Notes under the pieces: generated by a model
What the model was told of the DNA's origin: nothing
What the model saw: only the letters and a program-made list of their open reading frames with translations
Database searches by the model: none
Position numbers and translations under genes: made by a program
In this document: piece by piece, positions 1 through 64,000 of the stretch
Numbering within the stretch: position 1 is the stretch's first letter
Layout: each line of letters opens with the position of its first letter
DNA from: Anaerolineaceae bacterium
GTDB taxonomy: Bacteria > Chloroflexota > Anaerolineae > Anaerolineales > Anaerolineaceae
NCBI GenBank assembly: GCA_018056725.1
Contig: JAGPFF010000004.1
Span: forward strand, 1-64,000
Length of the DNA stretch: 64,000 bases
Direction of reading: 5' to 3'

Positions 1-74
1 CCGACGGACGAATTGGCGTCAAGGTTGTGGTCTATAAAGGTGAAGTCATCCCGGTTGTGGAAGAGAAAGTCTAA
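1..74 (+). CDS. rpsC: 30S ribosomal protein S3, C-terminal end (partial)
   Basis: Only the last 23 codons are present, read in the frame that begins at base 3 and stops at TAA 72-74. The peptide GRIGVKVVVYKGEV is the conserved end of the S3 C-terminal domain, and the tail ends EEKV. S3 sits at the mRNA entry side of the small subunit. Its position directly upstream of rplP is the standard S10-operon order. The start lies outside the window, so length and integrity cannot be judged. Confidence 0.88.
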   Translation, partial: DGRIGVKVVVYKGEVIPVVEEKV

Positions 75-153
75 TCCACTGAAGGCGTGTACGTTAGTGA
101 GTAAATACCACCGCGGGTGATTTGCCCCGGGGATTTTAAAAGAGGTAGCAGCT

Positions 154-582
154 ATGTTGATGCCAAAACGTGTTAAGTGGCGCAAAGTGATGCGCGGTCG
201 CATGACCGGTAAAGCCTTGCGGGGTGCTGAAATGACCACCGGCGAGTATGCTCTCCAGGCTCTTGAGCCAGGATGGGTTACTGCCCGCCAAATCGAAGCC
301 GCCCGCCGGACGATCGTGCATTCAATGAAACGTCACGGTAAAGTATGGATCCGGATTTTCCCCGACAAGCCATATACTCATCGCCCGCCGGAAACCCGTA
401 TGGGTAAAGGAAAAGGGAACGTAGAGTATTATGTTGCGGTGGTCAAACCGGGCAGAATTATGTTTGAAGTCAGCGGTCTGGACCATGACGAAGCGGTTGA
501 AGCCTTAAAACAGGCTTCCTATAAATTCTCGATCAAGACCAAAGTCCTGGCGCGTGACCAGGAAGCTGGGGAGGGTGCATGA
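154..582 (+). CDS. rplP: 50S ribosomal protein L16
   Basis: This 142-residue protein has the normal L16 length and begins with the family start [11 protein letters not shown]. The conserved stretch [14 protein letters not shown] lies at residues 81-94. L16 binds 23S rRNA near the A site and helps organise the peptidyl transferase centre. A GAGGT ribosome binding site sits before the ATG. The 79-base gap after rpsC is the largest in this part of the operon and shows no clear promoter. The stop overlaps the rpmC start by 4 bases (ATGA), so the two are probably translationally coupled. Confidence 0.98.
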
Positions 583-791
583 AAACCGCAGAGATTCGAT
601 TATTGTCCACTGAAGAGTTACAAACCAAACTCGCTGATGCGCGCAATGAACTAATGAATTTCCGATTCCAGGTTGTCACCGGTCAACTGGTGGATACAAG
701 CCGCATGAAGGCAACGCGGCGCACGATAGCCCGCTATGAGACCTTATTGCGTGAACGGGAGCTCGGCAAGAAAGTGGAAGGTGCAAAATGA
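579..791 (+). CDS. rpmC: 50S ribosomal protein L29
   Basis: This 70-residue protein has the L29 pattern of two long helices. The first carries [19 protein letters not shown], and the second carries the basic segment [21 protein letters not shown]29 lies at the polypeptide exit and forms part of the docking site for trigger factor and SRP. The gene overlaps rplP upstream and rpsQ downstream, each by 4 bases (ATGA), as expected for an operon whose products are made in equal amounts. Confidence 0.97.
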
Positions 792-1066
792 ATGAACGTC
801 GTCGATTGACCGGTGTTGTTACCAGTAACCGGATGACCAAAACCGTTGTTGTTGAAGTCACGCGCACATACCGTCACCCTTTGTATCACAAGGTGGTACA
901 TTCACGCCAAAAGATCAAAGCCCATGACGAATTGGGCTGCGCCATTGGCGACAAAGTAACGGTTGTGGAATGCGCTCCGATTTCGAGGGAAAAAACCTGG
1001 ACCGTGCAGTCCATTCTGAATCGCGAAGGAAAGACGCTGGAAGTGGCTGAGGAGGCGGTTGAATGA
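788..1066 (+). CDS. rpsQ: 30S ribosomal protein S17
   Basis: This is a 92-residue OB-fold protein. The motifs [16 protein letters not shown] and [11 protein letters not shown]-like [21 protein letters not shown] with KTWTV identify S17, a primary 16S rRNA binder in the 5' domain. It is about 10 residues longer than the E. coli protein because of an acidic C-terminal tail (LEVAEEAVE). The start overlaps rpmC and the stop overlaps rplN, both as ATGA. Confidence 0.97.
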
Positions 1067-1434
1067 TTCAACAGGAGTCTCGCTTAAAGGTCGCTGACAA
1101 CACTGGCGCACGCGAACTGCTGGTAATTCAGGTGGTTGGCGGATCCCGGCGCAAGTATGGCGGTGTGGGTGATATTGTTGTTGCTACGGTTAAATCCGCG
1201 GCACCCCAGGGTTCCATCAAGAAGAGCGAAATTGTCAAGGCTGTGATCGTCAGAACCTCCAAGGAGTGGCGGCGTGAAGATGGTTCATCCATCCGTTTTG
1301 ATGACAATGCTGCAGTGATCCTTGATGTGGACGGTCAGAATCCCAAGGGTACACGTATCTTTGGACCAGTAGCACGCGAACTACGCGAGCGCGGGTTCAT
1401 GAAGATCGTCTCTCTGGCGCCAGAAGTGCTCTAG
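1063..1434 (+). CDS. rplN: 50S ribosomal protein L14
   Basis: This 123-residue protein is full length. It begins [20 protein letters not shown], the signature start of L14, and contains the conserved [11 protein letters not shown] and [14 protein letters not shown] segments. L14 forms an intersubunit bridge with 16S rRNA on the 50S face. It overlaps rpsQ by 4 bases and is followed after 21 bases by rplX with a strong AGAGAGGAGAG binding site. Confidence 0.98.
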
Positions 1435-1455
1435 GCAGAAAGAGAGGAGAGAGCG

Positions 1456-1788
1456 ATGAAAGTTAAGATTCGTAAAGGTGATCAGGTCGAAATTATCAGC
1501 GGACTGCAAGATGATAAAGGAAAACGCGGCGAAGTCATCAAGGTTTTACCGGAAGAGAATCGCGTGGTGGTGCAGGGGATAAATACTCGAACCAAGCACC
1601 AGCGCCAGGTTCAATCACAAGGTCGCACAGTCAATCCTGGGCTGGTCCGTTTTGAAGCTCCGATCAGCATCTCCAATGTGGCGCTGGTTTGTAAAAAGTG
1701 CAACAAACCGACCCGTGTCGCGTTGGTCCGTGATGGCGATAAAACCAAGCGCCAGTGCAAAGAATGCGGCGCGCTGATCGATGAATAA
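1456..1788 (+). CDS. rplX: 50S ribosomal protein L24 with C-terminal zinc ribbon
   Basis: This 110-residue L24 has an N-terminal KOW/SH3-like barrel with the motif KGDQVEIISG...DKGKRGEV. The C-terminal part carries two CxxC pairs (C79/C82 and C101/C104, in CKKCNKPTRV and CKECG), which look like a zinc ribbon. Many bacterial L24 proteins keep such pairs, while E. coli has lost them. L24 starts assembly of the large subunit near the exit tunnel. Confidence 0.97.
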   Translation: MKVKIRKGDQVEIISGLQDDKGKRGEVIKVLPEENRVVVQGINTRTKHQRQVQSQGRTVNPGLVRFEAPISISNVALVCKKCNKPTRVALVRDGDKTKRQCKECGALIDE

Positions 1789-1809
1789 GCCCTACTGGAG
1801 TGTGCGCGA

Positions 1810-2352
1810 ATGAATGTGATGAAAGAACGTTATGTAAATGAAGTTTCACCAGCTTTGATGAAATCTCTGAATCTGACCAACGTAATGGAGGTTCCGAGAA
1901 TCAAAAAAGTAGTGGTAAATATTGGTCTAGGCGAGGCGATGGATAATCCCAAAGCACTGGATGCAGCCGTCCAGGATCTAAGTGCCATCACCGGTCAGAA
2001 ACCGGTCGTAACAAAGGCACGCAAGAGCATTGCCAACTTCAAACTGCGTGAAGGGCGTGCCATTGGAACGGCGGTAACCCTGCGTGGTGATAAGATGTGG
2101 GCTTTTCTTGACCGATTAATGAATATTGTACTCCCCCGTGTCCGTGATTTTCGTGGCGTATCCGCGGAGGCATTTGACGGACGAGGGAATTACACGCTGG
2201 GTTTGCGTGAACAGATTATCTTCCCGGAGATCGAATATGATAAAGTCGACAAAGTCCGTGGAATGGAAATCACCATTGTGACCTCAGCCCCATCGGATGA
2301 TCAAGCCGCAGCCCTGCTGCAATTGCTCGGCATGCCTTTCAGGAAGGACTAG
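1810..2352 (+). CDS. rplE: 50S ribosomal protein L5
   Basis: This 180-residue protein matches L5 over its whole length. Visible signatures are [16 protein letters not shown], the central loop [22 protein letters not shown], and [21 protein letters not shown]5 binds 5S rRNA and contacts P-site tRNA. The first ATG is used. A second ATG four codons in is possible, but family alignments normally carry a short leader here. rpsN follows after one base. Confidence 0.97.
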
Positions 2353-2353
2353 T

Positions 2354-2536
2354 ATGGCTAAGAAATGCATGGAATATCGTGAATCAAGGCGGAAATATCC
2401 CAACCAGGTGCGCAATCGCTGCAAACGGTGTGGGCGTCCGCGCGGCTACCTGCGACGATTCGGATTATGCCGCATTTGCTTTAGAGAGCTCGCCCTTGAT
2501 GGCGAGATCCCCGGCGTGACCAAATCATCCTGGTAA
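2354..2536 (+). CDS. rpsN: 30S ribosomal protein S14, zinc-binding type Z
   Basis: The protein is 60 residues and starts [11 protein letters not shown] at the ATG just after the rplE stop. The open frame extends further upstream, but only this start gives the family N-terminus. It holds the four zinc ligands of the short, zinc-containing S14 (C23, C26, C39, C42 in [10 protein letters not shown] and [10 protein letters not shown]). Short S14 is the usual form in Chloroflexota, Firmicutes and thermophiles. It sits in the head of the 30S subunit. Confidence 0.97.
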
Positions 2537-2557
2537 TGCCAATTCGGAGGAAGAAAC

Positions 2558-2971
2558 ATGAGTGTTAATGATCCAATTGCTGATATGTTGACCCGTATCC
2601 GGAATGGTGTAATGACCAGCCAATCCGTGGTGGCCATGCCTCACTCTAAAATCAAAGCGGAAATCGCGCGGATTTTGAAAGAGGAAGGGTTTGTTGAAGG
2701 ATATGAAGTGGTCGAAGGGGATAAGCCCGGCACGAAAACCTTGCGCGTCAAGATTAAGTATGTCGGTGAACGGCGGGAACGCACAGCCGTGATTACAGGT
2801 TTGGAACGCGTCAGCCGTCCTGGCCGCCGTGTCTACACCCAAAAACATGATATCCCCTGGGTTCTGGCAGGGATGGGTATCGCGATCTTATCCACGCCTA
2901 AGGGTGTGATGACCGGGCAGAGAGCCCGCCAGTTAGGCATCGGCGGTGAAATCCTCTGCAAGGTCTGGTAA
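2558..2971 (+). CDS. rpsH: 30S ribosomal protein S8
   Basis: This 137-residue protein begins MSVNDPIADMLTRIRNG, the diagnostic S8 start, and ends with STPKGVMTGQRARQLGIGGEI. S8 binds the central domain of 16S rRNA. In E. coli it is the repressor of the spc operon through its own mRNA; whether that control exists here is not visible. A GGAGGAAG binding site precedes the ATG. Confidence 0.98.
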   Translation: MSVNDPIADMLTRIRNGVMTSQSVVAMPHSKIKAEIARILKEEGFVEGYEVVEGDKPGTKTLRVKIKYVGERRERTAVITGLERVSRPGRRVYTQKHDIPWVLAGMGIAILSTPKGVMTGQRARQLGIGGEILCKVW

Positions 2972-2997
2972 CCCTTGGGGAAAAGGAGAGAGTCATC

Positions 2998-3546
2998 GTG
3001 TCACGTATAGGTAAATTACCCATCAAATTACCCGCGAACGTTGAGGTGGATATTCATGGTTCTGAGGTAATCGTAAAAGGCCCCAAAGGTGAGATGAGGC
3101 GCCAGTTTTCATCTGATCTCACCATCACAAAAGAAGATGGGGTGCTGCTTGTAAAACGTAACTCTGATCTCGCCCCTGTGCGCGCGCTGCATGGGACGAC
3201 CCGTGCGATTCTGGCGAACATGGTTACCGGGGTTTCCACCGGTTTTACCATCGAGTTGGAAGTGGATGGAGTTGGTTACCGGGTTGAATTGGATGGCGAA
3301 AAACTCGTCCTCTATGTGGGGTATTCCCACCCCTTCGTGATCGACCCACCGGCTGGAGTCCACTTTGAAATTGATGCGAAGACCCGTCTGGTCAAGATCA
3401 ATGGCTATGATCGCGAAGTAATTGGTCAATTAGCCAGCGATATTATCAAAATCAGACCGCCGGAACCCTACCTGGGGAAGGGGATTCGGTATAAGGGTCA
3501 AAAGATCCGCCGTAAAGCTGGCAAGGCTGGCAAGGCTAAGTCGTAG
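2998..3546 (+). CDS. rplF: 50S ribosomal protein L6 (GTG start)
   Basis: This 182-residue protein has the two tandem L6 domains. The N-terminus is MSRIGKLPIKLPANVEV and the C-terminal half holds SHPFVIDPPAGVHFEI and RPPEPYLGKGIRYKGQKIRRK. The start codon is GTG at 2998, preceded by AAGGAGAG, and this is the only start that gives the family N-terminus. L6 lies near the factor-binding site of the 50S subunit. A basic lysine/glycine repeat (AGKAGKA) ends the protein. Confidence 0.97.
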   Translation: MSRIGKLPIKLPANVEVDIHGSEVIVKGPKGEMRRQFSSDLTITKEDGVLLVKRNSDLAPVRALHGTTRAILANMVTGVSTGFTIELEVDGVGYRVELDGEKLVLYVGYSHPFVIDPPAGVHFEIDAKTRLVKINGYDREVIGQLASDIIKIRPPEPYLGKGIRYKGQKIRRKAGKAGKAKS

Positions 3547-3561
3547 GACAGGTGAAAGAAT

Positions 3562-3927
3562 ATGGCAAAGAATAGTAGAGCTGAAGCAAGAATTCACAGG
3601 CACCACCGTGTACGCAAGTACATCAGCGGTACTGCATCGCGGCCGCGACTGAGCGTTTTTCGCAGCCTGGCGGAGATTTATGTCCAGGTGATCGATGATG
3701 GTGCCGGGGTTACGCTGGCATCCGCTTCTTCAATCGACCATGAATTACGCGAAAAAACCAGCGGCATGAAAAAGGTCGAACAGGCCCGCCTTGTCGGTGA
3801 ACTGGTCGCCAGGCGCGCCAAAGAAAAGGGAATCTCGCAGGTGGTTTTTGACCGCGGTGGTTTCCGATTCAGTGGCAGAGTAAAAGCTCTGGCAGATGCG
3901 GCTCGTGAAGCCGGTCTGGAATTTTAG
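3562..3927 (+). CDS. rplR: 50S ribosomal protein L18
   Basis: This 121-residue protein has the L18 pattern: a basic N-terminus with [15 protein letters not shown], then [20 protein letters not shown], and the end [29 protein letters not shown]18 binds 5S rRNA together with L5 and L25. The RBS is AGGTGAAAG. It is followed after 26 bases by rpsE, the normal spc-operon order. Confidence 0.97.
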
Positions 3928-3953
3928 GTTCAAAGAGATAAAGGGCCTTATAT

Positions 3954-4484
3954 ATGGAAATGATGGATTATCAACCCCTTGAAACACAATACGACGAACG
4001 CGTGATCGAAATTGCCCGCGTTGCAAAAGTTGTCAAAGGCGGTCGCCGGTTCCAGTTTCGTGTAACCCTTGTGGTTGGTGACAACAATGGGAAGATCGGG
4101 ATTGGCATTGGCAAAGCGAACGCTGTACCCGATGCGATGCGCAAAGCAACCGAGCGTGCTCATAAGAACATGCGTCAGGTAACTCTTACTGGAACCACCA
4201 TTCCTCATGAAGTAACCGGACGAACATCCGGGGCTGTCGTTTTACTCAAACCAGCCTCTGCGGGTACGGGTGTTATCGCTGCAGGTGGTGTCCGGGCGGT
4301 GCTTGAAGTTGCCGGTGTACATGATATTCTTACCAAGTCTCTCGGCAGCGCAAATGTCTTGAATGTAGTTAAAGCCACTTTTGACGCCCTTTCGCAGTTG
4401 AAATCGCCGGAAACTGAAGCCGCTCGTCGTGGAAAACCTGTAAAGGATTTGATCCCTTACTGGGAGCGGAGGAAGAATGTCTAA
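3954..4484 (+). CDS. rpsE: 30S ribosomal protein S5
   Basis: This 176-residue protein holds the double-stranded RNA-binding S5 domain ([39 protein letters not shown]) and the C-terminal domain ([21 protein letters not shown]). S5 shapes the mRNA entry channel and affects accuracy. Three ATG codons are closely spaced at the start (3954, 3960, 3963), so the exact N-terminus is uncertain by three residues. The 3' end overlaps rpmD by 8 bases. Confidence 0.96.
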
Positions 4485-4683
4485 GAAAAAAGTTGCCGAA
4501 AAGAAGTTGCGCATCACTCTGGTAAAGAGCGCGATCGGTTATTCAGAAACCCATAAAGCCACCATCCGAGCCCTAGGTCTGCATCGTATCAACCAAACGG
4601 TTGAGCAGGCAGACACGCCAGTAATCCGGGGCATGTTGATGAAGGTTAATCATCTTGTAAAAATTGAAGAGCAGGAAATCTAA
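4477..4683 (+). CDS. rpmD: 50S ribosomal protein L30
   Basis: This 68-residue protein carries the L30 core [32 protein letters not shown] and the ending [14 protein letters not shown]. It is slightly longer than the usual 58-60 residues because of a basic start ([10 protein letters not shown]). It overlaps both neighbours: 8 bases with rpsE, and 1 base with rplO (TAATG). Tight coupling is therefore likely. Confidence 0.96.
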
Positions 4684-5135
4684 TGAAATTACACGATCTC
4701 ATGCCAAACGAGGGTTCAAAAAAAGAACCAAAACGCAAAGGTCATGGTATCTCAGCCGGACAGGGCAAGACCGCCGGTCGGGGCACCAAAGGTCAGGGTT
4801 CGCGTGCGGGTTCAGGTGGTAACCTCTACCGCCAGGGTGGCAACCTGCCATTCTACCGCCGGTTGCCCTTCATCCGTGGTGAAGGATTCACTCCGCCAAA
4901 CCAGGTGGAGTATAACGAAATCAACCTTGACCAGTTGGAAAGATTTGAAGCGGGCAGCGTTATTTCGCGTGAAACTTTGCATGAAGCAAAATTGCTTCAT
5001 AAACCGGGCAATCCCGTTGCGATTCTCGGTCGTGGGGATGTCAAAGTAGCTCTCACGGTGCAGGTGGAGCGCATCAGTAAATCTGCCCGTGAAAAGATTG
5101 AGGCGGCTGGCGGCAAAATCGAAATTGTCGCCTGA
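4683..5135 (+). CDS. rplO: 50S ribosomal protein L15
   Basis: This 150-residue protein has the glycine-rich, basic L15 N-terminus (KRKGHGISAGQGKTAGRGTKGQ, here split across residues 18-40) followed by GGNLPFYRRLPFIRGEGF. The C-terminal globular part ends AREKIEAAGGKIEIV. L15 is a late-assembly protein of the 50S subunit. It precedes secY by 22 bases, as in almost all bacteria. Confidence 0.97.
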   Translation: MKLHDLMPNEGSKKEPKRKGHGISAGQGKTAGRGTKGQGSRAGSGGNLYRQGGNLPFYRRLPFIRGEGFTPPNQVEYNEINLDQLERFEAGSVISRETLHEAKLLHKPGNPVAILGRGDVKVALTVQVERISKSAREKIEAAGGKIEIVA

Positions 5136-5157
5136 ACCCTTTACCAAGGAGTCATGA

Positions 5158-6486
5158 ATGAAGCGATCGGCCTGGCGCTATCTATGGACCTCTGAAGACA
5201 TCCGCAAAAAACTTTTGATTACCATCCTTTTGCTGGTAATCTATCGCTTTGCGGCGAACATCCCTGTTCCGGGGATTAATCGTGAGGTCATTCGCTCGAT
5301 TTCTACCATGGGTGGAGCGGGGGCTTCCCTGTTCAACCTGCTTGATCTGCTTTCTGGTGGTACCATTTCCAATTTCTCCATCCTGGCGATGGGTGTATAC
5401 CCGTATATCACCGCTCAGATTATCATCCAGCTGCTGGTGCCGATCATCCCGGCATTGGATCGCCGGATTAAAGACAATCCACGCGAGGGACGGCAGTTGA
5501 TGGAACGCTGGACGACTCTGCTTACCATCCCGATGGCGCTTCTTACTGCCATTGGGCAGGTGAATATCTTTAATTCCATGGTGCAGGGTCAGGTCTTGAC
5601 CTTCCAATTTGGCTTGACCAACGGATCTGCATTGCCTACTTTAACTTTGCTTTTCAGCATGGTAGCGGGCACTATGTTCGGTATCTGGCTCGGTCAACTG
5701 ATCTCTGAGTTCGGGATCCCGAATCAAGGCTTATCCTTAATCATCTTTGCCGGCATCATTTCCAAAATTCCAACCAATCTCATCAATATCCTGGCGGATA
5801 AAGAAAATGGTTGGTGGGTACTTTTACTCATCCTGGCGCTGCTTGCACTTACGATTTTTGCCATCGTCTATGTTCAGCAGGGGAGGCGGAATGTTCCGGT
5901 TCTCTTCCCTGGACGCCGCGTTGGCAACCGTATGTCCATGCCAGTGCGCAGCAACCTGCCATTGATGGTAAACATGGCTGGCATGATCCCGCTGATTTTT
6001 GCCCAGACCTTCCTTTCGTTTCCGGCTTTAATTGCCAGTTACTTTATCGCCGGTAAAACTTCGGGATTCTGGTACGGGGTTTACACCTTGTTCAGCGGCA
6101 AAGGCTGGTTCTATCCCGTCCTCTTTTTTGTCCTTGTGGTGGCTTTTACCTTCTTCTATACAGATGTTCTCTTCACCCAGCAGAATTATGGGGAAACCCT
6201 CAAGAAGCAAGGCGCTCAAATCCCCGGTGTGGTACGGGGTGCACCAACCCAGAAATATTTGACCAAAGTCCAGCGCCGCATTACCTTCCCAGGAGCGTTC
6301 TTCCTCGGCTTTGTCGCTGTTCTCCCCTACATTCTAAGTGCCGTTCTCCCCATCACCCGGCAAAGCGCGTTTATCATTTCCGCTGCAGGTTTGTTGATCG
6401 TGGTTGGTGTTGTACGGGATACCTTCACCATTATTGAAACTGAGTTGAAGGTTCACGGTTACGACGAAAGCATCATCAAAGGATAA
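5158..6486 (+). CDS. secY: protein translocase subunit SecY
   Basis: This 442-residue polytopic membrane protein has about ten hydrophobic segments. It is the channel-forming subunit of the Sec translocon. Recognisable motifs are the first-helix/plug region ANIPVPGINREVI, LLDLLSGGTISNFSILAMGVYPYITAQIIIQLL, and EFGIPNQGLSLIIF. The C-terminal cytoplasmic loop region includes VQRRITFPGAFFLG. The ATG at 5158 is preferred over the out-of-frame ATG at 5154; AAGGAG lies just upstream. Location between rplO and adk is canonical. Confidence 0.98.
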   Translation: MKRSAWRYLWTSEDIRKKLLITILLLVIYRFAANIPVPGINREVIRSISTMGGAGASLFNLLDLLSGGTISNFSILAMGVYPYITAQIIIQLLVPIIPALDRRIKDNPREGRQLMERWTTLLTIPMALLTAIGQVNIFNSMVQGQVLTFQFGLTNGSALPTLTLLFSMVAGTMFGIWLGQLISEFGIPNQGLSLIIFAGIISKIPTNLINILADKENGWWVLLLILALLALTIFAIVYVQQGRRNVPVLFPGRRVGNRMSMPVRSNLPLMVNMAGMIPLIFAQTFLSFPALIASYFIAGKTSGFWYGVYTLFSGKGWFYPVLFFVLVVAFTFFYTDVLFTQQNYGETLKKQGAQIPGVVRGAPTQKYLTKVQRRITFPGAFFLGFVAVLPYILSAVLPITRQSAFIISAAGLLIVVGVVRDTFTIIETELKVHGYDESIIKG

Positions 6487-6489
6487 CAC

Positions 6490-7146
6490 ATGGCCAGGTA
6501 CATCGTCCTTTTAGGTCCTCCAGGTGCCGGTAAGGGTACTCAAGCCCAAATCATCGCTGAAAAGTATGATCTGGTGCATGTTTCCTCCGGTGATCTCTTC
6601 CGCGAGAACTTGAAGAACGAAACAGAATTAGGCAAGCTTGCCCAATCCTACATGAAGCGCGGTGAGTTGGTACCGGATGATGTCACTATCGCCATGGTAC
6701 GTGAGCGGTTATGCCGACCGGACTGCCAGAACGGGGCTTTGTTGGATGGATTCCCGCGCACCCCGGCACAGGCTGAAGCCCTTGCTGCAATGTTGCAGGA
6801 ATTCAATGGTGCTGTGAATATTGTTCCATTAATTTCTGTCCCGGATGACATTCTCATCGAGCGCCTGAGTGGACGCTGGACCTGCCGGGCTAACGGGCAT
6901 GTCTTCCATGAGAAATTCAACCCACCCGTAAAACCGGGCATCTGTGACTTTGATGGCTCGGAGCTCTACCAACGAGAGGATGATAAACCGGAAACGGTTC
7001 GAAACCGGATCAAGGTTTATCAGGAGCAAACAGCGCCATTAATTGCTTTTTATCAATCTAAAGGGCTGTTGGTCGAAATTGATGGCACTCAAGCTATCGA
7101 ACAGGTTACAGCAGATCTTTACCAAGCTATAGACAAGGCAGGTTAA
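6490..7146 (+). CDS. adk: adenylate kinase, long form with partly degenerate zinc LID
   Basis: This 218-residue enzyme converts ATP + AMP to 2 ADP. The P-loop GPPGAGKGTQ is at residues 9-18, the AMP-binding DGFPRTPAQA at 86-95, and the LID domain starts at GRW (128-130). In zinc-type long adenylate kinases the LID has four ligands in CxxC...CxxC or CxxD spacing. Here C132 and C152 remain, position 135 is Asn and position 155 is Asp, so zinc binding may be weakened or lost. It starts 3 bases after secY and abuts map. Confidence 0.97.
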   Translation: MARYIVLLGPPGAGKGTQAQIIAEKYDLVHVSSGDLFRENLKNETELGKLAQSYMKRGELVPDDVTIAMVRERLCRPDCQNGALLDGFPRTPAQAEALAAMLQEFNGAVNIVPLISVPDDILIERLSGRWTCRANGHVFHEKFNPPVKPGICDFDGSELYQREDDKPETVRNRIKVYQEQTAPLIAFYQSKGLLVEIDGTQAIEQVTADLYQAIDKAG

Positions 7147-7950
7147 ATGTCCTGGGATCGTCAGATAAGTATTAAGACACCGCAGGAAATCGCCATCATG
7201 AAGGAAGCTGGCAGGATCAATGCGGAAGCATTGGCTGCTGCACGTGCCATCATCCGTCCAGGCGTTACAACCGCGGACTTGAACGCTGCTGCTGAAGAAG
7301 TGCTCAAGAAATATGGCGTTTACAGCCCCTTCAAAGGTTATCCTGGTCCTTATCCTTACCCGGCGAGCACCAATGTGAGCGTGAATTATGAAATGGTGCA
7401 CGGCATACCGGGCAAGCGCAAGCTGAAGGAAGGGGATATCGTTTCGGTGGATTGTGGTGCTGTGTATGAAGGGTACGTGGGCGATGCGGCATTTACTGCG
7501 GAAGTCGGCGAGGTCTCGGAAATCGCGCACAAACTGGTGGAGACTACAGAAGGTGCCCTTTTTGCCGGGATCAAACAGATGTTGGCAGGAAATCACTTAG
7601 GTGATGTTTCAGCTGCTATCCAGCAATATGCCGAAAGCCGTGGTTTCTATGTCACCCGCGAATACACTGGTCACGGAGTTGGTCGGGCGATGCATGAAGG
7701 ACCACAGGCACCCAATTATGGTGTCCCCGGTCGCGGTCTATTGCTGCGAACCGGAATGACGATTGCCCTCGAACCGATGCTACTGGTGGGTACGCCTTAT
7801 ACCCGGGTGCTGCCAGACCAGTGGACGGTATCTTCGGAAAATGGATCGCTAACCGCCCATTTTGAACACACGGTGGCGATAACCGAGAATGGTCCTTTGA
7901 TCCTGACTACGCAGGGAGATGGGACTGTTCTGGACGGAAAATGGAAGTAG
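7147..7950 (+). CDS. map: type I methionine aminopeptidase
   Basis: This 267-residue enzyme removes the initiator methionine from new proteins. All five metal ligands of the pita-bread fold are present: D102 (SVDCGAVYEG), D113 (GDAAFT), H176 (YTGHGVGRAMHEGP), E209 (ALEPM) and E240 (FEHTVAI). The ATG follows the adk stop directly. In most bacteria infA comes next, but here only 49 bases separate map from rpmJ. Confidence 0.98.
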   Translation: MSWDRQISIKTPQEIAIMKEAGRINAEALAAARAIIRPGVTTADLNAAAEEVLKKYGVYSPFKGYPGPYPYPASTNVSVNYEMVHGIPGKRKLKEGDIVSVDCGAVYEGYVGDAAFTAEVGEVSEIAHKLVETTEGALFAGIKQMLAGNHLGDVSAAIQQYAESRGFYVTREYTGHGVGRAMHEGPQAPNYGVPGRGLLLRTGMTIALEPMLLVGTPYTRVLPDQWTVSSENGSLTAHFEHTVAITENGPLILTTQGDGTVLDGKWK

Positions 7951-7999
7951 TAGTAAAATTGAAAATTCGGATTAAGGTCAGAAGCGAGGAGTACGTATC

Positions 8000-8113
8000 A
8001 TGAAAGTATCACCATCCATTCGCAAACGTTGCGCAAAATGCAAAATTGTAAAACGAAGCGGAACCTTATATATCATTTGCGAAAACCCGAAGCATAAGCA
8101 GCGACAGGGGTAG
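8000..8113 (+). CDS. rpmJ: 50S ribosomal protein L36, zinc type
   Basis: This 37-residue protein reads [17 protein letters not shown] and ends [11 protein letters not shown]. It is the normal L36 length. The zinc ligands of the C+ form are present: C11, C14, C27 and H32. A GAGGAG binding site precedes the ATG. L36 is a small late-assembly protein of the 50S subunit. It sits between map and rpsM where infA-rpmJ-rpsM is usual. Confidence 0.95.
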
Positions 8114-8120
8114 AGGACAT

Positions 8121-8510
8121 ATGGCGAGAATTGAAGGTGTTGATCTACCGCGCAACAAACGGATCGAAGTAGGTCTAACTTACATCTATGGAATCGGTCC
8201 AACACGCGCCAACGAGATCCTGAGATCCACTCAGGTCAATCCGGATATCCGAGTAAAAGATTTAACTGAAACGGAATTATCCGCATTACGTGAATATATT
8301 TCCAAGAATTTCAAGGTGGAAGGTGATTTGCGCCGTGAGGTGCAGATGAACATCAAACGCCTGATTGAAATTGGCTGCTATCGTGGTATGCGGCATCGCC
8401 GCAATTTGCCAGCTCATGGTCAGCGAACTCGGACAAACGCCCGTACAGCAAAGGGTCCAAAGAAGACCGTTGCCGGTCGCGGACGCCGCCGTGGAGCAGC
8501 CAAGAAGTAA
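8121..8510 (+). CDS. rpsM: 30S ribosomal protein S13
   Basis: This 129-residue protein begins [26 protein letters not shown] and has the basic tail [30 protein letters not shown]. These are the diagnostic ends of S13, which forms head-to-50S bridges and contacts P-site tRNA. The tail ends in [11 protein letters not shown]. It starts 7 bases after rpmJ and opens the alpha-operon part of the block. Confidence 0.98.
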
Positions 8511-8526
8511 TCTGTAAATAGACCTG

Positions 8527-8561
8527 CCAGGTGGGGTACCTTCTCCCCCGCGGCAACCTGG
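8527..8561 (+). promoter_or_regulatory. possible structured RNA element between rpsM and rpsK
   Basis: The 105-base gap between rpsM and rpsK is unusual in this tightly packed block. It contains a potential hairpin: CCAGGT at 8527-8532 pairs with ACCTGG at 8556-8561, and the inner GGGG at 8533-8536 can pair with CCCC at 8545-8548, leaving a 3'-side bulge. No T-run follows, so it is not a simple terminator. In other bacteria, alpha-operon mRNA carries S4-binding control elements. This position fits that role, but the structure does not match a known leader that I recognise. Confidence 0.3.
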
Positions 8562-8615
8562 TGGTGAAACGAACAGAAATCTACTTGAACTTGAAGAAAA
8601 GGTAAACGAGGAATT

Positions 8616-9020
8616 ATGGCTCAAAATGTACGCTCAACGCGTCGCACAAGCACGACCCGCAAAGCCAAACGAACTTTGTCATCCGCCCAGGTGCATATTT
8701 TTGCATCTTTCAACAATACCATTGTCACAGTGACGGACCAACAAGGGAACAGTTTATGCTGGGGAAGTGCTGGTTCGGCTGGTTTTAAAGGCTCTCGCAA
8801 GAGCACACCATTTGCAGCCCGCTTGGCGGCTGAACAGGCAATCAAAGCCGCCCAAAATATGGGTGTGCAGGAAGTGGACATGATCATCAAAGGTCCAGGT
8901 CCCGGACGCGAATCTGCAATCCGTGCTGTCCAATCCCTGGGATTAAAAGTCCGCTCAATTACGGATATTACCCCCGTGCCGCATAATGGCTGCCGTCCGC
9001 CGAAGAAACGCCGCGTGTAA
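8616..9020 (+). CDS. rpsK: 30S ribosomal protein S11
   Basis: This 134-residue protein has a basic, variable N-terminus and then the S11 core [40 protein letters not shown] and the ending [21 protein letters not shown]11 forms the platform of the 30S subunit and contacts mRNA at the E site. A weak GAGG binding site lies before the ATG. rpsD follows after 17 bases. Confidence 0.98.
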
Positions 9021-9037
9021 AACAGGAGAAGGAAAAA

Positions 9038-9676
9038 ATGTCTAAATATACTGGTCCGGCTTGTAAACTTTGCCGGCGTGAAGGTGAAAAGTTATTCTTA
9101 AAGGGAAGCCGCTGCTACTCTCCAAAGTGTTCTTTTGAGAAGCGTGGCTTTGTTCCCGGTCAACATGGACGTACCCGTCAGGGTCGTTCCGAACGTGAAT
9201 CGGATTATGCGCGCCAGTTGCGTGCCAAGCAACGTGCACGCCGGGTTTACGGCATGATGGAGCGCCCTTTTCGACGCTATTACACCCTTGCGACCCGAAC
9301 CCGTGGTCTTTCGGGTTTGAACTTACTGCGGACACTGGAAACCCGATTGGATAACGTTGTCTACCGCCTTGGCTATGCTGAAAACCGCGCCCAGGCTCGG
9401 CAGCTGGTCAATCATGGTCATTTTGTGCTCAATGGTCGTCGTGCAGATATTCCCTCGATGCTGGTGAAACCTGGCGATACGGTTGCAGTCAAAGATACCT
9501 CCAAGACGCTCACTTATTTCAAGGAACTTCCTGATCTGGCGGAAAAACGGCTTTGTGCTGTTTGGATGGACCGCGATATCAAAACACTTTCCGGTCGTGT
9601 TCTCAGGCTCCCGGAGCGTTCTGAAATCGAAGGCAGCCTGAACGAGCAATTAATCGTTGAGTATTACTCACGGTAA
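9038..9676 (+). CDS. rpsD: 30S ribosomal protein S4
   Basis: This 212-residue protein has a full S4 layout. The N-terminal zinc-knuckle region holds CKLCRREGEKLFLKGSRC and SPKCSFEKR, which is the cysteine-containing form, followed by RPFRRYY and the S4 RNA-binding domain (LETRLDNVVYRLGYAENRAQARQLVNHGHFVLNG). S4 starts 30S assembly and can regulate its own operon in other bacteria. RBS AGGAGAAGG precedes the ATG. Confidence 0.98.
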   Translation: MSKYTGPACKLCRREGEKLFLKGSRCYSPKCSFEKRGFVPGQHGRTRQGRSERESDYARQLRAKQRARRVYGMMERPFRRYYTLATRTRGLSGLNLLRTLETRLDNVVYRLGYAENRAQARQLVNHGHFVLNGRRADIPSMLVKPGDTVAVKDTSKTLTYFKELPDLAEKRLCAVWMDRDIKTLSGRVLRLPERSEIEGSLNEQLIVEYYSR

Positions 9677-9728
9677 GGTCGGTTGACCCTATGACAGGAT
9701 ACCTAAAAGTATCGGAAAGGGGAGTGTT

Positions 9729-10694
9729 ATGTGCGCTCTAATTAATATGGTCACACCAAAAATTGAACGCGAGAATGAGGCGCGCAATTATGGCAAGTTC
9801 ATTATCGCACCGCTTGAGAGAGGGTTCGGGGATACCCTCGGCAATGCTCTTCGCCGGGTACTTCTCTCTTCCCTTGACGGCGCTGCGATTTCTTCCATGC
9901 GCATCTCCGATGTGACCCATGAATTTGCGGATATCCCCGGTGTTCGGGAGGATGTAATTCAGGTCATCCTTCAGGTGAAACAAGTGCGGATGATCCTGCA
10001 TGAAGGTGATTCTTCTCACCTCCACCTGGATGTAAGAGGTGAAGGTGTTGTCACTGCTGCGGATATCCAGGTACCTGCAGAAGTAGAGATCATTAACCCT
10101 GAGCTCTACCTCTTTACCGTGGACGATCCCGCGACTCGACTGGATATTGACTTTACCGTTGATCGTGGCAGAGGTTATTCACCTTCGACTGACCGCAGCG
10201 GTAAATTACCCATCGGTGATCTACCCGTGGATGCCATTTACAGCCCGGTGAAGCGGGTTAACTTTAGCGTGGGCTCCGCCCGTGTCGGTCAAAGTACAAA
10301 TTACGACCGTCTGGTGATGGAAATCTGGACGGATGGAACGATCACACCTGAAAAAGCTATTTCGTCCTCCGCCAAAATTCTCATCGATCATCTGCGTTTG
10401 ATCTCCGGTGTCAGCGAAGAAACGATGCTCATCGGAGCTGAAAAGGAAGTGGTGGGAAGCCACCTTTCCAGCGAAGCCGCGGAAACCCCCATCGAGAACC
10501 TTGACCTTTCTGTGCGTGTGTTCAACTCGTTGAAGCGCACCGGGGTCAAGACGGTCGGCGATGTATTGGAATTACTGGATAAAGGCGATGAAGCCGTCAT
10601 GTCCATCCGTAATTTTGGCGAGAAGAGCCTCGATGAACTTCGCGACAAAATGAAGGAAAAAGGCTTCATGCAAGAAGAAAAAGAGTTGGAGTAG
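9729..10694 (+). CDS. rpoA: DNA-directed RNA polymerase subunit alpha
   Basis: This 321-residue protein has the alpha N-terminal dimerisation domain (PLERGFGDTLGNALRRVLLSS at about 28-48) and the C-terminal HhH domain from about residue 256. In that domain the residues matching the E. coli UP-element contacts are R263, N266, N295, G297, K299 and S300 (RVFNSL and NFGEKSLDEL), so DNA binding is probably intact. The ATG at 9729 has a good GGGGAG site; an alternative ATG is six codons in. The same HhH domain recurs at the end of the rpmE product in this window. Confidence 0.98.
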   Translation: MCALINMVTPKIERENEARNYGKFIIAPLERGFGDTLGNALRRVLLSSLDGAAISSMRISDVTHEFADIPGVREDVIQVILQVKQVRMILHEGDSSHLHLDVRGEGVVTAADIQVPAEVEIINPELYLFTVDDPATRLDIDFTVDRGRGYSPSTDRSGKLPIGDLPVDAIYSPVKRVNFSVGSARVGQSTNYDRLVMEIWTDGTITPEKAISSSAKILIDHLRLISGVSEETMLIGAEKEVVGSHLSSEAAETPIENLDLSVRVFNSLKRTGVKTVGDVLELLDKGDEAVMSIRNFGEKSLDELRDKMKEKGFMQEEKELE

Positions 10695-10700
10695 GAAGAT

Positions 10701-11078
10701 ATGCGCCATCAGATTGCAGGATATAGACTGGGTCGAGGAAAAGACCAACGGGCTGGCTTACGCCGCACCATGGTGAAACAGTTATTTGCCAATGAGCGAA
10801 TTCAGACCACCCGTGCCAAGGCATTATTCATCCGTGGAGAAGCCGAAGAGCTAATTACATTGGCTCGCCGCAGCGGAAAGGGAACCGATGCCGAGAAAGT
10901 GCATGCCCGCCGTTTGGCGGCTTCCCGAATCGGCGATGCCGCTTTAGTTAAGAAATTATTCGATGAGATTGCTCCCCGTTATGAAAACCGTAACGGCGGA
11001 TATACCCGCATTTATAAGCTGGGTCCGCGCTTGGGCGATTCAGCCGAGATGGTTCTGATTGAACTGGTAGAAGAATAG
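10701..11078 (+). CDS. rplQ: 50S ribosomal protein L17
   Basis: This 125-residue protein begins MRHQIAGYRLGRGKDQRAGLRRTM, close to the MRHxxxGxKLGR start of L17. It continues LFANERIQTTRAKA and ends with NRNGGYTRIYKLGPRLGDSAEMVLIELVE. L17 lies at the polypeptide exit. The order rpoA-rplQ is the standard end of the alpha operon. Confidence 0.97.
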   Translation: MRHQIAGYRLGRGKDQRAGLRRTMVKQLFANERIQTTRAKALFIRGEAEELITLARRSGKGTDAEKVHARRLAASRIGDAALVKKLFDEIAPRYENRNGGYTRIYKLGPRLGDSAEMVLIELVEE

Positions 11079-11107
11079 TCCTTCCGGCTCAGGCTGGTTG
11101 GATCAGC

Positions 11108-11878
11108 ATGGCTCTTTACAAACTTATCCTCGCTTACGACGGCACAGATTTTTCGGGCTTTCAACGCCAGGGGAAAAACCGTACTGTCCAGGGTGAAATT
11201 GAAAAAACGCTTCGCGATTTAGGCTGGTCTGAAAAGGCTTTGCTCTTTGCCGGGCGCACCGATGCAGGTGTTCATGCCTCTGGTCAGGTTGTGGTTTTCA
11301 AGCTGGATTGGCAACACTCATCTGCTGATCTGCTTAACGCCTTGAATGCCCGGTTACCACAGGATTGCGCAGGTAGAGAAATATCCCTCATAGAGGCAGA
11401 ATTCCACCCCCGTTATGATGCCACCTGCCGGGAATATCACTATCATGTCTATCCTCTTGCCGTCCGGCACCCTCTCTACGAGCGTTACGCGTGGAGGATC
11501 TGGCCGCAAGCAGACCTCTTTCGATTGAACCAGGCAGCTTCCCTTTTTGTGGGACGGCATGACTTTAAAGCCTTCGGTCGGGCAATGAAAAAAGGGGGCA
11601 GCACCGTGCGGGAGGTTTTTTTGAGCAAGTGGATTGAAACGGATTTCGGTTTCGATTACATGGTAGCCGCAAATGCCTTCCTCTATCACATGGTTCGCCG
11701 ATTGGTCTATGTTCAGGTCAGATATACCCAGGATGGTCTGACGCTTTCAGATCTTGAACAGGCGCTGTCTTTGGGTAAATCGCTTAAGCCAGGTTTGGCA
11801 CCGCCAAACGGTTTGGTGCTCACCCGGGTGGATTATTCTGGAAGCCAGAATGAATGTTGCGAGGATGAAGAAAACTAA
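11108..11878 (+). CDS. truA: tRNA pseudouridine(38-40) synthase
   Basis: This 256-residue enzyme makes pseudouridine at positions 38-40 of many tRNAs. It begins LILAYDGTDFSGFQRQGKNRTVQGEIE and carries the catalytic aspartate in GRTDAGVHASGQV, followed by YHYHVYPLAVRHPLYERYAW and YHMVRRLVYV. The length is normal. truA between rplQ and rplM is a common arrangement. It ends 42 bases before the GTG of rplM. Confidence 0.97.
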   Translation: MALYKLILAYDGTDFSGFQRQGKNRTVQGEIEKTLRDLGWSEKALLFAGRTDAGVHASGQVVVFKLDWQHSSADLLNALNARLPQDCAGREISLIEAEFHPRYDATCREYHYHVYPLAVRHPLYERYAWRIWPQADLFRLNQAASLFVGRHDFKAFGRAMKKGGSTVREVFLSKWIETDFGFDYMVAANAFLYHMVRRLVYVQVRYTQDGLTLSDLEQALSLGKSLKPGLAPPNGLVLTRVDYSGSQNECCEDEEN

Positions 11879-11920
11879 ACTAACAAATGTGATGGGTAAC
11901 CATCCAATGGAGATGAGAAA

Positions 11921-12346
11921 GTGGACAAAACTTACGTCCTAAAAGGAAAACAGGAACCCGAATGGCTGCTGGTCGATGCGACCGGGCAGGGTGTCGGTCG
12001 ATTGGCAACGCAAATTGCCAGCTATCTGCTGGGAAAACACAAACCCACCTTTACGCCTGGTGTGGATATGGGCGATGTGGTGGTGGTGATCAACGCTTCT
12101 CAGTTGGATATCAGCCAGAAGCGGTTGGATGAAAAGAAATACTACAAACATTCCAATTTTCCTGGTGGTTTGAAGACTGTTGTAATGCGTGATCAGATGA
12201 AGAATCATCCTGACCGCGTGATTACAGCCGCAGTCTGGGGCATGCTGCCACATAACCGTATGGGACGCACTTTGTTGAAACGTCTTAAAGTTTATCCCGG
12301 TAGTGAGCATCCACACGCTGCACAAAACCCGAAACCGGTAGCCTAA
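11921..12346 (+). CDS. rplM: 50S ribosomal protein L13 (GTG start)
   Basis: This 141-residue protein starts at a GTG (MDKTYVLKGKQEPEWLLVDA) with a GAGATGAG site upstream. The conserved parts are GRLATQIASYLLGKHKPTFTPGVDMGD, VVVINASQ and the KKYYKHSNFPGGLK / WGMLPHNRMGRTLLKRLKVY segments. L13 is an early assembler of the 50S subunit. It forms the usual two-gene unit with rpsI, 15 bases downstream. Confidence 0.97.
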   Translation: MDKTYVLKGKQEPEWLLVDATGQGVGRLATQIASYLLGKHKPTFTPGVDMGDVVVVINASQLDISQKRLDEKKYYKHSNFPGGLKTVVMRDQMKNHPDRVITAAVWGMLPHNRMGRTLLKRLKVYPGSEHPHAAQNPKPVA

Positions 12347-12361
12347 AGGAGCAGGTAGATT

Positions 12362-12757
12362 ATGTCGAATCAGTATTTTGAAGGTGTAGGCCGCCGCAAG
12401 GAAAGCACTGCCAGAGTGCGCCTGATGAGCGGTACCGGAAAATTTCTTGTAAATGACCGCCCGGTAGAGGAATATTTCCCGCGCACTGGCGATGTGGATG
12501 CCATCCTTGGACCGTTAGGTGCGGCAGCACAAGAACGTGACCTCTATGACATTACCGCTGTTGTACGTGGTGGCGGTGTCAGTGGGCAGACCGATTCTGT
12601 AAAGCTTGGTCTGGCGCGTGCTTTGGTGAAAATGAATCCGGAGAATATCGCTCTTTTACGTAAAGGTGGCTTCCTGACCCGGGATCCGCGTGTAAAGGAA
12701 CGTAAGAAGCCAGGTCTCAAGCGAGCTCGCAAGGCACCTACTTATACCAAACGTTAA
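12362..12757 (+). CDS. rpsI: 30S ribosomal protein S9
   Basis: This 131-residue protein has the S9 signatures GVGRRKESTARVRL near the start, GGGVSGQTDSVKLGLARAL in the middle, and the basic C-terminal tail DPRVKERKKPGLKRARKAPTYTKR, which reaches toward P-site tRNA. RBS AAAGGAGCAGG. It is the last gene of the ribosomal block and is followed by two hairpins, the second with a clear T-run. Confidence 0.98.
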   Translation: MSNQYFEGVGRRKESTARVRLMSGTGKFLVNDRPVEEYFPRTGDVDAILGPLGAAAQERDLYDITAVVRGGGVSGQTDSVKLGLARALVKMNPENIALLRKGGFLTRDPRVKERKKPGLKRARKAPTYTKR

Positions 12758-12788
12758 ATCATCAGGATTTCATCCTGATTGGGATGAG

Positions 12789-12870
12789 ATGCAGTTGTAC
12801 AGGTCGGTTCGGAGGACCGGATCATGGCGATCCAACTCGAATCCCCGCAGACAACTGCATTTTTCTTTTT
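12789..12870 (+). terminator. terminator with large internally folded loop after rpsI
   Basis: A perfect 10-bp stem (ATGCAGTTGT at 12789-12798 with ACAACTGCAT at 12851-12860) is followed at once by TTTTCTTTTT, so this is an intrinsic terminator. The 52-base loop is far larger than needed and folds further: TCGGT/ACCGG (12804-12808 with 12816-12820) and GGATC/GATCC (12819-12823 with 12829-12833); the two share a base pair boundary. A separate 8-bp hairpin without T-run lies upstream at 12761-12779. The shape suggests a small structured RNA rather than a plain terminator. Confidence 0.8.
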
Positions 12871-12881
12871 ATTGAGGTCGA

Positions 12882-14315
12882 ATGAATAATAAACCTATTG
12901 GTCAATTATTCCAGGTTGGCTACCTAGCCGATGAAAGCGCTGTGTTACCCCTGCTCACCGGTAATATCCTCTGTATCTCCAGAGGAAGAGCTGCCGCTGG
13001 CTGGTTGCAAAAATTGGGCGTGGATCCCTCGACGATGATCCTGCTCGAGAATTTCTCCAGCCGGGACATCCTTCAGGAGAAACTTGAGGGCTTGTTTACT
13101 GACGCGCCTACTGGATTCGAGAGCTTGCTCTATGTCAGTCCGGTTTACCCGCCCGGCATTGATCTGCTTGGACAGATGCTGGCGGAGCGGGCTGAAACGA
13201 TACACATAATTTCAGGTTTTGATCCTGTTTCTGCTTTGGACCGGCAGGGGACGCAGCACCTCGGCGGCTCCCTGCAAATTGTGGATCAACTTGGTGCAGC
13301 CACCAGCCGCTACCCACTATTTAACCCCGCTTTCCCCACCATCCTATACACCTCGGGCTTAAACCGGGAGGATGCCTTCCTGGGCGATGCCCTTTTGCAA
13401 GTGTATCCGCGAAGTTTTCAGCTACTTGTGTGGAAGGGGGGAGAATTTGACCAAATTGGTTGGCGCCCTGCAGTTTTGGGCGACTGGATGGATCAAAAAG
13501 AAGATTGTCAGGCTCTATTCTTTCCTCCACTTTCAGCAGATGCCTCAATGGAAAGTTTCATGGAGCTTATTGCTCATTTACGCGCCCCGGATGGGTGCCC
13601 ATGGGATCGAAAACAAACCCATGAAACACTCCGCCGCTACCTGCTGGAAGAAACCTATGAAGCAATCGAGGCTCTCGATCAAGGGGATATGGCAGGACTA
13701 AGGGAGGAATTGGGAGATCTGCTGCTCCAAATTGCGTTGCATGCCCAAATAGGCGCTGAAAAAGGTGAATTCAATTTCACCCAAATTGTTCAGGGAATCA
13801 GCCAAAAAATTATTTCCCGCCACCCCCATGTTTTCGGAGACGTGAATGTTCGCAACGAGCAGGATGTTCTGCAAAATTGGGAAAAGCTGAAAGAGATTGA
13901 ACGCCAGGGTAATGGCAAAGCAGAGAAGAATGGAATACTGGATGGAATTCCATCGATCCTACCCGCCCTTTCGCAGGCGCAATCCATTCAGGATCGAGCG
14001 GCGCGGGTTGGCTTTGATTGGCAGGAAATCTCACCGGTGGTGGAAAAAATTCTGGAAGAATTGGAAGAAGTTAAAAACGCTGCCGATGAAGAGGAACGTA
14101 CCAAGGAGTTGGGAGATTTGCTCTTCGCGGTTGTCAACCTGACCCGTTGGTACAAAACTGACGCTGAAACGGCTTTACGGCTGACCAATCAGAAATTTCG
14201 CCAGCGATTTGCTTACATCGAGGCAGAAGCGAAGCGCACTGGAAAAGCGCTCTCTGAGATGACCCTGGCAGAGATGGATGCGCTGTGGGAAGCCGCCAAG
14301 GAATTTGATGAATAA
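12882..14315 (+). CDS. mazG: MazG nucleotide pyrophosphohydrolase with N-terminal tetrapyrrole-methylase-like half
   Basis: This 477-residue protein is MazG over its C-terminal 250 residues. It has LRAPDGCPWDRKQTHETLRRYLLEE (about 230-255), the metal-binding E-rich helix EELGDLLLQIALHAQI, and a second MazG repeat with EELEEV and KELGDLLFAVVNLTRW. MazG hydrolyses non-canonical or stress NTPs. The N-terminal 220 residues lie where YabN-type proteins carry a tetrapyrrole (corrin/porphyrin) methylase domain. Here that domain is strongly diverged, with no clear glycine-rich SAM motif, so it is probably non-catalytic. It lies 11 bases beyond the rpsI terminator T-run and probably has its own promoter. 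Confidence 0.88.
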   Translation: MNNKPIGQLFQVGYLADESAVLPLLTGNILCISRGRAAAGWLQKLGVDPSTMILLENFSSRDILQEKLEGLFTDAPTGFESLLYVSPVYPPGIDLLGQMLAERAETIHIISGFDPVSALDRQGTQHLGGSLQIVDQLGAATSRYPLFNPAFPTILYTSGLNREDAFLGDALLQVYPRSFQLLVWKGGEFDQIGWRPAVLGDWMDQKEDCQALFFPPLSADASMESFMELIAHLRAPDGCPWDRKQTHETLRRYLLEETYEAIEALDQGDMAGLREELGDLLLQIALHAQIGAEKGEFNFTQIVQGISQKIISRHPHVFGDVNVRNEQDVLQNWEKLKEIERQGNGKAEKNGILDGIPSILPALSQAQSIQDRAARVGFDWQEISPVVEKILEELEEVKNAADEEERTKELGDLLFAVVNLTRWYKTDAETALRLTNQKFRQRFAYIEAEAKRTGKALSEMTLAEMDALWEAAKEFDE

Positions 14316-14347
14316 GCTCTCTTTGGCAGCGCTGTACCCATCACAGG

Positions 14348-14368
14348 CTGGGGTTATAATAACCCCAG
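14348..14368 (+). promoter_or_regulatory. perfect palindrome overlapping a -10 hexamer upstream of ftcD
   Basis: CTGGGGTTAT at 14348-14357 and ATAACCCCAG at 14359-14368 form a perfect 10+1+10 inverted repeat. It contains TATAAT at 14355-14360, a consensus -10 element, 27 bases before the ftcD ATG. The upstream -35 region is weak. The palindrome could be an operator placed on the promoter, or a hairpin near the 5' end of the message; it lacks a T-run, so it is not an intrinsic terminator for mazG. Confidence 0.5.
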
Positions 14369-14386
14369 CCCATCAAAGGAGAGACC

Positions 14387-15931
14387 ATGCCCCAGCCATT
14401 AATTGAATGTATCCCTAACTTTTCTGAAGCCAGACGACCAGAGGTCGTTGATGCCATCATTAAGGCGATCCAATCTGTGCCAGGGGTAGTGGTGCTTGAT
14501 CGTCATTCTGATCTGGATCATAACCGCACTGTGGTGACTCTGGTGGGGAATCCAGAAGCAGTGGAGGAAGCGGCATTCCGCTCGATTCAAAAAGCACAGG
14601 AATTGATTGATCTGAATCACCATCAGGGTGCACATCCCCGGATTGGCGCAGCGGATGTGGTTCCTTTTGTGCCGATAAGCGATGTTAGCATGGCGGAGTG
14701 CGTGGAAATGGCAACCCGGTTAGGGAAGCGGGTTGGAGAAGAATTATCCATCCCTGTATACTTATATGAAGAAGCTGCTACAAGACCTGAACGGCAGAAC
14801 CTTGAAAATATTCGCCGCGGGCAGTTTGAAGCGCTTAAAACCGAAATTGAAACAGATCCGGAACGGAAGCCGGATTTTGGACCAGCAAAATTAGGCAGTG
14901 CTGGTGCCACGGTGATCGGCGCCCGCGCTCCTCTGATTGCGTTTAACATTTATCTCACCACCTCTGATGTTGACATCGCGCAAAAGATAGCCAAAGCCGT
15001 ACGCAATTCCTCCGGTGGGCTGCGTTATGTAAAGGGCATGGGTGTCCTGGTGGATGGTCTGGCTCAGGTTTCGATGAACCTGACCAATTACAAAAAAACC
15101 CCCATTTTTAGAGTCGTTGAATTGGTCCGCCGTGAAGCTCAGCGCTATGGCGTGGCGATTCATCATAGCGAACTGGTCGGGTTGATTCCACAATCCGCCC
15201 TGGTTGATAGCGCTGTTTGGTACACGCAACTGGATCAGTTTGAACCGGAACAAATTCTTGAAAGCCGGCTTTACACTGCACAGGTTGCCTCAGCTGCTTC
15301 GGCAGTGGAAGCAGCAGCCCCATTTTCTTTTCTTGCTGATCTGGCAAATGGCAACCCCACCCCCGGAGGAGGGTCTGCAGCAGCATTCACCGCTGCGGAA
15401 GCTGCCGCGTTGGTGGCGATGGTGGGCAGGGTTACGATTGGAAAAAAGAATTACGCGACGGTAGAATCCCGCATGTGGCAGATGATTGAACGCGCAGACG
15501 GTTTGTGCCAGAAATTGACCACCTCGGTGCAGGGGGATGCTCAGGCTTTCGAGGGTTTCATGAATGCGCTCAGACTTCCAAAAACAACCCCCGAAGAAAA
15601 AGCAGCCCGGGAAGAGTCCCTTGAAAAAGCCACCCTGAAAGCGGCGGTAGTCCCTCATCAGGTGGCAGGTCTGGCGATGGAGGTGCTTCGTCTAGCCCTC
15701 TCCGCGGTTGAATTTGGCAATCTGAACGCCATCTCCGATGCGGCTTCCGCCGCACATCTTGCCATAGCAGCCGTCCGCAGTGCGGGGTTAAATGTTCGAA
15801 TCAATCAAAAGTCATTGCACAATCCCGCCTTGGTAAATGATCTGGTGGCGGATCTGACACAATACGAACAGGAAATTAAGGAAATCGAACAAAGAATCAC
15901 CAGCTTGCTGCAGCAACGCGCACAGCTATAA
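14387..15931 (+). CDS. ftcD: bifunctional glutamate formimidoyltransferase / formimidoyl-THF cyclodeaminase
   Basis: This 514-residue protein fuses two enzymes that move the formimino group of histidine breakdown to tetrahydrofolate. Residues 1 to about 300 are the transferase (IECIPNFSEARR, then HHQGAHPRIGAADVVPFVP with the catalytic His at 83). From about 312 to 510 lies the all-helical cyclodeaminase, with PTPGGGSAAAF at about 324-334. This is the same order as in animal FTCD (about 540 residues), while many bacteria keep two genes or only one. The product 5,10-methenyl-THF is a substrate of FolD, encoded at 37071. An AAAGGAGAG site precedes the ATG. Confidence 0.95.
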   Translation: MPQPLIECIPNFSEARRPEVVDAIIKAIQSVPGVVVLDRHSDLDHNRTVVTLVGNPEAVEEAAFRSIQKAQELIDLNHHQGAHPRIGAADVVPFVPISDVSMAECVEMATRLGKRVGEELSIPVYLYEEAATRPERQNLENIRRGQFEALKTEIETDPERKPDFGPAKLGSAGATVIGARAPLIAFNIYLTTSDVDIAQKIAKAVRNSSGGLRYVKGMGVLVDGLAQVSMNLTNYKKTPIFRVVELVRREAQRYGVAIHHSELVGLIPQSALVDSAVWYTQLDQFEPEQILESRLYTAQVASAASAVEAAAPFSFLADLANGNPTPGGGSAAAFTAAEAAALVAMVGRVTIGKKNYATVESRMWQMIERADGLCQKLTTSVQGDAQAFEGFMNALRLPKTTPEEKAAREESLEKATLKAAVVPHQVAGLAMEVLRLALSAVEFGNLNAISDAASAAHLAIAAVRSAGLNVRINQKSLHNPALVNDLVADLTQYEQEIKEIEQRITSLLQQRAQL

Positions 15932-15955
15932 CTTTTTGCTGTTTGGAGGATTTGC

Positions 15956-16510
15956 ATGGGAATCAAAGCGGACCGGTGGATTAAAAAAATGGCTTTGGAA
16001 CACGGGATGATCGAACCATTTGAACAATCTCAGGTTCGCGATGGGGTGATTTCCTACGGTCTTTCCTCTTATGGGTATGATATTCGAGTTGCAGATGAAT
16101 TTAAAATCTTTACCAATGTCTACAGTGCTATTGTTGACCCGAAGAGTTTTGACACGCGCTCCATGATCGATTTTAAAGGCGATGTGTGCATCATCCCGCC
16201 GAATTCATTTGCCCTGGCGCGCACGATCGAATATTTTCGTATTCCCCGCTCGATCCTGACGATTTGCGTTGGCAAGAGTACGTATGCCCGTTGCGGGATC
16301 ATTGTCAATGTGACACCGTTTGAACCCGAATGGGAAGGGTACGTCACCCTGGAAATTTCTAATACTACTCCCTTGCCTGCGAAGATATACGCCAACGAGG
16401 GGATTGCCCAGGTATTGTTTTTTGATGGGGACGAGATTTGTGAAATTTCCTACGCTGATCGCAAAGGGAAATATCAAAAACAGCAAACCATCCTTCTGCC
16501 GCGCTTGTAG
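15956..16510 (+). CDS. dcd: dCTP deaminase
   Basis: This 184-residue protein turns dCTP into dUTP. Signatures are [14 protein letters not shown]-like [18 protein letters not shown], the phosphate-binding KSTYARCGI, and the catalytic-glutamate stretch [18 protein letters not shown]. The C-terminal [10 protein letters not shown] closes the active site. Length and motifs fit the monofunctional deaminase better than the bifunctional DCD-DUT enzyme, although the two are hard to separate by eye. RBS TTGGAGGA. Confidence 0.95.
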
Positions 16511-16552
16511 AGACTATTTGATATTTTCGCACCAATAATAACGGAGACATCG

Positions 16553-17785
16553 TTGAAAAAATTTATTCCATTGCTGATTCTGGGGATGCTTTCCAGCCTA
16601 CTCCTAAGTGGTTGTTCCATTACCCAATCCTTCATACCGACTGTAACGCCAACCATCACTCCCACCCCTCAGCCGACCGCCACACCACTTCCCCCAACAC
16701 CTACACCCACCCCTACGGAGATTCCGTTCTATATCGATGCCACGGTTATACCCGTTGATCAACAGGTTCCCATCCTTATTTACCATCGTTTTGTTCCTGA
16801 ATACATGGATGCCAACTCGATGCACATGCGCTACAGCGAATTTAAAAATGAACTCCAAACCTTCTATGACAACGATTTTGTGCTGGTGTCATTGTATGAC
16901 TGGATTAAAGGCACCTACATCGTTCCGCCAGGGAAAAGACCCTTGATCATCACCATTGATGATATGTGGTATGCCGATCAATTATTTATCAATGAAGATG
17001 GCACCCCCTCTGATTTATCAGCTCTGGGTATCTTGTATGAGTTTTCGCAGCAACACCCTGATTTTAGCTACCACGCGGCTGTTTTTGCCATTTACGGTGA
17101 TAAATACTATGCCGAGAAGCAAGTCGGAGATCGCTTTATCGTTTCAGACAATGCCACCTGGACGACCACTTCCTGGCACATTAAATTGGGGAACACGATT
17201 GCCTGGGCATTGGAGCACGGTATTGAAGTCTACAACCATACTTTAAATCACTATAATCTCACCAATCTGGATAACAGTGAAATTCAGCATCAGTTGGAAG
17301 AAAATGACCTTGTCATGCGCCAATTTCTAACTGAGGCTGGTCAGGCGGACTGGATCCCCTCTTTACAGAATATCATTGCCCTGCCGGAAGGGAAATGGCC
17401 GGCGAACCAAAGCGGTAAGAACACCATTCTCAACTATATCAACCCGGAGGGCGAAGCTGTGCTGGCAGTCATGGAAGCCTATAATCTCGATGCGGCTCAA
17501 TTCACGCCATCCTATTTCAGCCCGGAGTTCAATCCTCTTGCTATTGCGCGCATCACCGCCTCCCCTTATTTTGTAAACTATATCGTTGCCAATAAAGATC
17601 AGCTCCCCTTGACGGAGCGATGTCAGTTGGGTCCAGTTAAGCAGGAATTGGTTGGTGATCAGGCAGTCTTACAGGAACTGGTCTCAAATGCAGTGCTTTC
17701 AGGAACCTGCCCGGAAGGTGTCTATCATATCAGCGATTGGATCTTTGTAGCTCGGGATGGAATGGTCACCTTGCACCAACCCTGA
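16553..17785 (+). CDS. lipoprotein with polysaccharide deacetylase-like domain (TTG start)
   Basis: This 410-residue protein begins at TTG with a GGAGACAT site. It has a lipoprotein signal (hydrophobic LLILGMLSSLLLSGC, lipobox Cys about 21), a Pro/Thr linker (about residues 38-62, TPTPTPTE-like) and then a NodB-like domain with ILIYHRF and the metal-type TIDDMW motif. Such proteins act on cell-wall or extracellular polysaccharides. The second half (HYNLTNLDNSEIQHQLEEN) is compatible with the family, but the classic HxxxH motif is only seen as HTLNHYNL. Substrate is unknown. Confidence 0.75.
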   Translation: MKKFIPLLILGMLSSLLLSGCSITQSFIPTVTPTITPTPQPTATPLPPTPTPTPTEIPFYIDATVIPVDQQVPILIYHRFVPEYMDANSMHMRYSEFKNELQTFYDNDFVLVSLYDWIKGTYIVPPGKRPLIITIDDMWYADQLFINEDGTPSDLSALGILYEFSQQHPDFSYHAAVFAIYGDKYYAEKQVGDRFIVSDNATWTTTSWHIKLGNTIAWALEHGIEVYNHTLNHYNLTNLDNSEIQHQLEENDLVMRQFLTEAGQADWIPSLQNIIALPEGKWPANQSGKNTILNYINPEGEAVLAVMEAYNLDAAQFTPSYFSPEFNPLAIARITASPYFVNYIVANKDQLPLTERCQLGPVKQELVGDQAVLQELVSNAVLSGTCPEGVYHISDWIFVARDGMVTLHQP

Positions 17786-17953
17786 TGGCTAACCAATTTG
17801 GATTAACCAATAGGAGATTCTTACCCCCTAATGATCCACAACTGGGTTTCCTGTGTTGAAACACATTCTGTGGTATCCAGAGTGCATTTCTTTGTTATCA
17901 TCGGTAAGATTAAGCCAGGGGATTTTATCCTTACATGACACTTGCAGAAAACC

Positions 17954-17987
17954 AACAGAGGGCTGAAAATTCGCTCTCTGTTTTCTT
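17954..17987 (+). terminator. intrinsic terminator after the deacetylase-like gene
   Basis: AACAGAGGGC at 17954-17963 pairs with GCTCTCTGTT at 17973-17982 (10 bp with one G-T pair, 9-base loop), followed by TTCTT. It lies 169 bases past the stop codon in a 428-base stretch without an intact gene (17786-18213). The first part of that stretch holds only a short repeated TAACCAAT at about 17790-17810. Confidence 0.65.
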
Positions 17988-18001
17988 AATCCATCACCGT
18001 T

Positions 18002-18211
18002 TTAGGATTTTTGCGTCTTACCCCCGCCCCCACCGGAACCCGGTGTAACCCCTGGCGCGCCTGGTGTTTGCTTCCCGGAATCAGGAGTTCCCTTTCCCGG
18101 TTGCGGGGTTGGATAGCCTGATCCGGGAGTCCAGGCACTTTCATATCCTATGACGAAATCAGCAGGAAAAGGATACGGTACAATAAATATTTGTAAGGAA
18201 TTGAGCCTAAT
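18002..18211 (-). pseudogene. possible remnant of a Pro/Gly/Thr-rich protein C-terminus
   Basis: The minus strand is open for 69 codons ending at TAA (18002-18004). The translation is strongly biased, with segments such as PTPQPGKGTPDSGKQTPG and VTPGSGGGGGKTQKS at the end. It resembles the low-complexity tails of the envelope proteins in this genome. No ATG, GTG or TTG start with a binding site is visible, and the frame is closed by TAG at its upstream end inside the neighbouring phosphatase start. It is best read as a leftover C-terminal tail or a chance low-complexity frame; I favour a remnant. Confidence 0.3.
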
Positions 18212-18213
18212 CT

Positions 18214-18771
18214 ATGAACGAATTTAATCAAGTCCCCTTTTCGAACACCTACTGGGTGATTCCCGGAAAATTTCTTGCCGGTGAGCATCCATCCCATTAT
18301 GATGGTGAAACCACGCGCAAGCGGGTCGCTGCGCTCCTCCGCTTCGGTGTACGCTCGATTGTTGACTTAACCACGGATGGAGATACTCGCATTTCTTACG
18401 CGCCTTATCTGGAAACGGAAGCAAATTTGTATCAGATTTCGGTAACCAGGAAGAAATTTCCCATTGATGATTTTTCAGCTCCGTCGATTGAACAAATGGC
18501 AGCCATTTTGGATTGGATCGAGCGCGAAATCGCAGCGGGAAAACTGGTTTATGGGCACTGTCTGGCGGGGATTGGGCGCACAGGCACCATGGTTGGATGT
18601 TTCCTGGTCAACCAGGGATACTCTGGAGAAGCGGCACTGGAGCGAATTCAAACCCTGCGCAGTGAAACTCCCACCTGGTGGCAGCGCAGCCCTGAAAGCC
18701 CGCAACAGGTGGATTATATCCTCAATTGGGAGCATTACCGCCCGGTCAATTCACAACCATGCCACGAGTAA
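18214..18771 (+). CDS. dual-specificity/tyrosine phosphatase family protein
   Basis: This 185-residue protein carries the cysteine-phosphatase P-loop HCLAGIGRTG, with nucleophile C116 and R122 in CX5R spacing. A likely general-acid Asp is at 85/86 (PIDDFSAPS). The ATG is at 18214. The fold is that of small bacterial dual-specificity or PTP-like phosphatases. The substrate (protein phosphotyrosine, phosphoinositide or other phosphoester) cannot be told. It stands alone between two short non-coding stretches and has no obvious kinase partner nearby. Confidence 0.85.
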   Translation: MNEFNQVPFSNTYWVIPGKFLAGEHPSHYDGETTRKRVAALLRFGVRSIVDLTTDGDTRISYAPYLETEANLYQISVTRKKFPIDDFSAPSIEQMAAILDWIEREIAAGKLVYGHCLAGIGRTGTMVGCFLVNQGYSGEAALERIQTLRSETPTWWQRSPESPQQVDYILNWEHYRPVNSQPCHE

Positions 18772-18801
18772 AGAACAACCACGTTAGCCTGTCTCAGACA
18801 T

Positions 18802-18830
18802 TTGACGGTTCAGAGGCAATGGGGTAAAAT
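18802..18830 (+). promoter_or_regulatory. promoter of rplI
   Basis: TTGACG at 18802-18807 and TAAAAT at 18825-18830 are separated by exactly 17 bases. This is a near-consensus housekeeping promoter, 58 bases before the rplI ATG. Confidence 0.75.
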
Positions 18831-18888
18831 GCGCTCTCATATGCGTTGTACCCTTCGCATGAATTATTTCGAAAGAAAGGGCTAGAAA

Positions 18889-19452
18889 ATGAAAGTTTTA
18901 CTTTTGAAGGATGTGTACAAGTTAGGACATGCAGGGGATATCAAGAAAGTTGCGGATGGTTATGGACGCAATTTTCTACTTCCCCAAGGGCTTGCCGTTC
19001 TGGCTACCCCGGGAGCTTTGAAGACGGTGGAGAAGATTCGCGAAAAGGCTTCTCTGGAACGTGCTCAGTTAAACCAGGAAATGAGTGGGATTGCGGAGAG
19101 GCTTGAGAATTTTGAACTTCAGTTCTTCAGCAAAGCAGGAGAAACCGGCAAACTGTACGGTTCCATCACCACTCAGATGGTCGTGGATGAGATCAATAAC
19201 CGGCTGGGCACCTCTTTGAGCCGGCACCAGATTGAAACTGACCCGCTTCGTACCCTCGGAGAACATTCAGCAATTGTTCGGTTAACTGTGGACCTCAATC
19301 CGAGAATCAAAATCTTTGTCAATCGCGAGGGTGAGGCTGCCAAAGGAATTGGCAAAAAAGCTGAAGCAAAATCTGTTGTGGAACCTGTAACCCCCGAACC
19401 GGTTGTGGAACCGAATGCGGAACCTGAACACACCGAGACGGCAACTGAGTAA
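18889..19452 (+). CDS. rplI: 50S ribosomal protein L9 with acidic C-terminal extension
   Basis: This 187-residue protein begins [33 protein letters not shown]-like sequence typical of L9, then the long central helix and the C-terminal RNA-binding domain ([16 protein letters not shown]). The family usually ends at about 148 residues. Here an extra tail of about 35 residues is rich in Glu, Pro and Val ([16 protein letters not shown]), reminiscent of the extended ribosomal proteins of this phylum. L9 affects frame maintenance. It is monocistronic, with its own promoter and a terminator-like hairpin. Confidence 0.96.
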
Positions 19453-19479
19453 TTTTATTACCAATCTAGTTGAAAATAA

Positions 19480-19523
19480 AAAGACCGGTCACATCAGCCA
19501 GGTGCTGTGGGGCTGGTCTTTGT
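19480..19523 (+). terminator. hairpin terminator after rplI
   Basis: AAAGACC at 19480-19486 pairs with GGTCTTT at 19515-19521, and the loop can form an inner CAGC/GCTG hairpin (19495-19498 with 19504-19507). Only a short TTT then GTTAT follows, so termination may be partial. Its 3' arm runs directly into the -10 element of the next gene. Confidence 0.5.
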
Positions 19524-19529
19524 TATAAT
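19524..19529 (+). promoter_or_regulatory. -10 element 8 bases before a start codon (possible leaderless transcript)
   Basis: TATAAT at 19524-19529 is a perfect -10 hexamer. The ATG at 19537 lies just where transcription would start (7-8 bases downstream). No good -35 is seen 17 bases upstream, and no Shine-Dalgarno fits between. A leaderless mRNA for the RodZ-like gene is possible. Confidence 0.4.
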
Positions 19530-19536
19530 CGGTGCA

Positions 19537-20940
19537 ATGAGTATGATAACTGTTGGATCTTATCTGCGTAAAAAGCGCGAAGAGAAAGGCCTTTCGCTGG
19601 AGGACATCGCCACGGAGACGAATGTCCGTTTTTCTTACCTTCAGGCAATCGAGAATGATCAACTGGATCACTTCCCTTCGCTGGCGCAGGCAAAAGGCTT
19701 CACCAGGCTTTATGCCGCCTACCTTGGCATCAATACCCGTGATGTATTTGAAGAGGTTGACCGGCTCAATCAACCCGAGAAAAAAAAGGAGCAGACCGAA
19801 CAAAATTCTACTGCTGCACCCCAACCTCTGAAGATTGAAAAGGCGGGAAGGTTACGAGACCGTCTGCCGAAAGCTGGAAAAGCTGCTTCTCCTGCTGAAA
19901 CGAAACCGGCAGAAAATGCCCCTGGAAAACCTGTTGAACTGCCTGTCTCTCAGGTGATCTTTAATGAGATTGGTCGGGAATTAAAACAGCAGCGGGAAGC
20001 TCTTGGACTCTCCCTTGAAGATGTGGAACGATTAACAAATATTCGTGAATTCTTCCTGTATGCACTTGAAAATGGTCAGATCGAGGATCTTCCTTCAACG
20101 GTTCAGGGCAGGGGAATGCTGAATAATTATGCCTCTTTTTTGAACCTGAACTCGGAATCCTTGCAGCTGCATTTTGCTGAAGGGGTACAGCAGCAACGGC
20201 TCGAAAAAACCCGTCTGGAAGAAAAAGAAAAAAAGGGTGTCAAAGTGGTTGGAAGTGCCCCTCTGAGCGGTTGGCGTCGTTTCCTGACCCCAGATCTACT
20301 TGTTGGCGGTAGTGTTTTTCTAGTCCTCTTTGGTCTGGTGATTTGGGGAGCTTTGCAAATGATTCATATGACCAATCCTGAAACTCCCCCGACCCTCAGT
20401 TCGATCTCGGAAATCCTGGTGGGGGGCAGCGAAACTCCAACCGCTGAAATCACTGCCGGCGCTTCTGTTGAAGCTGGCTCTTCCGTCACCAGCACGCCTT
20501 CCTTGTTCGATACGCCCCCTGCGGATCTCGCGGCTGCTCTTTCTACACCCGGAAGCGGGATGATTCAGGTGGTGGTGGTGGCATACCAACGGGCATACAT
20601 GAAAGTCACCGTGGATGGTAAGGACGCTTTTGCCGGCAGGGTCATTCCCGGAAATGTATATTCATTTTCCGGTGACCAGAAGATCACGCTGCTGACGGGC
20701 AATGCCGCAGCGTTGCAGGTCTATTACAACCAGCAGGATCAGGGTATGCTCGGACCGATGGGAACGGTCGTGGAGCTTGAATTTACCCGTGATGCGATGG
20801 TGACCCCGACGCCGAAGTTTTCACCAACCCCCACTCTAACCCCCCTGCCAACCTATACTTCCCTCCCCACCAACACCCCTTCTCCCACAGCGACCATTCC
20901 CACTGTGACGATTACTCCAGCACGAACGGTGATCCCTTAA
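19537..20940 (+). CDS. RodZ-like membrane protein with two HTH domains
   Basis: This 467-residue protein (start at ATG 19537; 19543 is possible) has two copies of the RodZ-type HTH_25 domain, at about 7-72 (LRKKREEKGLSLEDIATETNV) and 146-212 (LKQQREALGLSLEDVERLTNI). One membrane helix follows at about 255-277, then a Thr/Pro/Ser linker and the extracytoplasmic RodZ C-terminal domain (DUF4115-like, with VVAYQRAYMKVTVDGKDAF). A Pro/Thr tail (TPTPKFSPTPTLTPLPTYT) ends it. RodZ links MreB to the cell wall; no mreB is nearby. The stop overlaps the rimO start by one base. The doubled HTH is not the usual layout. Confidence 0.85.
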   Translation: MSMITVGSYLRKKREEKGLSLEDIATETNVRFSYLQAIENDQLDHFPSLAQAKGFTRLYAAYLGINTRDVFEEVDRLNQPEKKKEQTEQNSTAAPQPLKIEKAGRLRDRLPKAGKAASPAETKPAENAPGKPVELPVSQVIFNEIGRELKQQREALGLSLEDVERLTNIREFFLYALENGQIEDLPSTVQGRGMLNNYASFLNLNSESLQLHFAEGVQQQRLEKTRLEEKEKKGVKVVGSAPLSGWRRFLTPDLLVGGSVFLVLFGLVIWGALQMIHMTNPETPPTLSSISEILVGGSETPTAEITAGASVEAGSSVTSTPSLFDTPPADLAAALSTPGSGMIQVVVVAYQRAYMKVTVDGKDAFAGRVIPGNVYSFSGDQKITLLTGNAAALQVYYNQQDQGMLGPMGTVVELEFTRDAMVTPTPKFSPTPTLTPLPTYTSLPTNTPSPTATIPTVTITPARTVIP

Positions 20941-22271
20941 TGAAACGAAAATCCTTTTTTATCGCCTCTCTTGGCTGTGCCAAGAATTCAGTGGATTCAG
21001 AATCGATTGCAGCTCTTTTGGGACGGGATGGCTACACCCTGGTTGAAAAACCGGGTCAGGCTGAAGTGCTGATCGTCAATACCTGCGGTTTCATTCAACA
21101 GGCACGTCAGGAATCTCTGGAGGTGCTAAGCGATCTGGCAGCCAAAAAGAAACCCGGACAGTTGTTGATCGCTGCCGGTTGTTTTAGTGAGCTTTACCGC
21201 GAAAAACTGGCGGAAGAGGTGAAAGGCATTGATGGCATCATCGGTACCAGAAGGTGGATGGATATGCCCGACCTGGTGCGGGCTTTACGCAGCGAGCCAG
21301 GTCATCCACGTTATCATCTGCCTGAAAGTCCCACCATTGGGGCGGATGATCAGGGTGTCTTTAGGGTATCCATCCAGGGGAGCAGTGCCTACCTTAAGAT
21401 TGCGGATGGCTGTCGCCGCCCTTGCGCTTTTTGTTCCATTCCGCTCATCAAAGGAACGCAGGTCAGCCGTCCAATCGAGGATATTCTGAGAGATGCAGCG
21501 CATATGCAGGCGGAAGGAATCCGGGAACTGATTCTGATCGCTCAGGATACTACGGATTATGGATCGGACCTGGGTATGAAGGATGGGCTGGTGCGCTTGC
21601 TCCAATCCTTGCTGCCGACTGTGCCAGCCATTCCATGGATCAGAATAATGTATGCTTACCCGGGGTACGTGACGGATGATCTGATCGATTTGATGAGCAG
21701 ATCCCCGCAAATTGTGCCCTATCTCGATATGCCATTACAACATGCCTCTCCGCAAATTCTACGAGCCATGAAACGCCCGGCGAATATGGACTGGGTAAGA
21801 GAAACCATTGCCAAAATGCGCGCCACCATTCCTGGGCTGACTTTGCGCACGACCTTCATTTCAGGCTTTCCTGGTGAAACTGCCAGTGATCACCAACTCC
21901 TGTTGGATTTCATTCGCGAAATTGAATTTGATCATTTGGGGGTCTTTCCCTTTTCGTTTGAATCGGGGACAACCTCTGCACCGCTGGGTGATCCGATCCC
22001 GCCTGAGCTCAAACAGCAACGGGTTGAGGAAATTATGGCTGTTCAGGAATCAATTTCATTGAAGAAAACGCAGCGGCTGATAGGAAAAACGATGCAGGTT
22101 CTGGTGGAAGGTTATGGGGATGGCATCTCTGTCGGTCGTTCCTATCGTGACGCCCCGGAGATTGATGGATTGGTGATCGTTGAAGATCATTTACCGGTAG
22201 GGAGCATTTTACCCGTTCAAGTAACAGGCGCTCTGGCACATGACCTGATCGCAAAAGCGATCACGCCCTGA
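20940..22271 (+). CDS. rimO: ribosomal protein S12 methylthiotransferase RimO
   Basis: This 443-residue radical-SAM enzyme adds a methylthio group to Asp of ribosomal protein S12. The N-terminal cluster-binding cysteines are C13, C49 and C81 (SLGCAKNSVDSE, NTCGFI, AAGCFSE). The radical-SAM CxxxCxxC is C158/C162/C165 (DGCRRPCAFCSIP). A C-terminal TRAM region follows (about 375-440). DSE after CAKN and the overall match favour RimO over MiaB. It is coupled to the upstream RodZ-like gene by TAATG. Confidence 0.96.
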   Translation: MKRKSFFIASLGCAKNSVDSESIAALLGRDGYTLVEKPGQAEVLIVNTCGFIQQARQESLEVLSDLAAKKKPGQLLIAAGCFSELYREKLAEEVKGIDGIIGTRRWMDMPDLVRALRSEPGHPRYHLPESPTIGADDQGVFRVSIQGSSAYLKIADGCRRPCAFCSIPLIKGTQVSRPIEDILRDAAHMQAEGIRELILIAQDTTDYGSDLGMKDGLVRLLQSLLPTVPAIPWIRIMYAYPGYVTDDLIDLMSRSPQIVPYLDMPLQHASPQILRAMKRPANMDWVRETIAKMRATIPGLTLRTTFISGFPGETASDHQLLLDFIREIEFDHLGVFPFSFESGTTSAPLGDPIPPELKQQRVEEIMAVQESISLKKTQRLIGKTMQVLVEGYGDGISVGRSYRDAPEIDGLVIVEDHLPVGSILPVQVTGALAHDLIAKAITP

Positions 22272-22288
22272 AACTTTTCTAGCTCACT

Positions 22289-23608
22289 TTATGGTGTGGG
22301 TTCCGCAGTTGAACTGGCGGAGGGGTCAACCGTTGGAGTGGGAATGACCGGCGGGTTGGCACAGTATTCTTTTGCCTGGGCGAGTTTTTCGGGTAATCCC
22401 GTTTCAGCATAGATCGACAGGGCTTGTGAATAACTGGTAGCAGCTCCGCAATAATCATAACTGATCTGCAATGTGTCGCCATAACCTATAAGCGCCCTGG
22501 CATAACGCTGGGTGACCGTTATTCCGGAAGAATCCCGCAATTGAGGCACGAGAGGGTAGAGATAGGCGAAACCTTCCACAGCCTTCTGCCAGTTAGCAAC
22601 CCAATTCGACCCGGCGTTCAGATAGAGTCTCGCCCAGATACGGTAACTTTCAGCGTCGGTATCGATCGGAGCAAGCTGTTTGGCGAGGGCAAAACTGAAC
22701 AAGCCGGGTTCAAGATTGCCTGCCTGCACCTGCCGGATACCGCGATTACGCAAGGCGAGATACAACATCCCATCCACATTCATGGCATTGTATTCGGGGT
22801 CGATCTCCCGAATCGTGCTTAGTGTGGTATAGAGTCCATCCCAATCTTTTGCCTTCAATTGCGCCTCTGCCTGGTTCACCAGAATGGACACGGAACGAGT
22901 GTCTTTGGTTGGAACAGGCGTGACGACATTGCTGGGGGTACCCTCAGGCTGAGGGGTTGTCACAACACCACCCCCCTGGTTTTGCGCCAGAGCAAGGCCG
23001 ATTTCGACGAGTTTTTCATCAATACCCGGGTATTCCGGATAAATACTGAGCACATATTCGAATCGTTTGCGGGCAATCTCATAGCGACCCGCCTGTTGAT
23101 CGGCTTTTCCCAACTCAAACTGGGTGGTGGCAAGGAGGAGCCGCTGATTTTCAGCTTCAATTTTTCGGGTGCGCATCGCGGAGCCGTAGCCCAAAGCTGA
23201 ACCAATCAATACCAGTAGCACCCCTCCGAGCAAACCCAGCCAGATCCACTTGCCACGTTTTACTTTTCCTGTGGCTTGCTCGGGCTCGGCGGGTTCGGTG
23301 GGGCTTCCCTCACCGGAAGAGAAGGACGCAATTTCGTCAGGCAGTTCTTCGGCAGGAGCAACCTCATGAAATTCATCCATAGCACTGAATTCAGACGGGG
23401 GCTCGGATTGTGGATCCCTGTCAATCCTGACCGTTTCATCCGCATTGGCGGATACCGATTTTGGTTTTCGACCGGGTTTCCAGATAGCCTGGGTTTCCGC
23501 TTGACTTGTGTCCGGGCTTTTTTCTTCTACAACCTCTCCTTCATTCTGAAGGGAGGGGTCAATTTCTTGAGGATTAGGATTTTTGTTTTCAGTATGATCG
23601 ATCGACAT
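22289..23608 (-). CDS. membrane-anchored TPR-like protein
   Basis: This 439-residue protein has an acidic, Pro/Glu/Ser-rich N-terminus of about 115 residues, one membrane helix at about 121-141 (WIWLGLLGGVLLVLIGSALG), and helical repeats outside that look like TPRs (ELGKADQQAGRYEIARKRFEYVLSIYPEYPG at about 167-197, and again later AEAQLKAKDWDGLYTTL). The end is Thr/Pro-rich (PTPTVDPSASSTAEPTP). No enzyme motif is seen. It lies 36 bases downstream of murJ on the same strand, so a role in envelope assembly is plausible but unproven. Confidence 0.7.
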   Translation of the reverse strand: MSIDHTENKNPNPQEIDPSLQNEGEVVEEKSPDTSQAETQAIWKPGRKPKSVSANADETVRIDRDPQSEPPSEFSAMDEFHEVAPAEELPDEIASFSSGEGSPTEPAEPEQATGKVKRGKWIWLGLLGGVLLVLIGSALGYGSAMRTRKIEAENQRLLLATTQFELGKADQQAGRYEIARKRFEYVLSIYPEYPGIDEKLVEIGLALAQNQGGGVVTTPQPEGTPSNVVTPVPTKDTRSVSILVNQAEAQLKAKDWDGLYTTLSTIREIDPEYNAMNVDGMLYLALRNRGIRQVQAGNLEPGLFSFALAKQLAPIDTDAESYRIWARLYLNAGSNWVANWQKAVEGFAYLYPLVPQLRDSSGITVTQRYARALIGYGDTLQISYDYCGAATSYSQALSIYAETGLPEKLAQAKEYCANPPVIPTPTVDPSASSTAEPTP

Positions 23609-23644
23609 GGGGATTATTATACCGTAAGAGCGCTTCTTTTTTGG

Positions 23645-25183
23645 CTATAAGCGTGTCAGCAGTCGGATTTCACGGCGAACAAAAGGCAGCGCCAGCAGAA
23701 AACCCGCGATCATGGGAACAGTTCCTGAAATTAATGGGTGAACGGTTGGTTCAAGCAACTGTACCCCAAGAAAGGTAATACCTGCCGCGGTGGCGGCTGC
23801 CAGCAGACCACGCAGGAAGGTGGAGTCGCGTTCGATTTTTACTTTCCCTGACCGCATCAGCAAGATGAGAAGTACCACGGCTTCAAGGGTAAAAACGAGA
23901 GAATCAGTCAACGCAATCCCTGCCGCGCCTAATGGGCGGTAGAGCAGGGAGCCGCTCAAGCCATAGAGGAGCACATTTCCACCCGCTGTTGCCAGTGGGA
24001 TCCAGGCATTCTGGCTGGCATAAAACGCGCGCGCGCTCACTTCTTTGAGGCTGTGACCAAATAACCCCAGCATGAATGCCGCGGTCACCCAGCTCAACAG
24101 GAGGGTGCCTTCCTCACCAAAATGAAATGCCAGCCCCAATAGAGGTCGCAAGCCAACCGCCAGCGCACCCGCAATGGGCAAGGTGAGGGCAAATAAAACC
24201 TTTATTGCTTTCTGGACGGTTTCACTGAAAGCTTTTTTTTCTTCACGGGTGAAATGTTCGGCAAGAGTCGGCAAGAGTGCCGTCCCGATGGCGGTGCCGA
24301 TGAGCGTCTCCGGAACCTGTTGGATCATCCATCCGTAGGTCAGGGAGGTAACCGCACCGGCTGCGAGACGCGAGGCGAGGTTGTCGCGAATCAGAAAGAC
24401 AAGCTGGATAAAGAACACCGTGATCAACCGGGGACCCATCAAGCGAAGCACTTTGTGGACGTCTGCGTCTTTCAAGCCCAGACCGGGTGACCACTTGAAG
24501 TGAAAACGAATTAAACCGGGCAGCTGGATGACCAGATGCATCACTGCACCCAGAACGACGCCATAAACCAATCCCTCCACTCCCAACCCCAAAGCTGGCA
24601 GGGTGAGGGATCCGATCCGATACCCATTGGCTGGCGAAAAGATGGTCACGCCAACGATTTGACCGATGTTATAAAAAACAGGCGCCAGGGCTGGCAAAAA
24701 AAAATGTTGGTTCGCCTGTAAACCAGCCATCACCAACCCGCTGATGGAGAAAATGATTGTGGCGATCAGATTCATGCGCATTAACCGGATGACCAGCTGC
24801 TGCTGCCCGGCATCGAAACCTGGAGCAATGCCAAATTCCGCTTTGACGAGTGGAACAGCAAAAACAGCCACCAGGACGGCAAGGGTGAGAGTAACCAACA
24901 AAGCGAGGTTGGCAATCCGGCTGAAGAGCAGCCAGGCAGGGCGTTGCCCTGAACGCGTCAGCACCTCTGACAGCACAGGAATAAAGGCAATCGCCAGCGC
25001 ACCGCCTGAAATCAGCGCAAAGAGCAGATCAGGAACATTATTGGCTACATTGAATGCATCCAACTCGACGGAAAGACCGAATTGGCGCGCAATCAGAATT
25101 TGGCGTAGAAACGCCAGTATTTTATCCAACAAAAAAAAGAATGCCAGCAGGAAAGTGATTTTTGTGAGACGGGTGAGTTTCAT
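23645..25183 (-). CDS. murJ: lipid II flippase MurJ (MviN family)
   Basis: This 512-residue protein has 13-14 hydrophobic segments and the MurJ N-terminus LLDKILAFLRQILIARQFGLSVELDAFNVAN with FIPVLSE. MurJ flips the peptidoglycan precursor lipid II across the inner membrane. I place the start at ATG 25183 (MKLTRLTK), because the open frame extends 38 codons upstream through weak candidate starts that would run into the divergent promoter region. Charged residues in the central cavity (R and D/E) are present in the first helices. It shares an intergenic region with the divergent rsmI-type gene. Confidence 0.92.
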   Translation of the reverse strand: MKLTRLTKITFLLAFFFLLDKILAFLRQILIARQFGLSVELDAFNVANNVPDLLFALISGGALAIAFIPVLSEVLTRSGQRPAWLLFSRIANLALLVTLTLAVLVAVFAVPLVKAEFGIAPGFDAGQQQLVIRLMRMNLIATIIFSISGLVMAGLQANQHFFLPALAPVFYNIGQIVGVTIFSPANGYRIGSLTLPALGLGVEGLVYGVVLGAVMHLVIQLPGLIRFHFKWSPGLGLKDADVHKVLRLMGPRLITVFFIQLVFLIRDNLASRLAAGAVTSLTYGWMIQQVPETLIGTAIGTALLPTLAEHFTREEKKAFSETVQKAIKVLFALTLPIAGALAVGLRPLLGLAFHFGEEGTLLLSWVTAAFMLGLFGHSLKEVSARAFYASQNAWIPLATAGGNVLLYGLSGSLLYRPLGAAGIALTDSLVFTLEAVVLLILLMRSGKVKIERDSTFLRGLLAAATAAGITFLGVQLLEPTVHPLISGTVPMIAGFLLALPFVRREIRLLTRL

Positions 25184-25319
25184 CAAGAATCCAGTAAGGT
25201 CCAGTCTCATCTGATAGTACCATAAAGAGCTTGCCTTCTCGAACTCAAAATGACCCAGACATACAGTGGGGACCGATTCGATGTTAAAATTCTTCAAGAT
25301 TCACATTGACAGGAGTGAT

Positions 25320-26000
25320 ATGGATAAAAAAGCGGGTACTTTGTTTATTGTCGCGACCCCCATCGGGAATAGCGAAGACATCACTTTTCGTGCGCTCGAT
25401 ACGTTACGCGCAGTAAACGGGGTCATTTGTGAGGAATACAAACCCGGAAGCACTTTGTTGAAGAAATACAATCTGAGCGGAAAAGAACTGATTCAATTGA
25501 ATGAGCATAATGAGGCTGAAAAAGCCGCTGAGCTGCTGCCGCGCTTGTTAAATGGTGAATCTTTTGCATTGATTTCAGATTGCGGTACACCAGTCTTTTC
25601 AGATCCGGGAGCTTATCTAATTCAGCTTGCTGCCAGCTCCGGTATTCGAGTTTCGCCGATACCAGGGGCATCTTCGCTGATGGCGGCTCTTTCGCTACTG
25701 GATACGAAGATTACCACCTTCTACTTTGCCGGCTTTCTCCCGCGCGACCCCGAACAACGCCGCCGGGAGCTTACCCGCTGCCGCAGTCTGCATACACCAG
25801 TTGTGGTCATGGATACCCCTTATCGATTAACAGCCTTGTTGGAGGATGTGGCAAAAACCTTTGGTCGGGGGCAGTGGGTTCTGGTTGCCTTTGATCTAAC
25901 GCTGCCAACTGAGCAAGTGTATCGCGGAGAAGTGGGGGCTGTACTCAAGGAAATTGGAGGCAAAAAAGGTGAGTTTGTGCTGATCATTGGTAGAGATTAA
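25320..26000 (+). CDS. rsmI: RsmI-family SAM-dependent methylase, short form
   Basis: This 226-residue protein has the tetrapyrrole-methylase fold in the RsmI version: LFIVATPIGNSEDITFRALDTL at the start, NEHNE, and LISDCGTPVFSDPGAYLI. RsmI methylates the ribose of C1402 in 16S rRNA. Two points differ from E. coli: the AEDTRHT motif is replaced by CEEYKPGST, and the C-terminal segment of about 55 residues (small helical domain) is absent. It may be a shortened RsmI or a related methylase with another target. The ATG at 25320 is chosen for its AGGAG site; the frame is open 18 codons further up. Confidence 0.75.
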   Translation: MDKKAGTLFIVATPIGNSEDITFRALDTLRAVNGVICEEYKPGSTLLKKYNLSGKELIQLNEHNEAEKAAELLPRLLNGESFALISDCGTPVFSDPGAYLIQLAASSGIRVSPIPGASSLMAALSLLDTKITTFYFAGFLPRDPEQRRRELTRCRSLHTPVVVMDTPYRLTALLEDVAKTFGRGQWVLVAFDLTLPTEQVYRGEVGAVLKEIGGKKGEFVLIIGRD

Positions 26001-26066
26001 TATTTGAAGAGGATGCCCGGAATTAATGTCTTTGACCGGGCTAGCCAGCATGAAGGAAGAGGAAAT

Positions 26067-26095
26067 AAAAAATCACCGGTTAAGGTGATTTTTTT
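26067..26095. terminator. bidirectional terminator between rsmI-type gene and tRNA-Glu
   Basis: AATCACC at 26071-26077 pairs with GGTGATT at 26084-26090. It has an A-run on its left and a T-run on its right, so it reads as an intrinsic terminator on both strands: for the methylase gene (+) and for tRNA-Glu (-). Confidence 0.85.
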
Positions 26096-26096
26096 G

Positions 26097-26169
26097 TGCC
26101 TCCAGCGAGATTCGAACTCGCGTTTTAGCCTTGAAAGGGCTGCGTCCTGGTCCCCTAGACGATGGAGGC
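26097..26169 (-). tRNA. tRNA-Glu (anticodon TTC)
   Basis: On the minus strand the 73-base sequence folds as a tRNA. The acceptor stem is GCCTCCA/TGGAGGC with discriminator A, the D arm is GTC-TAGGGGACCAG-GAC, the anticodon loop is CTTTCAA with anticodon TTC, and the T arm is GCGAG-TTCGAAT-CTCGC. The D-arm sequence TCGTCTAG is typical of tRNA-Glu. The outer pair of the anticodon stem is C-A (CAGCC with GGCTA). CCA is not encoded. A consensus-spaced promoter lies just upstream. Confidence 0.95.
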
Positions 26170-26181
26170 ATTAACGGCAAG

Positions 26182-26210
26182 ATTTTACCATTGCCATTTG
26201 AATCGGTCAA
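26182..26210 (-). promoter_or_regulatory. promoter of tRNA-Glu
   Basis: On the minus strand TTGACC (26205-26210) and TAAAAT (26182-26187) are 17 bases apart. The -10 ends 12 bases before the 5' end of the tRNA. Confidence 0.75.
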
Positions 26211-26211
26211 G

Positions 26212-26237
26212 AAAAAGTGAGAAATTGTCACCACTTT
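26212..26237 (-). terminator. hairpin terminator after the PII-like gene
   Basis: On the minus strand AAAGTG (26232-26237) pairs with CACTTT (26214-26219) around a 12-base loop, followed by TT then CTTG. It lies 18 bases after the stop of the PII-like gene. The stem is short and overlaps the tRNA promoter region at its far end. Confidence 0.45.
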
Positions 26238-26254
26238 CCCTTGTTTACCCGAGT

Positions 26255-26611
26255 TTATATTGAGCGGCGATTCAACCCATAAACCCGGCTCAACGGGATC
26301 ACTGCCAGGATGCCTGAATTAGGATCATCCAGATCGCCGATGATTTGCGTCGTTGTTTCCACCACTCGATCGACCATTGTTTCATCTTTGACGATGGTCA
26401 TCAGGGTGCGGTTATATCTTTCGGGCGATTCCACAAAATCCTCCAGGCTGGGCATTAGAGGCAAATCTTCGCGCAGCAAGTAGGCTGCTTTCAAGCGCCC
26501 GATGCCTGTACTTACGTAAAGGGTCACCCCGCTTACACCCGCCTGTTCCCAGGCTTGCATGACATCTTTTATCCGCTCTGGATCATGCAGTACAAACACA
26601 ATCATGTACAT
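26255..26611 (-). CDS. PII-like protein, probable regulator of the adjacent antiporter
   Basis: This 118-residue protein resembles the PII/PII-like fold: an opening beta strand (MIVFVLHDPERIKDVMQAWEQAG), then GVSGVTLYVSTGIGRL where PII has GVxGMTVxxVxGxG. The second half (RTLMTIVKDETMVDRVVETTTQII then DDPNSGILAVIPL) follows the second babb unit with a DPxSG loop. The T-loop is replaced by a helix-like stretch, so classical uridylylation is unlikely. It is downstream of, and 8 bases from, a CPA2 antiporter gene. A small-molecule sensor for that transporter is inferred from context. Confidence 0.6.
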   Translation of the reverse strand: MYMIVFVLHDPERIKDVMQAWEQAGVSGVTLYVSTGIGRLKAAYLLREDLPLMPSLEDFVESPERYNRTLMTIVKDETMVDRVVETTTQIIGDLDDPNSGILAVIPLSRVYGLNRRSI

Positions 26612-26619
26612 GATGCACT

Positions 26620-27849
26620 TTATCCCTCTCCCGCTTCAAGATCGGCGGGTAAATCAGGTGATTTCTTACTCGTTTCTTTGAATGCGGCACGCAACATTGG
26701 CGGCGTCACCAGGGTCGACACTAAAATCATGCCCACGATGATGGTCATCATTTCGCTGGATAAATACCCTTCCTGAATGCCAATGTTCGCGATGATGAGA
26801 CCGACTTCACCCCGTGAGACCATACCGATTCCCATTTGTAAAGCTTCACGGGGGGAGTACCGCGCAAACCATGCGCCTGCACCAGCGCCGATAACCTTAC
26901 CAAGAATGGCGATGACTGAGATCGCGAGGAAAATCCACAGGGAGTCGATTTGTAATTCTCGCAAGTTGACATTAAGACCGATACTGACAAAAAAGATGGG
27001 TACGAAGAAGGCATAGGAAAGGGGATGCAGGCTCGTTTCGATTAACGATTTTTCAGGCGTTCGGGAGAACATCAAGCCGGCGAGGAAAGTACCGGTAATC
27101 GCTGCCATTCCTCCGACGAGTTCAGCAGCAAGACCATAGCCAAAAAGGGTCACCAGCGTCAATGTCGTCAGACCCTCGCTGATGTGAAGTTTATGAACCA
27201 TGCGCAGAGCTGCCGGTAGGACCCAAATTCCCAAAGCTGCCGCAATTGCAAGAAAGACGATCATCCTCAAGAAGACAATCAGGATTTCCAAAGCTCCCCC
27301 ACCTCCGGAAAGAAAGGCTAACGCTGTAGAGAGGAGGAGGATTACCAGAATATCATCAAAGACAGCGGCACCCAACAACCCCAATCCGACTTTACTGCGC
27401 AATTTATCGAGTTCGATCAAAACCTGGGCGGAAATTGATACCGACGTGGCACCAAGTGTTAAACCCAGAAAGAGAGCATGGGTAAAATCCATGCCCAAAA
27501 CTTCGCCAAAAAGCAAACCTGATCCAACCGGCAAAATTACCCCCAGCAATCCTGCCAGCAGGGAGGCTTTTGAATTCCGGGTCAAATCCTTGAGGTGCAA
27601 TTCAAGACCAGCCAAAAACATCAGCAGCAGTACGCCAATTTCACCAAGTTCATAAATCACGTCATCGATATGGGGATTGGTGACAAATCCTAGACTTGTG
27701 ATATTTAAAAGAGATGGACCGAGAAGCACGCCGACCAGTAATTCACCAAATACAGAAGGCTGCCGAAAACGGGTGCTCAAGTACCCGGCTGCCTTGGCGG
27801 CAGCCAGTATGATGATGATCTCGGTAAGCAGCTGAAGGAAATTGGACAT
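26620..27849 (-). CDS. CPA2-family cation:proton antiporter
   Basis: This 409-residue membrane protein has about 12 hydrophobic segments and the Na+/H+ exchanger pattern: LSTRFRQPSVFGELLVGVLLGPSLL near the start, LGEIGVLLLMFLAGLE, LGATSVSISAQVLIEL, AAVFDDILVILLLSTAL with the central Asp pair region, and SRGEVGLIIANIGI near the end. It exchanges a monovalent cation for protons at the cytoplasmic membrane. It lacks the C-terminal TrkA-N/RCK domain of KefB/KefC, which suggests regulation by a separate protein; the next gene encodes a PII-like candidate. Confidence 0.88.
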   Translation of the reverse strand: MSNFLQLLTEIIIILAAAKAAGYLSTRFRQPSVFGELLVGVLLGPSLLNITSLGFVTNPHIDDVIYELGEIGVLLLMFLAGLELHLKDLTRNSKASLLAGLLGVILPVGSGLLFGEVLGMDFTHALFLGLTLGATSVSISAQVLIELDKLRSKVGLGLLGAAVFDDILVILLLSTALAFLSGGGGALEILIVFLRMIVFLAIAAALGIWVLPAALRMVHKLHISEGLTTLTLVTLFGYGLAAELVGGMAAITGTFLAGLMFSRTPEKSLIETSLHPLSYAFFVPIFFVSIGLNVNLRELQIDSLWIFLAISVIAILGKVIGAGAGAWFARYSPREALQMGIGMVSRGEVGLIIANIGIQEGYLSSEMMTIIVGMILVSTLVTPPMLRAAFKETSKKSPDLPADLEAGEG

Positions 27850-27963
27850 GGTCAGTTTGTTCTAAAAGGTATTTACCAGTTTACCATATAAATTAGAGAG
27901 GCATTTTTTGCAAATACTGTATACTTTATTGGAAGTGTATTCTTTTCAAAAAAGAGGGAACCT

Positions 27964-29613
27964 ATGAACCTTGAAAAAGAAAGAGACCGCTGGAATGATG
28001 AAACTGTAAAACCCTTGTTAAGCAGATTCAAAGAACGGAAAGCAGAATTTAACACCCCCTCCGGGATCCCAATCCCACGGGCAGCAATCCCCGGTGACAT
28101 GGATTACATGGAAAAACTCGGCTTCCCCGGTGAGTACCCCTTTACTCGCGGCGTACAACCGACCATGTATCGCAGCCGATTCTGGACGATGCGCCAGTAC
28201 GCTGGTTTTGCTTCAGCTGAAGAATCGAACAAACGCTATCGTTACCTGTTGGATCAAGGACAAACCGGTCTTTCCGTGGCTTTTGACTTGCCTACGCAGA
28301 TTGGTTATGACGCCGATGACCCTATGTCACTGGGTGAAGTAGGGAAGGTTGGCGTTTCCATTTCTTCTCTCAAAGACATGGAAACCCTTTTTGCGGGCAT
28401 CCCACTGGAAAAAGTCTCCACCAGCATGACGATCAACGCACCGGCAGCCGTACTGCTGGCAATGTATATTGCTGTTGGCAAGAAGCAGGGGGTGCCAACC
28501 ACCGAACTGCGCGGCACAATTCAGAATGATATTCTGAAGGAGTACGTTGCCCGCGGTACCTATATCTTCCCACCCAAACCTTCTCTGCGCCTGATTACCG
28601 ATATTTTTCAGTATTGTGCCAAAGAAGTCCCGAACTGGAATACGATCAGTATTTCGGGATATCACATCCGGGAAGCAGGTTCCACTGCGGTGCAGGAAGT
28701 TGCTTTCACGCTGGCGGACGCGATCGCATACGCGCAGGCAGCCATTGACGCCGGTTTGGAAGTGGATCAATTTGCCTCTCAGCTTTCCTTCTTCTTTGCC
28801 GCGCATAATGATTTTCTGGAAGAAATTGCCAAGTTTCGGGCAGCGAGGCGTTTGTGGTCCAAAATTATGAAAGAACGCTTTGGTGCCAAAGATCCTAAAT
28901 CGTGGATGCTGCGCTTCCATACGCAAACCGGAGGCTCCACACTCACAGCCCAGCAGCCGGAAAACAATATCGTCCGTGTAGCCATTCAGGCGTTGGCAGC
29001 GGTGATGGGTGGGACCCAATCCCTGCATACCAACTCGATGGATGAAGCGTTATGGCTCCCCACCGAGAAATCCGTCCGCACAGCACTGCGTACGCAGCAA
29101 ATCATTGCCTACGAATCAGGGGTTGCGGATACGATTGATCCAATGGCAGGATCCTACATTGTAGAATACCTGACCGATGAGATTGAGAAACGAGTGATGG
29201 ATTACATTCAAAAGATCGATGATCTGGGTGGTGCGCTGGCGGCGATTGAAAAAGGCTTTATGCAAAATGAGATCCAAGATTCCGCATACCACTATCAGAA
29301 AGAGATCGAGAGCAAGAACCAGGTAGTGGTTGGCGTCAATGCCTTCCAATCCGAAGATAAAATTGATCTGGAACGATTGCGCGTTGACCCAATGATTGAA
29401 CAACAGCAAAAAACCCGCCTGGCAGAATTGCGCAGGCAGCGCGATGCGGTAAAAGTGAACGATCTTCTCGCGCATCTGGATCATGCTGCCAGAACGAACG
29501 AAAATTTGATGCCTCTCCTGGTTACCTGTGTTGAAAACGACATCACACTTGGAGAAGTATGCGGTGTATTGCGCAATGTTTGGGGAGAGTATCAGCCACC
29601 CGTTTGGGGATAA
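27964..29613 (+). CDS. mcmA1: methylmalonyl-CoA mutase large (catalytic) subunit, no B12-binding domain
   Basis: This 549-residue protein is the TIM-barrel part of the acyl-CoA mutase family. Motifs are [25 protein letters not shown] (around residues 59-82, split here), [19 protein letters not shown], and [11 protein letters not shown] with H234. The substrate-side residues fit methylmalonyl-CoA: Tyr at 69 (TMY), Ala at 106 where 2-hydroxyisobutyryl-CoA mutases have Asp, and R209 in KPSLR. The cobalamin-binding domain is absent, so a separate small subunit must be encoded elsewhere. The next gene is the epimerase, giving two of the three steps between propionyl-CoA and succinyl-CoA. Confidence 0.88.
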
Positions 29614-29631
29614 TAGGAAAAGGAGAATTTC

Positions 29632-30042
29632 ATGGCAAAAATTACCAAGATCAATCACGTTGCAATCGCGGTTAAGGACATTGACGAATCGCTGGTCTTC
29701 TGGCGGGATATTTTGGGCATCAACCTTTCTCATGTGGAGGAAGTTCCCAGTCAGAAAGCTGTTGTTGCCTTCCTGCCGACTGGCGATAGCGAAGTGGAGT
29801 TGGTAAAACCCACTGTCGATGATTCAGGGGTGGCGAAGTTTCTGGCGGAGCGCGGCGGTGGCATTCACCACCTATGCCTGGAAACTGATGACATCGTTGG
29901 GATGCTGGCGATTCTGAAGGAGAAGGGGATCCGATTGATTGATGAAGAACCGCGCGCACTCCCCGGACGGAAGATGGCTTTTATTCATCCCAAGAGTACC
30001 GGTGGGGTGCTCACCGAATTGTACGAAATTACTCACGAATGA
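29632..30042 (+). CDS. mce: methylmalonyl-CoA epimerase
   Basis: This 136-residue vicinal-oxygen-chelate protein interconverts (S)- and (R)-methylmalonyl-CoA. It has NHVAIAVKDIDESL at the start, LAERGGGIHHLCLETDD in the middle and HPKSTGGVLTELYE at the end. These supply the metal ligands H9, H79 or H80, and E129. It follows the mutase gene by 18 bases with an AAAGGAGA site and ends in a strong terminator, so the two form one operon. Confidence 0.94.
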   Translation: MAKITKINHVAIAVKDIDESLVFWRDILGINLSHVEEVPSQKAVVAFLPTGDSEVELVKPTVDDSGVAKFLAERGGGIHHLCLETDDIVGMLAILKEKGIRLIDEEPRALPGRKMAFIHPKSTGGVLTELYEITHE

Positions 30043-30060
30043 TGCGGTGATCGTTAAATA

Positions 30061-30099
30061 AAAGTACCGCCGGGATATTTCCCGGCGGTACTTTTTAAT
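30061..30099. terminator. strong bidirectional terminator between mce and the Atg22-type gene
   Basis: A perfect 14-bp stem (AAAGTACCGCCGGG at 30061-30074 with CCCGGCGGTACTTT at 30081-30094) with a 6-base loop is followed by TTAATA on the plus strand and preceded by AATAAA. It serves the convergent genes on both sides. Confidence 0.9.
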
Positions 30100-30100
30100 A

Positions 30101-31438
30101 TCATTGAGCGGCAATCATTTGAGTTTCTTCAGCCTGTGCCACTTCTGTCCCGCGCTTCACATCTACCTTGGTCAAAACATACATCCCCAGCAGGAAGAAC
30201 ACGATCAAAGAACCGATACTAAGGCGGGATTCATTCATGATCCGCGAGATCACGCCGAAGATGGCAGGTCCGAGAATGGAAGCGAACTTTTCAAACACGC
30301 TAAAGAAACCATAAAATTCAGCAGACTTACTTTTGGGCATCATGCGCCCAATCATGGAGCGGGAAAGCGCCTGGCTCCCCCCCTGCACAGTCGCCACTGC
30401 CGCGCCCAGAACCCAAAACTGCCATTCGTGGTACATAAAATAGCCACCGATGGCGATCAACGAGTAAATCACCAGGCTGAGGTAAATCGCTTTTTTGGTG
30501 CCTATTTTCTTCGCGAGCCAGCCAAAGAGGTAAGCAAATGGCGCGGCGAGAATCTGCACCATCAGCAATGTACCGATAAGCGTGGTATCGCTGAAGTTTA
30601 ACTCTTTACCATAGATGGTCGCCATGGTAATGATCGTTCCGATACCATTGGCATAGATCCAGAATGCCAGTAAGCCCATCGAGAGGTCACGGTATTTCTT
30701 CAATTCCTTAAAGGTCTTCTGCAAGCGGGTAAAACTTGCCTGGATTGGTCGTAATCCTTCCTCACCAGCGTCAATTTTTCGCGGAGGTTCCTTGACTCTA
30801 GTCAGGAGCGGCAGGGAGAAAGCAAACCACCAGATGGCTACAGTCAGGAAGGAGAGCCTGGTCATCAGACCCGTGCCCAGGTTTGGAAACTGAGATGGGA
30901 CCACCATGATCATTACGAGGTTTACCGCCAGCAGAATACCGCCGCCGATATATCCCATCATATAGCCCCTGGATGAGACCTGGTCGATCTCGTCCGCCCG
31001 AGCTACGTGCGGCAGAAGAGCGTCATAGTACACCAGGCTGCCGGCAAAACCGATGTTGGCGAAGACGAAAATAAAAGACGCGAGCAGCCAATCACCCGGT
31101 TGGTTGGGAAGAAAGAGCAGCGCGGTTGAGATCACCCCCAGCACCATGAAAAAGGTTAAAAATTTCTTTTTTGATCCTCGAAAGTCTGCCAGAGCGCCTA
31201 AAATCGGGCTGATCACAGCGGCGATCAGCGCGGCGATGGCGGTGGTGAAGCCCCAGCGCGAGGTCATAATGGCGCCTGATTCGTTAGGCGCACCGAGCGT
31301 AGCATAGTAAATTGGGAAAACCGCTGCCATGATTGTGGTCGCGAACGAGGAATTCGCCCAATCATACATCGTCCAGGCATGAATTTCCCGCCGGTGAATT
31401 TTCTCATCTGAAAAGTTTTGGGTTACCGAGGCAGTCAT
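30101..31438 (-). CDS. MFS transporter, Atg22/UMF1-like
   Basis: This 445-residue protein has about 12 membrane segments. It begins REIHAWTMYDWANSSFATTIMAAVFPIYY, the signature of the Atg22-like (UMF1) branch of the major facilitator superfamily, which in yeast exports amino acids from the vacuole. LGALADFRGSKKKFL is the MFS loop 2-3 motif. Substrate in bacteria is unknown. It is divergent from uvrA and ends at the bidirectional terminator after mce. Confidence 0.85.
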   Translation of the reverse strand: MTASVTQNFSDEKIHRREIHAWTMYDWANSSFATTIMAAVFPIYYATLGAPNESGAIMTSRWGFTTAIAALIAAVISPILGALADFRGSKKKFLTFFMVLGVISTALLFLPNQPGDWLLASFIFVFANIGFAGSLVYYDALLPHVARADEIDQVSSRGYMMGYIGGGILLAVNLVMIMVVPSQFPNLGTGLMTRLSFLTVAIWWFAFSLPLLTRVKEPPRKIDAGEEGLRPIQASFTRLQKTFKELKKYRDLSMGLLAFWIYANGIGTIITMATIYGKELNFSDTTLIGTLLMVQILAAPFAYLFGWLAKKIGTKKAIYLSLVIYSLIAIGGYFMYHEWQFWVLGAAVATVQGGSQALSRSMIGRMMPKSKSAEFYGFFSVFEKFASILGPAIFGVISRIMNESRLSIGSLIVFFLLGMYVLTKVDVKRGTEVAQAEETQMIAAQ

Positions 31439-31543
31439 TCTTTTGTCCTTTCATTTGCGGGGATAGATGAAATCATTATATACAACTCTGCTATTTGGGT
31501 AAGTGATTTTTAGAATTATGGCTGATACGCTTTTCCTTAAAAA

Positions 31544-31571
31544 TTGATCCAAGACCTGGAAAGGGTATAAT
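31544..31571 (+). promoter_or_regulatory. promoter upstream of uvrA
   Basis: TTGATC (31544-31549) and TATAAT (31566-31571) are separated by 16 bases. This lies 59 bases before the uvrA ATG. A second AT-rich TAAAAT-like element at about 31588 could be another -10. No LexA-type box was recognised. Confidence 0.6.
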
Positions 31572-31629
31572 AATCAATTGCTTTGTGATAAAATAGCAAC
31601 GTTAGAAAATATGTTCGAATGGGTGAAGA

Positions 31630-34527
31630 ATGACACAGGAAAAAATACGGGTAGTTGGCGCGCGCGCGCATAATCTAAAAAACATTACCGTGGAAATTCC
31701 CCGCGATAAGTTAGTGGTGATTACCGGTTTATCCGGTTCAGGGAAAAGTTCCTTAGCCTTTGATACGATCTTCGCAGAAGGGCAACGCAGATACGTTGAA
31801 TCTCTTTCTGCCTATGCCAGGCAGTTTCTCGGTCAGTTGGAAAAGCCGGATGTGGATTACATTGATGGCTTGTCACCCGCTGTATCCATTGATCAGAAAG
31901 CCACCTCTCATAATCCTCGTTCCACTGTGGGGACCGTAACTGAAATTTACGATTATCTCCGTTTGTTATACGCGCGCATCGGCATTCCACACTGCCCAAT
32001 TTGTGGCAGGGTGGTGGTGAAGCAATCAGCGCAGGAGATTGTGGATAAGGTGGAAGCTCTACCCGAAGGATCTCGTTTGCTAATTCTGGCTCCAGTTGTA
32101 CGAGCCAGAAAGGGCACCTACCAGGCAGTTTTTGAGGAGATTCGCAAGGCAGGTTTTGTACGCGTTCGGGTGGATGGACAGGTTTACAATCTGGATGACG
32201 AGATCACGCTTGACCGATATAAGAGCCATAATATTGACGCCGTAGTGGATCGCATTGTCATCAGCCATTCAGAAGATACTGAAGAGCAGCGTTCGTTTCG
32301 TTCAAGACTGACCGATTCCATTGAGACGGGTCTTAAAGTAGGGGAAGGTTATCTCATTGTGCAAAACATTTCTCTTGACCCGCCGGTGGATATGTTCTAC
32401 TCGGAGCATCTGGCTTGCCCGGAGCATAACATCAGCCTTCCGGAAATTGAACCACGCACTTTCTCTTTCAACACCCCTCATGGTGCCTGTCCAGATTGTC
32501 AGGGATTGGGTAGCCGGCTCGAAATCGACCCGGACTTGCTCATTCCCGACAAAGACCGCTCCTTAAACGATGGCGCCATCGTCGCCCTGGAGTGGAATGG
32601 TCCACGGGATCAAGGCGGGTATTACTGGCAGATGGTGGAAGCGGTAGCCCGGAAATATCACATCAATCTCAATGCAGCGGTAAGTACGATTCCACAAGAG
32701 ATGCTCAACCTGATCTTATACGGAACGCAGCATGAAACCATGGAAGTGATCATGGAAGGTCGTAATGACCGTAAAACGCAAATGCAAATGAACTTTGAAG
32801 GGGTCATACCAAACCTGGCGCGGCGATTCCGCGAAACGAATTCCGAGTACATCCGGGCGAAAATTTCTGAATTCATGAGCGACCGCATCTGTCCGACCTG
32901 CAAAGGAAACCGTTTGCGCCCTGAAGCTCTGGCGGTGACGGTGCTGGATCAAAATATTATTGAAATCACTCGCTGGTCAATCAATCAGACCCTCGAATTT
33001 ATTGACCGTCTGGCAGAACCCGGCATACTCACCGCGCGCGAAGGGGTAATTGCCGATAAGCTCATTAAAGAAATTCACTCCCGGCTGGAATTCCTGGTCA
33101 ATGTGGGGCTGGATTACATTACCTTAAGCCGTTCTGCCGGCTCCTTATCCGGTGGAGAAGCCCAACGGATTCGTCTGGCGACCCAGATCGGGTCCCGCCT
33201 GATGGGGGTCCTCTACGTTCTGGATGAGCCTTCCATCGGTTTACATGCCCGTGATAATGAAAAGCTGTTGGAAACCCTTAAACAACTTCGTGATCAGGGG
33301 AATACGGTTTTGGTCGTAGAGCATGATGAGGAGACCATTCGCAGCGCGGATTGGATTGTGGACCTGGGACCAGGTGCGGGAGAGCATGGGGGTGAGGTGG
33401 TGGCGGAAGGAACGCTGGATCAAATTTTAGCCAGTGAGCGCAGCGTTACCGGCGCTTATCTTTCTGGCAGAAAAAAAGTTCCCATCCCCGCACGATTGCA
33501 TCCGAAAAACGGAAAGTCGTTGAAGATTTATGGCGCACGCGCCAATAATCTCAAAAACCTTAATGTCGAAATACCTCTTGGTCAGTTTGTTTGCATCACC
33601 GGGGTATCCGGTTCGGGCAAATCGACTTTGATGGTGGATCTCCTTTATAACATCCTGGCGCATGAACTCAATCGGGCGCACACGCAGGCAACGGAATATG
33701 ATCGGATCGAGGGATTGGAATACCTCGACAAGATCATTAATATTGACCAATCTCCTATCGGACGCTCACCGCGCTCAAACCCGGGCACCTATACCGGAGC
33801 GTTTGATGAAATCCGTTCCCTGTTTGCCACTCTGCCTGATAGCAAGATGCGCGGATACAAGGCAGGAAGGTTTTCCTTCAATGTGCATGGCGGGCGCTGT
33901 GAAGCCTGCCAGGGGCAAGGGCAGCTCCGGATTGAAATGCAATTTTTGCCCGATGTTTATGTCCCCTGTGATGTTTGCCACGGGTCGCGTTTTAATCGCG
34001 AAACCTTGCAGGTGAAGTATAAAGGTCTTTCTATTGCAGACGTTCTTGACCTGACTGTGGAAAAGGGATTGGAACTTTTTACCAACATCCCGGCAATTGC
34101 CAATAAATTGAGAACCCTTCAGGATGTGGGTTTGGGATATATTCGCATTGGTCAGCCTGGAACAACGCTATCAGGCGGTGAGGCACAAAGGGTTAAACTG
34201 GCAAAGGAACTTTCCCGTCGTGCAACCGGGAGGACTCTCTACGTTCTTGACGAACCTTCGGTTGGTCTTCATGCGGCGGATGTGCACATCCTCATTGAAA
34301 TCCTGCAACAACTCGTGGACAGCGGAAATTCGGTGCTGATCATCGAACATAACCTGGATATTATCAAAGTTGCTGATTATATTATTGACCTGGGTCCGGA
34401 AGGCGGCGACCGGGGTGGTGAACTGGTAGCGTGCGGAACCCCCAAACAAATCTGCGCTGCCCCCAATTCCTATACCGGTCAGTTCCTCAAAGACTACCTC
34501 AAAGCCCATCAGCAGGAATGTGATTAA
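31630..34527 (+). CDS. uvrA: excinuclease ABC subunit A
   Basis: This 965-residue protein is the damage-recognition ATPase of nucleotide excision repair. It has two ABC modules: Walker [15 protein letters not shown] at about 34-47 and [17 protein letters not shown] at about 657-673, and two SGGEAQR signatures followed by [12 protein letters not shown] and [12 protein letters not shown]. Zinc modules show as CPxCG (HCPICG at about 121), CPTCKGNRL and the later CEACQGQGQ / [10 protein letters not shown]. Length and order are typical. No uvrB or uvrC is in the window. Confidence 0.98.
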
Positions 34528-34605
34528 CGGAATGTTTGCCAGATTCGTTTCATCAGCGGGATTAATCAGAGAATCCTGCTCGTGAATTATTAAAAATTGC
34601 AACAG

Positions 34606-34631
34606 ACATTGCAATGAATGCATTGTGTTTT
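34606..34631 (+). terminator. weak hairpin after uvrA
   Basis: ACATTGCA (34606-34613) pairs with TGCATTGT (34619-34626) with one mismatch and a 5-base loop, followed by GTTTT. It is 79 bases past the uvrA stop. The stem is AT-rich, so its strength is doubtful. Confidence 0.35.
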
Positions 34632-34714
34632 CTCAGCGAAAGGGGAGAAAAATCGCGACTTTTGTATACCCGCCTGAATTATGAAGCGGTGTTTTTGAGG
34701 GTACCTGAATCCAA

Positions 34715-35622
34715 TCAAGTATTCGTGTAGTTATCCTTCAGCCAGGTGAAGAGAGGTTCATCAATGGAAATATCCGTTAATTGTTCAGGGTCCAGTTCAA
34801 CATCTTCGTAGACCAAACAGGTCAAATCATTCATCCTCATCATTCGTTTACTGGGCGAAATTGAGGATTGAAGATGATAAGGGTAACTGTAATCTGGCGG
34901 CAGAATAAGAATTTCCTCTTTTTTCAAGCGGGTGGTTAATAACGCACTTAATACCGCCTGAAAGAGAAAGAGTCTGGCTTCTTGCTGCAGGATTGCTCCA
35001 GGAAGGCAATGTTTTGAGCGATTTCTGTCATCAGCTGCCACCCACTGGAGCAAATCTGGGCTTGAGGATTCAGACTAAAGCAATGGGTGTTGAAATAGGG
35101 GAGAAGCTCCTGATCATCCGCGAAGGAATAAATCGTGTAGGCGGACAGGAGCCCGAAAGTTAATTCAAAAATCCGCTTCCAGTAATTATCCAACGGCAGG
35201 TTACCTGGTTGACCAATGTTTCGCAAATGAACCGGTCGGAAAGCCGCCGGATAGGTTTCGCCGATCAGAAAACAATTGGGCTGCTGCAGGAGGAGGCAGA
35301 CTGGATCAATCAGGTCAGGGTGGAATTCATGGCAGCCGCCTGTTCCTCTGCCAGTCTGCATGCCAAGACTTTAGTCTGGAAGGGAAAATGGCTGCCGGTG
35401 TCAGGAGTCTCCATGGGGATCCATTTCACCGCTGCGTCCCCAGGCGAAGATGGAGATGAAAAATGGATGCGTTGAAAAAACCAGTAGCGGAAAATCAGCA
35501 AGCGCGCCGGCGAAGGCGCGCTTGGATTTGATCAGCAGGTCAACTGCCTTTCGTTCCTGTTCATTCTCCACAAGAGGCGCGAACAGGGTCGGTTTCGTCG
35601 GATCAAGATCAAAATGAGGCAA
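34715..35622 (-). pseudogene. frameshifted gene of unknown function
   Basis: One reading of about 300 codons runs along the minus strand but changes frame three times. It begins MPHFDLDPTKPTLFAPLVEN (from 35622), shifts near a GGGG run at about 35440, reads KWIPMETPDTGSHFPFQTK, shifts back near 35340 to FHPDLIDPVCLLLQQPNC, and shifts again near 34990 into LFLFQAVLSALLTTRLKKEE before the stop at 34715. Each segment is protein-like, without biased composition. The start is 28 bases after the UDP-glucose dehydrogenase stop, so it was probably the second gene of that operon. I do not recognise the family. Confidence 0.65.
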
Positions 35623-35650
35623 GAGATCCCCTATCCGAGAAACAGCAAGG

Positions 35651-36973
35651 CTATTGGTTTCGTTTATACGTCAGATTTCCGCGTCCGATTCCCATATAGA
35701 TGAAGCCCTGAGCGGCTAATGACTCTGAATCCCATAGATTGCGACCATCCAGGATGACGGGTTGTTTCATCAAAGACTTCAATCTGCCAAAATCCAGTTG
35801 CTTAAACTCATTCCATTCCGTCGCCAGCACAAGCGCGTCGGCGTTCGTCGCGACTTCGTAAGGGTTATCGCATAAAGTAACATTTTCCAGCACCCTGGCA
35901 GCGTTTTCCATTGCCTGAGGGTCATAGGCTTTAACATGAGCCCCCTCGTTTTTAAGGAGATGGATAATCTCAATCGCTGCTGCGTCACGAATATCATCCG
36001 TGTTGGGTTTGAAGGCTATACCCAGCACTCCAATGGTTTTTTCATTAAGGTTTTTCAAAACCGTGCGCAATTTCATTACCGCTCGACGCCGCTGATTACG
36101 GTTGATTTCCAACACTGCTTGCAACAGTTGTGGTTGAGTGCCATGAAGCACTGCCATGTGTTCCAGCGCTTTAACATCCTTCGGGAAGCAGGATCCTCCC
36201 CACCCCAGTCCGGCATCCAGGAATTGTCTGCCAATCCGTTTGTCGAGCCCCATGCCGGTGGCAACTTCGGTTACATCTGCCCCAAGCTCTTCGCAGATAT
36301 TGGCAATCTCGTTAATGAATGAGATTCGGGTCGCAAGGAAGGCGTTGGAGGCATACTTGATCATTTCTGCTGTGCGCAGATCGGTGACCATTATCGTGCA
36401 GCGCAGCGGTTGGTATAGCTGAGCCACTCGTTCAGCCGCGCTGCGGTCGGTCGAACCCAGTACGACCCGATCCGGATTCATAAAATCATTGATAGCCGAT
36501 CCTTCACGTAAAAATTCAGGGTTTGATACCACGCTAAACTGGAGCGGTTTGCCATTGCGCCTGCGATGAATAACCTCAGCCACCCAATCGCCTGTTCCGA
36601 CCGGAACAGTGGATTTATTGATTACCAGAATGGAATCCCTGGCGTGATCAGCGATCGCTTCGGCAGCGGAGCGTACATATTTCAATTCTGCTTCTCCGTC
36701 GTTGCCGGAGGGTGTGCCAACCGCGATGAAAGCGTACTCTGCATCATTCATGGCGGTTGGGTAATCTGTCGTGAAGGATAGGCGTTCCGCCAGGACATTT
36801 TGCTTGACCAGTTGTTCGAGCCCGGGTTCGTAAATCGGCATCTGACCGGCTTTCAAACGACTGATGCGTTCAGCGTCAATATCCAGGCAGGTAACTTCAT
36901 TTCCGAGGTCAGCAAAACACGTTCCAGTGACGAGTCCTACATAACCCGTTCCAATGACGCAAATTTTACTCAT
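35651..36973 (-). CDS. ugd: UDP-glucose 6-dehydrogenase
   Basis: This 440-residue NAD-dependent enzyme oxidises UDP-glucose (or a related UDP-sugar) to the uronic acid for polysaccharide synthesis. It has the Rossmann start [36 protein letters not shown], the catalytic lysine in [20 protein letters not shown] (K206) and the active-site cysteine in WGGSCFPKD (C262). The start at 36973 is chosen because CTGGAG lies at the right distance; the frame is open nine codons further upstream. A frameshifted gene follows on the same strand. Confidence 0.94.
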
Positions 36974-37040
36974 AGACACTCCAGATTCTGTGATAAACAT
37001 GCCAATTCTACCATAGCGGACGCAGGGAATTGAGTGGTTG

Positions 37041-37046
37041 TATAAT
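37041..37046 (+). promoter_or_regulatory. -10 element of folD
   Basis: TATAAT at 37041-37046 is a perfect -10 hexamer 25 bases before the folD ATG, which has a strong TAGGAGGT site. The -35 position holds no good match, so this rests on the -10 alone. The region also separates folD from the divergent UDP-glucose dehydrogenase gene. Confidence 0.45.
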
Positions 37047-37070
37047 TTGTATTAGGTAGGAGGTAATGAA

Positions 37071-37946
37071 ATGACAGCAAAAATCATCGATGGTAAGTTG
37101 ATCGGAGAACAGCTCCGTAAGGAGGTTGCAGAAGGTGTTCAGGCGCGGCTTGCGATGGGCAAAAAAAGACCTGGTCTGGCTACTGTTCTGATTGGCGAAA
37201 ATCCGGCTTCCCAGGTGTATGTCAAATCCAAACAAAAAGCCTGCGCTGAAGTGGGCATTGAATCTTTTGGGTTTGAGCTGCCAAAAGAAGCCGGGCAGGC
37301 TGAAGCCGAAAAACTGGTGAAAAAACTCAATGCTGACCCGGCAGTAAATGGCATTCTGGTTCAGTTGCCGCTTCCCTCCGGCTATGACGAAGAGGCGGTA
37401 CTGAGCGCCATTTCAATTGAAAAGGATGTGGATGGATTTCACCCGCTGAATATCGGTCGCCTGGCACAGAAGGGTCGCGACCCTCTCTTCATCCCATGCA
37501 CCCCCGAAGGGGTGATGTACATGTTGGAACATGAAATTCCTTCTCTGGAAGGCAAAAACGCTGTGGTTCTTGGAAGGAGTAATATCGTTGGTATGCCGGT
37601 GGCACTTTTGCTTGTGCGTGCCAATGCCACGGTCACTATCTGCCATTCGCGCAGCCAGAATCTGGCGCAAATTGTGCGCGGTGCGGACATTTTGGTGGCT
37701 GCCGTCGGCAAGCCGGAGATGGTTCGCGGCGATTGGATCAAGCCGGGCGCTGTGGTGATTGATGTGGGAATCAACCGGGTGGAGGACGCGTCCAGAGCCA
37801 GAGGTTACCGTCTGGTAGGGGATGTCTGCTTTGAGGAAGCGGTACAGGTTGCACAGGCGATCACTCCGGTTCCTGGTGGCGTGGGACCATTAACCATCGC
37901 CATGCTGCTGAAGAATACATTAAGAGCTGCCAATTTGAAGGATTAA
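37071..37946 (+). CDS. folD: methylenetetrahydrofolate dehydrogenase / methenyl-THF cyclohydrolase
   Basis: This 291-residue bifunctional enzyme interconverts 5,10-methylene-, 5,10-methenyl- and 10-formyl-THF. Motifs are VGENPASQVYVKSKQKAC-like GENPASQVYVKSKQKACAE with the catalytic Lys, VQLPLPSGYDEEAVL, KDVDGFHPLNIGRL, GRSNIVGMPVA, and TPVPGGVGPLTIAMLLKNT. It sits just upstream of the purine catabolic operon but is separated from it by an operator-flanked promoter. It also links to the FTCD product and to purine metabolism. Confidence 0.97.
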   Translation: MTAKIIDGKLIGEQLRKEVAEGVQARLAMGKKRPGLATVLIGENPASQVYVKSKQKACAEVGIESFGFELPKEAGQAEAEKLVKKLNADPAVNGILVQLPLPSGYDEEAVLSAISIEKDVDGFHPLNIGRLAQKGRDPLFIPCTPEGVMYMLEHEIPSLEGKNAVVLGRSNIVGMPVALLLVRANATVTICHSRSQNLAQIVRGADILVAAVGKPEMVRGDWIKPGAVVIDVGINRVEDASRARGYRLVGDVCFEEAVQVAQAITPVPGGVGPLTIAMLLKNTLRAANLKD

Positions 37947-37956
37947 GAAAAATCTT

Positions 37957-37969
37957 ATTGTCAGACAAT
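37957..37969 (+). promoter_or_regulatory. operator 1 (palindrome ATTGTCAGACAAT)
   Basis: The 13-bp palindrome ATTGTCAGACAAT overlaps the first base of the -35 element of the promoter for the 8-oxoguanine deaminase gene. It shares its 13-bp core exactly with operator 2, 53 bases downstream. The GT...AC half-site layout is that of GntR-family operators, and a GntR gene is the third gene of this operon. Confidence 0.75.
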
Positions 37970-37997
37970 TGACTTTCTCTCAAAATAACTATACACT
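37969..37997 (+). promoter_or_regulatory. promoter of the purine catabolic operon
   Basis: TTGACT (37969-37974) and TACACT (37992-37997) are 17 bases apart, 55 bases before the ATG at 38053. The two operator palindromes lie on either side, one touching the -35 and one just downstream of the expected start of transcription. Confidence 0.6.
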
Positions 37998-38008
37998 CAA
38001 GACGTGTA

Positions 38009-38025
38009 GAATTGTCAGACAATTC
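38009..38025 (+). promoter_or_regulatory. operator 2 (17-bp perfect palindrome)
   Basis: GAATTGTC-A-GACAATTC is a perfect 8+1+8 inverted repeat just after the expected transcription start. It repeats the core of operator 1. Binding here and at operator 1 together would block the promoter, possibly through a DNA loop or by a dimer at each site. Confidence 0.78.
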
Positions 38026-38052
38026 TCACGTCTTTCTATAAAGGATGAACTC

Positions 38053-39435
38053 ATGAAAACGTTACTTATCAGGCATGCCCAGTTGCTTGTAACCATGGAT
38101 GACCACCGTCGGGAAATCACCGATGGTGGTCTTTTTATACGAGATGGATTTATCGAAAGAGTGGGAACCACCGCTGATCTCCCACAGACTGCAGATGAAA
38201 TTCTGGATCTTGCAGGGTATATCGTGCTACCCGGCATGGTCAATACCCACCATCATTTCTATCAAACGCTCACACGGGCAGTGCCTGCTGCGCAAAATGC
38301 CAACCTGTTCAACTGGCTCAAGACGCTTTATCCCATTTGGGCAAGGATGACGGCAGAGGATATTCGCATTTCTACCCAGACGGCACTCGCCGAACTGGCG
38401 CTTTCAGGATGTACCACTGCCTCTGATCATCTCTACCTCTTCCCGAATGGCTCGCGGTTGGACGATGAAATCGAGGCAGCTGCCGAGGTAGGTCTCCGTT
38501 TACATGCCTCACGTGGTTCGATGAGTCTCGGCGAAAGTAAGGGTGGCTTGCCTCCGGACAGTGTTGTGGATAGCGAAGAGCGAATTCTGGCGGATAGCGA
38601 GCGCTTGATTAACAGGTATCATGATCCAAATCCTGGTTCAATGGTGCAGATTGTGTTGGCACCTTGTTCACCTTTCAGCGTTACCGGAAAATTAATGAAG
38701 CAAAGCGCTGAACTGGCGCGGAAATATGGCGTACACCTGCATACTCATCTCGCCGAAACCCAGGATGAAGAAGAATTCTGCCTGCAGCAATTCGGCTATC
38801 GTCCGGTAGCTTACATGCAATCGGTAGATTGGGTTGGTGAGGACGTCTGGTTTGCCCATTCGGTGCACGTAAGCCAGGAGGAAATCCAGCTTTACGCACG
38901 CGAAGGGTGTGGCGTAGCCCATTGTCCTTCCTCCAATATGCGGCTGGCTTCCGGAATTGCCCCTTTAATGGAGTTTCTCAAGGCAGGGGTAAAAACTGGT
39001 CTTGGCGTGGATGGTTCCGCCAGTAATGACAGTTCCCACATGCTCGCTGAAGCCCGTCAGGCGATGCTGCTGGCGAGATTAAATGCCGGACTCAAAGGGG
39101 CTTCTTTATCTTCAACCGGTGAGGAAATCCTCTCCGTGCGACAGGCACTGGAGGTAGCCACGCGGGGTGGCGCCTCGGTGTTGGGGCGTAAGGATATTGG
39201 TTCGCTGGAAGTGGGAAAATGCGCCGATTTTATCGCCTTTGACCTTAATCATCTGGATTATGCTGGTGCTTTGCATGACCCGGTTGCTGCGCTGCTCCTC
39301 TGCCAGCCAAGGGGCGTAGATTATTCTTATGTAAATGGCAAGCCCGTGGTCCAAGAGGGTCATCTCATGGGTCTCGATCTTGAAAAGCAAATTCGCATTC
39401 ATAACAAAGCGGCAGCTCGCTTGGTGGAAGGGTAA
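38053..39435 (+). CDS. 8-oxoguanine deaminase-like amidohydrolase
   Basis: This 460-residue protein belongs to the ATZ/TRZ/SsnA branch of the amidohydrolase superfamily. Metal-site motifs are NTHHHFYQTLTRAVP (H66, H68), HLHTHLAETQDEEEF, WFAHSVHV (H269) and GLGVDGSASND (D320). The stretch LHASRGSMSLGESKGGLPPDS and the SPFSVTG region match what I know of the 8-oxoguanine deaminases (PA0142 type), which convert 8-oxoguanine to urate. Guanine or another aminopurine remains possible. The start at 38053 is set by AAGGATG and by the operators upstream. It is the first gene of the regulated operon. Confidence 0.82.
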   Translation: MKTLLIRHAQLLVTMDDHRREITDGGLFIRDGFIERVGTTADLPQTADEILDLAGYIVLPGMVNTHHHFYQTLTRAVPAAQNANLFNWLKTLYPIWARMTAEDIRISTQTALAELALSGCTTASDHLYLFPNGSRLDDEIEAAAEVGLRLHASRGSMSLGESKGGLPPDSVVDSEERILADSERLINRYHDPNPGSMVQIVLAPCSPFSVTGKLMKQSAELARKYGVHLHTHLAETQDEEEFCLQQFGYRPVAYMQSVDWVGEDVWFAHSVHVSQEEIQLYAREGCGVAHCPSSNMRLASGIAPLMEFLKAGVKTGLGVDGSASNDSSHMLAEARQAMLLARLNAGLKGASLSSTGEEILSVRQALEVATRGGASVLGRKDIGSLEVGKCADFIAFDLNHLDYAGALHDPVAALLLCQPRGVDYSYVNGKPVVQEGHLMGLDLEKQIRIHNKAAARLVEG

Positions 39436-39439
39436 ACCT

Positions 39440-41242
39440 ATGGGCATGGATTCATTTTGGTTACAAAATGCACGTGAACTGGTGGACTGCGCGATGGGGC
39501 GGGTACCGGCTCATCTTGTCATCCTCAACGGCAGCTGGGTATGCGTTCAGACGGGTGAAATCATTCCCCATATAGATATTGCCATGCGCTCCAAACGGAT
39601 TGCTTATGTAGGAGAAAATGCCCGCCATACAATTGGCAAAAAAACCATTGTAGTCAATGCCGAAGGACGTTTTCTCGTTCCTGGCTTGCTGGATGCCCAT
39701 ATGCACGTTGAATCCGGAATGGTGACTGTGACGGAATTTGTTCGCGCTGTTCTGCCACACGGTACGACCGGCATGTTCATTGATCCGCATGAGATTGCCA
39801 ATGTGTTTGGTTTGCGCGGAGTCCGATTGATGGTGGATGATGCCGCGCTGCAGCCGATCCATGTTTTTGTGCAAATGCCTTCCTGTGTTCCTTCCGCGCC
39901 GGGTCTTGAGACCCCCGGTGCGGTTCTTGGTCCAAACGATGTAACCGAAGCAATGACCTGGCCGGGAATTATTGGGCTGGGCGAGATGATGAATTTCCCT
40001 GGTGTCTATCAGGGGGATGACAAAGTCCACGCTGAAATGGCAGCCACCCGCGCCGCCGGCAAAGTGATCGGCGGTCATTATGCCTCGCCAGACCTTGGAC
40101 TACCTTTCCATGGCTATCTGGCGGGGGGTCCACAGGACGATCACGAAGGCACCCGGTTGGAGGATGCGGTGGCAAGAGCGCGCCAGGGCATGAAAGTGAT
40201 GTTGCGTTACGGTTCAGCCTGGCAAGATGTGGCGGCTCAGGTTACGGCAATTACTGAAATGGGACTTGCCAGCCGGAACTTTCTCTTGTGCACCGATGAC
40301 AGCCAGGCAGAGACCCTCATCACCGAAGGGCACATGGACCGAGTATTACGACATGCAATTTCTCACGGGCTTGATCCAATGACCGCGATTCAGATGGCAA
40401 CCATCAATACGGCGGAACATTTCGGGGTGTCACGCGAAATGGGGTTGATCGCACCAGGGCGGTATGGGGATGTGCTTATTGTTGAGGATTTAAACGACTT
40501 TCACGCTGGCACCGTCATTGCCAGAGGCAAAGCGGCGGTGCAAAACAATGCAATCCTCGTTGATTTGCCGGTCAGAGAGTATCCAGAATGGGCAACGAGT
40601 TCGGTGCATTTTCCCCATCCATTGACGGCGGAAAACTTCAAACTCAAGGTAAATGGGAATGGAAATGGTGATGTCGTTGCTCACGTCATTGGCATCATCG
40701 AAAATCAAGCTCCTACAAAACATCTAAAGATTCATCTGCGGGCTCAAAATGGTGAAATTCACCCAGATGTTGAAAAAGATGTGGCAAAAATTGCGCTGGT
40801 GGAGCGCCATCGCCCGACTGGAAAAGTGCAGGTCGGGCTGGTTCAAGGGTTTGGCTTCGGTGCGCATTGCGCTGTGGCAACCACAGTGGTGCATGACAGT
40901 CATCAGATGATTGTGGTAGGGACAGATGAAGCCCAAATGGCGCTCGCCGCAAATCGCCTGGCAGAAATTGGTGGAGGTCAGGTTGCTGTCCGCGCAGGTG
41001 AAGTGATAGGAGAAATCTCATTACCGATTGGTGGATTAATGTCCGAAAGAAGCGCGGTTGAGGTAGCCACGCAGGCAGCTGACCTGCTGCGCGGTTTTCG
41101 AGAGTGCGGATGCACGCTCAACAACCCTAATATGCAGCTGAGCCTCCTCGGGCTGGTGGTCATCCCCCGGCTGCGCATTTCAGATTTAGGGCTGGTGGAT
41201 GTGGACAAGTTCGAGTTTATCCCGGTAATTGAGCCCAGGTAA
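39440..41242 (+). CDS. ade: adenine deaminase
   Basis: This 600-residue protein has the Ade layout: an amidohydrolase domain with LVPGLLDAHMHVESGM, TTGMFIDPHEIANVFG, IGGHYASPDL-type and FLLCTDDSQAETL motifs, then the C-terminal Ade-specific domain (VQGFGFGAHCAVATTVVHDSH-like region at about 490-515). It converts adenine to hypoxanthine. The ATG at 39440 lies 4 bases after the previous stop with a GGAAGGG site. Operon position after the oxoguanine deaminase and before a GntR gene supports a role in purine breakdown. Confidence 0.93.
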   Translation: MGMDSFWLQNARELVDCAMGRVPAHLVILNGSWVCVQTGEIIPHIDIAMRSKRIAYVGENARHTIGKKTIVVNAEGRFLVPGLLDAHMHVESGMVTVTEFVRAVLPHGTTGMFIDPHEIANVFGLRGVRLMVDDAALQPIHVFVQMPSCVPSAPGLETPGAVLGPNDVTEAMTWPGIIGLGEMMNFPGVYQGDDKVHAEMAATRAAGKVIGGHYASPDLGLPFHGYLAGGPQDDHEGTRLEDAVARARQGMKVMLRYGSAWQDVAAQVTAITEMGLASRNFLLCTDDSQAETLITEGHMDRVLRHAISHGLDPMTAIQMATINTAEHFGVSREMGLIAPGRYGDVLIVEDLNDFHAGTVIARGKAAVQNNAILVDLPVREYPEWATSSVHFPHPLTAENFKLKVNGNGNGDVVAHVIGIIENQAPTKHLKIHLRAQNGEIHPDVEKDVAKIALVERHRPTGKVQVGLVQGFGFGAHCAVATTVVHDSHQMIVVGTDEAQMALAANRLAEIGGGQVAVRAGEVIGEISLPIGGLMSERSAVEVATQAADLLRGFRECGCTLNNPNMQLSLLGLVVIPRLRISDLGLVDVDKFEFIPVIEPR

Positions 41243-41252
41243 AGAAAAGGTG

Positions 41253-42023
41253 ATGGATAACTTCATGGAAAAACCATCCCAGGAATCTCCACATCCATTT
41301 ATCCGTTTACAACGCGAACTGGCGGCTCTCATTGAGCAAACACCGCCTGGTCAGCGTTTGTCCTCTGAACCTCAACTTGCCCGCCAACTGGGGGTATCCC
41401 GAGCAACCTTGCGCGAAGGCATGCGCACCTTCGAAGCCCAGGGTCTGATTCGCCGCCGGCAGGGTGTGGGGACATTTGTGGTACCCCGGGTCGGAGTGAT
41501 TGAATCCGGATTGGAAGTTTTGGAGAGCATCGAGACACAGGCGCGGCGGATCGGATTGGCTGTTTTTATGGGGGATCTGGAAGTGAGTGAAATTGAAGCC
41601 GGGCTCGAGGAAGTACAAAACCTGCACGTTCCTCTTAATAGCCAACTGGTACGTGTGGCACGAGTGATTTACACGGAGCAACACCCGGTGGCTTATCTGG
41701 TGGATACTCTTCCACCGGACGTTTTATCGGAGCAGGAGCTTCAGCAGGGATTTACCGGCTCAGTTTTGGATTTTTTGATTAATCGCGGAACGCCAATTCT
41801 GTCTCAATCCTACACAGACATTCAAGCGGTAGCGGCTGAGGCAAGGATCGCCCGTAGAATGGAAATTCAACGGGGCGATGTTTTATTGAATTTTGAAGCC
41901 AGGTTGTTCGATAGTCAAGAAAAAATCATTGATTATTCATTAAGTTATTTTCTACCCGGTTTTTTTCGTTTTCACGTCGTGCGCCACATTGGCAGTGCTT
42001 TATCCTATCCTGACCGGGTTTAG
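41253..42023 (+). CDS. GntR-family transcriptional regulator (HutC/UTRA type)
   Basis: This 256-residue protein has an N-terminal winged HTH (PPGQRLSSEPQLARQLGVSRATLREGMRTFEAQGLIRRRQGVGTFV, residues about 30-75) and a C-terminal UTRA effector domain of about 150 residues (VARVIYTEQHPVAYLVDTLPPDVL, ILSQSYTDIQAV, LNFEARLFDSQEKIIDYSLSYF). It is the third gene of the operon whose promoter carries two palindromes, so autoregulation by a purine-related ligand is likely. Start uncertain: ATG 41253 chosen (AAAAGG upstream); 41265 is an alternative. Confidence 0.88.
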   Translation: MDNFMEKPSQESPHPFIRLQRELAALIEQTPPGQRLSSEPQLARQLGVSRATLREGMRTFEAQGLIRRRQGVGTFVVPRVGVIESGLEVLESIETQARRIGLAVFMGDLEVSEIEAGLEEVQNLHVPLNSQLVRVARVIYTEQHPVAYLVDTLPPDVLSEQELQQGFTGSVLDFLINRGTPILSQSYTDIQAVAAEARIARRMEIQRGDVLLNFEARLFDSQEKIIDYSLSYFLPGFFRFHVVRHIGSALSYPDRV

Positions 42024-42096
42024 AGGAGGAGGAAAGAAACAAGATATTTTTGCTTTAAATTAAAAAAGGCGTTCTTTCATATCATAAGGAGAAAAA

Positions 42097-43047
42097 ATGA
42101 GAAGCTTTGCTGGTAGGGATATCCTTTCGCTCAAAGAGTTTGAACGTGAAGAGTTCTTTCATATATTTGAAGTGGCGGATGAGATGGCGCCAATCGCCAA
42201 GAGTCGCAGAAATTCAGACCTGCTTGCTGAAAAGACACTCGTTACCGCCTTTTATCAACCCAGTACGCGCACCCGTCTGGCGCATGAAGCAGCGATGCAC
42301 CGGCTGGGGGGGCATGTCACCGGGTTTGCTGATGCCAAAATGACCCGTGCCGGTGATTTTTATCAGGAATCCATCAAAGATACAGTAAAAATGCTCGAAT
42401 ATTACGGGGATGTGATCGTGATGCGTCATTTCCAACAGGGCGCGCCTCACGAAGCGGCAAAGTGGGCATCCATTCCAGTCATCAACGGCGGTGATGGCTG
42501 GGGTGAGCATCCAACCCAAATCCTCACCGATCTCTATACGGTGCTGACCGAAAAAGGCACCATTGATGGCTTGCGTTGGCTGGCGGTCGGTGATATGCGA
42601 ATGCGCACCATGCACTCTTTGGGGTATGCCCTTTCTCAGTTTGATTGCCCGATTACCTTTGTTTCTCCCCCTGAAATGTCCCTGACACCGGAATTTAAAG
42701 AGGAATTGAATCGCTTTAGTGTGAACTTTTCAGAAGCGGAACACGTGGAACAGGCGATTGCCCAGGCAGATGTCATTCTGGTGGAACCGGTCGTTCAGCC
42801 GGATTACACAAAGTCACGGCAGGAAGCCGGTGATCATGGATTAACCCCGGAGAATTATCGCATCACCCGCGAATTGCTGACCACCAAAGCAAAGTCGGAT
42901 GCGATTCTGCTGCATTCCTTACCGCGCATGGACGAAATCCCAACCGATGTGGATATTACCCGCTGGTCACGCTACTGGCAGGAGGCGTTTAATGGTGTCG
43001 TTATGCGTATGGCATTGTTAGCTTTGGTACTTGGCAAAATGGAATAA
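42097..43047 (+). CDS. aspartate carbamoyltransferase-like transcarbamylase
   Basis: This 316-residue protein has the ATCase/OTCase fold. The carbamoyl-phosphate motif is PSTRTRLAHEA (S56-R60), with HPTQ at 138-141 and HSLPRMDEIPTDVD near the end. It looks most like ATCase, but two amino-acid-side features differ: the 80s loop lacks the SxxKGE-type Ser/Lys (it reads AKMTRAGDFYQESIKD), and the RVQ of the 240s loop is replaced by EPVVQPDY. So L-aspartate may not be the substrate. It is encoded with a second transcarbamylase and carbamate kinase, which favours a catabolic role (making carbamoyl phosphate) over pyrimidine synthesis. True pyrB cannot be excluded. Confidence 0.72.
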   Translation: MRSFAGRDILSLKEFEREEFFHIFEVADEMAPIAKSRRNSDLLAEKTLVTAFYQPSTRTRLAHEAAMHRLGGHVTGFADAKMTRAGDFYQESIKDTVKMLEYYGDVIVMRHFQQGAPHEAAKWASIPVINGGDGWGEHPTQILTDLYTVLTEKGTIDGLRWLAVGDMRMRTMHSLGYALSQFDCPITFVSPPEMSLTPEFKEELNRFSVNFSEAEHVEQAIAQADVILVEPVVQPDYTKSRQEAGDHGLTPENYRITRELLTTKAKSDAILLHSLPRMDEIPTDVDITRWSRYWQEAFNGVVMRMALLALVLGKME

Positions 43048-43088
43048 GGGGTTAAAATCCTGTAGAGAATTAATCTAAAGGAGGAACG

Positions 43089-44069
43089 ATGCAAACTTTT
43101 CTTCATGGTCGCGATCTCATCGGTGACCTGGATTTTTCCAAAGAAGAAGTTGAAACGGTTTTGGATGTAGCCTTTGACCTTAAACGCAAACGAGCATTAA
43201 ATGAGTCTACTCCGTATCTGCGGGATAAAGTGCTGGCGATGTTGTTTTTCTTCAGCAGCACACGCACACGTGGTTCCTTTGAAGCAGGCATGGCTCATCT
43301 GGGGGGTCACGCTGCTTTCATTGAATCACGTACTACTCAGATTTCACACGGAGATACTCCCAAGGAAATTGGTGAAATTTTTGGGCGTTACTTTGATGGC
43401 ATCGCCATCCGCCATGTCGATTGGGGCGTGGGAAACGGCTATTTGAATGAAGTCGCGAAAGCCTCCCGCGTGCCGGTATTGAACATGCAATGCGATATTT
43501 ACCATCCCTTCCAGTGTCTGGCGGATTTAATGACCATCATCGAGAAGAAAGGTCGTGACCTTCGCCGTAAAAAAATGGTCGTTTCCTGGGCGTACGCAGC
43601 CTCCTACCAAAAACCGATGTCTGTACCGCAATCCCTGATTCTTCAAATGCCCCGCTTTGGCATGGATGTAGTGTTAGCACATCCGCCCGAGTTCCGCTTA
43701 ATGCCCGAGATCATGGATCAGGCAAGAGAACAGGCGCGCAAATTCAACGCTGGCTTTGAGGTGGTTGAAGACATGGATGAGGCTTTCAAAGATGCGGACA
43801 TCATTTACGCAAAATCCTGGGGCGCAATGGTGCACACACCGGATGCCGACGAAGGAGCCAAAATCATCAAGAAGTACGAAAGTTGGATTACCGATGAACG
43901 GCGCATGAAGCTGGCAAAACCGGATGCGATCTATATGCATCCGCTTCCTGCTGACCGCAATATCGAAGTGACGGATGCCGTAATGGATGGTCCGCAATCT
44001 GTGGTTTACGATGAAGCCGAAAACCGGATGCACGCGCAGGAAGCCGTGATGGCTTTAACGATGAGTTAA
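43089..44069 (+). CDS. knotted carbamoyltransferase of the YgeW/OTC family
   Basis: This 326-residue transcarbamylase has FFFSSTRTRGSFEAGMAHLGG (STRTR at 57-61), HPFQCLADL (139-147) and MHPLPADRN. The segment MVVSWAYAASYQKPMSVPQS (163-182) with RFGMDVVLAHPP matches the knot region of E. coli YgeW and the acetyl/succinyl-ornithine enzymes. The last 45 residues (EVTDAVMDGPQSVVYDEAENRMHAQEA) look like classical OTCase. YgeW lies in the E. coli purine/ureide cluster. Here it stands between an ATCase-like gene and carbamate kinase. The amino substrate is unknown. Confidence 0.78.
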   Translation: MQTFLHGRDLIGDLDFSKEEVETVLDVAFDLKRKRALNESTPYLRDKVLAMLFFFSSTRTRGSFEAGMAHLGGHAAFIESRTTQISHGDTPKEIGEIFGRYFDGIAIRHVDWGVGNGYLNEVAKASRVPVLNMQCDIYHPFQCLADLMTIIEKKGRDLRRKKMVVSWAYAASYQKPMSVPQSLILQMPRFGMDVVLAHPPEFRLMPEIMDQAREQARKFNAGFEVVEDMDEAFKDADIIYAKSWGAMVHTPDADEGAKIIKKYESWITDERRMKLAKPDAIYMHPLPADRNIEVTDAVMDGPQSVVYDEAENRMHAQEAVMALTMS

Positions 44070-44098
44070 TCAATTCAATCAAAGAGGAATGTAGAAAT

Positions 44099-45055
44099 AT
44101 GGCAAAAAAGTTAGCAGTAGTAGCAGTTGGAGGTAATTCCCTCATTATTGATCCCAAGAAAGTATCAGTGGAGGATCAATATCTGGCGGCGGCTGAAACC
44201 ACAAAGCATATCGCGGATATGATCGAAGCTGGATGGGATGTTGCGATCGGTCACGGGAATGGACCGCAAGTTGGGTTCATCCTGCGCCGCTCTGAGATTG
44301 CAGCCAAGTATGAAGGCATGCACGAGGTTCCACTGGATGTCTGCGGAGCGGATAGCCAGGGCGCCATCGGTTATATGCTTCAGCAGACCCTGCAGAATGA
44401 ATTCAAACGCCGTGGGATTGAAAAATCCGTCGCCACTGTGGTTACCCAGGTAAAAGTGGATAAGAATGACAAAGCGTTTGAACACCCCACCAAACCCATC
44501 GGCAGTTTTATGGATGAGGCGGAAGCCAAGAAACGTGAAAAGGAAATGGGCTGGACAGTTGTGGAGGATGCCGGTCGTGGTTGGCGCCGTGTGGTTGCCT
44601 CCCCCATTCCCAAGGAAGTAGTTGAGATTGAACCCGTCCGAGCCTTAGTGGGGGCGGGTGTGGTTGTGGTCACAGTAGGTGGTGGCGGCATCCCGGTGGT
44701 GGATGATGGCAAGGGCGGTAACGTGGGTGTTGCCGCTGTAATTGACAAGGACTATGCCTCAAGCCTGCTGGCTACTTTAATCAAAGCAGACATGTTCATT
44801 ATCTCGACAGCGGTTGAAAAAATCGCCATCAATTATGGAAAACCCGATCAGAAGTGGCTGGATCGCATGACGCTTTCGGAAGCAAAAGCATATCTTGCGG
44901 AAGGAACTCACTTCGCCAAGGGGTCCATGGCACCTAAGATTCAAGCCATCATCAATTACCTTGAAGCGGGTGGCAAGGAAGCTCTTGTAACCAACCCTGA
45001 AAATATCGGGCGCGCGCTGCGCGGCGAAACTGGAACCCGAATCGTTCACGACTGA
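44099..45055 (+). CDS. arcC: carbamate kinase
   Basis: This 318-residue enzyme transfers phosphate from carbamoyl phosphate to ADP, giving ATP, CO2 and ammonia. It has AVGGNSLI at the start, GHGNGPQVGFILRRSE, SQGAIGYMLQQTL, WRRVVASPIP, TVGGGGIPVV and the end FAKGSMAPKIQAIINYLEAGG. Length is normal. It ends the carbamoyl gene group, followed by a strong terminator. With the two transcarbamylases this is the energy-yielding end of a ureide or arginine-type pathway; no arginine deiminase is present here. Confidence 0.96.
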   Translation: MAKKLAVVAVGGNSLIIDPKKVSVEDQYLAAAETTKHIADMIEAGWDVAIGHGNGPQVGFILRRSEIAAKYEGMHEVPLDVCGADSQGAIGYMLQQTLQNEFKRRGIEKSVATVVTQVKVDKNDKAFEHPTKPIGSFMDEAEAKKREKEMGWTVVEDAGRGWRRVVASPIPKEVVEIEPVRALVGAGVVVVTVGGGGIPVVDDGKGGNVGVAAVIDKDYASSLLATLIKADMFIISTAVEKIAINYGKPDQKWLDRMTLSEAKAYLAEGTHFAKGSMAPKIQAIINYLEAGGKEALVTNPENIGRALRGETGTRIVHD

Positions 45056-45075
45056 TTCGAGATCAGGGAAAAACG

Positions 45076-45119
45076 AGAGGAGCTTTACCTTAATAAATGT
45101 GTAAAGCTCCTCTTTTTTA
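45076..45119 (+). terminator. intrinsic terminator after carbamate kinase
   Basis: A perfect 13-bp stem, AGAGGAGCTTTAC (45076-45088) with GTAAAGCTCCTCT (45101-45113), is followed by TTTTT. It separates the carbamoyl genes from the importer genes. The 200 bases between it and the next ATG hold TATAAT (45146-45151), a small AAATCC/GGATTT hairpin at about 45257-45277 and no riboswitch I recognise. Confidence 0.9.
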
Positions 45120-45320
45120 AGGTTCTTCTGTGTATTTTAGTGTCATATAATTAAGGCATCAGGTAAAATTAATTTGTTCATTTATTGAAAAACAAACGAG
45201 TAAATCGCCCGTTTGGAAACAAGAACGTTTAACTGCGAAAGGAGGTACTGGGAAAAAATCCGTTCAGAAGGATTTCAGAAACGTTGATTAGACTCAGTTT
45301 ATCTCACAGGAGGAGATACG

Positions 45321-46526
45321 ATGTTTTCAAAGAAGATTTGGCTCGTTACCAGCGTTTTATTGATCGCCGCGCTTGCTCTCTCGGCTTGTGCCAAACCGAC
45401 CGAAGCGCCCGTTGAAACTCCGCTCACGGTTGGGTTATTGTTGGTCGGTCCAGCGAATGATGCCGGCTGGAGTCAGGCGCATTTTGACAGTATGTCTTAT
45501 GTCAAGGAAAAATTGCCCGGTACAGAGGTGATCTACCTTGAGAATGTATACACCGGCTCCACGGCACATACCATGACCCCGGCTGAACTCGCCGCGGATA
45601 TGGTTACCAAAGGCGCCAAAGTGATCATCTTCAACTCGGATGACCAAAAAGACAACGCTATTAAGTTTGCGCAGGAACACCCTGATATCTTCGTCATTCA
45701 TGCCTCAGGCGATTCTGCCTGGAAGGAAGGGAAGAATTATGTGGACCTTCCCAACCTGAAGAACATCATGGGCAGGATGGAATATGGCAAGATGATCGCA
45801 GGGTGTGCTGCCGCCCTCACCACCCAAACCGGTAAGATTGGTTTCCTGGGTCCATTAATCAATGACGAGACCCGCCGCTTTGCCGCCTCAGCTTACCTCG
45901 GCGCCAAATATTGCTGGGAGAACTACCTGGAAAAAGATCCTGCTGATCTCGAATTCAAAGTCACGTGGATCGGTTTCTGGTTCAATATCCCCGGAGTCAC
46001 GCTTGATCCTACGCAGGTGTCGGATGATTTCTACAACACGGGTTATGATGTCATCATCAGTTCAATTGACACCACTGAAGCGTTGACCGAAGCTAAAAAA
46101 TTCGCTGCGGATGGAAAAAAGGTTTGGGCTATTCCTTATGATTATGCTGGCGCTTGCCAGGGTGCGGAAGAAGTATGTCTCGGTGTTGAATACTTCAACT
46201 GGGGTCCTGCCTACGTTGAAGCGATCAAATCTGTCCAAAACGGAACCTGGAAATCCAGCTTCGAACTGGTGGGTCCGGATTGGAAGGATATCAATAATCG
46301 TGATACTTCGGCAGTCGGGTTCAATAAAGGCGCCGCACTTTCTGCGGATGCCTCCGCTAAAATTGATCAGTTCATCAGCGAACTGGGTGGCGGTTTGAAC
46401 CTGTGGACCGGTCCCATCAATCTGCAGGACGGAACCCCCTACTTGAAAGAGGGTGAAGTGGCTACAGATCTGCAAATCTGGTACCTGCCGCAATTGCTCG
46501 AAGGCATGGAAGGGCAAAGCGAGTAA
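45321..46526 (+). CDS. BMP-family lipoprotein, substrate-binding component of a nucleoside/purine ABC importer
   Basis: This 401-residue protein has a lipoprotein signal (LLIAALALSAC, Cys 23) and the BMP/PnrA-like periplasmic-binding fold: TVGLLLVGPANDAGWSQAHFDS, VIFNSDDQKDNAIKFAQEHPDI, IGFLGPLINDETRRFAASAYLGA, VWAIPYDYAGAC. Relatives such as PnrA bind purine nucleosides. It is anchored outside the membrane and precedes an ATPase and two permeases of the same system. RBS AGGAGGAG. Confidence 0.9.
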   Translation: MFSKKIWLVTSVLLIAALALSACAKPTEAPVETPLTVGLLLVGPANDAGWSQAHFDSMSYVKEKLPGTEVIYLENVYTGSTAHTMTPAELAADMVTKGAKVIIFNSDDQKDNAIKFAQEHPDIFVIHASGDSAWKEGKNYVDLPNLKNIMGRMEYGKMIAGCAAALTTQTGKIGFLGPLINDETRRFAASAYLGAKYCWENYLEKDPADLEFKVTWIGFWFNIPGVTLDPTQVSDDFYNTGYDVIISSIDTTEALTEAKKFAADGKKVWAIPYDYAGACQGAEEVCLGVEYFNWGPAYVEAIKSVQNGTWKSSFELVGPDWKDINNRDTSAVGFNKGAALSADASAKIDQFISELGGGLNLWTGPINLQDGTPYLKEGEVATDLQIWYLPQLLEGMEGQSE

Positions 46527-46587
46527 TTCATTTGGTTGCGTGGGGGAAGGATCATCCTTCCCCCACGTTTTTTATCCTGAGGGTCGC

Positions 46588-48051
46588 TTGAAAATTACAT
46601 TTCAACATATCGATAAATCATTCGGCAAAGTTCATGCAAACGATGACATTAATCTGACGATTCCCTCCGGAACGATCCAGGGAATTCTTGGAGAAAATGG
46701 GGCTGGGAAGAGCACCCTGATGAAAATTCTGACCGGATTCTATCAGGCGGATTCAGGGGAGATCTTGCTCGATGATCAGCCGGTGAAGATCTCCACACCC
46801 GAGGAAGCTGTCCTGCGAGGAATTGGCATGCTTCATCAAGACCCATTGGACTTTCCGCCCATGAAGGTGATCGATAACTTCTTGTTGGGGACGAAAGGTG
46901 GACTCTTTCCGCGGCGTGATGAGGTTAAAAAGGAGATCATCCGGCTTTCGCGTGAGTTTGATTTTCAAATCGATCCAGAATCCTACGTAGAATCGATGAC
47001 TGTGGGCGAACGCCAGCAACTTGAAATCCTGCGCCTGTTATGGCTGGGTGTAAAGGTGCTGATCCTGGACGAACCGACAACGGGCATTTCAGCTAATCAG
47101 AAGGAAAAATTATTTGCCACCCTGAAAAAACTTGCCAGTCAGGGATTAACGGTGATTTTTGTCTCTCATAAACTGGAAGAGGTGGAATACCTTTGTAACC
47201 GAGTAGCGGTGTTCCGTCAGGGAAAGCTGGTAGGAGAAGTTGAACCACCATACGATACGAATCAATTTGTTTTCATGATGTTTGGGAAATCGGTGGAGGT
47301 GGGTGAAAAGACTTCATATTTTCAGCAAACCCCATACGTCCGCCTGGAAAATATCGGTTTGGAAGATTATCGGCTGCACCTTAAAAACATCAATCTCGAG
47401 ATCAACCGCGGTGAAGTGATTGGTCTGGCTGGGATGGAAGGTTCTGGGCAGCGTCTCTTCCTGCGCATGCTGGCAGGTCTGGTGCGACCCGTCAGCGGTA
47501 AGATTTATTTGGATGGGGTTGATTTTACCGGGAAGACCTATCCGTATTTTAAGAAATCTGGTGTTGCCTTTTTACCCGCTTCCCGTCTGGAAGAGGGTTT
47601 GATCCCTGGAATGACATTAACAGAACATTTTATTTTATCTGAAGAGCATCGGGAATTATTTGTAGACCAAAAAAGTGCTGCCAACCTGACTGAAGAACGG
47701 ATTCAGGCTTATGCGATTAAAGGATCGCCTTTCAGCCAGATCGAACAGCTTTCTGGTGGCAACCAACAGCGCGCCTTACTGGCTCTGCTCCGCCGGGAAC
47801 TAAAATTGATTTTGATGGAGCATCCGACGCGCGGTTTGGATATTGAATCTTCGATTTGGATTTGGTCGTTGATGAAACAGCGCTGTAAAGATTGCGCCAG
47901 CATTGTTTTTATTTCTGCCGATCTCGATGAAATAATTCAATATAGCGATCGCATTCTAGTATTTTTCGGCGGTCTGGTTTCCCGTCCGATCGACGCAAAA
48001 ACCACAAGCGTCGATGAACTGGGTCAATTGATCGGTGGCAAGGGGTGGTGA
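46588..48051 (+). CDS. ABC transporter ATP-binding protein, double cassette (TTG start)
   Basis: This 487-residue protein has two ABC domains like those of RbsA/YufO. The first has Walker A GILGENGAGKSTLMKIL, signature MTVGERQQLEILR and Walker B VLILDEPTTGIS. The second has a degenerate Walker A (LAGMEGSGQRLFLRML, Lys replaced by Gln) and the intact signature LSGGNQQRALLALLRR. I use TTG at 46588 with TGAGGG upstream; the frame is open upstream but overlaps the BMP gene. It energises the BMP/permease system. Confidence 0.9.
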   Translation: MKITFQHIDKSFGKVHANDDINLTIPSGTIQGILGENGAGKSTLMKILTGFYQADSGEILLDDQPVKISTPEEAVLRGIGMLHQDPLDFPPMKVIDNFLLGTKGGLFPRRDEVKKEIIRLSREFDFQIDPESYVESMTVGERQQLEILRLLWLGVKVLILDEPTTGISANQKEKLFATLKKLASQGLTVIFVSHKLEEVEYLCNRVAVFRQGKLVGEVEPPYDTNQFVFMMFGKSVEVGEKTSYFQQTPYVRLENIGLEDYRLHLKNINLEINRGEVIGLAGMEGSGQRLFLRMLAGLVRPVSGKIYLDGVDFTGKTYPYFKKSGVAFLPASRLEEGLIPGMTLTEHFILSEEHRELFVDQKSAANLTEERIQAYAIKGSPFSQIEQLSGGNQQRALLALLRRELKLILMEHPTRGLDIESSIWIWSLMKQRCKDCASIVFISADLDEIIQYSDRILVFFGGLVSRPIDAKTTSVDELGQLIGGKGW

Positions 48052-48073
48052 CCCATTGAGGAGGATTTTTTAG

Positions 48074-49147
48074 ATGTCAGTTGAAAGAAACACAGCTCAG
48101 GCTTCCTCATTTCTTAAAAAAAGCGCGTGGATGGATGTTGGCATCCGGGTTGGAGCGGTGCTTCTGGCTTTGGTATTTACTTCTATTATTCTGCTCATTG
48201 CCAGAGCGAATCCGATCGAAGCCTATTCCAGCATCATTCAAGGAGCCTTCGGTTCCACCATCAAGGTTACCTCGGTCATCGCCTCGTGGGTGCCCCTCGT
48301 GATTGCCACTTCCGGTTTGCTTTTTACATTCACCGCGGGGTTGTGGAATATCGGTATGGAAGGGCAGATCGTCATGGGCGCTGTTTTCACGGTGGGTGCC
48401 TTCAGGGTGCTGGATACAAGTGGGCTTGATCCGGCGGTGGTGATTACCTGTGCCTTCTTTGCCGGTGCAATTGGTGGAATCTTCTGGGCACTCTTGCCTG
48501 GCATGATGAAAATCTACGGTGGAGTGAACGAAATTTTCGGCGGGCTGGGTTTAAATTTTGTCGCCAAAACTGTTGCCATCTGGCTGATCTTCGGTCCCTG
48601 GAAACGCCCCGGCGTGGCTTCTGGAAGCGGAACCGAGTGGATTGATATTAAATACAGGCTGCCATTTTTAGCGGGGACGAACCTGAGCCCGGTGATTCTG
48701 GTGATTGCAATTTTGGTCGTGGTATTCACCGCCCTGATGTTAAAAGGCACTCATTTCGGTCTACGGCTGAAGGCGATTGGCAAGAACGATAAAGCCGCTT
48801 ATATCCTGGGAATCCCAACGAACCGGTATTTTTTAGTTGCCTTTGGGGTGTGCGGTTTATTTGCAGGAATTGCTGGTGCAATTCTCGTTACTTCCAAACA
48901 ATACAGCCTAATTCCGGATGCCGGGTTTGGTTATGGTTTCTTAGGATTGCTGGTGGCGATGCTGGTCAATTATCACCCCATCTGGTCTTCAATTGTTGCG
49001 ATTTTCTTCGCCGCGCTTAGCATTGGCAACTCACAATTACAGTACATTGGTTTGAATTCCTATTTTGCCGGTGTATTGCAGGGCTTTCTGGTCCTTTTCG
49101 TTGTGCTGGTTGACGGCATACGGAAACGACTGGTGATCAGGCATTAG
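48074..49147 (+). CDS. nucleoside-type ABC importer permease 1
   Basis: This 357-residue membrane protein has about nine hydrophobic segments. The family motif ATSGLLFTFTAGLWNIGMEGQIVMGAVF lies at about 75-102, followed by GGVNEIFGGLGLNF and LKAIGKNDKAAYILGIPTNRYFLVAF (the coupling loop that docks on the ATPase). This is the BPD_transp_2 type of permease found with BMP binding proteins. It is the third gene of the importer operon, 22 bases after the ATPase. Confidence 0.9.
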   Translation: MSVERNTAQASSFLKKSAWMDVGIRVGAVLLALVFTSIILLIARANPIEAYSSIIQGAFGSTIKVTSVIASWVPLVIATSGLLFTFTAGLWNIGMEGQIVMGAVFTVGAFRVLDTSGLDPAVVITCAFFAGAIGGIFWALLPGMMKIYGGVNEIFGGLGLNFVAKTVAIWLIFGPWKRPGVASGSGTEWIDIKYRLPFLAGTNLSPVILVIAILVVVFTALMLKGTHFGLRLKAIGKNDKAAYILGIPTNRYFLVAFGVCGLFAGIAGAILVTSKQYSLIPDAGFGYGFLGLLVAMLVNYHPIWSSIVAIFFAALSIGNSQLQYIGLNSYFAGVLQGFLVLFVVLVDGIRKRLVIRH

Positions 49148-49158
49148 GAGAAGGACAC

Positions 49159-50151
49159 ATGGACGCTGCAACTTTAACCACCCTGGCTGGAATTGTTGAA
49201 TATGCAGTACCTGTTCTTTTTGCCTCCATTGGCGAAAATTTTACAGAAAAAGCCGGATTAACAAATCTATCCGTCAATGGCACCATCATACTTGCTGCGA
49301 TGGGGAGTTTCGTGGTGGCGCTCACCACCAGCAGCATTTTGCTCGGATTCCTGGTTGGCGCGTTAATCGGTGCGCTCATTGCCGGAATTGTGGCTTTCAG
49401 CAGTATCACCCTCAAGCAATCTCAGGTTGCGATTGGTTTCGTGCTTGCCCTCCTTTGCCGTGATCTGGCTTATTTTCTCGGCGCGCCTTATACCAATAAA
49501 CCCGGGGTTTTCCTCTCGAAGGTTCCCATTCCCGGGCTGGCTGAAATACCTGTTATTGGACCGATTTTCTTCAATCATTCCATCGTGGTTTACATATCCT
49601 ATCTCTTTATCGTCGTGGCTTATGTCTTTATGTTCAAAACACGACCCGGTTTGATGCTGCAGGGAATTGGTGAACGCCCCACAGCAGCTTTTGTCCGCGG
49701 GGCGAATGTGAAGGGCTTGCGCTACCTCTATACCATGCTGGGTGGTGCTTTAGTGGGATTGGCGGGACCGATGTATTCGCTGGCGGTGAAGATCGGTTGG
49801 GCAGGGCAACTTTCCGGGCTGGATGGCGTGGGGTGGATTGCCCTGGCGATCACCATTTTCGGTGGTTGGAATCCGCTGCGGGTTGCGTTTGGAGCTTACC
49901 TCTTTGGTGGGCTGCAGCAGTTGGGAATTACTCTCCAATCCTCCACTGAAATCCCCATCCAGATCCTGCAGGCTGCACCCTTCCCGTTAATGATCTTTAC
50001 TCTCTTGCTGGTTAATGTTGGTCGCGCCGAATGGGTGGAACGGGAACTTGCTGCCATGCCGGAAAAACCGCGCAAGATCCTCTCCAAAATTCTGCGTGCT
50101 TTACGCACTTCACCCCCGGCATCTCTGGGTATCCCCTTCGAAAATGAATAA
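49159..50151 (+). CDS. nucleoside-type ABC importer permease 2
   Basis: This 330-residue protein is a second BPD_transp_2 permease. It begins with LAGIVEYAVPVLFASIGENFTEKAGLTNLSVNGTIILAAMGSF, the usual second permease of this importer class. The motif MLQGIGERPTAAFVRGANVKGLRYLYTMLGGALVGLAG holds the ATPase-coupling loop. Together with permease 1 it forms the heterodimeric channel. 11 bases separate it from permease 1. Confidence 0.9.
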   Translation: MDAATLTTLAGIVEYAVPVLFASIGENFTEKAGLTNLSVNGTIILAAMGSFVVALTTSSILLGFLVGALIGALIAGIVAFSSITLKQSQVAIGFVLALLCRDLAYFLGAPYTNKPGVFLSKVPIPGLAEIPVIGPIFFNHSIVVYISYLFIVVAYVFMFKTRPGLMLQGIGERPTAAFVRGANVKGLRYLYTMLGGALVGLAGPMYSLAVKIGWAGQLSGLDGVGWIALAITIFGGWNPLRVAFGAYLFGGLQQLGITLQSSTEIPIQILQAAPFPLMIFTLLLVNVGRAEWVERELAAMPEKPRKILSKILRALRTSPPASLGIPFENE

Positions 50152-50161
50152 GGATTTAACC

Positions 50162-51409
50162 ATGAGCAATTTTCTCGGATACAAATGTTCCATCTGTAAT
50201 TCCGAATTCTCACCCGTATCCATCCTCTACAGCTGCCCTCATTGTGGAGGGAATCTGGATGTGGTTTTGGATTATGAGACGCTTAAGAAGAAATATCGCG
50301 AGGAAGACATTACCTCCCGGACCGATGCTTCGTTATGGCGGTATACGCCCCTCCTTCCGGTTCCAGACCCTGACGGGATTCACACCCCCCTCCACGCGGC
50401 AGGCTGGACCCCGGTTTTTCAACCCGACAGACTGGCTGCTGATTTAGGCATAGAAAAGCTATGGGTAAAAGATGAAGGCAGAAACCCCACTGCTTCCTTC
50501 AAAGATCGGGCAAGTGCAATCGTGGTTGCCAGAGCAAGAGAAATCAAAGCTGAAGTAGTGGTGACGGCGTCAACGGGCAATGCGGGCGCTGCACTGGCGG
50601 GTATGGCAGCTGCCATAGGGCAGAAAGCAGTGATTTTTGCCCCACGGACGGCGCCACAGGCGAAAATCGCGCAATTGTTGGTATATGGATCGCAGGTCAT
50701 TCTGGTGGATGGGAATTACGATTCTGCCTTTGACCTTACCATCGAAGCCGCCAAAGAATTTGGCTGGTATTGCCGGAACACCGGATACAATCCTTTTACT
50801 GCGGAAGGCAAAAAAACTGGGGCTTTTGAAATTTGGGAACAGGTCGGTCGTCATCTGGAAAGCAGCGATGCACCTCTGTGTGTTTTTACCTCGGTTGGCG
50901 ATGGCAACATCATTTCTGGACTGCACAAAGGGTTTAAAGACCTCTATGAATTGGGCTGGCTGACACAAATGCCCCGTTTGTTTGGGATTCAATCGGAACT
51001 TTCGGCAGCGATTGCCAATGCCTATACCGCCAATACGGAAACCATCCTTCCGGTCAATGCCACCACTGTGGCAGATTCGATCAGTGTGGATTTACCCAGG
51101 GATGGCGTTCGGGCAGTACGCGCAGCTGTTCAGACACATGGCTCTTATCTGACCGTTCGCGATGAGGATATCATCGCCGCCATTGCTGATTTTGGCGTGA
51201 ATGGTATTTTTGCTGAACCCGCAGGCTCAACCTCTCTTGCCGGTTTGAAGAAGGCGATTAAGGAAGGATTAATCCGTCGGGATGACCCCGTCCTTTTACT
51301 GAATACGGGCAATGGTTTGAAGGATGTTCGCGCCGCGATGATGGCGGTACCGAATGCGGCTATAATTGAACCGACTATGGAATCCTTAAAAAAATTCTTG
51401 AATAAGTAG
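50162..51409 (+). CDS. threonine synthase-family PLP enzyme with N-terminal zinc finger
   Basis: This 415-residue fold-type II enzyme begins with a zinc finger (C9, C12, C25, C28 in YKCSICN and SCPHCGG) and has the PLP lysine in [11 protein letters not shown] (K114). [15 protein letters not shown] is the phosphate-binding/asn loop, and [10 protein letters not shown] is near the end. Homology fits threonine synthase, but its position right after a purine-type importer and with a second PLP enzyme suggests it could act on an amino acid from ureide breakdown, such as a beta-replacement or elimination reaction. The start at 50162 has an AAGGATT site; the frame is open upstream inside permease 2. 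Confidence 0.78.
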
Positions 51410-51420
51410 AGGATGGCTGC

Positions 51421-52353
51421 ATGAAACCTGTTTTTTCGATCATAGCCCCAATTTACAACGAAATTTGTTGTCTGGATGCTCTGTACGAACGGGTGTCTGA
51501 AGTGATGAATAAAATGGGGGAGGAATGGGAGTTCATCCTGGTGGACGATGGTTCCACAGATGGGTCTACCGATCGAATTCGGGAACTTGCCAGACAGGAT
51601 AAAAGAATTCGTCCGGTGATATTTGCTCGCAATTTTGGTCATCAAATCGCTGTTACCGCTGGTTTGGATTTTTCACGGGGGGATGCGGTGGTGATTATCG
51701 ATGCAGATTTGCAGGATCCGCCCGAGGTGATACCAGAGCTGGTTCAAAAGTGGCGCGAGGGTTATGAAGTGGTGTATGCCCAGCGCACGGAACGAGAAGG
51801 CGAAACCTGGTTCAAACGAACCACAGCCTCCATTTTTTACCGCACGATCTACCGTATCACGGATGTCAAGATCCCTCTTGACGCCGGGGATTTCAGGCTG
51901 CTTGATCGAAAAGTGGTAAATGTAATGAATTCAATGCGCGAGCGCCATCGTTTTCTACGTGGCATGTCTGCCTGGGTTGGTTTCAAATCCATAGGTGTCC
52001 CTTACCGAAGAGCGGCACGCTTTGCCGGAAAGACAAAATATCCATTCAAGAAAATGCTGAAACTGGCATTTACCGCGGTCACCAGTTTTTCCTACGTACC
52101 GCTGCAGCTGGCAATGTGGGTGGGATTCGCGTCAGCCGGAATTAGTATTATTGCCATACCGGTTGTGATTATCCTCCGGCTGATCGGTTCCCAATTTTTT
52201 TATGGTCAGGCAACCACTTTAATCGCCGTTCTTTTTCTCGGCGGTGTCCAGTTGATATGTATGGGGATTTTGGGTGAATATGTGGGCAGAATTTATGATG
52301 AGGCAAAAGGTCGACCGCTCTATATTACGGCTGAAGCCCCCTCTGAAGACTAA
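51421..52353 (+). CDS. family 2 glycosyltransferase, polyprenyl-phosphate type
   Basis: This 310-residue protein has a GT-A domain with [22 protein letters not shown] and the metal motif [11 protein letters not shown] (D94-A-D96), plus two membrane helices at about 232-255 and 266-290. This is the layout of GtrB/DPM1-like enzymes that load a sugar on polyprenyl phosphate. It is out of place among catabolic genes, though the gap to both neighbours is under 25 bases. Substrate sugar unknown. Confidence 0.85.
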
Positions 52354-52376
52354 ATCTTGATTTGGAAAGGATGAGA

Positions 52377-53843
52377 ATGGCAAAAATAGACCTGAGGATA
52401 GACAAAGCACGGCGGGAGCACGCAATTGCACAACTGCGCGAGCGAAAAATTATTCTGCCCACCTTTGCCCAAATGAAAGATCCGAGCAAGATTCCACCAA
52501 AAATAAAAGAGGAATTATCCACAATTGGTTTATGGGATGTTCATCCGCGCAATCTTTACCGTATCACCTGGAAAAATCAACCGCAAACCACTGGTGGAGG
52601 TTTTGACGGGGTTAATTATGTCGAATTTCCCTCCAGTTTGACTGGTACCAAAGCAAGAATTATTGCTCTGGTTGGCAAGTGGTTTCCGACAGGAGCTCAC
52701 AAAGTAGGTGCAGCCTATGGGTGTCTGGTGCCACGGCTGGTGACTGGTCAGTTTGATCCCACAACACAGAAGGCAGTCTGGCCTTCCACTGGGAATTATT
52801 GCCGCGGCGGTGCGTATGATTCTGCGCTTTTGGGCTGCGAGTCGATCGCCATCCTTCCGGAGGGAATGTCGAAGGAGCGGTTTGCCTGGTTGAGCCGGAT
52901 TGCCGGCGAGGTGATCGCTACACCCGGCTCGGAATCCAATGTCAAAGAGATTTTTGATAAATGCAAGGAATTAAGAGCCTCTGGTGAGGATTTGATGATC
53001 TTCAACCAGTTCGAAGAATTTGGTAATTATCTTTGGCATTACGAAGTGACCGGGCATGCCATGCAGGAAGTGCTTCAGGCAGTCAGTAGACCGGGAGATC
53101 ATTATCGTGGCGTGGCGCTGACAACAGGTTCTGCTGGCACCATCGCCTGTGGTGATTATCTGAAGCAGGAATACCCAACCAGCAAGATTATTGCCAGCGA
53201 AGCTCTCCAATGTCCAACCTTGCTTGAAAATGGTTTTGGCGCTCATCGTATTGAGGGGATTGGTGATAAGCATGTGCCATGGATTCATAATATTAAAAAT
53301 ACGGATCTGGTAGTAGCGATTGATGACAATGCCGTCGTGGAGATCATGCGGCTCTTCAACGAACCTGAAGGGCGCAAATTCCTGGTGGAACAGGGAATCC
53401 CCGAGGATTTCGTCTCACGGCTCGATTTACTGGGATATTCCGGCATTGCCAACCTGCTTTCAGCCATCAAATTTGCCAAATACTATGAGTTAGGCGAAAA
53501 CGATATTGTTCTTACCGTGCTTACGGATTCAATGGAGCTCTATTCCAGCCGTGTGGAGGAAATGCGCGCTCAATTTGGTGCCTATTCCAAAATCAATGCT
53601 TCCGCTGGTTTTGCGCGTTATCTGCAAGGTGTCAACACAGACCATTTGCTGGAGCTTACCTATGAGTCGCGTCGCCGCATCCATAATCTGAAATACTATA
53701 CCTGGGTGGAACAACAAGGGAGAACCTACGAGGAGATTCAGAACCAGTGGTATGATCCGAATTACTGGACGGAAATTCAAAATCAAGTGGAAGAAATAGA
53801 CCATTTGATTATGGAATTCAACAATCAGGTTGGGTTGCTCTAA
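52377..53843 (+). CDS. fold-type II PLP-dependent enzyme (TrpB/cysteine-synthase-like), function unknown
   Basis: This 488-residue enzyme has a PLP lysine in KWFPTGAHKVGAAYGCL (K109), the same context as TGAHKIN in TrpB. WPSTGNYCRGGAYDSALLGCESIAILPEGMSKERF follows, split here, and then GVALTTGSAGTIACGDYLKQEYP. It is longer than cysteine synthase (about 310) and TrpB (about 400). I do not know the substrate; the setting suggests elimination on an amino acid such as diaminopropionate, serine or a carbamoylated form. Start ATG 52377 (AAGGATGAG upstream); 52371 is possible. A strong hairpin follows the stop. Confidence 0.7.
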   Translation: MAKIDLRIDKARREHAIAQLRERKIILPTFAQMKDPSKIPPKIKEELSTIGLWDVHPRNLYRITWKNQPQTTGGGFDGVNYVEFPSSLTGTKARIIALVGKWFPTGAHKVGAAYGCLVPRLVTGQFDPTTQKAVWPSTGNYCRGGAYDSALLGCESIAILPEGMSKERFAWLSRIAGEVIATPGSESNVKEIFDKCKELRASGEDLMIFNQFEEFGNYLWHYEVTGHAMQEVLQAVSRPGDHYRGVALTTGSAGTIACGDYLKQEYPTSKIIASEALQCPTLLENGFGAHRIEGIGDKHVPWIHNIKNTDLVVAIDDNAVVEIMRLFNEPEGRKFLVEQGIPEDFVSRLDLLGYSGIANLLSAIKFAKYYELGENDIVLTVLTDSMELYSSRVEEMRAQFGAYSKINASAGFARYLQGVNTDHLLELTYESRRRIHNLKYYTWVEQQGRTYEEIQNQWYDPNYWTEIQNQVEEIDHLIMEFNNQVGLL

Positions 53844-53851
53844 AACAACAA

Positions 53852-53888
53852 GATCCTCCTGGAAACTTTTTCCAGGAGGATCTGTTTC
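53852..53888 (+). terminator. hairpin terminator after the TrpB-like gene
   Basis: GATCCTCCTGGAAA (53852-53865) and TTTCCAGGAGGATC (53869-53882) form a perfect 14-bp stem with a 3-base loop. Only TGTTTCC follows, so termination may be partial and could let some transcription reach the hydantoinase genes. Confidence 0.75.
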
Positions 53889-53904
53889 CAAACTGGATGA
53901 AAGA

Positions 53905-54480
53905 ATGATTCTTCCGGTTGATGCCCTCGTTCTGGTGGCTTATCTACCTTCTCCCAAGGATTTTGATCTGGCTCGTTTACTCGGCTGGTATCGGATACCG
54001 CTGAAGTCTGCGCCAAAAATGATTGAAGTGGATTATTTTGCCTTTTATCAGGGCAATCGATTTGGCGAGATGCACCGTTGGAGGATAGAGTACATTGCCA
54101 AATATGAAGGTCATGAGCTCACCACTCGGGGGGTATTACTGCGGGATGAAGCCAATCATCCTCGCGCCAAAGAAGAATACTATAAAATTCAACTTGGCTC
54201 CCTGATTCAGCTGGAACAGCCCATCCTCGCAGGAACGTGGAAACGGATCACGTTTTTATACACTACAGGCGAATTATTTAACCACGCCACCATGATGAAC
54301 GATTTGAGCATTCCATCTGAAGAGCGCGAGGTTCTTTGGCAGAGTTTACGCGAGCGTTCAAAACAGGCTGCACAATATGGTTTTAATGAACCCCCCCGGC
54401 AAGAAGTAGATCCGGGGTTGTTGAAATTAATTCTTAGCTTGAACTCTGATCTACCTCAACCCGACCTCGATAATTATTAA
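53905..54480 (+). CDS. conserved-looking protein of unknown function
   Basis: This 191-residue soluble protein starts MILPVDALVLVAYLPSPKDF; the frame is open upstream into the terminator, but ATG 53905 has a GGATGAAAG site. It is rich in aromatic residues: LLGWYRIPLKSAP, DYFAFYQG, IEYIAKYEGHELTTRG and WKRITFLYTTGELFN. No enzyme, DNA-binding or membrane motif stands out. It sits between a PLP enzyme and a hydantoinase, which is the only clue to its role. Confidence 0.7.
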   Translation: MILPVDALVLVAYLPSPKDFDLARLLGWYRIPLKSAPKMIEVDYFAFYQGNRFGEMHRWRIEYIAKYEGHELTTRGVLLRDEANHPRAKEEYYKIQLGSLIQLEQPILAGTWKRITFLYTTGELFNHATMMNDLSIPSEEREVLWQSLRERSKQAAQYGFNEPPRQEVDPGLLKLILSLNSDLPQPDLDNY

Positions 54481-54557
54481 CCCTGTACCTGGATTTCATC
54501 ACTGGTAGAATAACGAGTGTGTGGAGCTTCATCATAAAGCCCACGAGGATTTATTTT

Positions 54558-55988
54558 ATGAAAACTCTCATCAAGAACGGCGTCCTTGTTACGGAAAGCC
54601 AGGTGGAACCTGCGGATTTGCTGATTGAAGGGGAAACAATTGCCCGGATCGCGCCGAAGATTCTTACGGAATCCGACATCGAAGTGATTGACGCTGGCGG
54701 GATGTACATTTTGCCCGGTGGAATCGATGTTCATGTGCATCTTGATTTACCTATGGCAGGCACAGTCTCCAGTGATGATCATTACACTGGCACTAAAGCT
54801 GCTGCTTTTGGTGGCACCACCACTGTGATTGATTTTGTTTCTCAAGATGAGGATGACTTGTTAGAATGCGTTGCTGCCTTGCGGCACAAAGCGGATCCAA
54901 AGGTGGCGGTGGATTACGGCTTGCACATGAACATTACTCATTTAACACCACAGGTCGAAAAGCAAATTTCCCTCTTGTCTTCAGTGGGAATCACGAGCGT
55001 GAAAGTGTTCAGTGCCTATAACGGGCGGTTGCGGTTGAATGATGCTGAAATCTTAAAAGTTATGCGCGTAGCAAAAAATAATGGCTTACTCACTCTCCTT
55101 CATGCGGAGAATGGGGATATTATTGATTTATTGGTTTCGGAAGCCCTAAAAGAAGGGAACACCACCCCAATCTGGCATGCGAGAACCCGTCCGGCATGGG
55201 GTGCTGTAGAAGCGGTGCTGCGCGGTGCGGCGATCTCGAAAATAGCAGAAGCCCCGCTCTATATCGTGCATATGAATGTGGCGGGGGAAGTGGATATGGT
55301 CGAATATGCCCGCAGCAAAGGGCTCCTCCTATTTGGCGAGACCTGTCCGCAGTATCTATTCTTCACCGAAGAGGATTTGCGGCGACCGGATGGCGCGAAG
55401 TGGGTGTGTTCGCCGCCTCTCCGCACGCCCCAGGATCAAAAGAGACTTTGGGAAGGCTTAAAAGAGGGGAGCATTCAAGTTATCTCCACAGATCATTGTC
55501 CATTTTTCTTCGATGGAACTACGCCCATCGAGTATGAAGGTCGAGAAGTAATGATTGCCGGTAAAGAACTTGGTGCTGAGGATTTCACCAGGATTCCTAA
55601 TGGTTTACCAGGTGTGGGCGACCGCCTGCCCATCCTGTGGAGCTCTATGGTCAGTTCTGGTAAATTCTCTCTCAACGAGTTTGTGCGCCTTACCAGCACC
55701 AATCCGGCAAAGCTGTTCGGTCTCTACCCCAAAAAGGGGAACCTGGCACCCGGCGCGGATGCGGATATCGTCATTTGGGATCCGAAGAAAAAGGTAAAGT
55801 ACGGGAAGATCTTATCCCAGCAACGGACGGATTACAACCTTTATGAGGGTTGGGAATTGGAAGGCTTTCCAGTTCGGGTTTTTTCGCGTGGCGTGCAGAT
55901 TGTGGAGAATGGTCGCTGGATGGGCAAACCTGGAGGAGGGCGATTTATTCATCGCCAACCCTTCTTGCCGCAGGAACCGGATGCCTAA
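54558..55988 (+). CDS. hydA: dihydropyrimidinase / D-hydantoinase
   Basis: This 476-residue amidohydrolase opens cyclic ureides such as dihydropyrimidines or hydantoins (including, in related clusters, purine-derived rings). It has GGIDVHVHLD (H59, H61), a carboxylated-lysine candidate K149 in SVKVFSAYNGR, LLHAENGD, YIVHMN and STDHCPF. FGETCPQYL is typical of dihydropyrimidinases. The start at 54558 has a GAGGATT site. The stop abuts the ATG of a membrane-protein gene, so the two are coupled. Confidence 0.92.
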   Translation: MKTLIKNGVLVTESQVEPADLLIEGETIARIAPKILTESDIEVIDAGGMYILPGGIDVHVHLDLPMAGTVSSDDHYTGTKAAAFGGTTTVIDFVSQDEDDLLECVAALRHKADPKVAVDYGLHMNITHLTPQVEKQISLLSSVGITSVKVFSAYNGRLRLNDAEILKVMRVAKNNGLLTLLHAENGDIIDLLVSEALKEGNTTPIWHARTRPAWGAVEAVLRGAAISKIAEAPLYIVHMNVAGEVDMVEYARSKGLLLFGETCPQYLFFTEEDLRRPDGAKWVCSPPLRTPQDQKRLWEGLKEGSIQVISTDHCPFFFDGTTPIEYEGREVMIAGKELGAEDFTRIPNGLPGVGDRLPILWSSMVSSGKFSLNEFVRLTSTNPAKLFGLYPKKGNLAPGADADIVIWDPKKKVKYGKILSQQRTDYNLYEGWELEGFPVRVFSRGVQIVENGRWMGKPGGGRFIHRQPFLPQEPDA

Positions 55989-57590
55989 ATGGTTGTACTG
56001 ATTCCTGTCCTTGTGTTATCGCTCGGAGCTGTCCTGATTCAGGTGTTTGGGCGCCTAAATAAGCGACCCGGAACCAGCTGGCTGGTGGCTTCAATCTCGG
56101 CGTTGACAGCATGGATCGCCCTCATTCCCATTGGCATTCTCCTCCCTGGCGGGTTGATGATAGAACACTGGATTCCGGAGTATTATCCATTTTCCTCCAT
56201 CGTTTTCCAATTTACCCCGCAAAGCTGGATCCTGGGTTTTCTGATCTCAAGTCTGGCGCTGGCGGTCATATTCTCTGAAGCGAAAAACTTAAGTTCCACG
56301 GGATATATAAACCGCTTATCCAGTTCCCTATTCCTCTCCGGATTAGGAATACTGGCAGTTTCAGCTGGGTCGGAATTAACTTTCCTGTTTGCCTGGGCAC
56401 TGATGGATCTGGTTGAATTTGGGGTGCTGTCGGTCATTATTGGAAGGCAGAAAAGCCTGCCATCTGCAGCCGCTTCGATCAGTATCCGCTTTATCGGGAT
56501 TTTGGTGTTGCTCATTTTGATCATCCTGGGATCGTCAGGAGATCAGGTTATGAGGGGGGCAGATTTAACGCCGGCAATGGGATGGCTGCTGATCTTATTG
56601 ATTGCCGCCAGGATGGGAATTCTTCCATTGTTCCAGCCTTATGCCGAAGACCCTATCTATCAGCGTGGTTTGATTACCATCATTCGAGCGCTTCCTCTGA
56701 TCACTTCATTTGCGTTTATATTTTATATTTCAGGGTCAGGATCTCTGCCTGTGAAGACGGGATTGATCTTTTTCATCCTTACTGTGACCCTGATCTACGG
56801 AGCAGTCTCGTGGGTGAATGCGTCCAATGAATTAAAAGGAAGACCTTACTGGAATTTGAGTATTGCTGCAATGGGTTTACTCGTTTTTCTCACCGACCAC
56901 ACCTCCGCCTTGACTGGACTGGCGATCCTGCAAATCGCGACAGGTTCAGCTTTGTTCCTCTACTCCCCGAGGTTCAAGAAACCGCTGCCTTTCTTATTTC
57001 TGTTGATTCTGGGTTTGCTGCCTTTTCCGTTTAGCCCGGCTTCACCCATCACAACGTTTTTTACTGCAGAGCGCGTGAATCTGGTCACAGTCATCTGGCT
57101 TGTGGCTTATGTGCTCTTGCTTTGTGGGGTCATCAAGCATTCTCTGCGAAAGGATGAATCGTCGATCCCGATTGAACCCTGGATGGGGCTCTTCCATGCC
57201 ATCGCCTTGTTCTTGCTTGTGCTGGCACCTTTGCTGGTGGTGCTTATCCAGTTTCAGACGCTTCAATTACGCCCGGCATTGTGGTCCTGGCTTACCATCA
57301 CCGGGTTGGTAATCCTGCTAAGCCTGTTCACCCTGCGTTTCGTTCACCTGGGGTCCTCTATTCAGAATCGGTTCATGCGAACCAAAAAGGTGTTCACTAC
57401 CAGTATTCATTATTTGGAAGTTGTGCTGAATCTCTCCTGGCTTGGTAAATTGATCTCCTCGCTGGGTTTTATCATTGAAAAAATAGTCCAGTTGCTCTCT
57501 CGGGTGCTTGAAGGGGAAGGGGGTATCTTGTGGTCCTTTCTCTTCATCATATTATTCCTATCGTTGATCTTTACTCGTCAGGTGCCATAA
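55989..57590 (+). CDS. divergent complex-I-like membrane protein (NuoL/M/N family)
   Basis: This 533-residue protein has about 14 membrane segments and looks like an antiporter-type subunit of complex I or hydrogenases: FLFAWALMDLVEFGVL aligns with the FFxWELM of TM5, and LLIAARMGILPLFQP with the lysine helix before HTWLPDA. In both places the key residues are changed: the TM5 Glu is Ala and the TM7 Lys is Arg. Proton pumping in the usual way is therefore doubtful. It starts directly after the hydA stop and overlaps the next gene by one base. Confidence 0.6.
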   Translation: MVVLIPVLVLSLGAVLIQVFGRLNKRPGTSWLVASISALTAWIALIPIGILLPGGLMIEHWIPEYYPFSSIVFQFTPQSWILGFLISSLALAVIFSEAKNLSSTGYINRLSSSLFLSGLGILAVSAGSELTFLFAWALMDLVEFGVLSVIIGRQKSLPSAAASISIRFIGILVLLILIILGSSGDQVMRGADLTPAMGWLLILLIAARMGILPLFQPYAEDPIYQRGLITIIRALPLITSFAFIFYISGSGSLPVKTGLIFFILTVTLIYGAVSWVNASNELKGRPYWNLSIAAMGLLVFLTDHTSALTGLAILQIATGSALFLYSPRFKKPLPFLFLLILGLLPFPFSPASPITTFFTAERVNLVTVIWLVAYVLLLCGVIKHSLRKDESSIPIEPWMGLFHAIALFLLVLAPLLVVLIQFQTLQLRPALWSWLTITGLVILLSLFTLRFVHLGSSIQNRFMRTKKVFTTSIHYLEVVLNLSWLGKLISSLGFIIEKIVQLLSRVLEGEGGILWSFLFIILFLSLIFTRQVP

Positions 57591-58168
57591 TGCAGCACTG
57601 GGTGAATTACTTAAGTATCGGCATGATTGAGATTGCCCTCTTCTGGTTGATTCTTTCAAGTTCCAGAAAATCTATTATTTACGCTTTTAGTACCATTCTA
57701 ATATTGGTATTTTCCATAAACTTACAGTTTTGGACCTTCGGATTCGCAGTCACTAAACTCATTACAGGCATCATGGCGATGCTGCTCCTGCTGATCACCC
57801 CTGCGGAGGAAACCCTGCCCGCTGGTGGGGTGGGAATTGGAAGAATCTTTCGGGCGCTCAGCCTGGGAATGGGAATTTTGCTCATCTTTTCCACCCTTGC
57901 AAGTACGACGCAATTCCTCTCCCTCACAATTGACCAAACCTTGCCTAGCCTGACGATTCTTTGGTGCGGTTTTCTCTTGATCGCATTTTCAAAAGATCCT
58001 TTCCGGATCATCCTTGGTTTATTAACCCTTCTAACGGGTTTCGAAATCATCTATGGCTCCGTTGAACGATCATTATTGATTAATGCATTATTAACCGCGG
58101 TTTACTTGCTGATCGCAGTGATTGGTTCTTATTTAATGATGCCTGCATCCTCCGAGGATAAATCGTGA
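57590..58168 (+). CDS. small membrane protein, HyfE/NuoK-like
   Basis: This 192-residue protein has about six membrane helices and no soluble domain. By size and by its place between two NuoL/N-like genes it resembles hydrogenase-4 subunit E (HyfE) or a NuoK-like subunit. The pattern FRIILGLLTLLTGFEIIYGSVERSLLINALL includes a Glu in a helix, as NuoK does. The ATG at 57590 overlaps the previous stop (TAATG), and the 3' end overlaps the next start by 4 bases (GTGA). Confidence 0.5.
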   Translation: MQHWVNYLSIGMIEIALFWLILSSSRKSIIYAFSTILILVFSINLQFWTFGFAVTKLITGIMAMLLLLITPAEETLPAGGVGIGRIFRALSLGMGILLIFSTLASTTQFLSLTIDQTLPSLTILWCGFLLIAFSKDPFRIILGLLTLLTGFEIIYGSVERSLLINALLTAVYLLIAVIGSYLMMPASSEDKS

Positions 58169-59559
58169 GCGCGCCTCTTATATGGATTATCCTCCCCCTG
58201 GCAATATCCGCCATTTTGCTCGCCTTGTTGAAATATGACAGGGTGATCAGGTGGATGGGTCTGCTTACTAGCGGATTGCTTTCTTTGATCGCCTTCTTTC
58301 AACCGGTAGGGAGTGTGCTCCAAATTGGTGGCATCTCGATCGATTTCACTTCCTCCTTTTACATTTTTGGGCGCTCTTTTTCCCTGGATAATTCCGACCG
58401 CTTTGTGATACTCATCGTGTACATGACAATTTTTTTCTTTTTGTTATTAATGGATCGCGAGTTTGTTCCCACTAAATTTGTACCACTTTCGTTTGCGATC
58501 GCTGCTTTCCTTCTTTCAGCCTTAGCCGTACAGCCCTTCTTGTATTCGGCTGTTTTGGTTGAACTTGCCGTACTGTTGATGATCCTTATGGTGAGGGAGA
58601 AAGGTGATCAGCCTGTCGTTGGCATACTGCGATTCTTAATCTATCTTTCTCTTGCTTTACCCTGTATATTATTTGCCGGTTGGATTTTAGGCGGTGCTCA
58701 AGCCAGTACATCGGATGAGACCCGCCTCACTGCTGCAGCAATTTTTTTGCTTGTAGGTTTTTCCATCTGGCTGGCAGTTTTTCCATTTCATTCCTGGTTG
58801 CCCCAATTCGCGGCTACTGTTCATCCATTCTTGTTTGGTTTTCTTTTCTCGATCTTGCCGGTTGTTTTGCTGTTGGTAATCGTGGATTATCTATCCAGTT
58901 TGATCTGGCTACGGTCAGCCACCTATCTTTCACCAGCTTTGATGACAATCGGTGCCATAATGGTGGTCACCGCTGGCATATTTTCCTCAGTAGAAAAGCA
59001 GATTGCGAGGCTTGCATCCTATACAGTACTGCTTGAAACAGGTTTTGCTCTCTTCATGATCGCCCTGCGCTCTGACCAGGGAATGTCGCTGCTCTACCAA
59101 TCCTTTATTCCCCGAATTATCGGTCTGTCCCTTCTGTGTTACTCATTGTCCATCTTGCGTCAAAATCAAATCTCGCTCGTCAAAGGGGGGGTAACCTCCC
59201 TAATTCGGCAATTTCCATTTGCCACACTGGGGATTCTGGGATCGATGCTCTCCATTGCGGGGTTTCCACTCCTGGCAGCTTTTCCGGTACGGCTTCAATT
59301 GTTGCACCTCATTGGTCGGACCTCCCTGCCAGCATTGATTGCACTTGCAGCAGGCATGGCGGGATTTTTGATCGCTACGGTGCGTTTGTTCGTTCTCATG
59401 ACCTTTCCTGCCAGACAAAAATGGCATCTTCGGGAGCGTCCTCCCCAAGTGATCGTTCTTTGCATCGGACTCCTCCTTTTGGTCGTCATGGGATTATTCC
59501 CTTCAATCCCTGCAGATATGATTTCATTGCTGGCAATTGACTTGCCGATATTATGGTAA
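58165..59559 (+). CDS. divergent NuoN/HyfF-like membrane protein (GTG start)
   Basis: This 464-residue protein has about 13 membrane helices. The conserved loop VFPFHSWLPQFAATVHPF marks the proton-conducting transporter family, and VLVELAVLLMILM keeps the TM5 glutamate. The preceding helix reads GFSIWLAVFPF where NuoN-like proteins carry a lysine (GFxxKxxxxPF), so the TM7 lysine is Trp. The start GTG overlaps the previous gene. With its two neighbours it forms a unit without any hydrogenase or NADH-dehydrogenase catalytic subunit nearby. Confidence 0.65.
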   Translation: MSAPLIWIILPLAISAILLALLKYDRVIRWMGLLTSGLLSLIAFFQPVGSVLQIGGISIDFTSSFYIFGRSFSLDNSDRFVILIVYMTIFFFLLLMDREFVPTKFVPLSFAIAAFLLSALAVQPFLYSAVLVELAVLLMILMVREKGDQPVVGILRFLIYLSLALPCILFAGWILGGAQASTSDETRLTAAAIFLLVGFSIWLAVFPFHSWLPQFAATVHPFLFGFLFSILPVVLLLVIVDYLSSLIWLRSATYLSPALMTIGAIMVVTAGIFSSVEKQIARLASYTVLLETGFALFMIALRSDQGMSLLYQSFIPRIIGLSLLCYSLSILRQNQISLVKGGVTSLIRQFPFATLGILGSMLSIAGFPLLAAFPVRLQLLHLIGRTSLPALIALAAGMAGFLIATVRLFVLMTFPARQKWHLRERPPQVIVLCIGLLLLVVMGLFPSIPADMISLLAIDLPILW

Positions 59560-59592
59560 AAATGTTACGATTGATGGTGAAAGGGTAAACCC

Positions 59593-60771
59593 ATGGAAAA
59601 TGATGAAATCTTGAAGCGATTAGAATTTCAGGACGCGGAGCGGCGTAAGGATAAACAGACAATTAATGATCTTCTTGCTCAGGTAGCGACTCTACAGGAA
59701 ACCATTAATGCCCAAAAGCGGGAGATCACCCATCTCAGTGTGGAAAATAAAAAAAGTGCCACGCTTTACGTACGGGTGGAAGAATATGAAGAAGCCCTGG
59801 CGAAATTGAAGGCTGAACTTGTCAAACCAGCTGCTGATTTAGATAAAAAAATCGCCCTACTGGAAAAAGAGATTGAAAGCCAAAGAGCGGAAGATATGAG
59901 TGTGATCAATCGCCGCCTGCTTGAACTGCAAAATGAGATTAAACCAATTAACGAATTGAAAAATGATATCCAGACCAAACTTGGTGATGACTTTCACCTG
60001 AGTCAGCGGATTGAGGAACTTGCGAAACAATTTCCTGAATTAAGGCAAAAAGATGAGGAATTACTCCGCGCGATCAAACTTTCTGATGATCATGATCGTA
60101 TTGAAGCCAAACGAGTATCCGATCTGGCGATTGAACTGACAACAATCCGCAAGAAGATTGACGATGAAAAGATTGCCTCCGATTCTCAGAAAGAATACCT
60201 GAAAAAACTTGAAGCTTTGATCAATGACCTGCAGAATCGAGAGCAACAGCGCATTCAGGAGCAGATTGCCTTCATCGAAACTCAGTCCAGGCAGACAATT
60301 GACCGGGAAGGTTTTATCAAGGATTGGCAGGAAAAGAAGGATCAGTTGCAGGCATTAAGTGCTTCGCTTCAGGCACAGATGCTCGATTTGCAAGGTTTGA
60401 ACCGGACGATTAAAGAAGCGCAGGCAGAGTTTGATGAATTAAATCAGCGATTAGAACGGCGATTGAACGAAATATCTGAAATGAATCGTTTACAGGAAGA
60501 ACGCTTGCGGCAGGAATGGATTTCCTTTAAAGCGGATGACCAGAAACGATGGTCCAATTACTCACTCAACCAGGAAGAGATGATTCGAGAGAAAGACCGC
60601 GAAATGACGAAAGTAATTGAGCGGCTTACTAAACTTGAGGACACTTCCCTTCAAATTGTGGATTCCGTTCAGATTATTAACGAAGAAACAGAAAAACGAG
60701 TGCGCACGCTGCTTGTGATGGCTAATGAGATCATGAGCTCGTTTGAGCGCTCGATCGGCAAAAAAGGCTGA
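59593..60771 (+). CDS. long coiled-coil protein
   Basis: This 392-residue protein is almost entirely charged and alpha-helical, with heptad-like runs (KQTINDLLAQVATLQETINA, KKIALLEKEIESQRAEDM, DELNQRLERRLNEISEMNRL). There is no membrane helix, signal or enzyme motif. It resembles a cytoplasmic filament or tether, such as a DivIVA- or SMC-like rod. It lies between a NuoN-like gene and selB, 3 bases from the latter, so it is probably in the same operon. Function unknown. Confidence 0.7.
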   Translation: MENDEILKRLEFQDAERRKDKQTINDLLAQVATLQETINAQKREITHLSVENKKSATLYVRVEEYEEALAKLKAELVKPAADLDKKIALLEKEIESQRAEDMSVINRRLLELQNEIKPINELKNDIQTKLGDDFHLSQRIEELAKQFPELRQKDEELLRAIKLSDDHDRIEAKRVSDLAIELTTIRKKIDDEKIASDSQKEYLKKLEALINDLQNREQQRIQEQIAFIETQSRQTIDREGFIKDWQEKKDQLQALSASLQAQMLDLQGLNRTIKEAQAEFDELNQRLERRLNEISEMNRLQEERLRQEWISFKADDQKRWSNYSLNQEEMIREKDREMTKVIERLTKLEDTSLQIVDSVQIINEETEKRVRTLLVMANEIMSSFERSIGKKG

Positions 60772-60774
60772 GCC

Positions 60775-62682
60775 ATGCACGTCATCGGTACGGCGGGGCA
60801 CGTTGACCACGGCAAATCTTCACTGGTTCGTGCTCTCACAGGTATGGATCCTGACAGGCTGGAAGAGGAGAAATCTCGCCAGATGACCATCGATCTGGGA
60901 TTTGCCTGGTATGAATCCCCATCGGTGGGAGCCATCGGGATCATTGATGTCCCCGGGCATAAAGATTTCATCGAGAACATGCTGGCTGGCGTGGGTGGAA
61001 TTGACGCCGTTTTACTGGTGATTGCTGCAGATGAAGGGGTGATGCCCCAAACCCGGGAACATCTCCTCATTATCGACCTGCTCCAAATTAGGACTGGTTT
61101 GGTGATTCTTACCAAGATTGACATGGTCGATGATCCGGACTGGCTTGATCTGGTTGAAATGGATATTCGGACAGCGTTGAAAGGCAGCGTGCTTGAAAAT
61201 TCCGCCATTCTTCGTGTTTCCTCCAAAACCGGGGAAGGGCTTGAGGCGGTATGCGAAGCCATTGATGAGTTATTGAAATCCTCCCTGCTACGGCAGAATA
61301 ATCACCAGCCTCGTTTACCTGTCGATCGCGTATTTTCGATCAAGGGGTTTGGCACAGTGGTAACTGGAACGTTGCTGGATGGTTCCTTTCAAGTGGAGGA
61401 TGCTGTCGAGATACTCCCGGCTCAGAAATCTGCGCGGATTCGTGGTCTTCAAAGCCATAAGAAACAGGAATTGATTGCCCTGCCCGGCAGCCGTACCGCG
61501 ATCAACCTTGCCGGGATTGATATGGCGGAAATTCATCGCGGAGACACCGTCGTTCACCCGGGCGACTATCTACCGACGAGACGAGTCGACGCCACTCTGG
61601 AATTGGTTCCGGATGCCCAGGTAGTGCTCAAGCATAACGATGAAGTGAAAATTTTTGTTCATACTACCGAGTGCGTAGCCCGGGTGCGCCTGATGCAAAA
61701 ACCTGCCTTACAACCGGGTGAATCAGCTTGGGTTCAACTGGAACCGGAAAAGCCGCTTGTGGTGGCAAAAAACGATCGCTTCATTGTCCGCCGCATTTCA
61801 CCTGCCCAGACTATTGGGGGAGGCACGGTGGTGGATGCCCACCCCGCGCGACGCTACAAATTGCAGGATGAACAAGTAATTGCCCGCCTGGAATCGAAGG
61901 TATCCACTTCCACCCAGGATGCCCTTTATTCCCTGATCCTTGAGGAACCTTTCATTCCTTTTTCCAAAATGATCACGAAGCAGGAGACCGGAACCGAAAC
62001 GGCAATCGATCTCATAAATACGCTGATCACGAATCATCAGGTAATCCGGTTTGGCGGGCAGAAGCTTGAAGAAAGTGTCTATGTGAGTGTTTCATACTGG
62101 GAGATTTTGACCCAAAAATTGATGAAGCTGTTGGATGAGTACCACGAAAAATTTCCCCTAGCCATGGGGATTAAAAAAGAAGAACTCAGACGTTCACTGA
62201 AATTGTCAGAGCAATCATTTAATCTCAGCCTTCAGGAATGGCGGGAGAAGGGTCGGATCAAGGTTGAAGGGGATTGGGTTTCTCTGCCAACTTTCTCGAT
62301 CCGGTATTCGCCGGCACAATTAAGGCGTATTCAACAGCTCAATGAAATCCTCGCACAAAAACCGTTTAATCCACCATCGGTAAAGGAATTGCTGGGAATG
62401 TTAGGAGAGGATTTGTACCAATCCTTGCTCAATAGAGGCAGTTTAATTCAACTTTCTGCTGAGGTCGCCGTCAGTGACAAAGAATTTGAAACCATGCGGG
62501 AGTACGTGGTTGCTGAATGTAAAAATGGCATCCTGCTTACCCTGGGGCAATTCCGGGATCATTTTGAAACCAGCCGTAAAGTTTCACAGGCATTTCTGGA
62601 GCATTTAGATCGAATCGGAATCACGGTTCGAGCAGGTGAGGGACGCAGGCTTAAAGATCAATCCGATCCCACTATGCGGTAA
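60775..62682 (+). CDS. selB: selenocysteine-specific elongation factor SelB
   Basis: This 635-residue GTPase brings Sec-tRNA to UGA codons. G1 GTAGHVDHGKSSLV lies at about 5-18, then DVPGHKDFIENML (G3), TKIDMVD (G4), then EF-Tu-like domains 2-3 (GFGTVVTGTLLDG). The C-terminal 250 residues hold the winged helices that bind the SECIS hairpin; the last begins near VSDKEFETMREYVV. The initiator ATG is 3 bases after the coiled-coil gene. No selA, selC or selD is in the window, and no UGA-containing frame was convincing here, so the selenoproteins are elsewhere. Confidence 0.96.
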   Translation: MHVIGTAGHVDHGKSSLVRALTGMDPDRLEEEKSRQMTIDLGFAWYESPSVGAIGIIDVPGHKDFIENMLAGVGGIDAVLLVIAADEGVMPQTREHLLIIDLLQIRTGLVILTKIDMVDDPDWLDLVEMDIRTALKGSVLENSAILRVSSKTGEGLEAVCEAIDELLKSSLLRQNNHQPRLPVDRVFSIKGFGTVVTGTLLDGSFQVEDAVEILPAQKSARIRGLQSHKKQELIALPGSRTAINLAGIDMAEIHRGDTVVHPGDYLPTRRVDATLELVPDAQVVLKHNDEVKIFVHTTECVARVRLMQKPALQPGESAWVQLEPEKPLVVAKNDRFIVRRISPAQTIGGGTVVDAHPARRYKLQDEQVIARLESKVSTSTQDALYSLILEEPFIPFSKMITKQETGTETAIDLINTLITNHQVIRFGGQKLEESVYVSVSYWEILTQKLMKLLDEYHEKFPLAMGIKKEELRRSLKLSEQSFNLSLQEWREKGRIKVEGDWVSLPTFSIRYSPAQLRRIQQLNEILAQKPFNPPSVKELLGMLGEDLYQSLLNRGSLIQLSAEVAVSDKEFETMREYVVAECKNGILLTLGQFRDHFETSRKVSQAFLEHLDRIGITVRAGEGRRLKDQSDPTMR

Positions 62683-62707
62683 ATCTTACCGTGTGGTAAA
62701 TCATTCA

Positions 62708-62736
62708 TTGACAGTCCGTCAGACTGCCTGTATAAT
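62708..62736 (+). promoter_or_regulatory. promoter of rplU-rpmA-rpmE
   Basis: TTGACA (62708-62713) and TATAAT (62731-62736) are both perfect and exactly 17 bases apart. The spacer includes a 5-bp inverted repeat CAGTC/GACTG (62712-62716 and 62722-62726). The 5' leader of about 110 bases contains an ACCAG/CTGGT hairpin at about 62751-62770. Confidence 0.9.
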
Positions 62737-62852
62737 AGCGTCTGCCTTGTGACCAGGAATCTCATTCTGGTTAAGGAAAATTCCAACTTCCCCGCGGACT
62801 GGCGAATTAAGGCGCGAGGCAACGGTGAAGTGAAGATTGGAGACTATTTAGG

Positions 62853-63170
62853 ATGAAATATGCAATTGTGGAAAGTGGCGGCAAGCAGTATAAAGCCGTC
62901 GAAGGGGCTACGATCGATGTAGACCTGTTGGATGCTGAGGTTGGTCAGGCGGTCAAAATTGACGATGTTTTACTGGTCGTCGAGGATGAAAAAATCCAGG
63001 TCGGAACGCCATCAGTAAAAGGTGCCTCTGTCACCACTTCGGTAGTGGATCATATCAAGGGTCCCAAATTGGATACCTTCAAGTATTCTCCGAAGAAACG
63101 AATCCGTGTTAAGACCGGTCATCGCCAGCGCTACACTCGCCTGAAGATCGAAACGATAGAAGTGGAGTAA
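62853..63170 (+). CDS. rplU: 50S ribosomal protein L21
   Basis: This 105-residue protein begins [19 protein letters not shown], the standard L21 start, and has the end [26 protein letters not shown]21 binds 23S rRNA and pairs with L27 in one operon. A perfect promoter lies 116 bases upstream. rpmA follows after 4 bases. Confidence 0.97.
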
Positions 63171-63174
63171 GAAA

Positions 63175-63438
63175 ATGGCACATAAAAAAGGTGGTGGTTC
63201 CAGTCGAAACGGTCGCGACAGCAATGCCCAGCGGCTGGGTGTCAAGAAATTCGCCGGTCAGGAAGTTTTATCGGGGAACATTCTTGTTCGTCAGCGTGGT
63301 ACCAAAATCAAACCAGGTTTAAATGTAAAAGTCGGTACGGATGATACGCTATTCGCTGTTGCGGAAGGGATTGTTGAATACGAGACCCTGCCGAATGGTC
63401 AGAAACGGGTTAATGTAAAGCCGGCAGTATCCGAATAA
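63175..63438 (+). CDS. rpmA: 50S ribosomal protein L27
   Basis: This 87-residue protein starts [24 protein letters not shown] and continues [21 protein letters not shown], matching L27. The N-terminal tail reaches the peptidyl transferase centre. There is no Firmicutes-type N-terminal propeptide that would need cleavage. The operon order rplU-rpmA is universal; rpmE next is common in some phyla. Confidence 0.97.
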
Positions 63439-63505
63439 ATATTCCTTTTTACATATCCGTCTCAATCGACAATTGTAAAAAGACTCTACAGGAAGGTTTA
63501 CGAGA

Positions 63506-63982
63506 ATGAAAAAAGGGATTCACCCAACTTATTATCCTGATGCCAGGGTTACCTGTTCTTGCGGGAATACCTGGACTACAGGTTCAACGAAAAAAGAAAT
63601 TCACACTGAAGTGTGCTCTAAATGCCATCCGTTCTTCACCGGACAGCAACAGCGCATCATCGATATCGAAGGTCAGGTCGATCGCTTCTATAAGAAATTA
63701 CAAGCCAGACAGGATTACATCGATGAAAAGAAGGCAAAAATTGCTTCCAAGACTTCACCAGACCGCTCGGTGAAGGAACTTGGTTTGTCCAACCGGGCAG
63801 TGGAAGCGCTTGAGAAAGCCGGCATTGTGAATGTTGGTCAGGTTCTCGAGAAATTAGCAGAAGGCGAGAACGCGGTTTTGGAGATTGAGGGCTTTGGTCG
63901 TAAATCCTTAATCGATATGAAGAAAAATCTGCGGCAGATGGGATACACTCTTCCCACCGCAGCGCAAGAGATCGTCGTCTAA
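63506..63982 (+). CDS. rpmE: 50S ribosomal protein L31 fused to an RNA polymerase alpha C-terminal-type domain
   Basis: This 158-residue protein is twice as long as usual L31. Residues 1-70 are L31, with zinc cysteines C17, C19, C37 and C40 and [21 protein letters not shown]-like HPFFTGQQ. Residues 71-86 are a charged linker. Residues 87-147 match the alphaCTD helix-hairpin-helix fold, aligning with the RpoA C-terminus in this window: [21 protein letters not shown] with LSVRVFNSLKRTGVKTVGDVL, and [11 protein letters not shown] with NFGEKSLDELR. R97, G131, K133 and S134 sit where E. coli alpha has R265, G296, K298 and S299. No frameshift separates the parts; one start and one stop bound them. 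Confidence 0.9.
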
Positions 63983-64000
63983 ACTTGTTAATGCGGCAAA

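Follow-up and report, generated by a model that had tools for sequence, protein, structure and literature searches.

Two palindromes at the promoter of a purine-catabolism-type operon of an Anaerolineaceae bacterium: probable operators of the operon's own GntR/UTRA regulator

The promoter of a gene cluster resembling those for purine breakdown, located in the window (the whole stretch of DNA analyzed, 64,000 nucleotides), carries two exact copies, O1 and O2, of the palindromic 13-mer ATTGTCAGACAAT. Judging from sequence comparison, O1 and O2 are very likely the operators of the operon's own GntR/UTRA regulator, which would repress the operon until a metabolite of the purine pathway binds. We found no description of a GntR/HutC regulator of purine catabolism in Anaerolineae in the open-access literature, and in a published motif survey none of the 389 HutC-type factors came from Chloroflexota (PMC4494728). 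The regulator–operator pair, along with its candidate regulon, is offered here for Chloroflexota purine breakdown in a form open to testing. Coordinates of all features are given in Table 1.

Table 1. Promoter elements, hairpin and genes of the operon region (positions in the window)
Feature	Sequence	Position	Strand	Basis or remark
folD, upstream neighbour		37071-37946	+	Pfam THF_DHG_CYH; ends 10 bp before O1; outside regulated unit
Operator O1	ATTGTCAGACAAT	37957-37969	.	exact match; centre 37963
-35 box	TTGACT	37969-37974	+	consensus promoter scan; TTGAC[AT] in 57 loci
-10 box	TACACT	37992-37997	+	consensus promoter scan; 17-nt spacer after -35
Terminator-like hairpin containing O2		37999-38034	+	folding: 16 pairs, -18.8 kcal/mol, z -5.9; short T-rich stretch after
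Operator O2	core ATTGTCAGACAAT (38011-38023) within 17-bp perfect palindrome GAATTGTCAGACAATTC	38009-38025	.	exact match; centre 38017
Shine-Dalgarno of first operon gene	AAAGGA	38040-38045	+	
8-oxoguanine-deaminase-type amidohydrolase, first operon gene		38053-39435	+	NCBIfam PRK08203, 689 bits vs cut-off 532
Adenine deaminase (ade)		39407-41242	+	NCBIfam TIGR01178 above cut-off; Pfam Adenine_deam_C
GntR/UTRA (HutC-type) regulator, proposed binder of O1/O2		41253-42023	+	Pfam GntR and UTRA; predicted fold
Aspartate/ornithine carbamoyltransferase family protein 1		42097-43047	+	Pfam OTCace_N, OTCace
Aspartate/ornithine carbamoyltransferase family protein 2		43089-44069	+	Pfam OTCace_N, OTCace
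Carbamate kinase		44099-45055	+	NCBIfam arcC above cut-off
ABC uptake system of BMP/PnrA type, purine/nucleoside-type (binding protein, ATPase, two permeases)		45321-50151	+	Pfam Bmp, ABC_tran, BPD_transp_2
PLP enzyme, threonine-synthase/ammonia-lyase type		50162-51409	+	Pfam PALP
Second PLP (PALP) enzyme		52374-53843	+	Pfam PALP
Dihydropyrimidinase/hydantoinase (HyuA-like)		54555-55988	+	NCBIfam TIGR02033 above cut-off

The two copies of the core and the perfect palindrome around the second one had been noticed in a preliminary description of this DNA, and both observations hold; the distance between the centres is 54 bp, not 53 as counted there. At both sites the half-sites ATTGTC and GACAAT flank a single A; the result is a GT...AC palindrome at the promoter of a regulator-linked gene set, conserved together with gntR. 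The promoter boxes and their spacer are also as previously described; their placement between the two copies is not, as the last base of O1 is the first T of the -35 box (position 37969). The -35 box is close to consensus, and TA[CA]ACT is the aligned -10 box in all 13 loci of the genus. Transcription, as we infer by distance from the -10 box only, would start at ~38004; O2 lies directly downstream of this point.

Exact occurrences of TTGTCNGACAA in the window numbered two, with 0.09 expected from dinucleotide shuffles, none of 100 of which gave two. The earlier remark that no third copy was seen near the other promoters checked holds for exact cores throughout the 64-kb window. The only other near-copy, differing at one of the fixed bases of the core, is at 36223, inside a coding sequence; a scan of the window with three mismatches allowed was uninformative, with 16 sites found against 21.5 expected.

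The inventory of genes downstream of this promoter resembles that of anaerobic purine-breakdown clusters, Chloroflexota variants of which have been noted earlier (PMC12507026). The first gene product fits the 8-oxoguanine deaminase model of NCBIfam rather than the SsnA model. Amidohydrolase, hydantoinase, carbamoyltransferase, carbamate kinase and PLP lyase are common to the cluster and to the reductive uric acid degradation clusters of Escherichia coli and Clostridioides difficile; the words 'regulator' and 'GntR' are absent from the main text of the paper describing the latter (PMC12507026). In one congener (L045, 9825-11054) a gene for a YgeY-like M20 peptidase was observed directly 3' of gntR, which strengthens the link to anaerobic purine degradation.

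The preliminary description had proposed a search of the whole genome for the palindrome, with many unrelated copies to count against a dedicated operator. In the genome of the window (2.14 Mb, 89% complete) TTGTCNGACAA occurs exactly three times: at O1, at O2 and at C84:5264 (5264-5274; L119:1501-1511); thus, there is one further exact copy only, and it stands before another purine-catabolism operon. This third core is intergenic, ~290 bp upstream of the genes for the FAD subunit and the 2Fe-2S subunit of xanthine dehydrogenase (as measured to the xdhB start codon), and divergent from a gene for a PhnD-like binding protein. Of the 15 genus genomes examined, 12 have a site at about this position before xdhB, and so do a few others; it is not preserved family-wide. 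The xanthine dehydrogenase operon would probably be controlled by the same regulator. Additional exact cores were seen in congeners: between another xanthine dehydrogenase gene and xdhC (L164:1501, L168:1501), 33-45 bp before the ORF of an ammonium transporter (L171:1501), and between an MFS transporter gene and a RadA-like gene (L172:1501); the genes next to them are candidate members of the regulon. Numbers of cores per genome do not cleanly separate genomes with gntR from those without it, since larger genomes carry several cores by chance; the informative part is the position.

Positions were compared across the family, where the regulator is present in 110 of 147 genomes. In 81 gntR loci, window included, 85 of 88 exact cores lie just before operon genes, in DNA that accounts for 7% of the sequence; the binomial value is ~1e-93, which, the loci being related, means 'far from random' only. 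Thirteen of the 81 loci have no exact core, most of these being truncated contigs or having sites with one mismatch; in L085 and L095 no site was found with up to one mismatch. Among 75 loci with readable upstream DNA, 57 have the operator (≤1 mismatch) fused to TTGAC; the spacer is 17 nt long in 49 of the 57, and the -10 box is mostly TAAACT or TACACT. Named members include Anaerolinea, Bellilinea, Levilinea, Longilinea, Ornatilinea, Thermanaerothrix and Flexilinea. Of these 57 composite loci, 26 have a second copy (≤2 mismatches) 44-57 bp downstream; in 22 cases the distance is 44-45 or 53-57 bp, i.e. near whole helical turns. In some other relatives an additional site, 14-29 bp upstream of O1, is seen instead of a second copy, and about half of the relatives lack O2 or have only a degenerate form of it. 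The conserved element is O1 on the -35 box, while O2 is variable; binding at two sites would be a common refinement rather than a general feature. In Anaerolineales outside the family the core is kept before the deaminase, often as GTTGTCAGACAAC, with different promoter context and neighbours.

O1 covers the -35 box and O2 covers the transcript start, so steric repression would be the simplest reading of the arrangement. A dimer of the regulator, with one winged helix per half-site, would bind at O1, on top of the -35 box, and at O2, right after the start; once bound, it would block RNA polymerase at the operon promoter, and thereby expression of its own gene as well. A purine-pathway metabolite binding to the UTRA domain would then release the regulator; target genes point to a purine or a breakdown product as the ligand. 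We cannot but note that the same protein could bind the same sites as an activator, or switch its role with the ligand: the extra site 14-29 bp upstream of O1 in several relatives is a possible activator position, and the site of the xanthine dehydrogenase operon is at the distance from the xdhB start codon given above (~290 bp). We regard either role as very improbable, however, because a conserved site on the -35 box with a second one at the transcript start is the classic geometry of steric repression, and a -35 box this near to consensus argues in the same direction.

Another question is which protein reads the sites. The spacing of the operator, GT-N3-AC, is that of the FadR subfamily (PMC4494728), which makes genes of FCD-type GntR proteins the obvious rivals; the genome encodes two FCD-domain GntR proteins, and AlkR, an FCD/VanR regulator, binds the identical 13-mer (PMC12042122). 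The palindromes could thus serve such a regulator encoded elsewhere, the UTRA regulator binding something else. A phylogenetic-profile comparison of rival regulators covered the two FCD genes: orthologs of them are found in genus g27, where the sites are lost, and each is absent from many site-bearing genomes. The sites are tracked by the regulator gene of the operon and by neither FCD gene, which leaves this alternative very improbable.

Several loci with changed gene order are informative for the same question. In two rearranged loci where the deaminase gene is not the first one (L063, L079), the site stands before gntR. In genus g10 gntR and the gene of the PLP enzyme have an unrelated membrane-protein gene between them, and the operator is directly before the PLP enzyme (L096, L099, L100, L101, L108), with gntR itself having no site. 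Genus g27 (L257-L266) has no gntR; adjacency of folD and the deaminase is kept, the deaminase being 70-73% identical to that of the window, and operator and promoter are both absent in all 10 loci read. The folD transcript may have come to include the g27 deaminase gene.

The earlier suggestion that the GntR/HutC-type gene at 41253 encodes the regulator tied to the palindromes is therefore backed by comparison: the sites are conserved with gntR, they track its targets, they vanish with gntR in g27, and the FCD genes do not track them. Self-regulation, also suggested earlier, would apply where gntR is inside the operon; as a universal feature it fails in g10.

The regulator consists of an N-terminal GntR winged helix (PF00392, residues 25-76; 47 bits vs cut-off 27) and a C-terminal UTRA domain (PF07702; 61.4 bits vs cut-off 23.8); no FCD effector domain was matched in it by Pfam, which places it outside the FadR/FCD subfamily. 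Its predicted model resembles PhnF and DasR in full length (Z 21.4), aligning with DasR along its length (Z 21.4, 2.6 Å, 228 residues), and the UTRA part matches chorismate lyase, i.e. the chorismate-lyase fold (Z 10.8). None of the NCBIfam equivalogs HutC, PhnF, PhnR and TreR scored above its curated cut-off, the best being 70.8 bits vs 220 for HutC. The conserved sites, GTCNGAC, have 3 nt between GT and AC, and thus differ from the typical HutC operator, GT-N4-AC. Three nucleotides is the rule of the FadR subfamily, with four in 'most' HutC-type sites (PMC4494728); since the latter rule holds for most sites only, assignment of the regulator to a subfamily rests on its domains. The DNA-binding domain, for which PdhR is the closest solved structure by sequence, obtains similar scores with the HutC and PdhR models; it may or may not have been acquired from a FadR-type protein.

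The GG of the NagR operator is read by two arginines, Arg48 at the inner G and Arg38 at the outer one (PMC4333415). Alignment of 24 orthologs of the regulator shows R50, the putative equivalent of NagR Arg48, to be invariant, and likewise P40 at the presumed position of NagR Arg38, the correspondence of residues having been drawn by eye from the sequences. Pro40 with R50 would fit a TTGTC rather than a TGGTC half-site (TG for GG).

O2 is situated within a stable terminator-like hairpin (Table 1). Related stems exist in congeners L037, L038, L041 and L044, and in L037 and L038 the stem is kept with O2 lost; in the lower stem 2 of 8 pairs show changes on both sides, in an alignment of five sequences only. 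The truncated leader folds less stably (-10.4 kcal/mol). In relatives L058, L070, L071 and L116 a terminator-like hairpin is placed instead in the gap from folD to O1, and for this reason we suspect that the hairpin at 37999-38034 could be the folD terminator; the operon transcript, starting inside the 5' arm, would escape termination. That the palindromes themselves function as RNA or DNA hairpins (leader or terminator) and not as protein sites is extremely improbable in spite of this stem and its O2-independent persistence, as O1, the better-conserved copy, is in the promoter and outside the transcript, conservation is at the level of operator sequence, beyond mere pairing, and the hairpin is limited to few relatives.

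A second terminator-like hairpin was observed at 38101-38131 (12 pairs, then TTTTT), in codons 16-28 of the first operon gene. All 13 genus members examined have a similar hairpin at this position, overlapping conserved codons, so that its conservation is confounded with that of the protein sequence; it is a possible intragenic attenuator.

With O1 and O2 read as operators of the UTRA regulator, the switch would be of an ordinary kind, GntR operators on a catabolic promoter, with spacing atypical for a UTRA regulator. One could speculate, somewhat short of even confidence, that this is an undescribed UTRA-type GntR family, widespread in Anaerolineales, with a FadR-type operator (GT-N3-AC) and an invariant Pro in place of a base-reading Arg; it would be the main switch of anaerobic purine catabolism in that order, with one operator joined to the -35 box and a second, in the group of the window, inside the terminator of the upstream gene. 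A UTRA regulator apparently acting on a FadR-type operator, the same 13 bases as those of a Pseudomonas VanR-type repressor, suggests that operator spacing is independent of the effector domain.

Comparison with described regulators shows that individual parts of this system are familiar. The DNase I footprint of AlkR, a GntR/VanR repressor, is exactly ATTGTCAGACAAT (PMC12042122); the sequence is thus a proven operator of the GntR family elsewhere. The AlkR/alkB2 system of Pseudomonas aeruginosa SJTD-1 shares with the present one the identical 13-bp operator on a catabolic-gene promoter and a GntR-family repressor (putative here); AlkR differs in having an FCD effector domain, acyl-CoA ligands, a role in alkane metabolism and a single site, whereas the present operon combines a UTRA regulator with purine genes, and its site is fused to the -35 box. 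The GntR/HutC repressors NagR (YvoA), DasR and PhnF share the two-domain fold over the whole chain (predicted here), with the recognition-helix Arg and the wing Gly kept (PMC4333415); the NagR operator, GTGGTCTAGACCAC, is GT-N4-AC, in contrast to GT-N3-AC here, where Pro40 replaces the outer-G-reading Arg of NagR. Regulators of the PdhR/FadR subfamily also use an odd palindrome in which 3 nt separate GT from AC, but carry an FCD effector domain and usually have TKGT half-sites, with Arg where Pro stands here (PMC4494728). Finally, NupR of Bacillus thuringiensis is, likewise, a GntR/HutC regulator of a BMP-type nucleoside uptake system; it differs in an imperfect 20-bp site and in zinc as the effector, and purine-degradation enzymes were not reported in its operon (PMC9430930).

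Follow-up and report, generated by a model that had tools for sequence, protein, structure and literature searches.

What does the membrane arm of a complex-I-like machine do when no redox enzyme is encoded beside it? This question is raised by three overlapping genes, g1, g2 and g3, that lie directly downstream of the hydantoinase gene hydA in the window, the 64-kb stretch of Anaerolineaceae DNA analysed here (Table 1). It is still debated how complex I couples redox energy to the movement of ions. For this trio, the original prediction had proposed either a degenerate membrane scaffold or an ion-handling module tied to a soluble redox enzyme whose genes lie elsewhere, and had coupled the three genes to the hydantoinase. 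The coordinates confirmed the gene positions it gave, the adjacency of the hydA stop codon to the g1 ATG and the overlaps among the membrane genes: g1 and g2 share 1 base (TAATG), while g2 and g3 share 4 (GTGA), a length that recurs exactly in 65 of the 68 named loci. A search of the window for NuoB-, NuoCD-, NuoI- and NuoH-like genes found none, the sole profile match up to E 1 being at E 0.93, in agreement with the earlier statement that no catalytic NADH dehydrogenase or hydrogenase subunit is nearby.

Table 1. Positions of the trio, of its key residues and of adjoining features in the window.
Feature	Position	Strand	Basis
hydA stop codon	55986-55988		
g1, NuoL/MrpA-N-type membrane protein, 533 aa	55989..57590	+	fold prediction, family profile
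g1 Ala137, where NuoL has the TM5 Glu	56397..56399	+	profile alignment to NuoL
g1 Asp140, one helical turn past the lost TM5 Glu	56406..56408	+	homologue alignment
g1 Arg208, where NuoL has the TM7 Lys	56610..56612	+	alignment to NuoL
g1 Arg233, position of the NuoL TM8 His	56685..56687	+	alignment
g1 C-terminal motif LEGEGGxLW (residues 507-515)	57507..57533	+	homologue alignment
g2, 7-helix membrane protein, MbhD/NuoJ- or NuoK-like (weak), 192 aa	57590..58168	+	AlphaFold2, profiles
g3, NuoN/NuoM/MrpD-type membrane protein, 464 aa	58165..59559	+	PF00361, family profile, hhalign
g3 Glu133, TM5 Glu kept	58561..58563	+	homologue alignment
g3 Trp202, position of the NuoN TM7 Lys (K217)	58768..58770	+	alignment to NuoN
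g3 Glu291, position of NuoN His305 (TM11)	59035..59037	+	alignment to NuoN
g3 Arg376, position of NuoN Lys395 (TM12)	59290..59292	+	alignment to NuoN
Coiled-coil gene	59593-60771		

The description of these proteins as complex-I-like holds for both large subunits. g3 matches PF00361 (E 6.8e-8; 32.5 bits, the cut-off being 21.5), its family profile matches NADH dehydrogenase subunit M (E 1.7e-29) and NuoN (E 2.1e-26), and hhalign aligned it to NuoN with a probability of 99.5; by these sequence comparisons, g3 is a genuine PF00361 superfamily protein. The g1 protein of the window has no informative Pfam match, PF00361 included; among the 34 g1 members aligned, 4 match PF00361 at E <= 0.1, the strongest at 1.1e-10. 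The AlphaFold2 model of g1 (pLDDT 86.4) has the predicted fold of NuoL/ND5, with many TM helices followed by a C-terminal amphipathic stretch and a last TM helix. Among the matches listed, those to ND5, NuoL, NuoM and MrpD reached VIA-align Z-scores of 30.5-33.4 and superposed with an rmsd of 3.2-8.3 over about 390-520 residues, and the class-wide g1 profile, run against a PDB set, matched MrpA (E 1.7e-15) and ND5 (E 2.3e-15). The g1 protein is thus predicted to have the antiporter fold of the NuoL-M-N-MrpA-D superfamily.

The middle protein, g2, bears a weak resemblance to MbhD/NuoJ or NuoK. Its AlphaFold2 model (pLDDT 90.4) has seven helices, and the g2 of the window has no informative Pfam match. 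The class-wide profile gave a weak match (E 8e-4) to 6cfw_D, listed as 'MBH subunit', which we take to be MbhD. Matches to the NCBIfam NuoK model were weak (E 0.0053; best E 9.5e-5, in 3 of 69), as were hhalign comparisons with NuoK, MrpC and NuoJ (global probability for NuoJ, 10). A fold search returned Z-scores of at most 7.4; NdhE scored 5.7, and the top rows included designed proteins and helical bundles. Matches of the g2 type also fall inside MrpA-like frames of about 1000 aa, and g2 may equal MrpA-C/MbhD. That g2 is a duplicated NuoK was rejected, its halves failing to align (hhalign probability 1.1). The gene order g1-g2-g3 presumably resembles HyfB-HyfE-HyfF.

Charged residues of g1 and g3

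The pair of a TM5 Glu and a TM7 Lys that marks proton-pumping complex I is found in neither g1 (A137, R208) nor g3 (W202), and alignment to NuoL and NuoN confirmed the three substitutions that had been read from the letters: Glu to Ala in TM5 and Lys to Arg in TM7 of g1, and Lys to Trp in TM7 of g3. Glu is absent from the seven commonest residues in the Ala137 column of g1, which cover 118 of the 121 homologues. Of the 121 order-level homologues, 120 have D and 1 has E at position 140 (class level, D29 and E6 of 38), and 120 have R at position 208 (class level, 34 of 38). Arg233 is R in 93 of 120 order-level homologues and unconserved at class level, and g1 lacks the TM12 Lys as well as the TM5 Glu. 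Within the C-terminal motif, W515 is present in 121/121 order-level and 38/38 class-level proteins, and E508 in 114/121 at order level. The canonical TM5 Glu and TM7 Lys of g1 are retained at two loci of other classes (L265 and L267).

In g3, the TM5 Glu (Glu133) is shared by 108 of the 123 homologues taken from order and class, and by only 6 of 28 in the class-level set. Both the TM7 and the TM8 Lys are gone; among the 123 homologues, position 202 is L in 71 and W in 45. Position 291 is acidic in most (E96 and D12 of 123; D20 and E1 of 28 at class level), and position 376 is R in 89, H in 13 and K in 12 of 123. A passage of PMC3046159 on K-to-R changes concerns other lysines and is inapplicable to these substitutions.

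The substitutions seen in the original prediction are therefore real, but they are not decay: because the replacement charges are near-invariant and the operon is kept across order and class, the term 'degenerate' is unsupported. Judged from the alignments, the Arg that replaces the TM7 Lys of g1 and the loss of the TM7/TM8 lysines in g3 argue against ordinary proton pumping. These losses, with those of the g1 TM5 Glu and TM12 Lys and a fast sequence drift (homologues are 19-57% identical to the window proteins), could suit a membrane scaffold without transport, in which the ion path has been lost and the proteins form a structural platform, for example in membrane organisation or lipid handling. 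We regard this as unlikely, since the in-membrane charges have been swapped for near-invariant ones (D140, R208, E/D291 and R376), which would be unexpected if the axis needed only hydrophobicity.

Distribution of the trio and its redox partners

A search for the same trio in other genomes, as the original prediction had suggested, found it throughout the order, across the class Anaerolineae and in other Chloroflexota classes; its recurrence throughout the order is far beyond chance. By our own count (E < 1e-15), g3 proper is present in 55 of 61 relatives, and the trio is complete at 26 of the 38 class loci that have g1. In two families (f25 and f18), g1 is encoded apart from g2-g3. Counts of g1 depend on the profile, because a broader one finds far more than a narrow one. 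The first, narrow profile picked up g1 in only 32 of the 150 genomes of the class; across the phylum it gave 38 of 301, of which 10 were cross-hits to NuoL. With the broader profile, full-length g1 was counted by hand in about 87 of the 150, plus about 12 partial, after rows with 720-1000-aa frames had been excluded as NuoL/MrpA cross-hits. We found no description of a stand-alone trio of this kind in the open-access papers searched; a passage of PMC3150298 lists, by gene number, two clusters for complex I in Chloroflexus aurantiacus and no third.

Three Anaerolineaceae genomes with the trio (G029, G030 and G031; 95, 94 and 99% complete, the last a single contig) bear directly on the redox link. 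In each, g3 is the only PF00361 protein, and there is no match to PF00146 (NuoH) or PF00346 (NuoD), an absence at the level of family models, which highly diverged proteins could escape. In these genomes the trio therefore does not require complex I, Mrp or a standard redox arm. Since the trio is retained where complex I or a related machine is undetected, it probably functions there without the electron-transfer enzyme that normally goes with such an arm. The earlier idea of a redox link finds no support in these genomes but does in other classes, where 6 of 14 loci have a NuoD/[NiFe]-hydrogenase-like gene immediately before g1; in 4 of the 6 it carries two CxxC motifs. Beside the trio in the window and the Anaerolineales loci searched, there is no such large subunit, nor a small or NuoH-like one. 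k5, an unproven NuoH candidate of about 272 aa encoded after the trio in some other-class loci, has no Pfam match and aligns to NuoH with an hhalign probability of 12.9 (E 0.002). Because a NuoD-like gene adjoins the trio in other classes, the redox link is probably the ancestral state, as judged from a few loci without a rooted tree.

The same NuoD-like genes would also fit a trio that serves as the membrane part of a soluble redox enzyme with genes at another place, such as a NuoB-NuoCD-NuoI cluster. Such a cluster does exist apart from membrane genes in the trio's own genome (L279) and in G008 (L280), the latter having no other detected membrane arm, and in G187 it stands head-to-head with the trio (L169/L283). 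This arrangement nevertheless strikes us as improbable. G008 is only 89% complete, the trio persists in G029-G031 without PF00346 or PF00146, and the cluster of the trio's own genome most likely serves that genome's complex I, because it complements a NuoA-H-J / K-L-M-M membrane arm (L236 and L237). The trio is separate from that genome's own nuo genes (C28, C32 and C40).

Relation to known complexes

With confidence just short of even, we read the trio as the orphaned membrane arm of an Ehr/group-4-type ancestor, retained as a redox-free, probably ion-moving complex. The three proteins would form one small membrane complex, whose ancestor was the membrane arm of a complex of the Ehr or group 4 hydrogenase kind, and which was retained in Anaerolineae without a catalytic gene beside it. 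Its charges would have been rewired, to Asp140-Arg208 in g1 and to Glu/Asp291 and Arg376 in g3 as the TM7/TM8 lysines of g3 were lost, and it would most likely move H+ and/or a cation independently of redox chemistry, by exchange or gradient-driven coupling. A bolder version seems possible but rather doubtful: a phylum-wide, previously undescribed machine whose membrane arm outlived the catalytic arm and is now a redox-free ion transporter or a motor driven by a gradient, its classical lysines replaced by arginines and shifted carboxylates.

Ehr (energy-converting hydrogenase-related) complexes, which lack the Ni/Fe ligands according to a passage of PMC6349859, and group 4 [NiFe] hydrogenases, including Hyf and Mbh, combine Mrp-type antiporter subunits with NuoD/NuoB/NuoH-like subunits. 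The related trios of other Chloroflexota classes resemble them in carrying a NuoD-like gene, whereas the trio of the window and of the Anaerolineales loci searched has no adjacent large, small or NuoH-like subunit, and its g3 has lost the classical TM7/TM8 lysines. Mrp Na+(K+)/H+ antiporters (CPA3) likewise have MrpA-N-like and MrpD-like subunits in one operon with no redox enzyme, but the trio neighbours scanned are proteins other than MrpB, C, E, F and G, the key Lys/Glu residues are replaced, and G029-G031 have no PF00361 protein besides g3. NuoL, NuoM and NuoN of complex I share fold and sequence homology with the trio proteins; unlike them, the trio is separate from its own genome's nuo genes and present where NuoH and NuoD are undetected. 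In the DabAB/MpsAB CO2-hydration complex, a NuoL-like subunit functions without redox chemistry (as described in part of PMC13144422), as it would in the trio, which however has two PF00361-fold subunits to the one of DabAB. An identity with DabAB was rejected: DabA (PF10070) occurs in 0 of the 12 genomes examined.

Single antiporter modules have been dissected in laboratories to study coupling (for example PMC11496545). The Chloroflexota appear to offer a natural series, from trios with a hydrogenase-like subunit (other classes), through trios without one but with a genomic complex I (most Anaerolineales examined), to trios with no detectable complex I (G029-G031). Comparing its members would make the role of a membrane arm without a redox arm directly testable and, if true, the bolder reading would amount to a natural experiment on an antiporter module acting alone. 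The question also concerns a core operon, so far without a name, of the Anaerolineae, which are abundant and poorly understood.

Neighbouring genes

The genes downstream of the trio could point to another role. In Anaerolineales these are a coiled-coil gene and selB; elsewhere they are mevalonate or glycosyltransferase genes. At 12 loci in six families (two loci scanned, the remainder assigned by clustering), genes for HMG-CoA reductase, archaeal-type HMG-CoA synthase, thiolase and an OB-fold/DUF35 protein follow on the same strand, and glycosyltransferase-4 genes adjoin the trio in 7 loci, which would accord with a gradient-driven machine for cell-envelope or isoprenoid lipids, flipping lipid carriers for example. 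We think this very unlikely: the neighbours vary by clade, with none common across the class, a pattern expected from gene order inherited along the tree, and we know of no flippase with this fold.

As for the hydantoinase, a functional unit with the trio has almost no likelihood left and is already largely refuted by distribution, since hydA, although it abuts g1 in the window and in 45 of the 101 order-level loci whose upstream sequence is long enough (22 of 37 and 23 of 64), is not adjacent in the other 56, lies beside g1 in none of the 6 loci counted from the rest of the class and is not among the genes around the trio in other classes; the coupling once proposed comes down to a clade-specific neighbour only.

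The coiled-coil gene was likewise rejected as an obligate partner, being adjacent in 0 of the 6 class loci counted. It stands next to the trio in 27 of 36 and 58 of 63 order loci. Class-wide, 117 of 150 genomes have it, and in the genomes compared it often lies at a distance from the trio or on a different contig.

Three overlapping membrane genes, two with homology to antiporter subunits

The genes g1 (NuoL/MrpA-N-type), g2 (seven helices) and g3 (NuoN/MrpD-type) constitute a trio of conserved, co-encoded membrane proteins, two of which are homologous to antiporter subunits. In the case of g3, a PF00361 protein in Pfam, a family profile (22 members) matched NADH dehydrogenase subunit M (1.7e-29) and E. 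coli NuoN (2.1e-26). The window g1 gave no informative match in Pfam and PDB sequence searches; its homology to antiporter subunits is shown by the fold of its AlphaFold2 model (pLDDT 86.4), which matched ND5, NuoL, NuoM and MrpD at Z 30-33 in structure comparison, together with matches of a profile built across the class Anaerolineae (34 members) to MrpA (1.7e-15) and ND5 (2.3e-15). For g2, confidently modelled by AlphaFold2 with seven helices (pLDDT 90.4), the structure search returned weak matches only. At the sequence level, the window protein matched NuoK weakly (E 0.0053) and the class-wide g2 profile matched the MBH subunit 6cfw_D (E 8e-4), which we take to be MbhD.

As the original prediction had it, the stop of the hydantoinase gene hydA adjoins the g1 start, and the three membrane genes overlap one another. 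The overlap between g2 and g3 is exactly 4 bases in 65 of the 68 named loci with both genes delimited, a constancy consistent with translational coupling. The source genome comprises 2.14 Mb in 90 contigs, the window being contig C54; its nearest named kin are Anaerolineaceae MAGs and, by genus, Longilinea arvoryzae, Leptolinea, Bellilinea and Levilinea, with Longilinea placed by NCBI taxonomy in Chloroflexota, Anaerolineae, Anaerolineales.

Positions in the window of the trio and of two neighbouring genes
Feature	Positions	Strand	Remark
g1	55989-57590	+	no gap after hydA
g2	57590-58168	+	1-base overlap with g1
g3	58165-59559	+	4-base overlap with g2
Coiled-coil family member	59593-60771		about 392 aa
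216-aa soluble protein	53830-54480		upstream of trio

Charged residues within the membrane

Residues were counted in 121 g1 and 123 g3 sequences, chiefly from the order Anaerolineales with some from the class, and in a class-level set of 38 g1 and 28 g3 sequences. Alignment confirmed the three substitutions that had been read from the window (g1 TM5 Glu, g1 TM7 Lys and g3 TM7 Lys); judged over the 121 g1 and 123 g3 sequences, they do not amount to decay. Three residues past the lost TM5 Glu of g1 lies Asp140 (D in 120 of 121, E in one; D in 29 and E in 6 of the 38), while the TM7 Lys position is occupied by Arg208 (120/121; 34/38) and the C-terminal Trp515 is invariant (121/121; 38/38). For its part, g3 has Leu at the TM7 position in 71 and Trp in 45 of 123 sequences, and Pro at the TM8 position in 94. 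Its TM5 Glu133 is retained in 108 of 123 sequences and in only 6 of the 28 class-level ones. The TM11 position (NuoN His305) holds Glu in 96 and Asp in 12 of 123 (D in 20 and E in one of the 28), and the TM12 position (NuoN Lys395) Arg in 89, His in 13 and Lys in 12 of 123. R233 of g1 is not conserved in the class-level set of 38.

We propose that g1, g2 and g3 assemble into one complex, which would move ions without redox chemistry along an axis whose charges would be D140-R208 in g1 and E/D291-R376 in g3. Because arginine relays protons poorly, the trio is unlikely to pump in the ordinary textbook way; it could still exchange cations, conduct ions slowly or perform gradient-driven coupling. 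The main rival reading is a scaffold without transport activity. The class-level residue pattern, in which g3 E133 and g1 R233 are not conserved, counts in part against any one fixed mechanism. Among known systems, DabAB shows that a NuoL-like subunit can function without redox chemistry (PMC13144422) and Mrp shows ion exchange by a related subunit set (PMC7419157), but the composition of neither fits the trio.

Distribution and relationship to complex I

A search with the g3 protein matched 58 of 61 relatives; by our count, 55 of the 61 hold true family members (E < 1e-15), three gave weak Nuo/Mrp-type cross-hits and three gave none. A narrow g1 profile matched 32 of 150 class genomes and the class-wide profile 137 of 150, comprising by hand count about 87 full-length and about 12 partial g1-type proteins, with cross-hits to longer NuoL/MrpA-like frames making up the remainder. 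Of 40 fetched class-level loci, 38 contain g1: 26 with tandem g2 and g3, two with g3 only, three with g2 only and seven with g1 alone. In two families, g2-g3 is encoded elsewhere in the genome, apart from g1. A g2 profile matched 81 of 301 phylum genomes, many beyond the class, and g1-g2-g3 was recognisable in 10 of 14 loci fetched from other classes.

The trio is kept in genomes without detected complex I and NuoD. As for its occurrence INDEPENDENCE from complex I, g3 was the sole PF00361 match in G008, G029, G030 and G031 among the seven genomes tested (completeness 89%, 95%, 94% and 99%, respectively, G031 being one contig). PF00146 (NuoH) was not detected in these four genomes, nor PF00346 (NuoD) in G029, G030 and G031, in both cases with the proviso that diverged homologues could fall below the model threshold. 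Since PF00346 was found in G008, as a NuoCD fusion, the independence argument rests on G029, G030 and G031 only. The window's own genome encodes nuo genes outside the window (NuoA-H-J on contig C28, NuoK-L-M-M on C40 and NuoB-CD-I on C32), names that we assigned by gene order, length and family searches. Its complex I is split across these three loci (L236, L237 and L279), with two consecutive NuoM-type genes and a separate NuoB-NuoCD-NuoI cluster. In genome G187 (L169/L283), a NuoB-NuoCD-NuoI-ApbC-like cluster stands head-to-head with the trio, and its NuoCD frame contains a stop or frameshift.

Immediately 5' of g1, six of the 14 loci beyond the class (L259-L262, L267 and L268) carry a gene of 359-369 aa, and the five of these that were scanned matched PF00346 (1e-30 to 6e-48). 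[NiFe] hydrogenase large subunits have two CxxC motifs, one close to either end; four of the six NuoD-like proteins have two, one per end region. Four of the proteins carry the N-terminal motif and the other two have it in altered form, a variation that might represent a decay series. L267 has an additional NuoB-like gene (PF01058, 9.8e-8), and several other-class loci have a possible NuoH-like candidate. The g1 of L265 and L267 retains both TM5 Glu and TM7 Lys, and g3 at loci with the NuoD-like gene has Arg in the TM7 Lys position. On the simplest reading, the trio would be the remnant of an Ehr/group-4-type complex whose catalytic arm was lost en route to Anaerolineae; alternatively, the NuoD-like gene may have been gained independently in other classes.

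Neighbouring genes

Only loci flanked by sufficient sequence entered the neighbour counts. The trio could be recognised cleanly at 36 of 41 and 70 of 80 loci of the order and at 7 of 20 loci of the class; two order-level loci (L055 and L065) are without a g3 anchor. No neighbour common to the whole class was found among the loci compared. Within the order, a coiled-coil gene lies after the trio at 27 of 36 and 58 of 63 loci, and hydA lies before the trio at 22 of 37 and 23 of 64; neither arrangement occurs at any of the six class-level loci counted. Members of the coiled-coil family are present in 117 of 150 genomes of the class, frequently distant from the trio; in Anaerolineales, they mostly sit between selB and the trio. 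Just downstream of the trio, 12 class loci from six families (L182, L256 and L258 among them) carry archaeal-type mevalonate genes, which encode HMG-CoA reductase, archaeal-type HMG-CoA synthase, thiolase and a DUF35-type (OB-fold) protein, as scanned at two loci and assigned by clustering at the others; these loci form two separated groups in the g3 tree, with moderate support. The 216-aa soluble protein, which had no match in Pfam or NCBIfam, has its gene ahead of the trio at 23 of 37 and 23 of 64 loci in the order, and this gene adjoins g1 directly where hydA is missing (L050 and L071).
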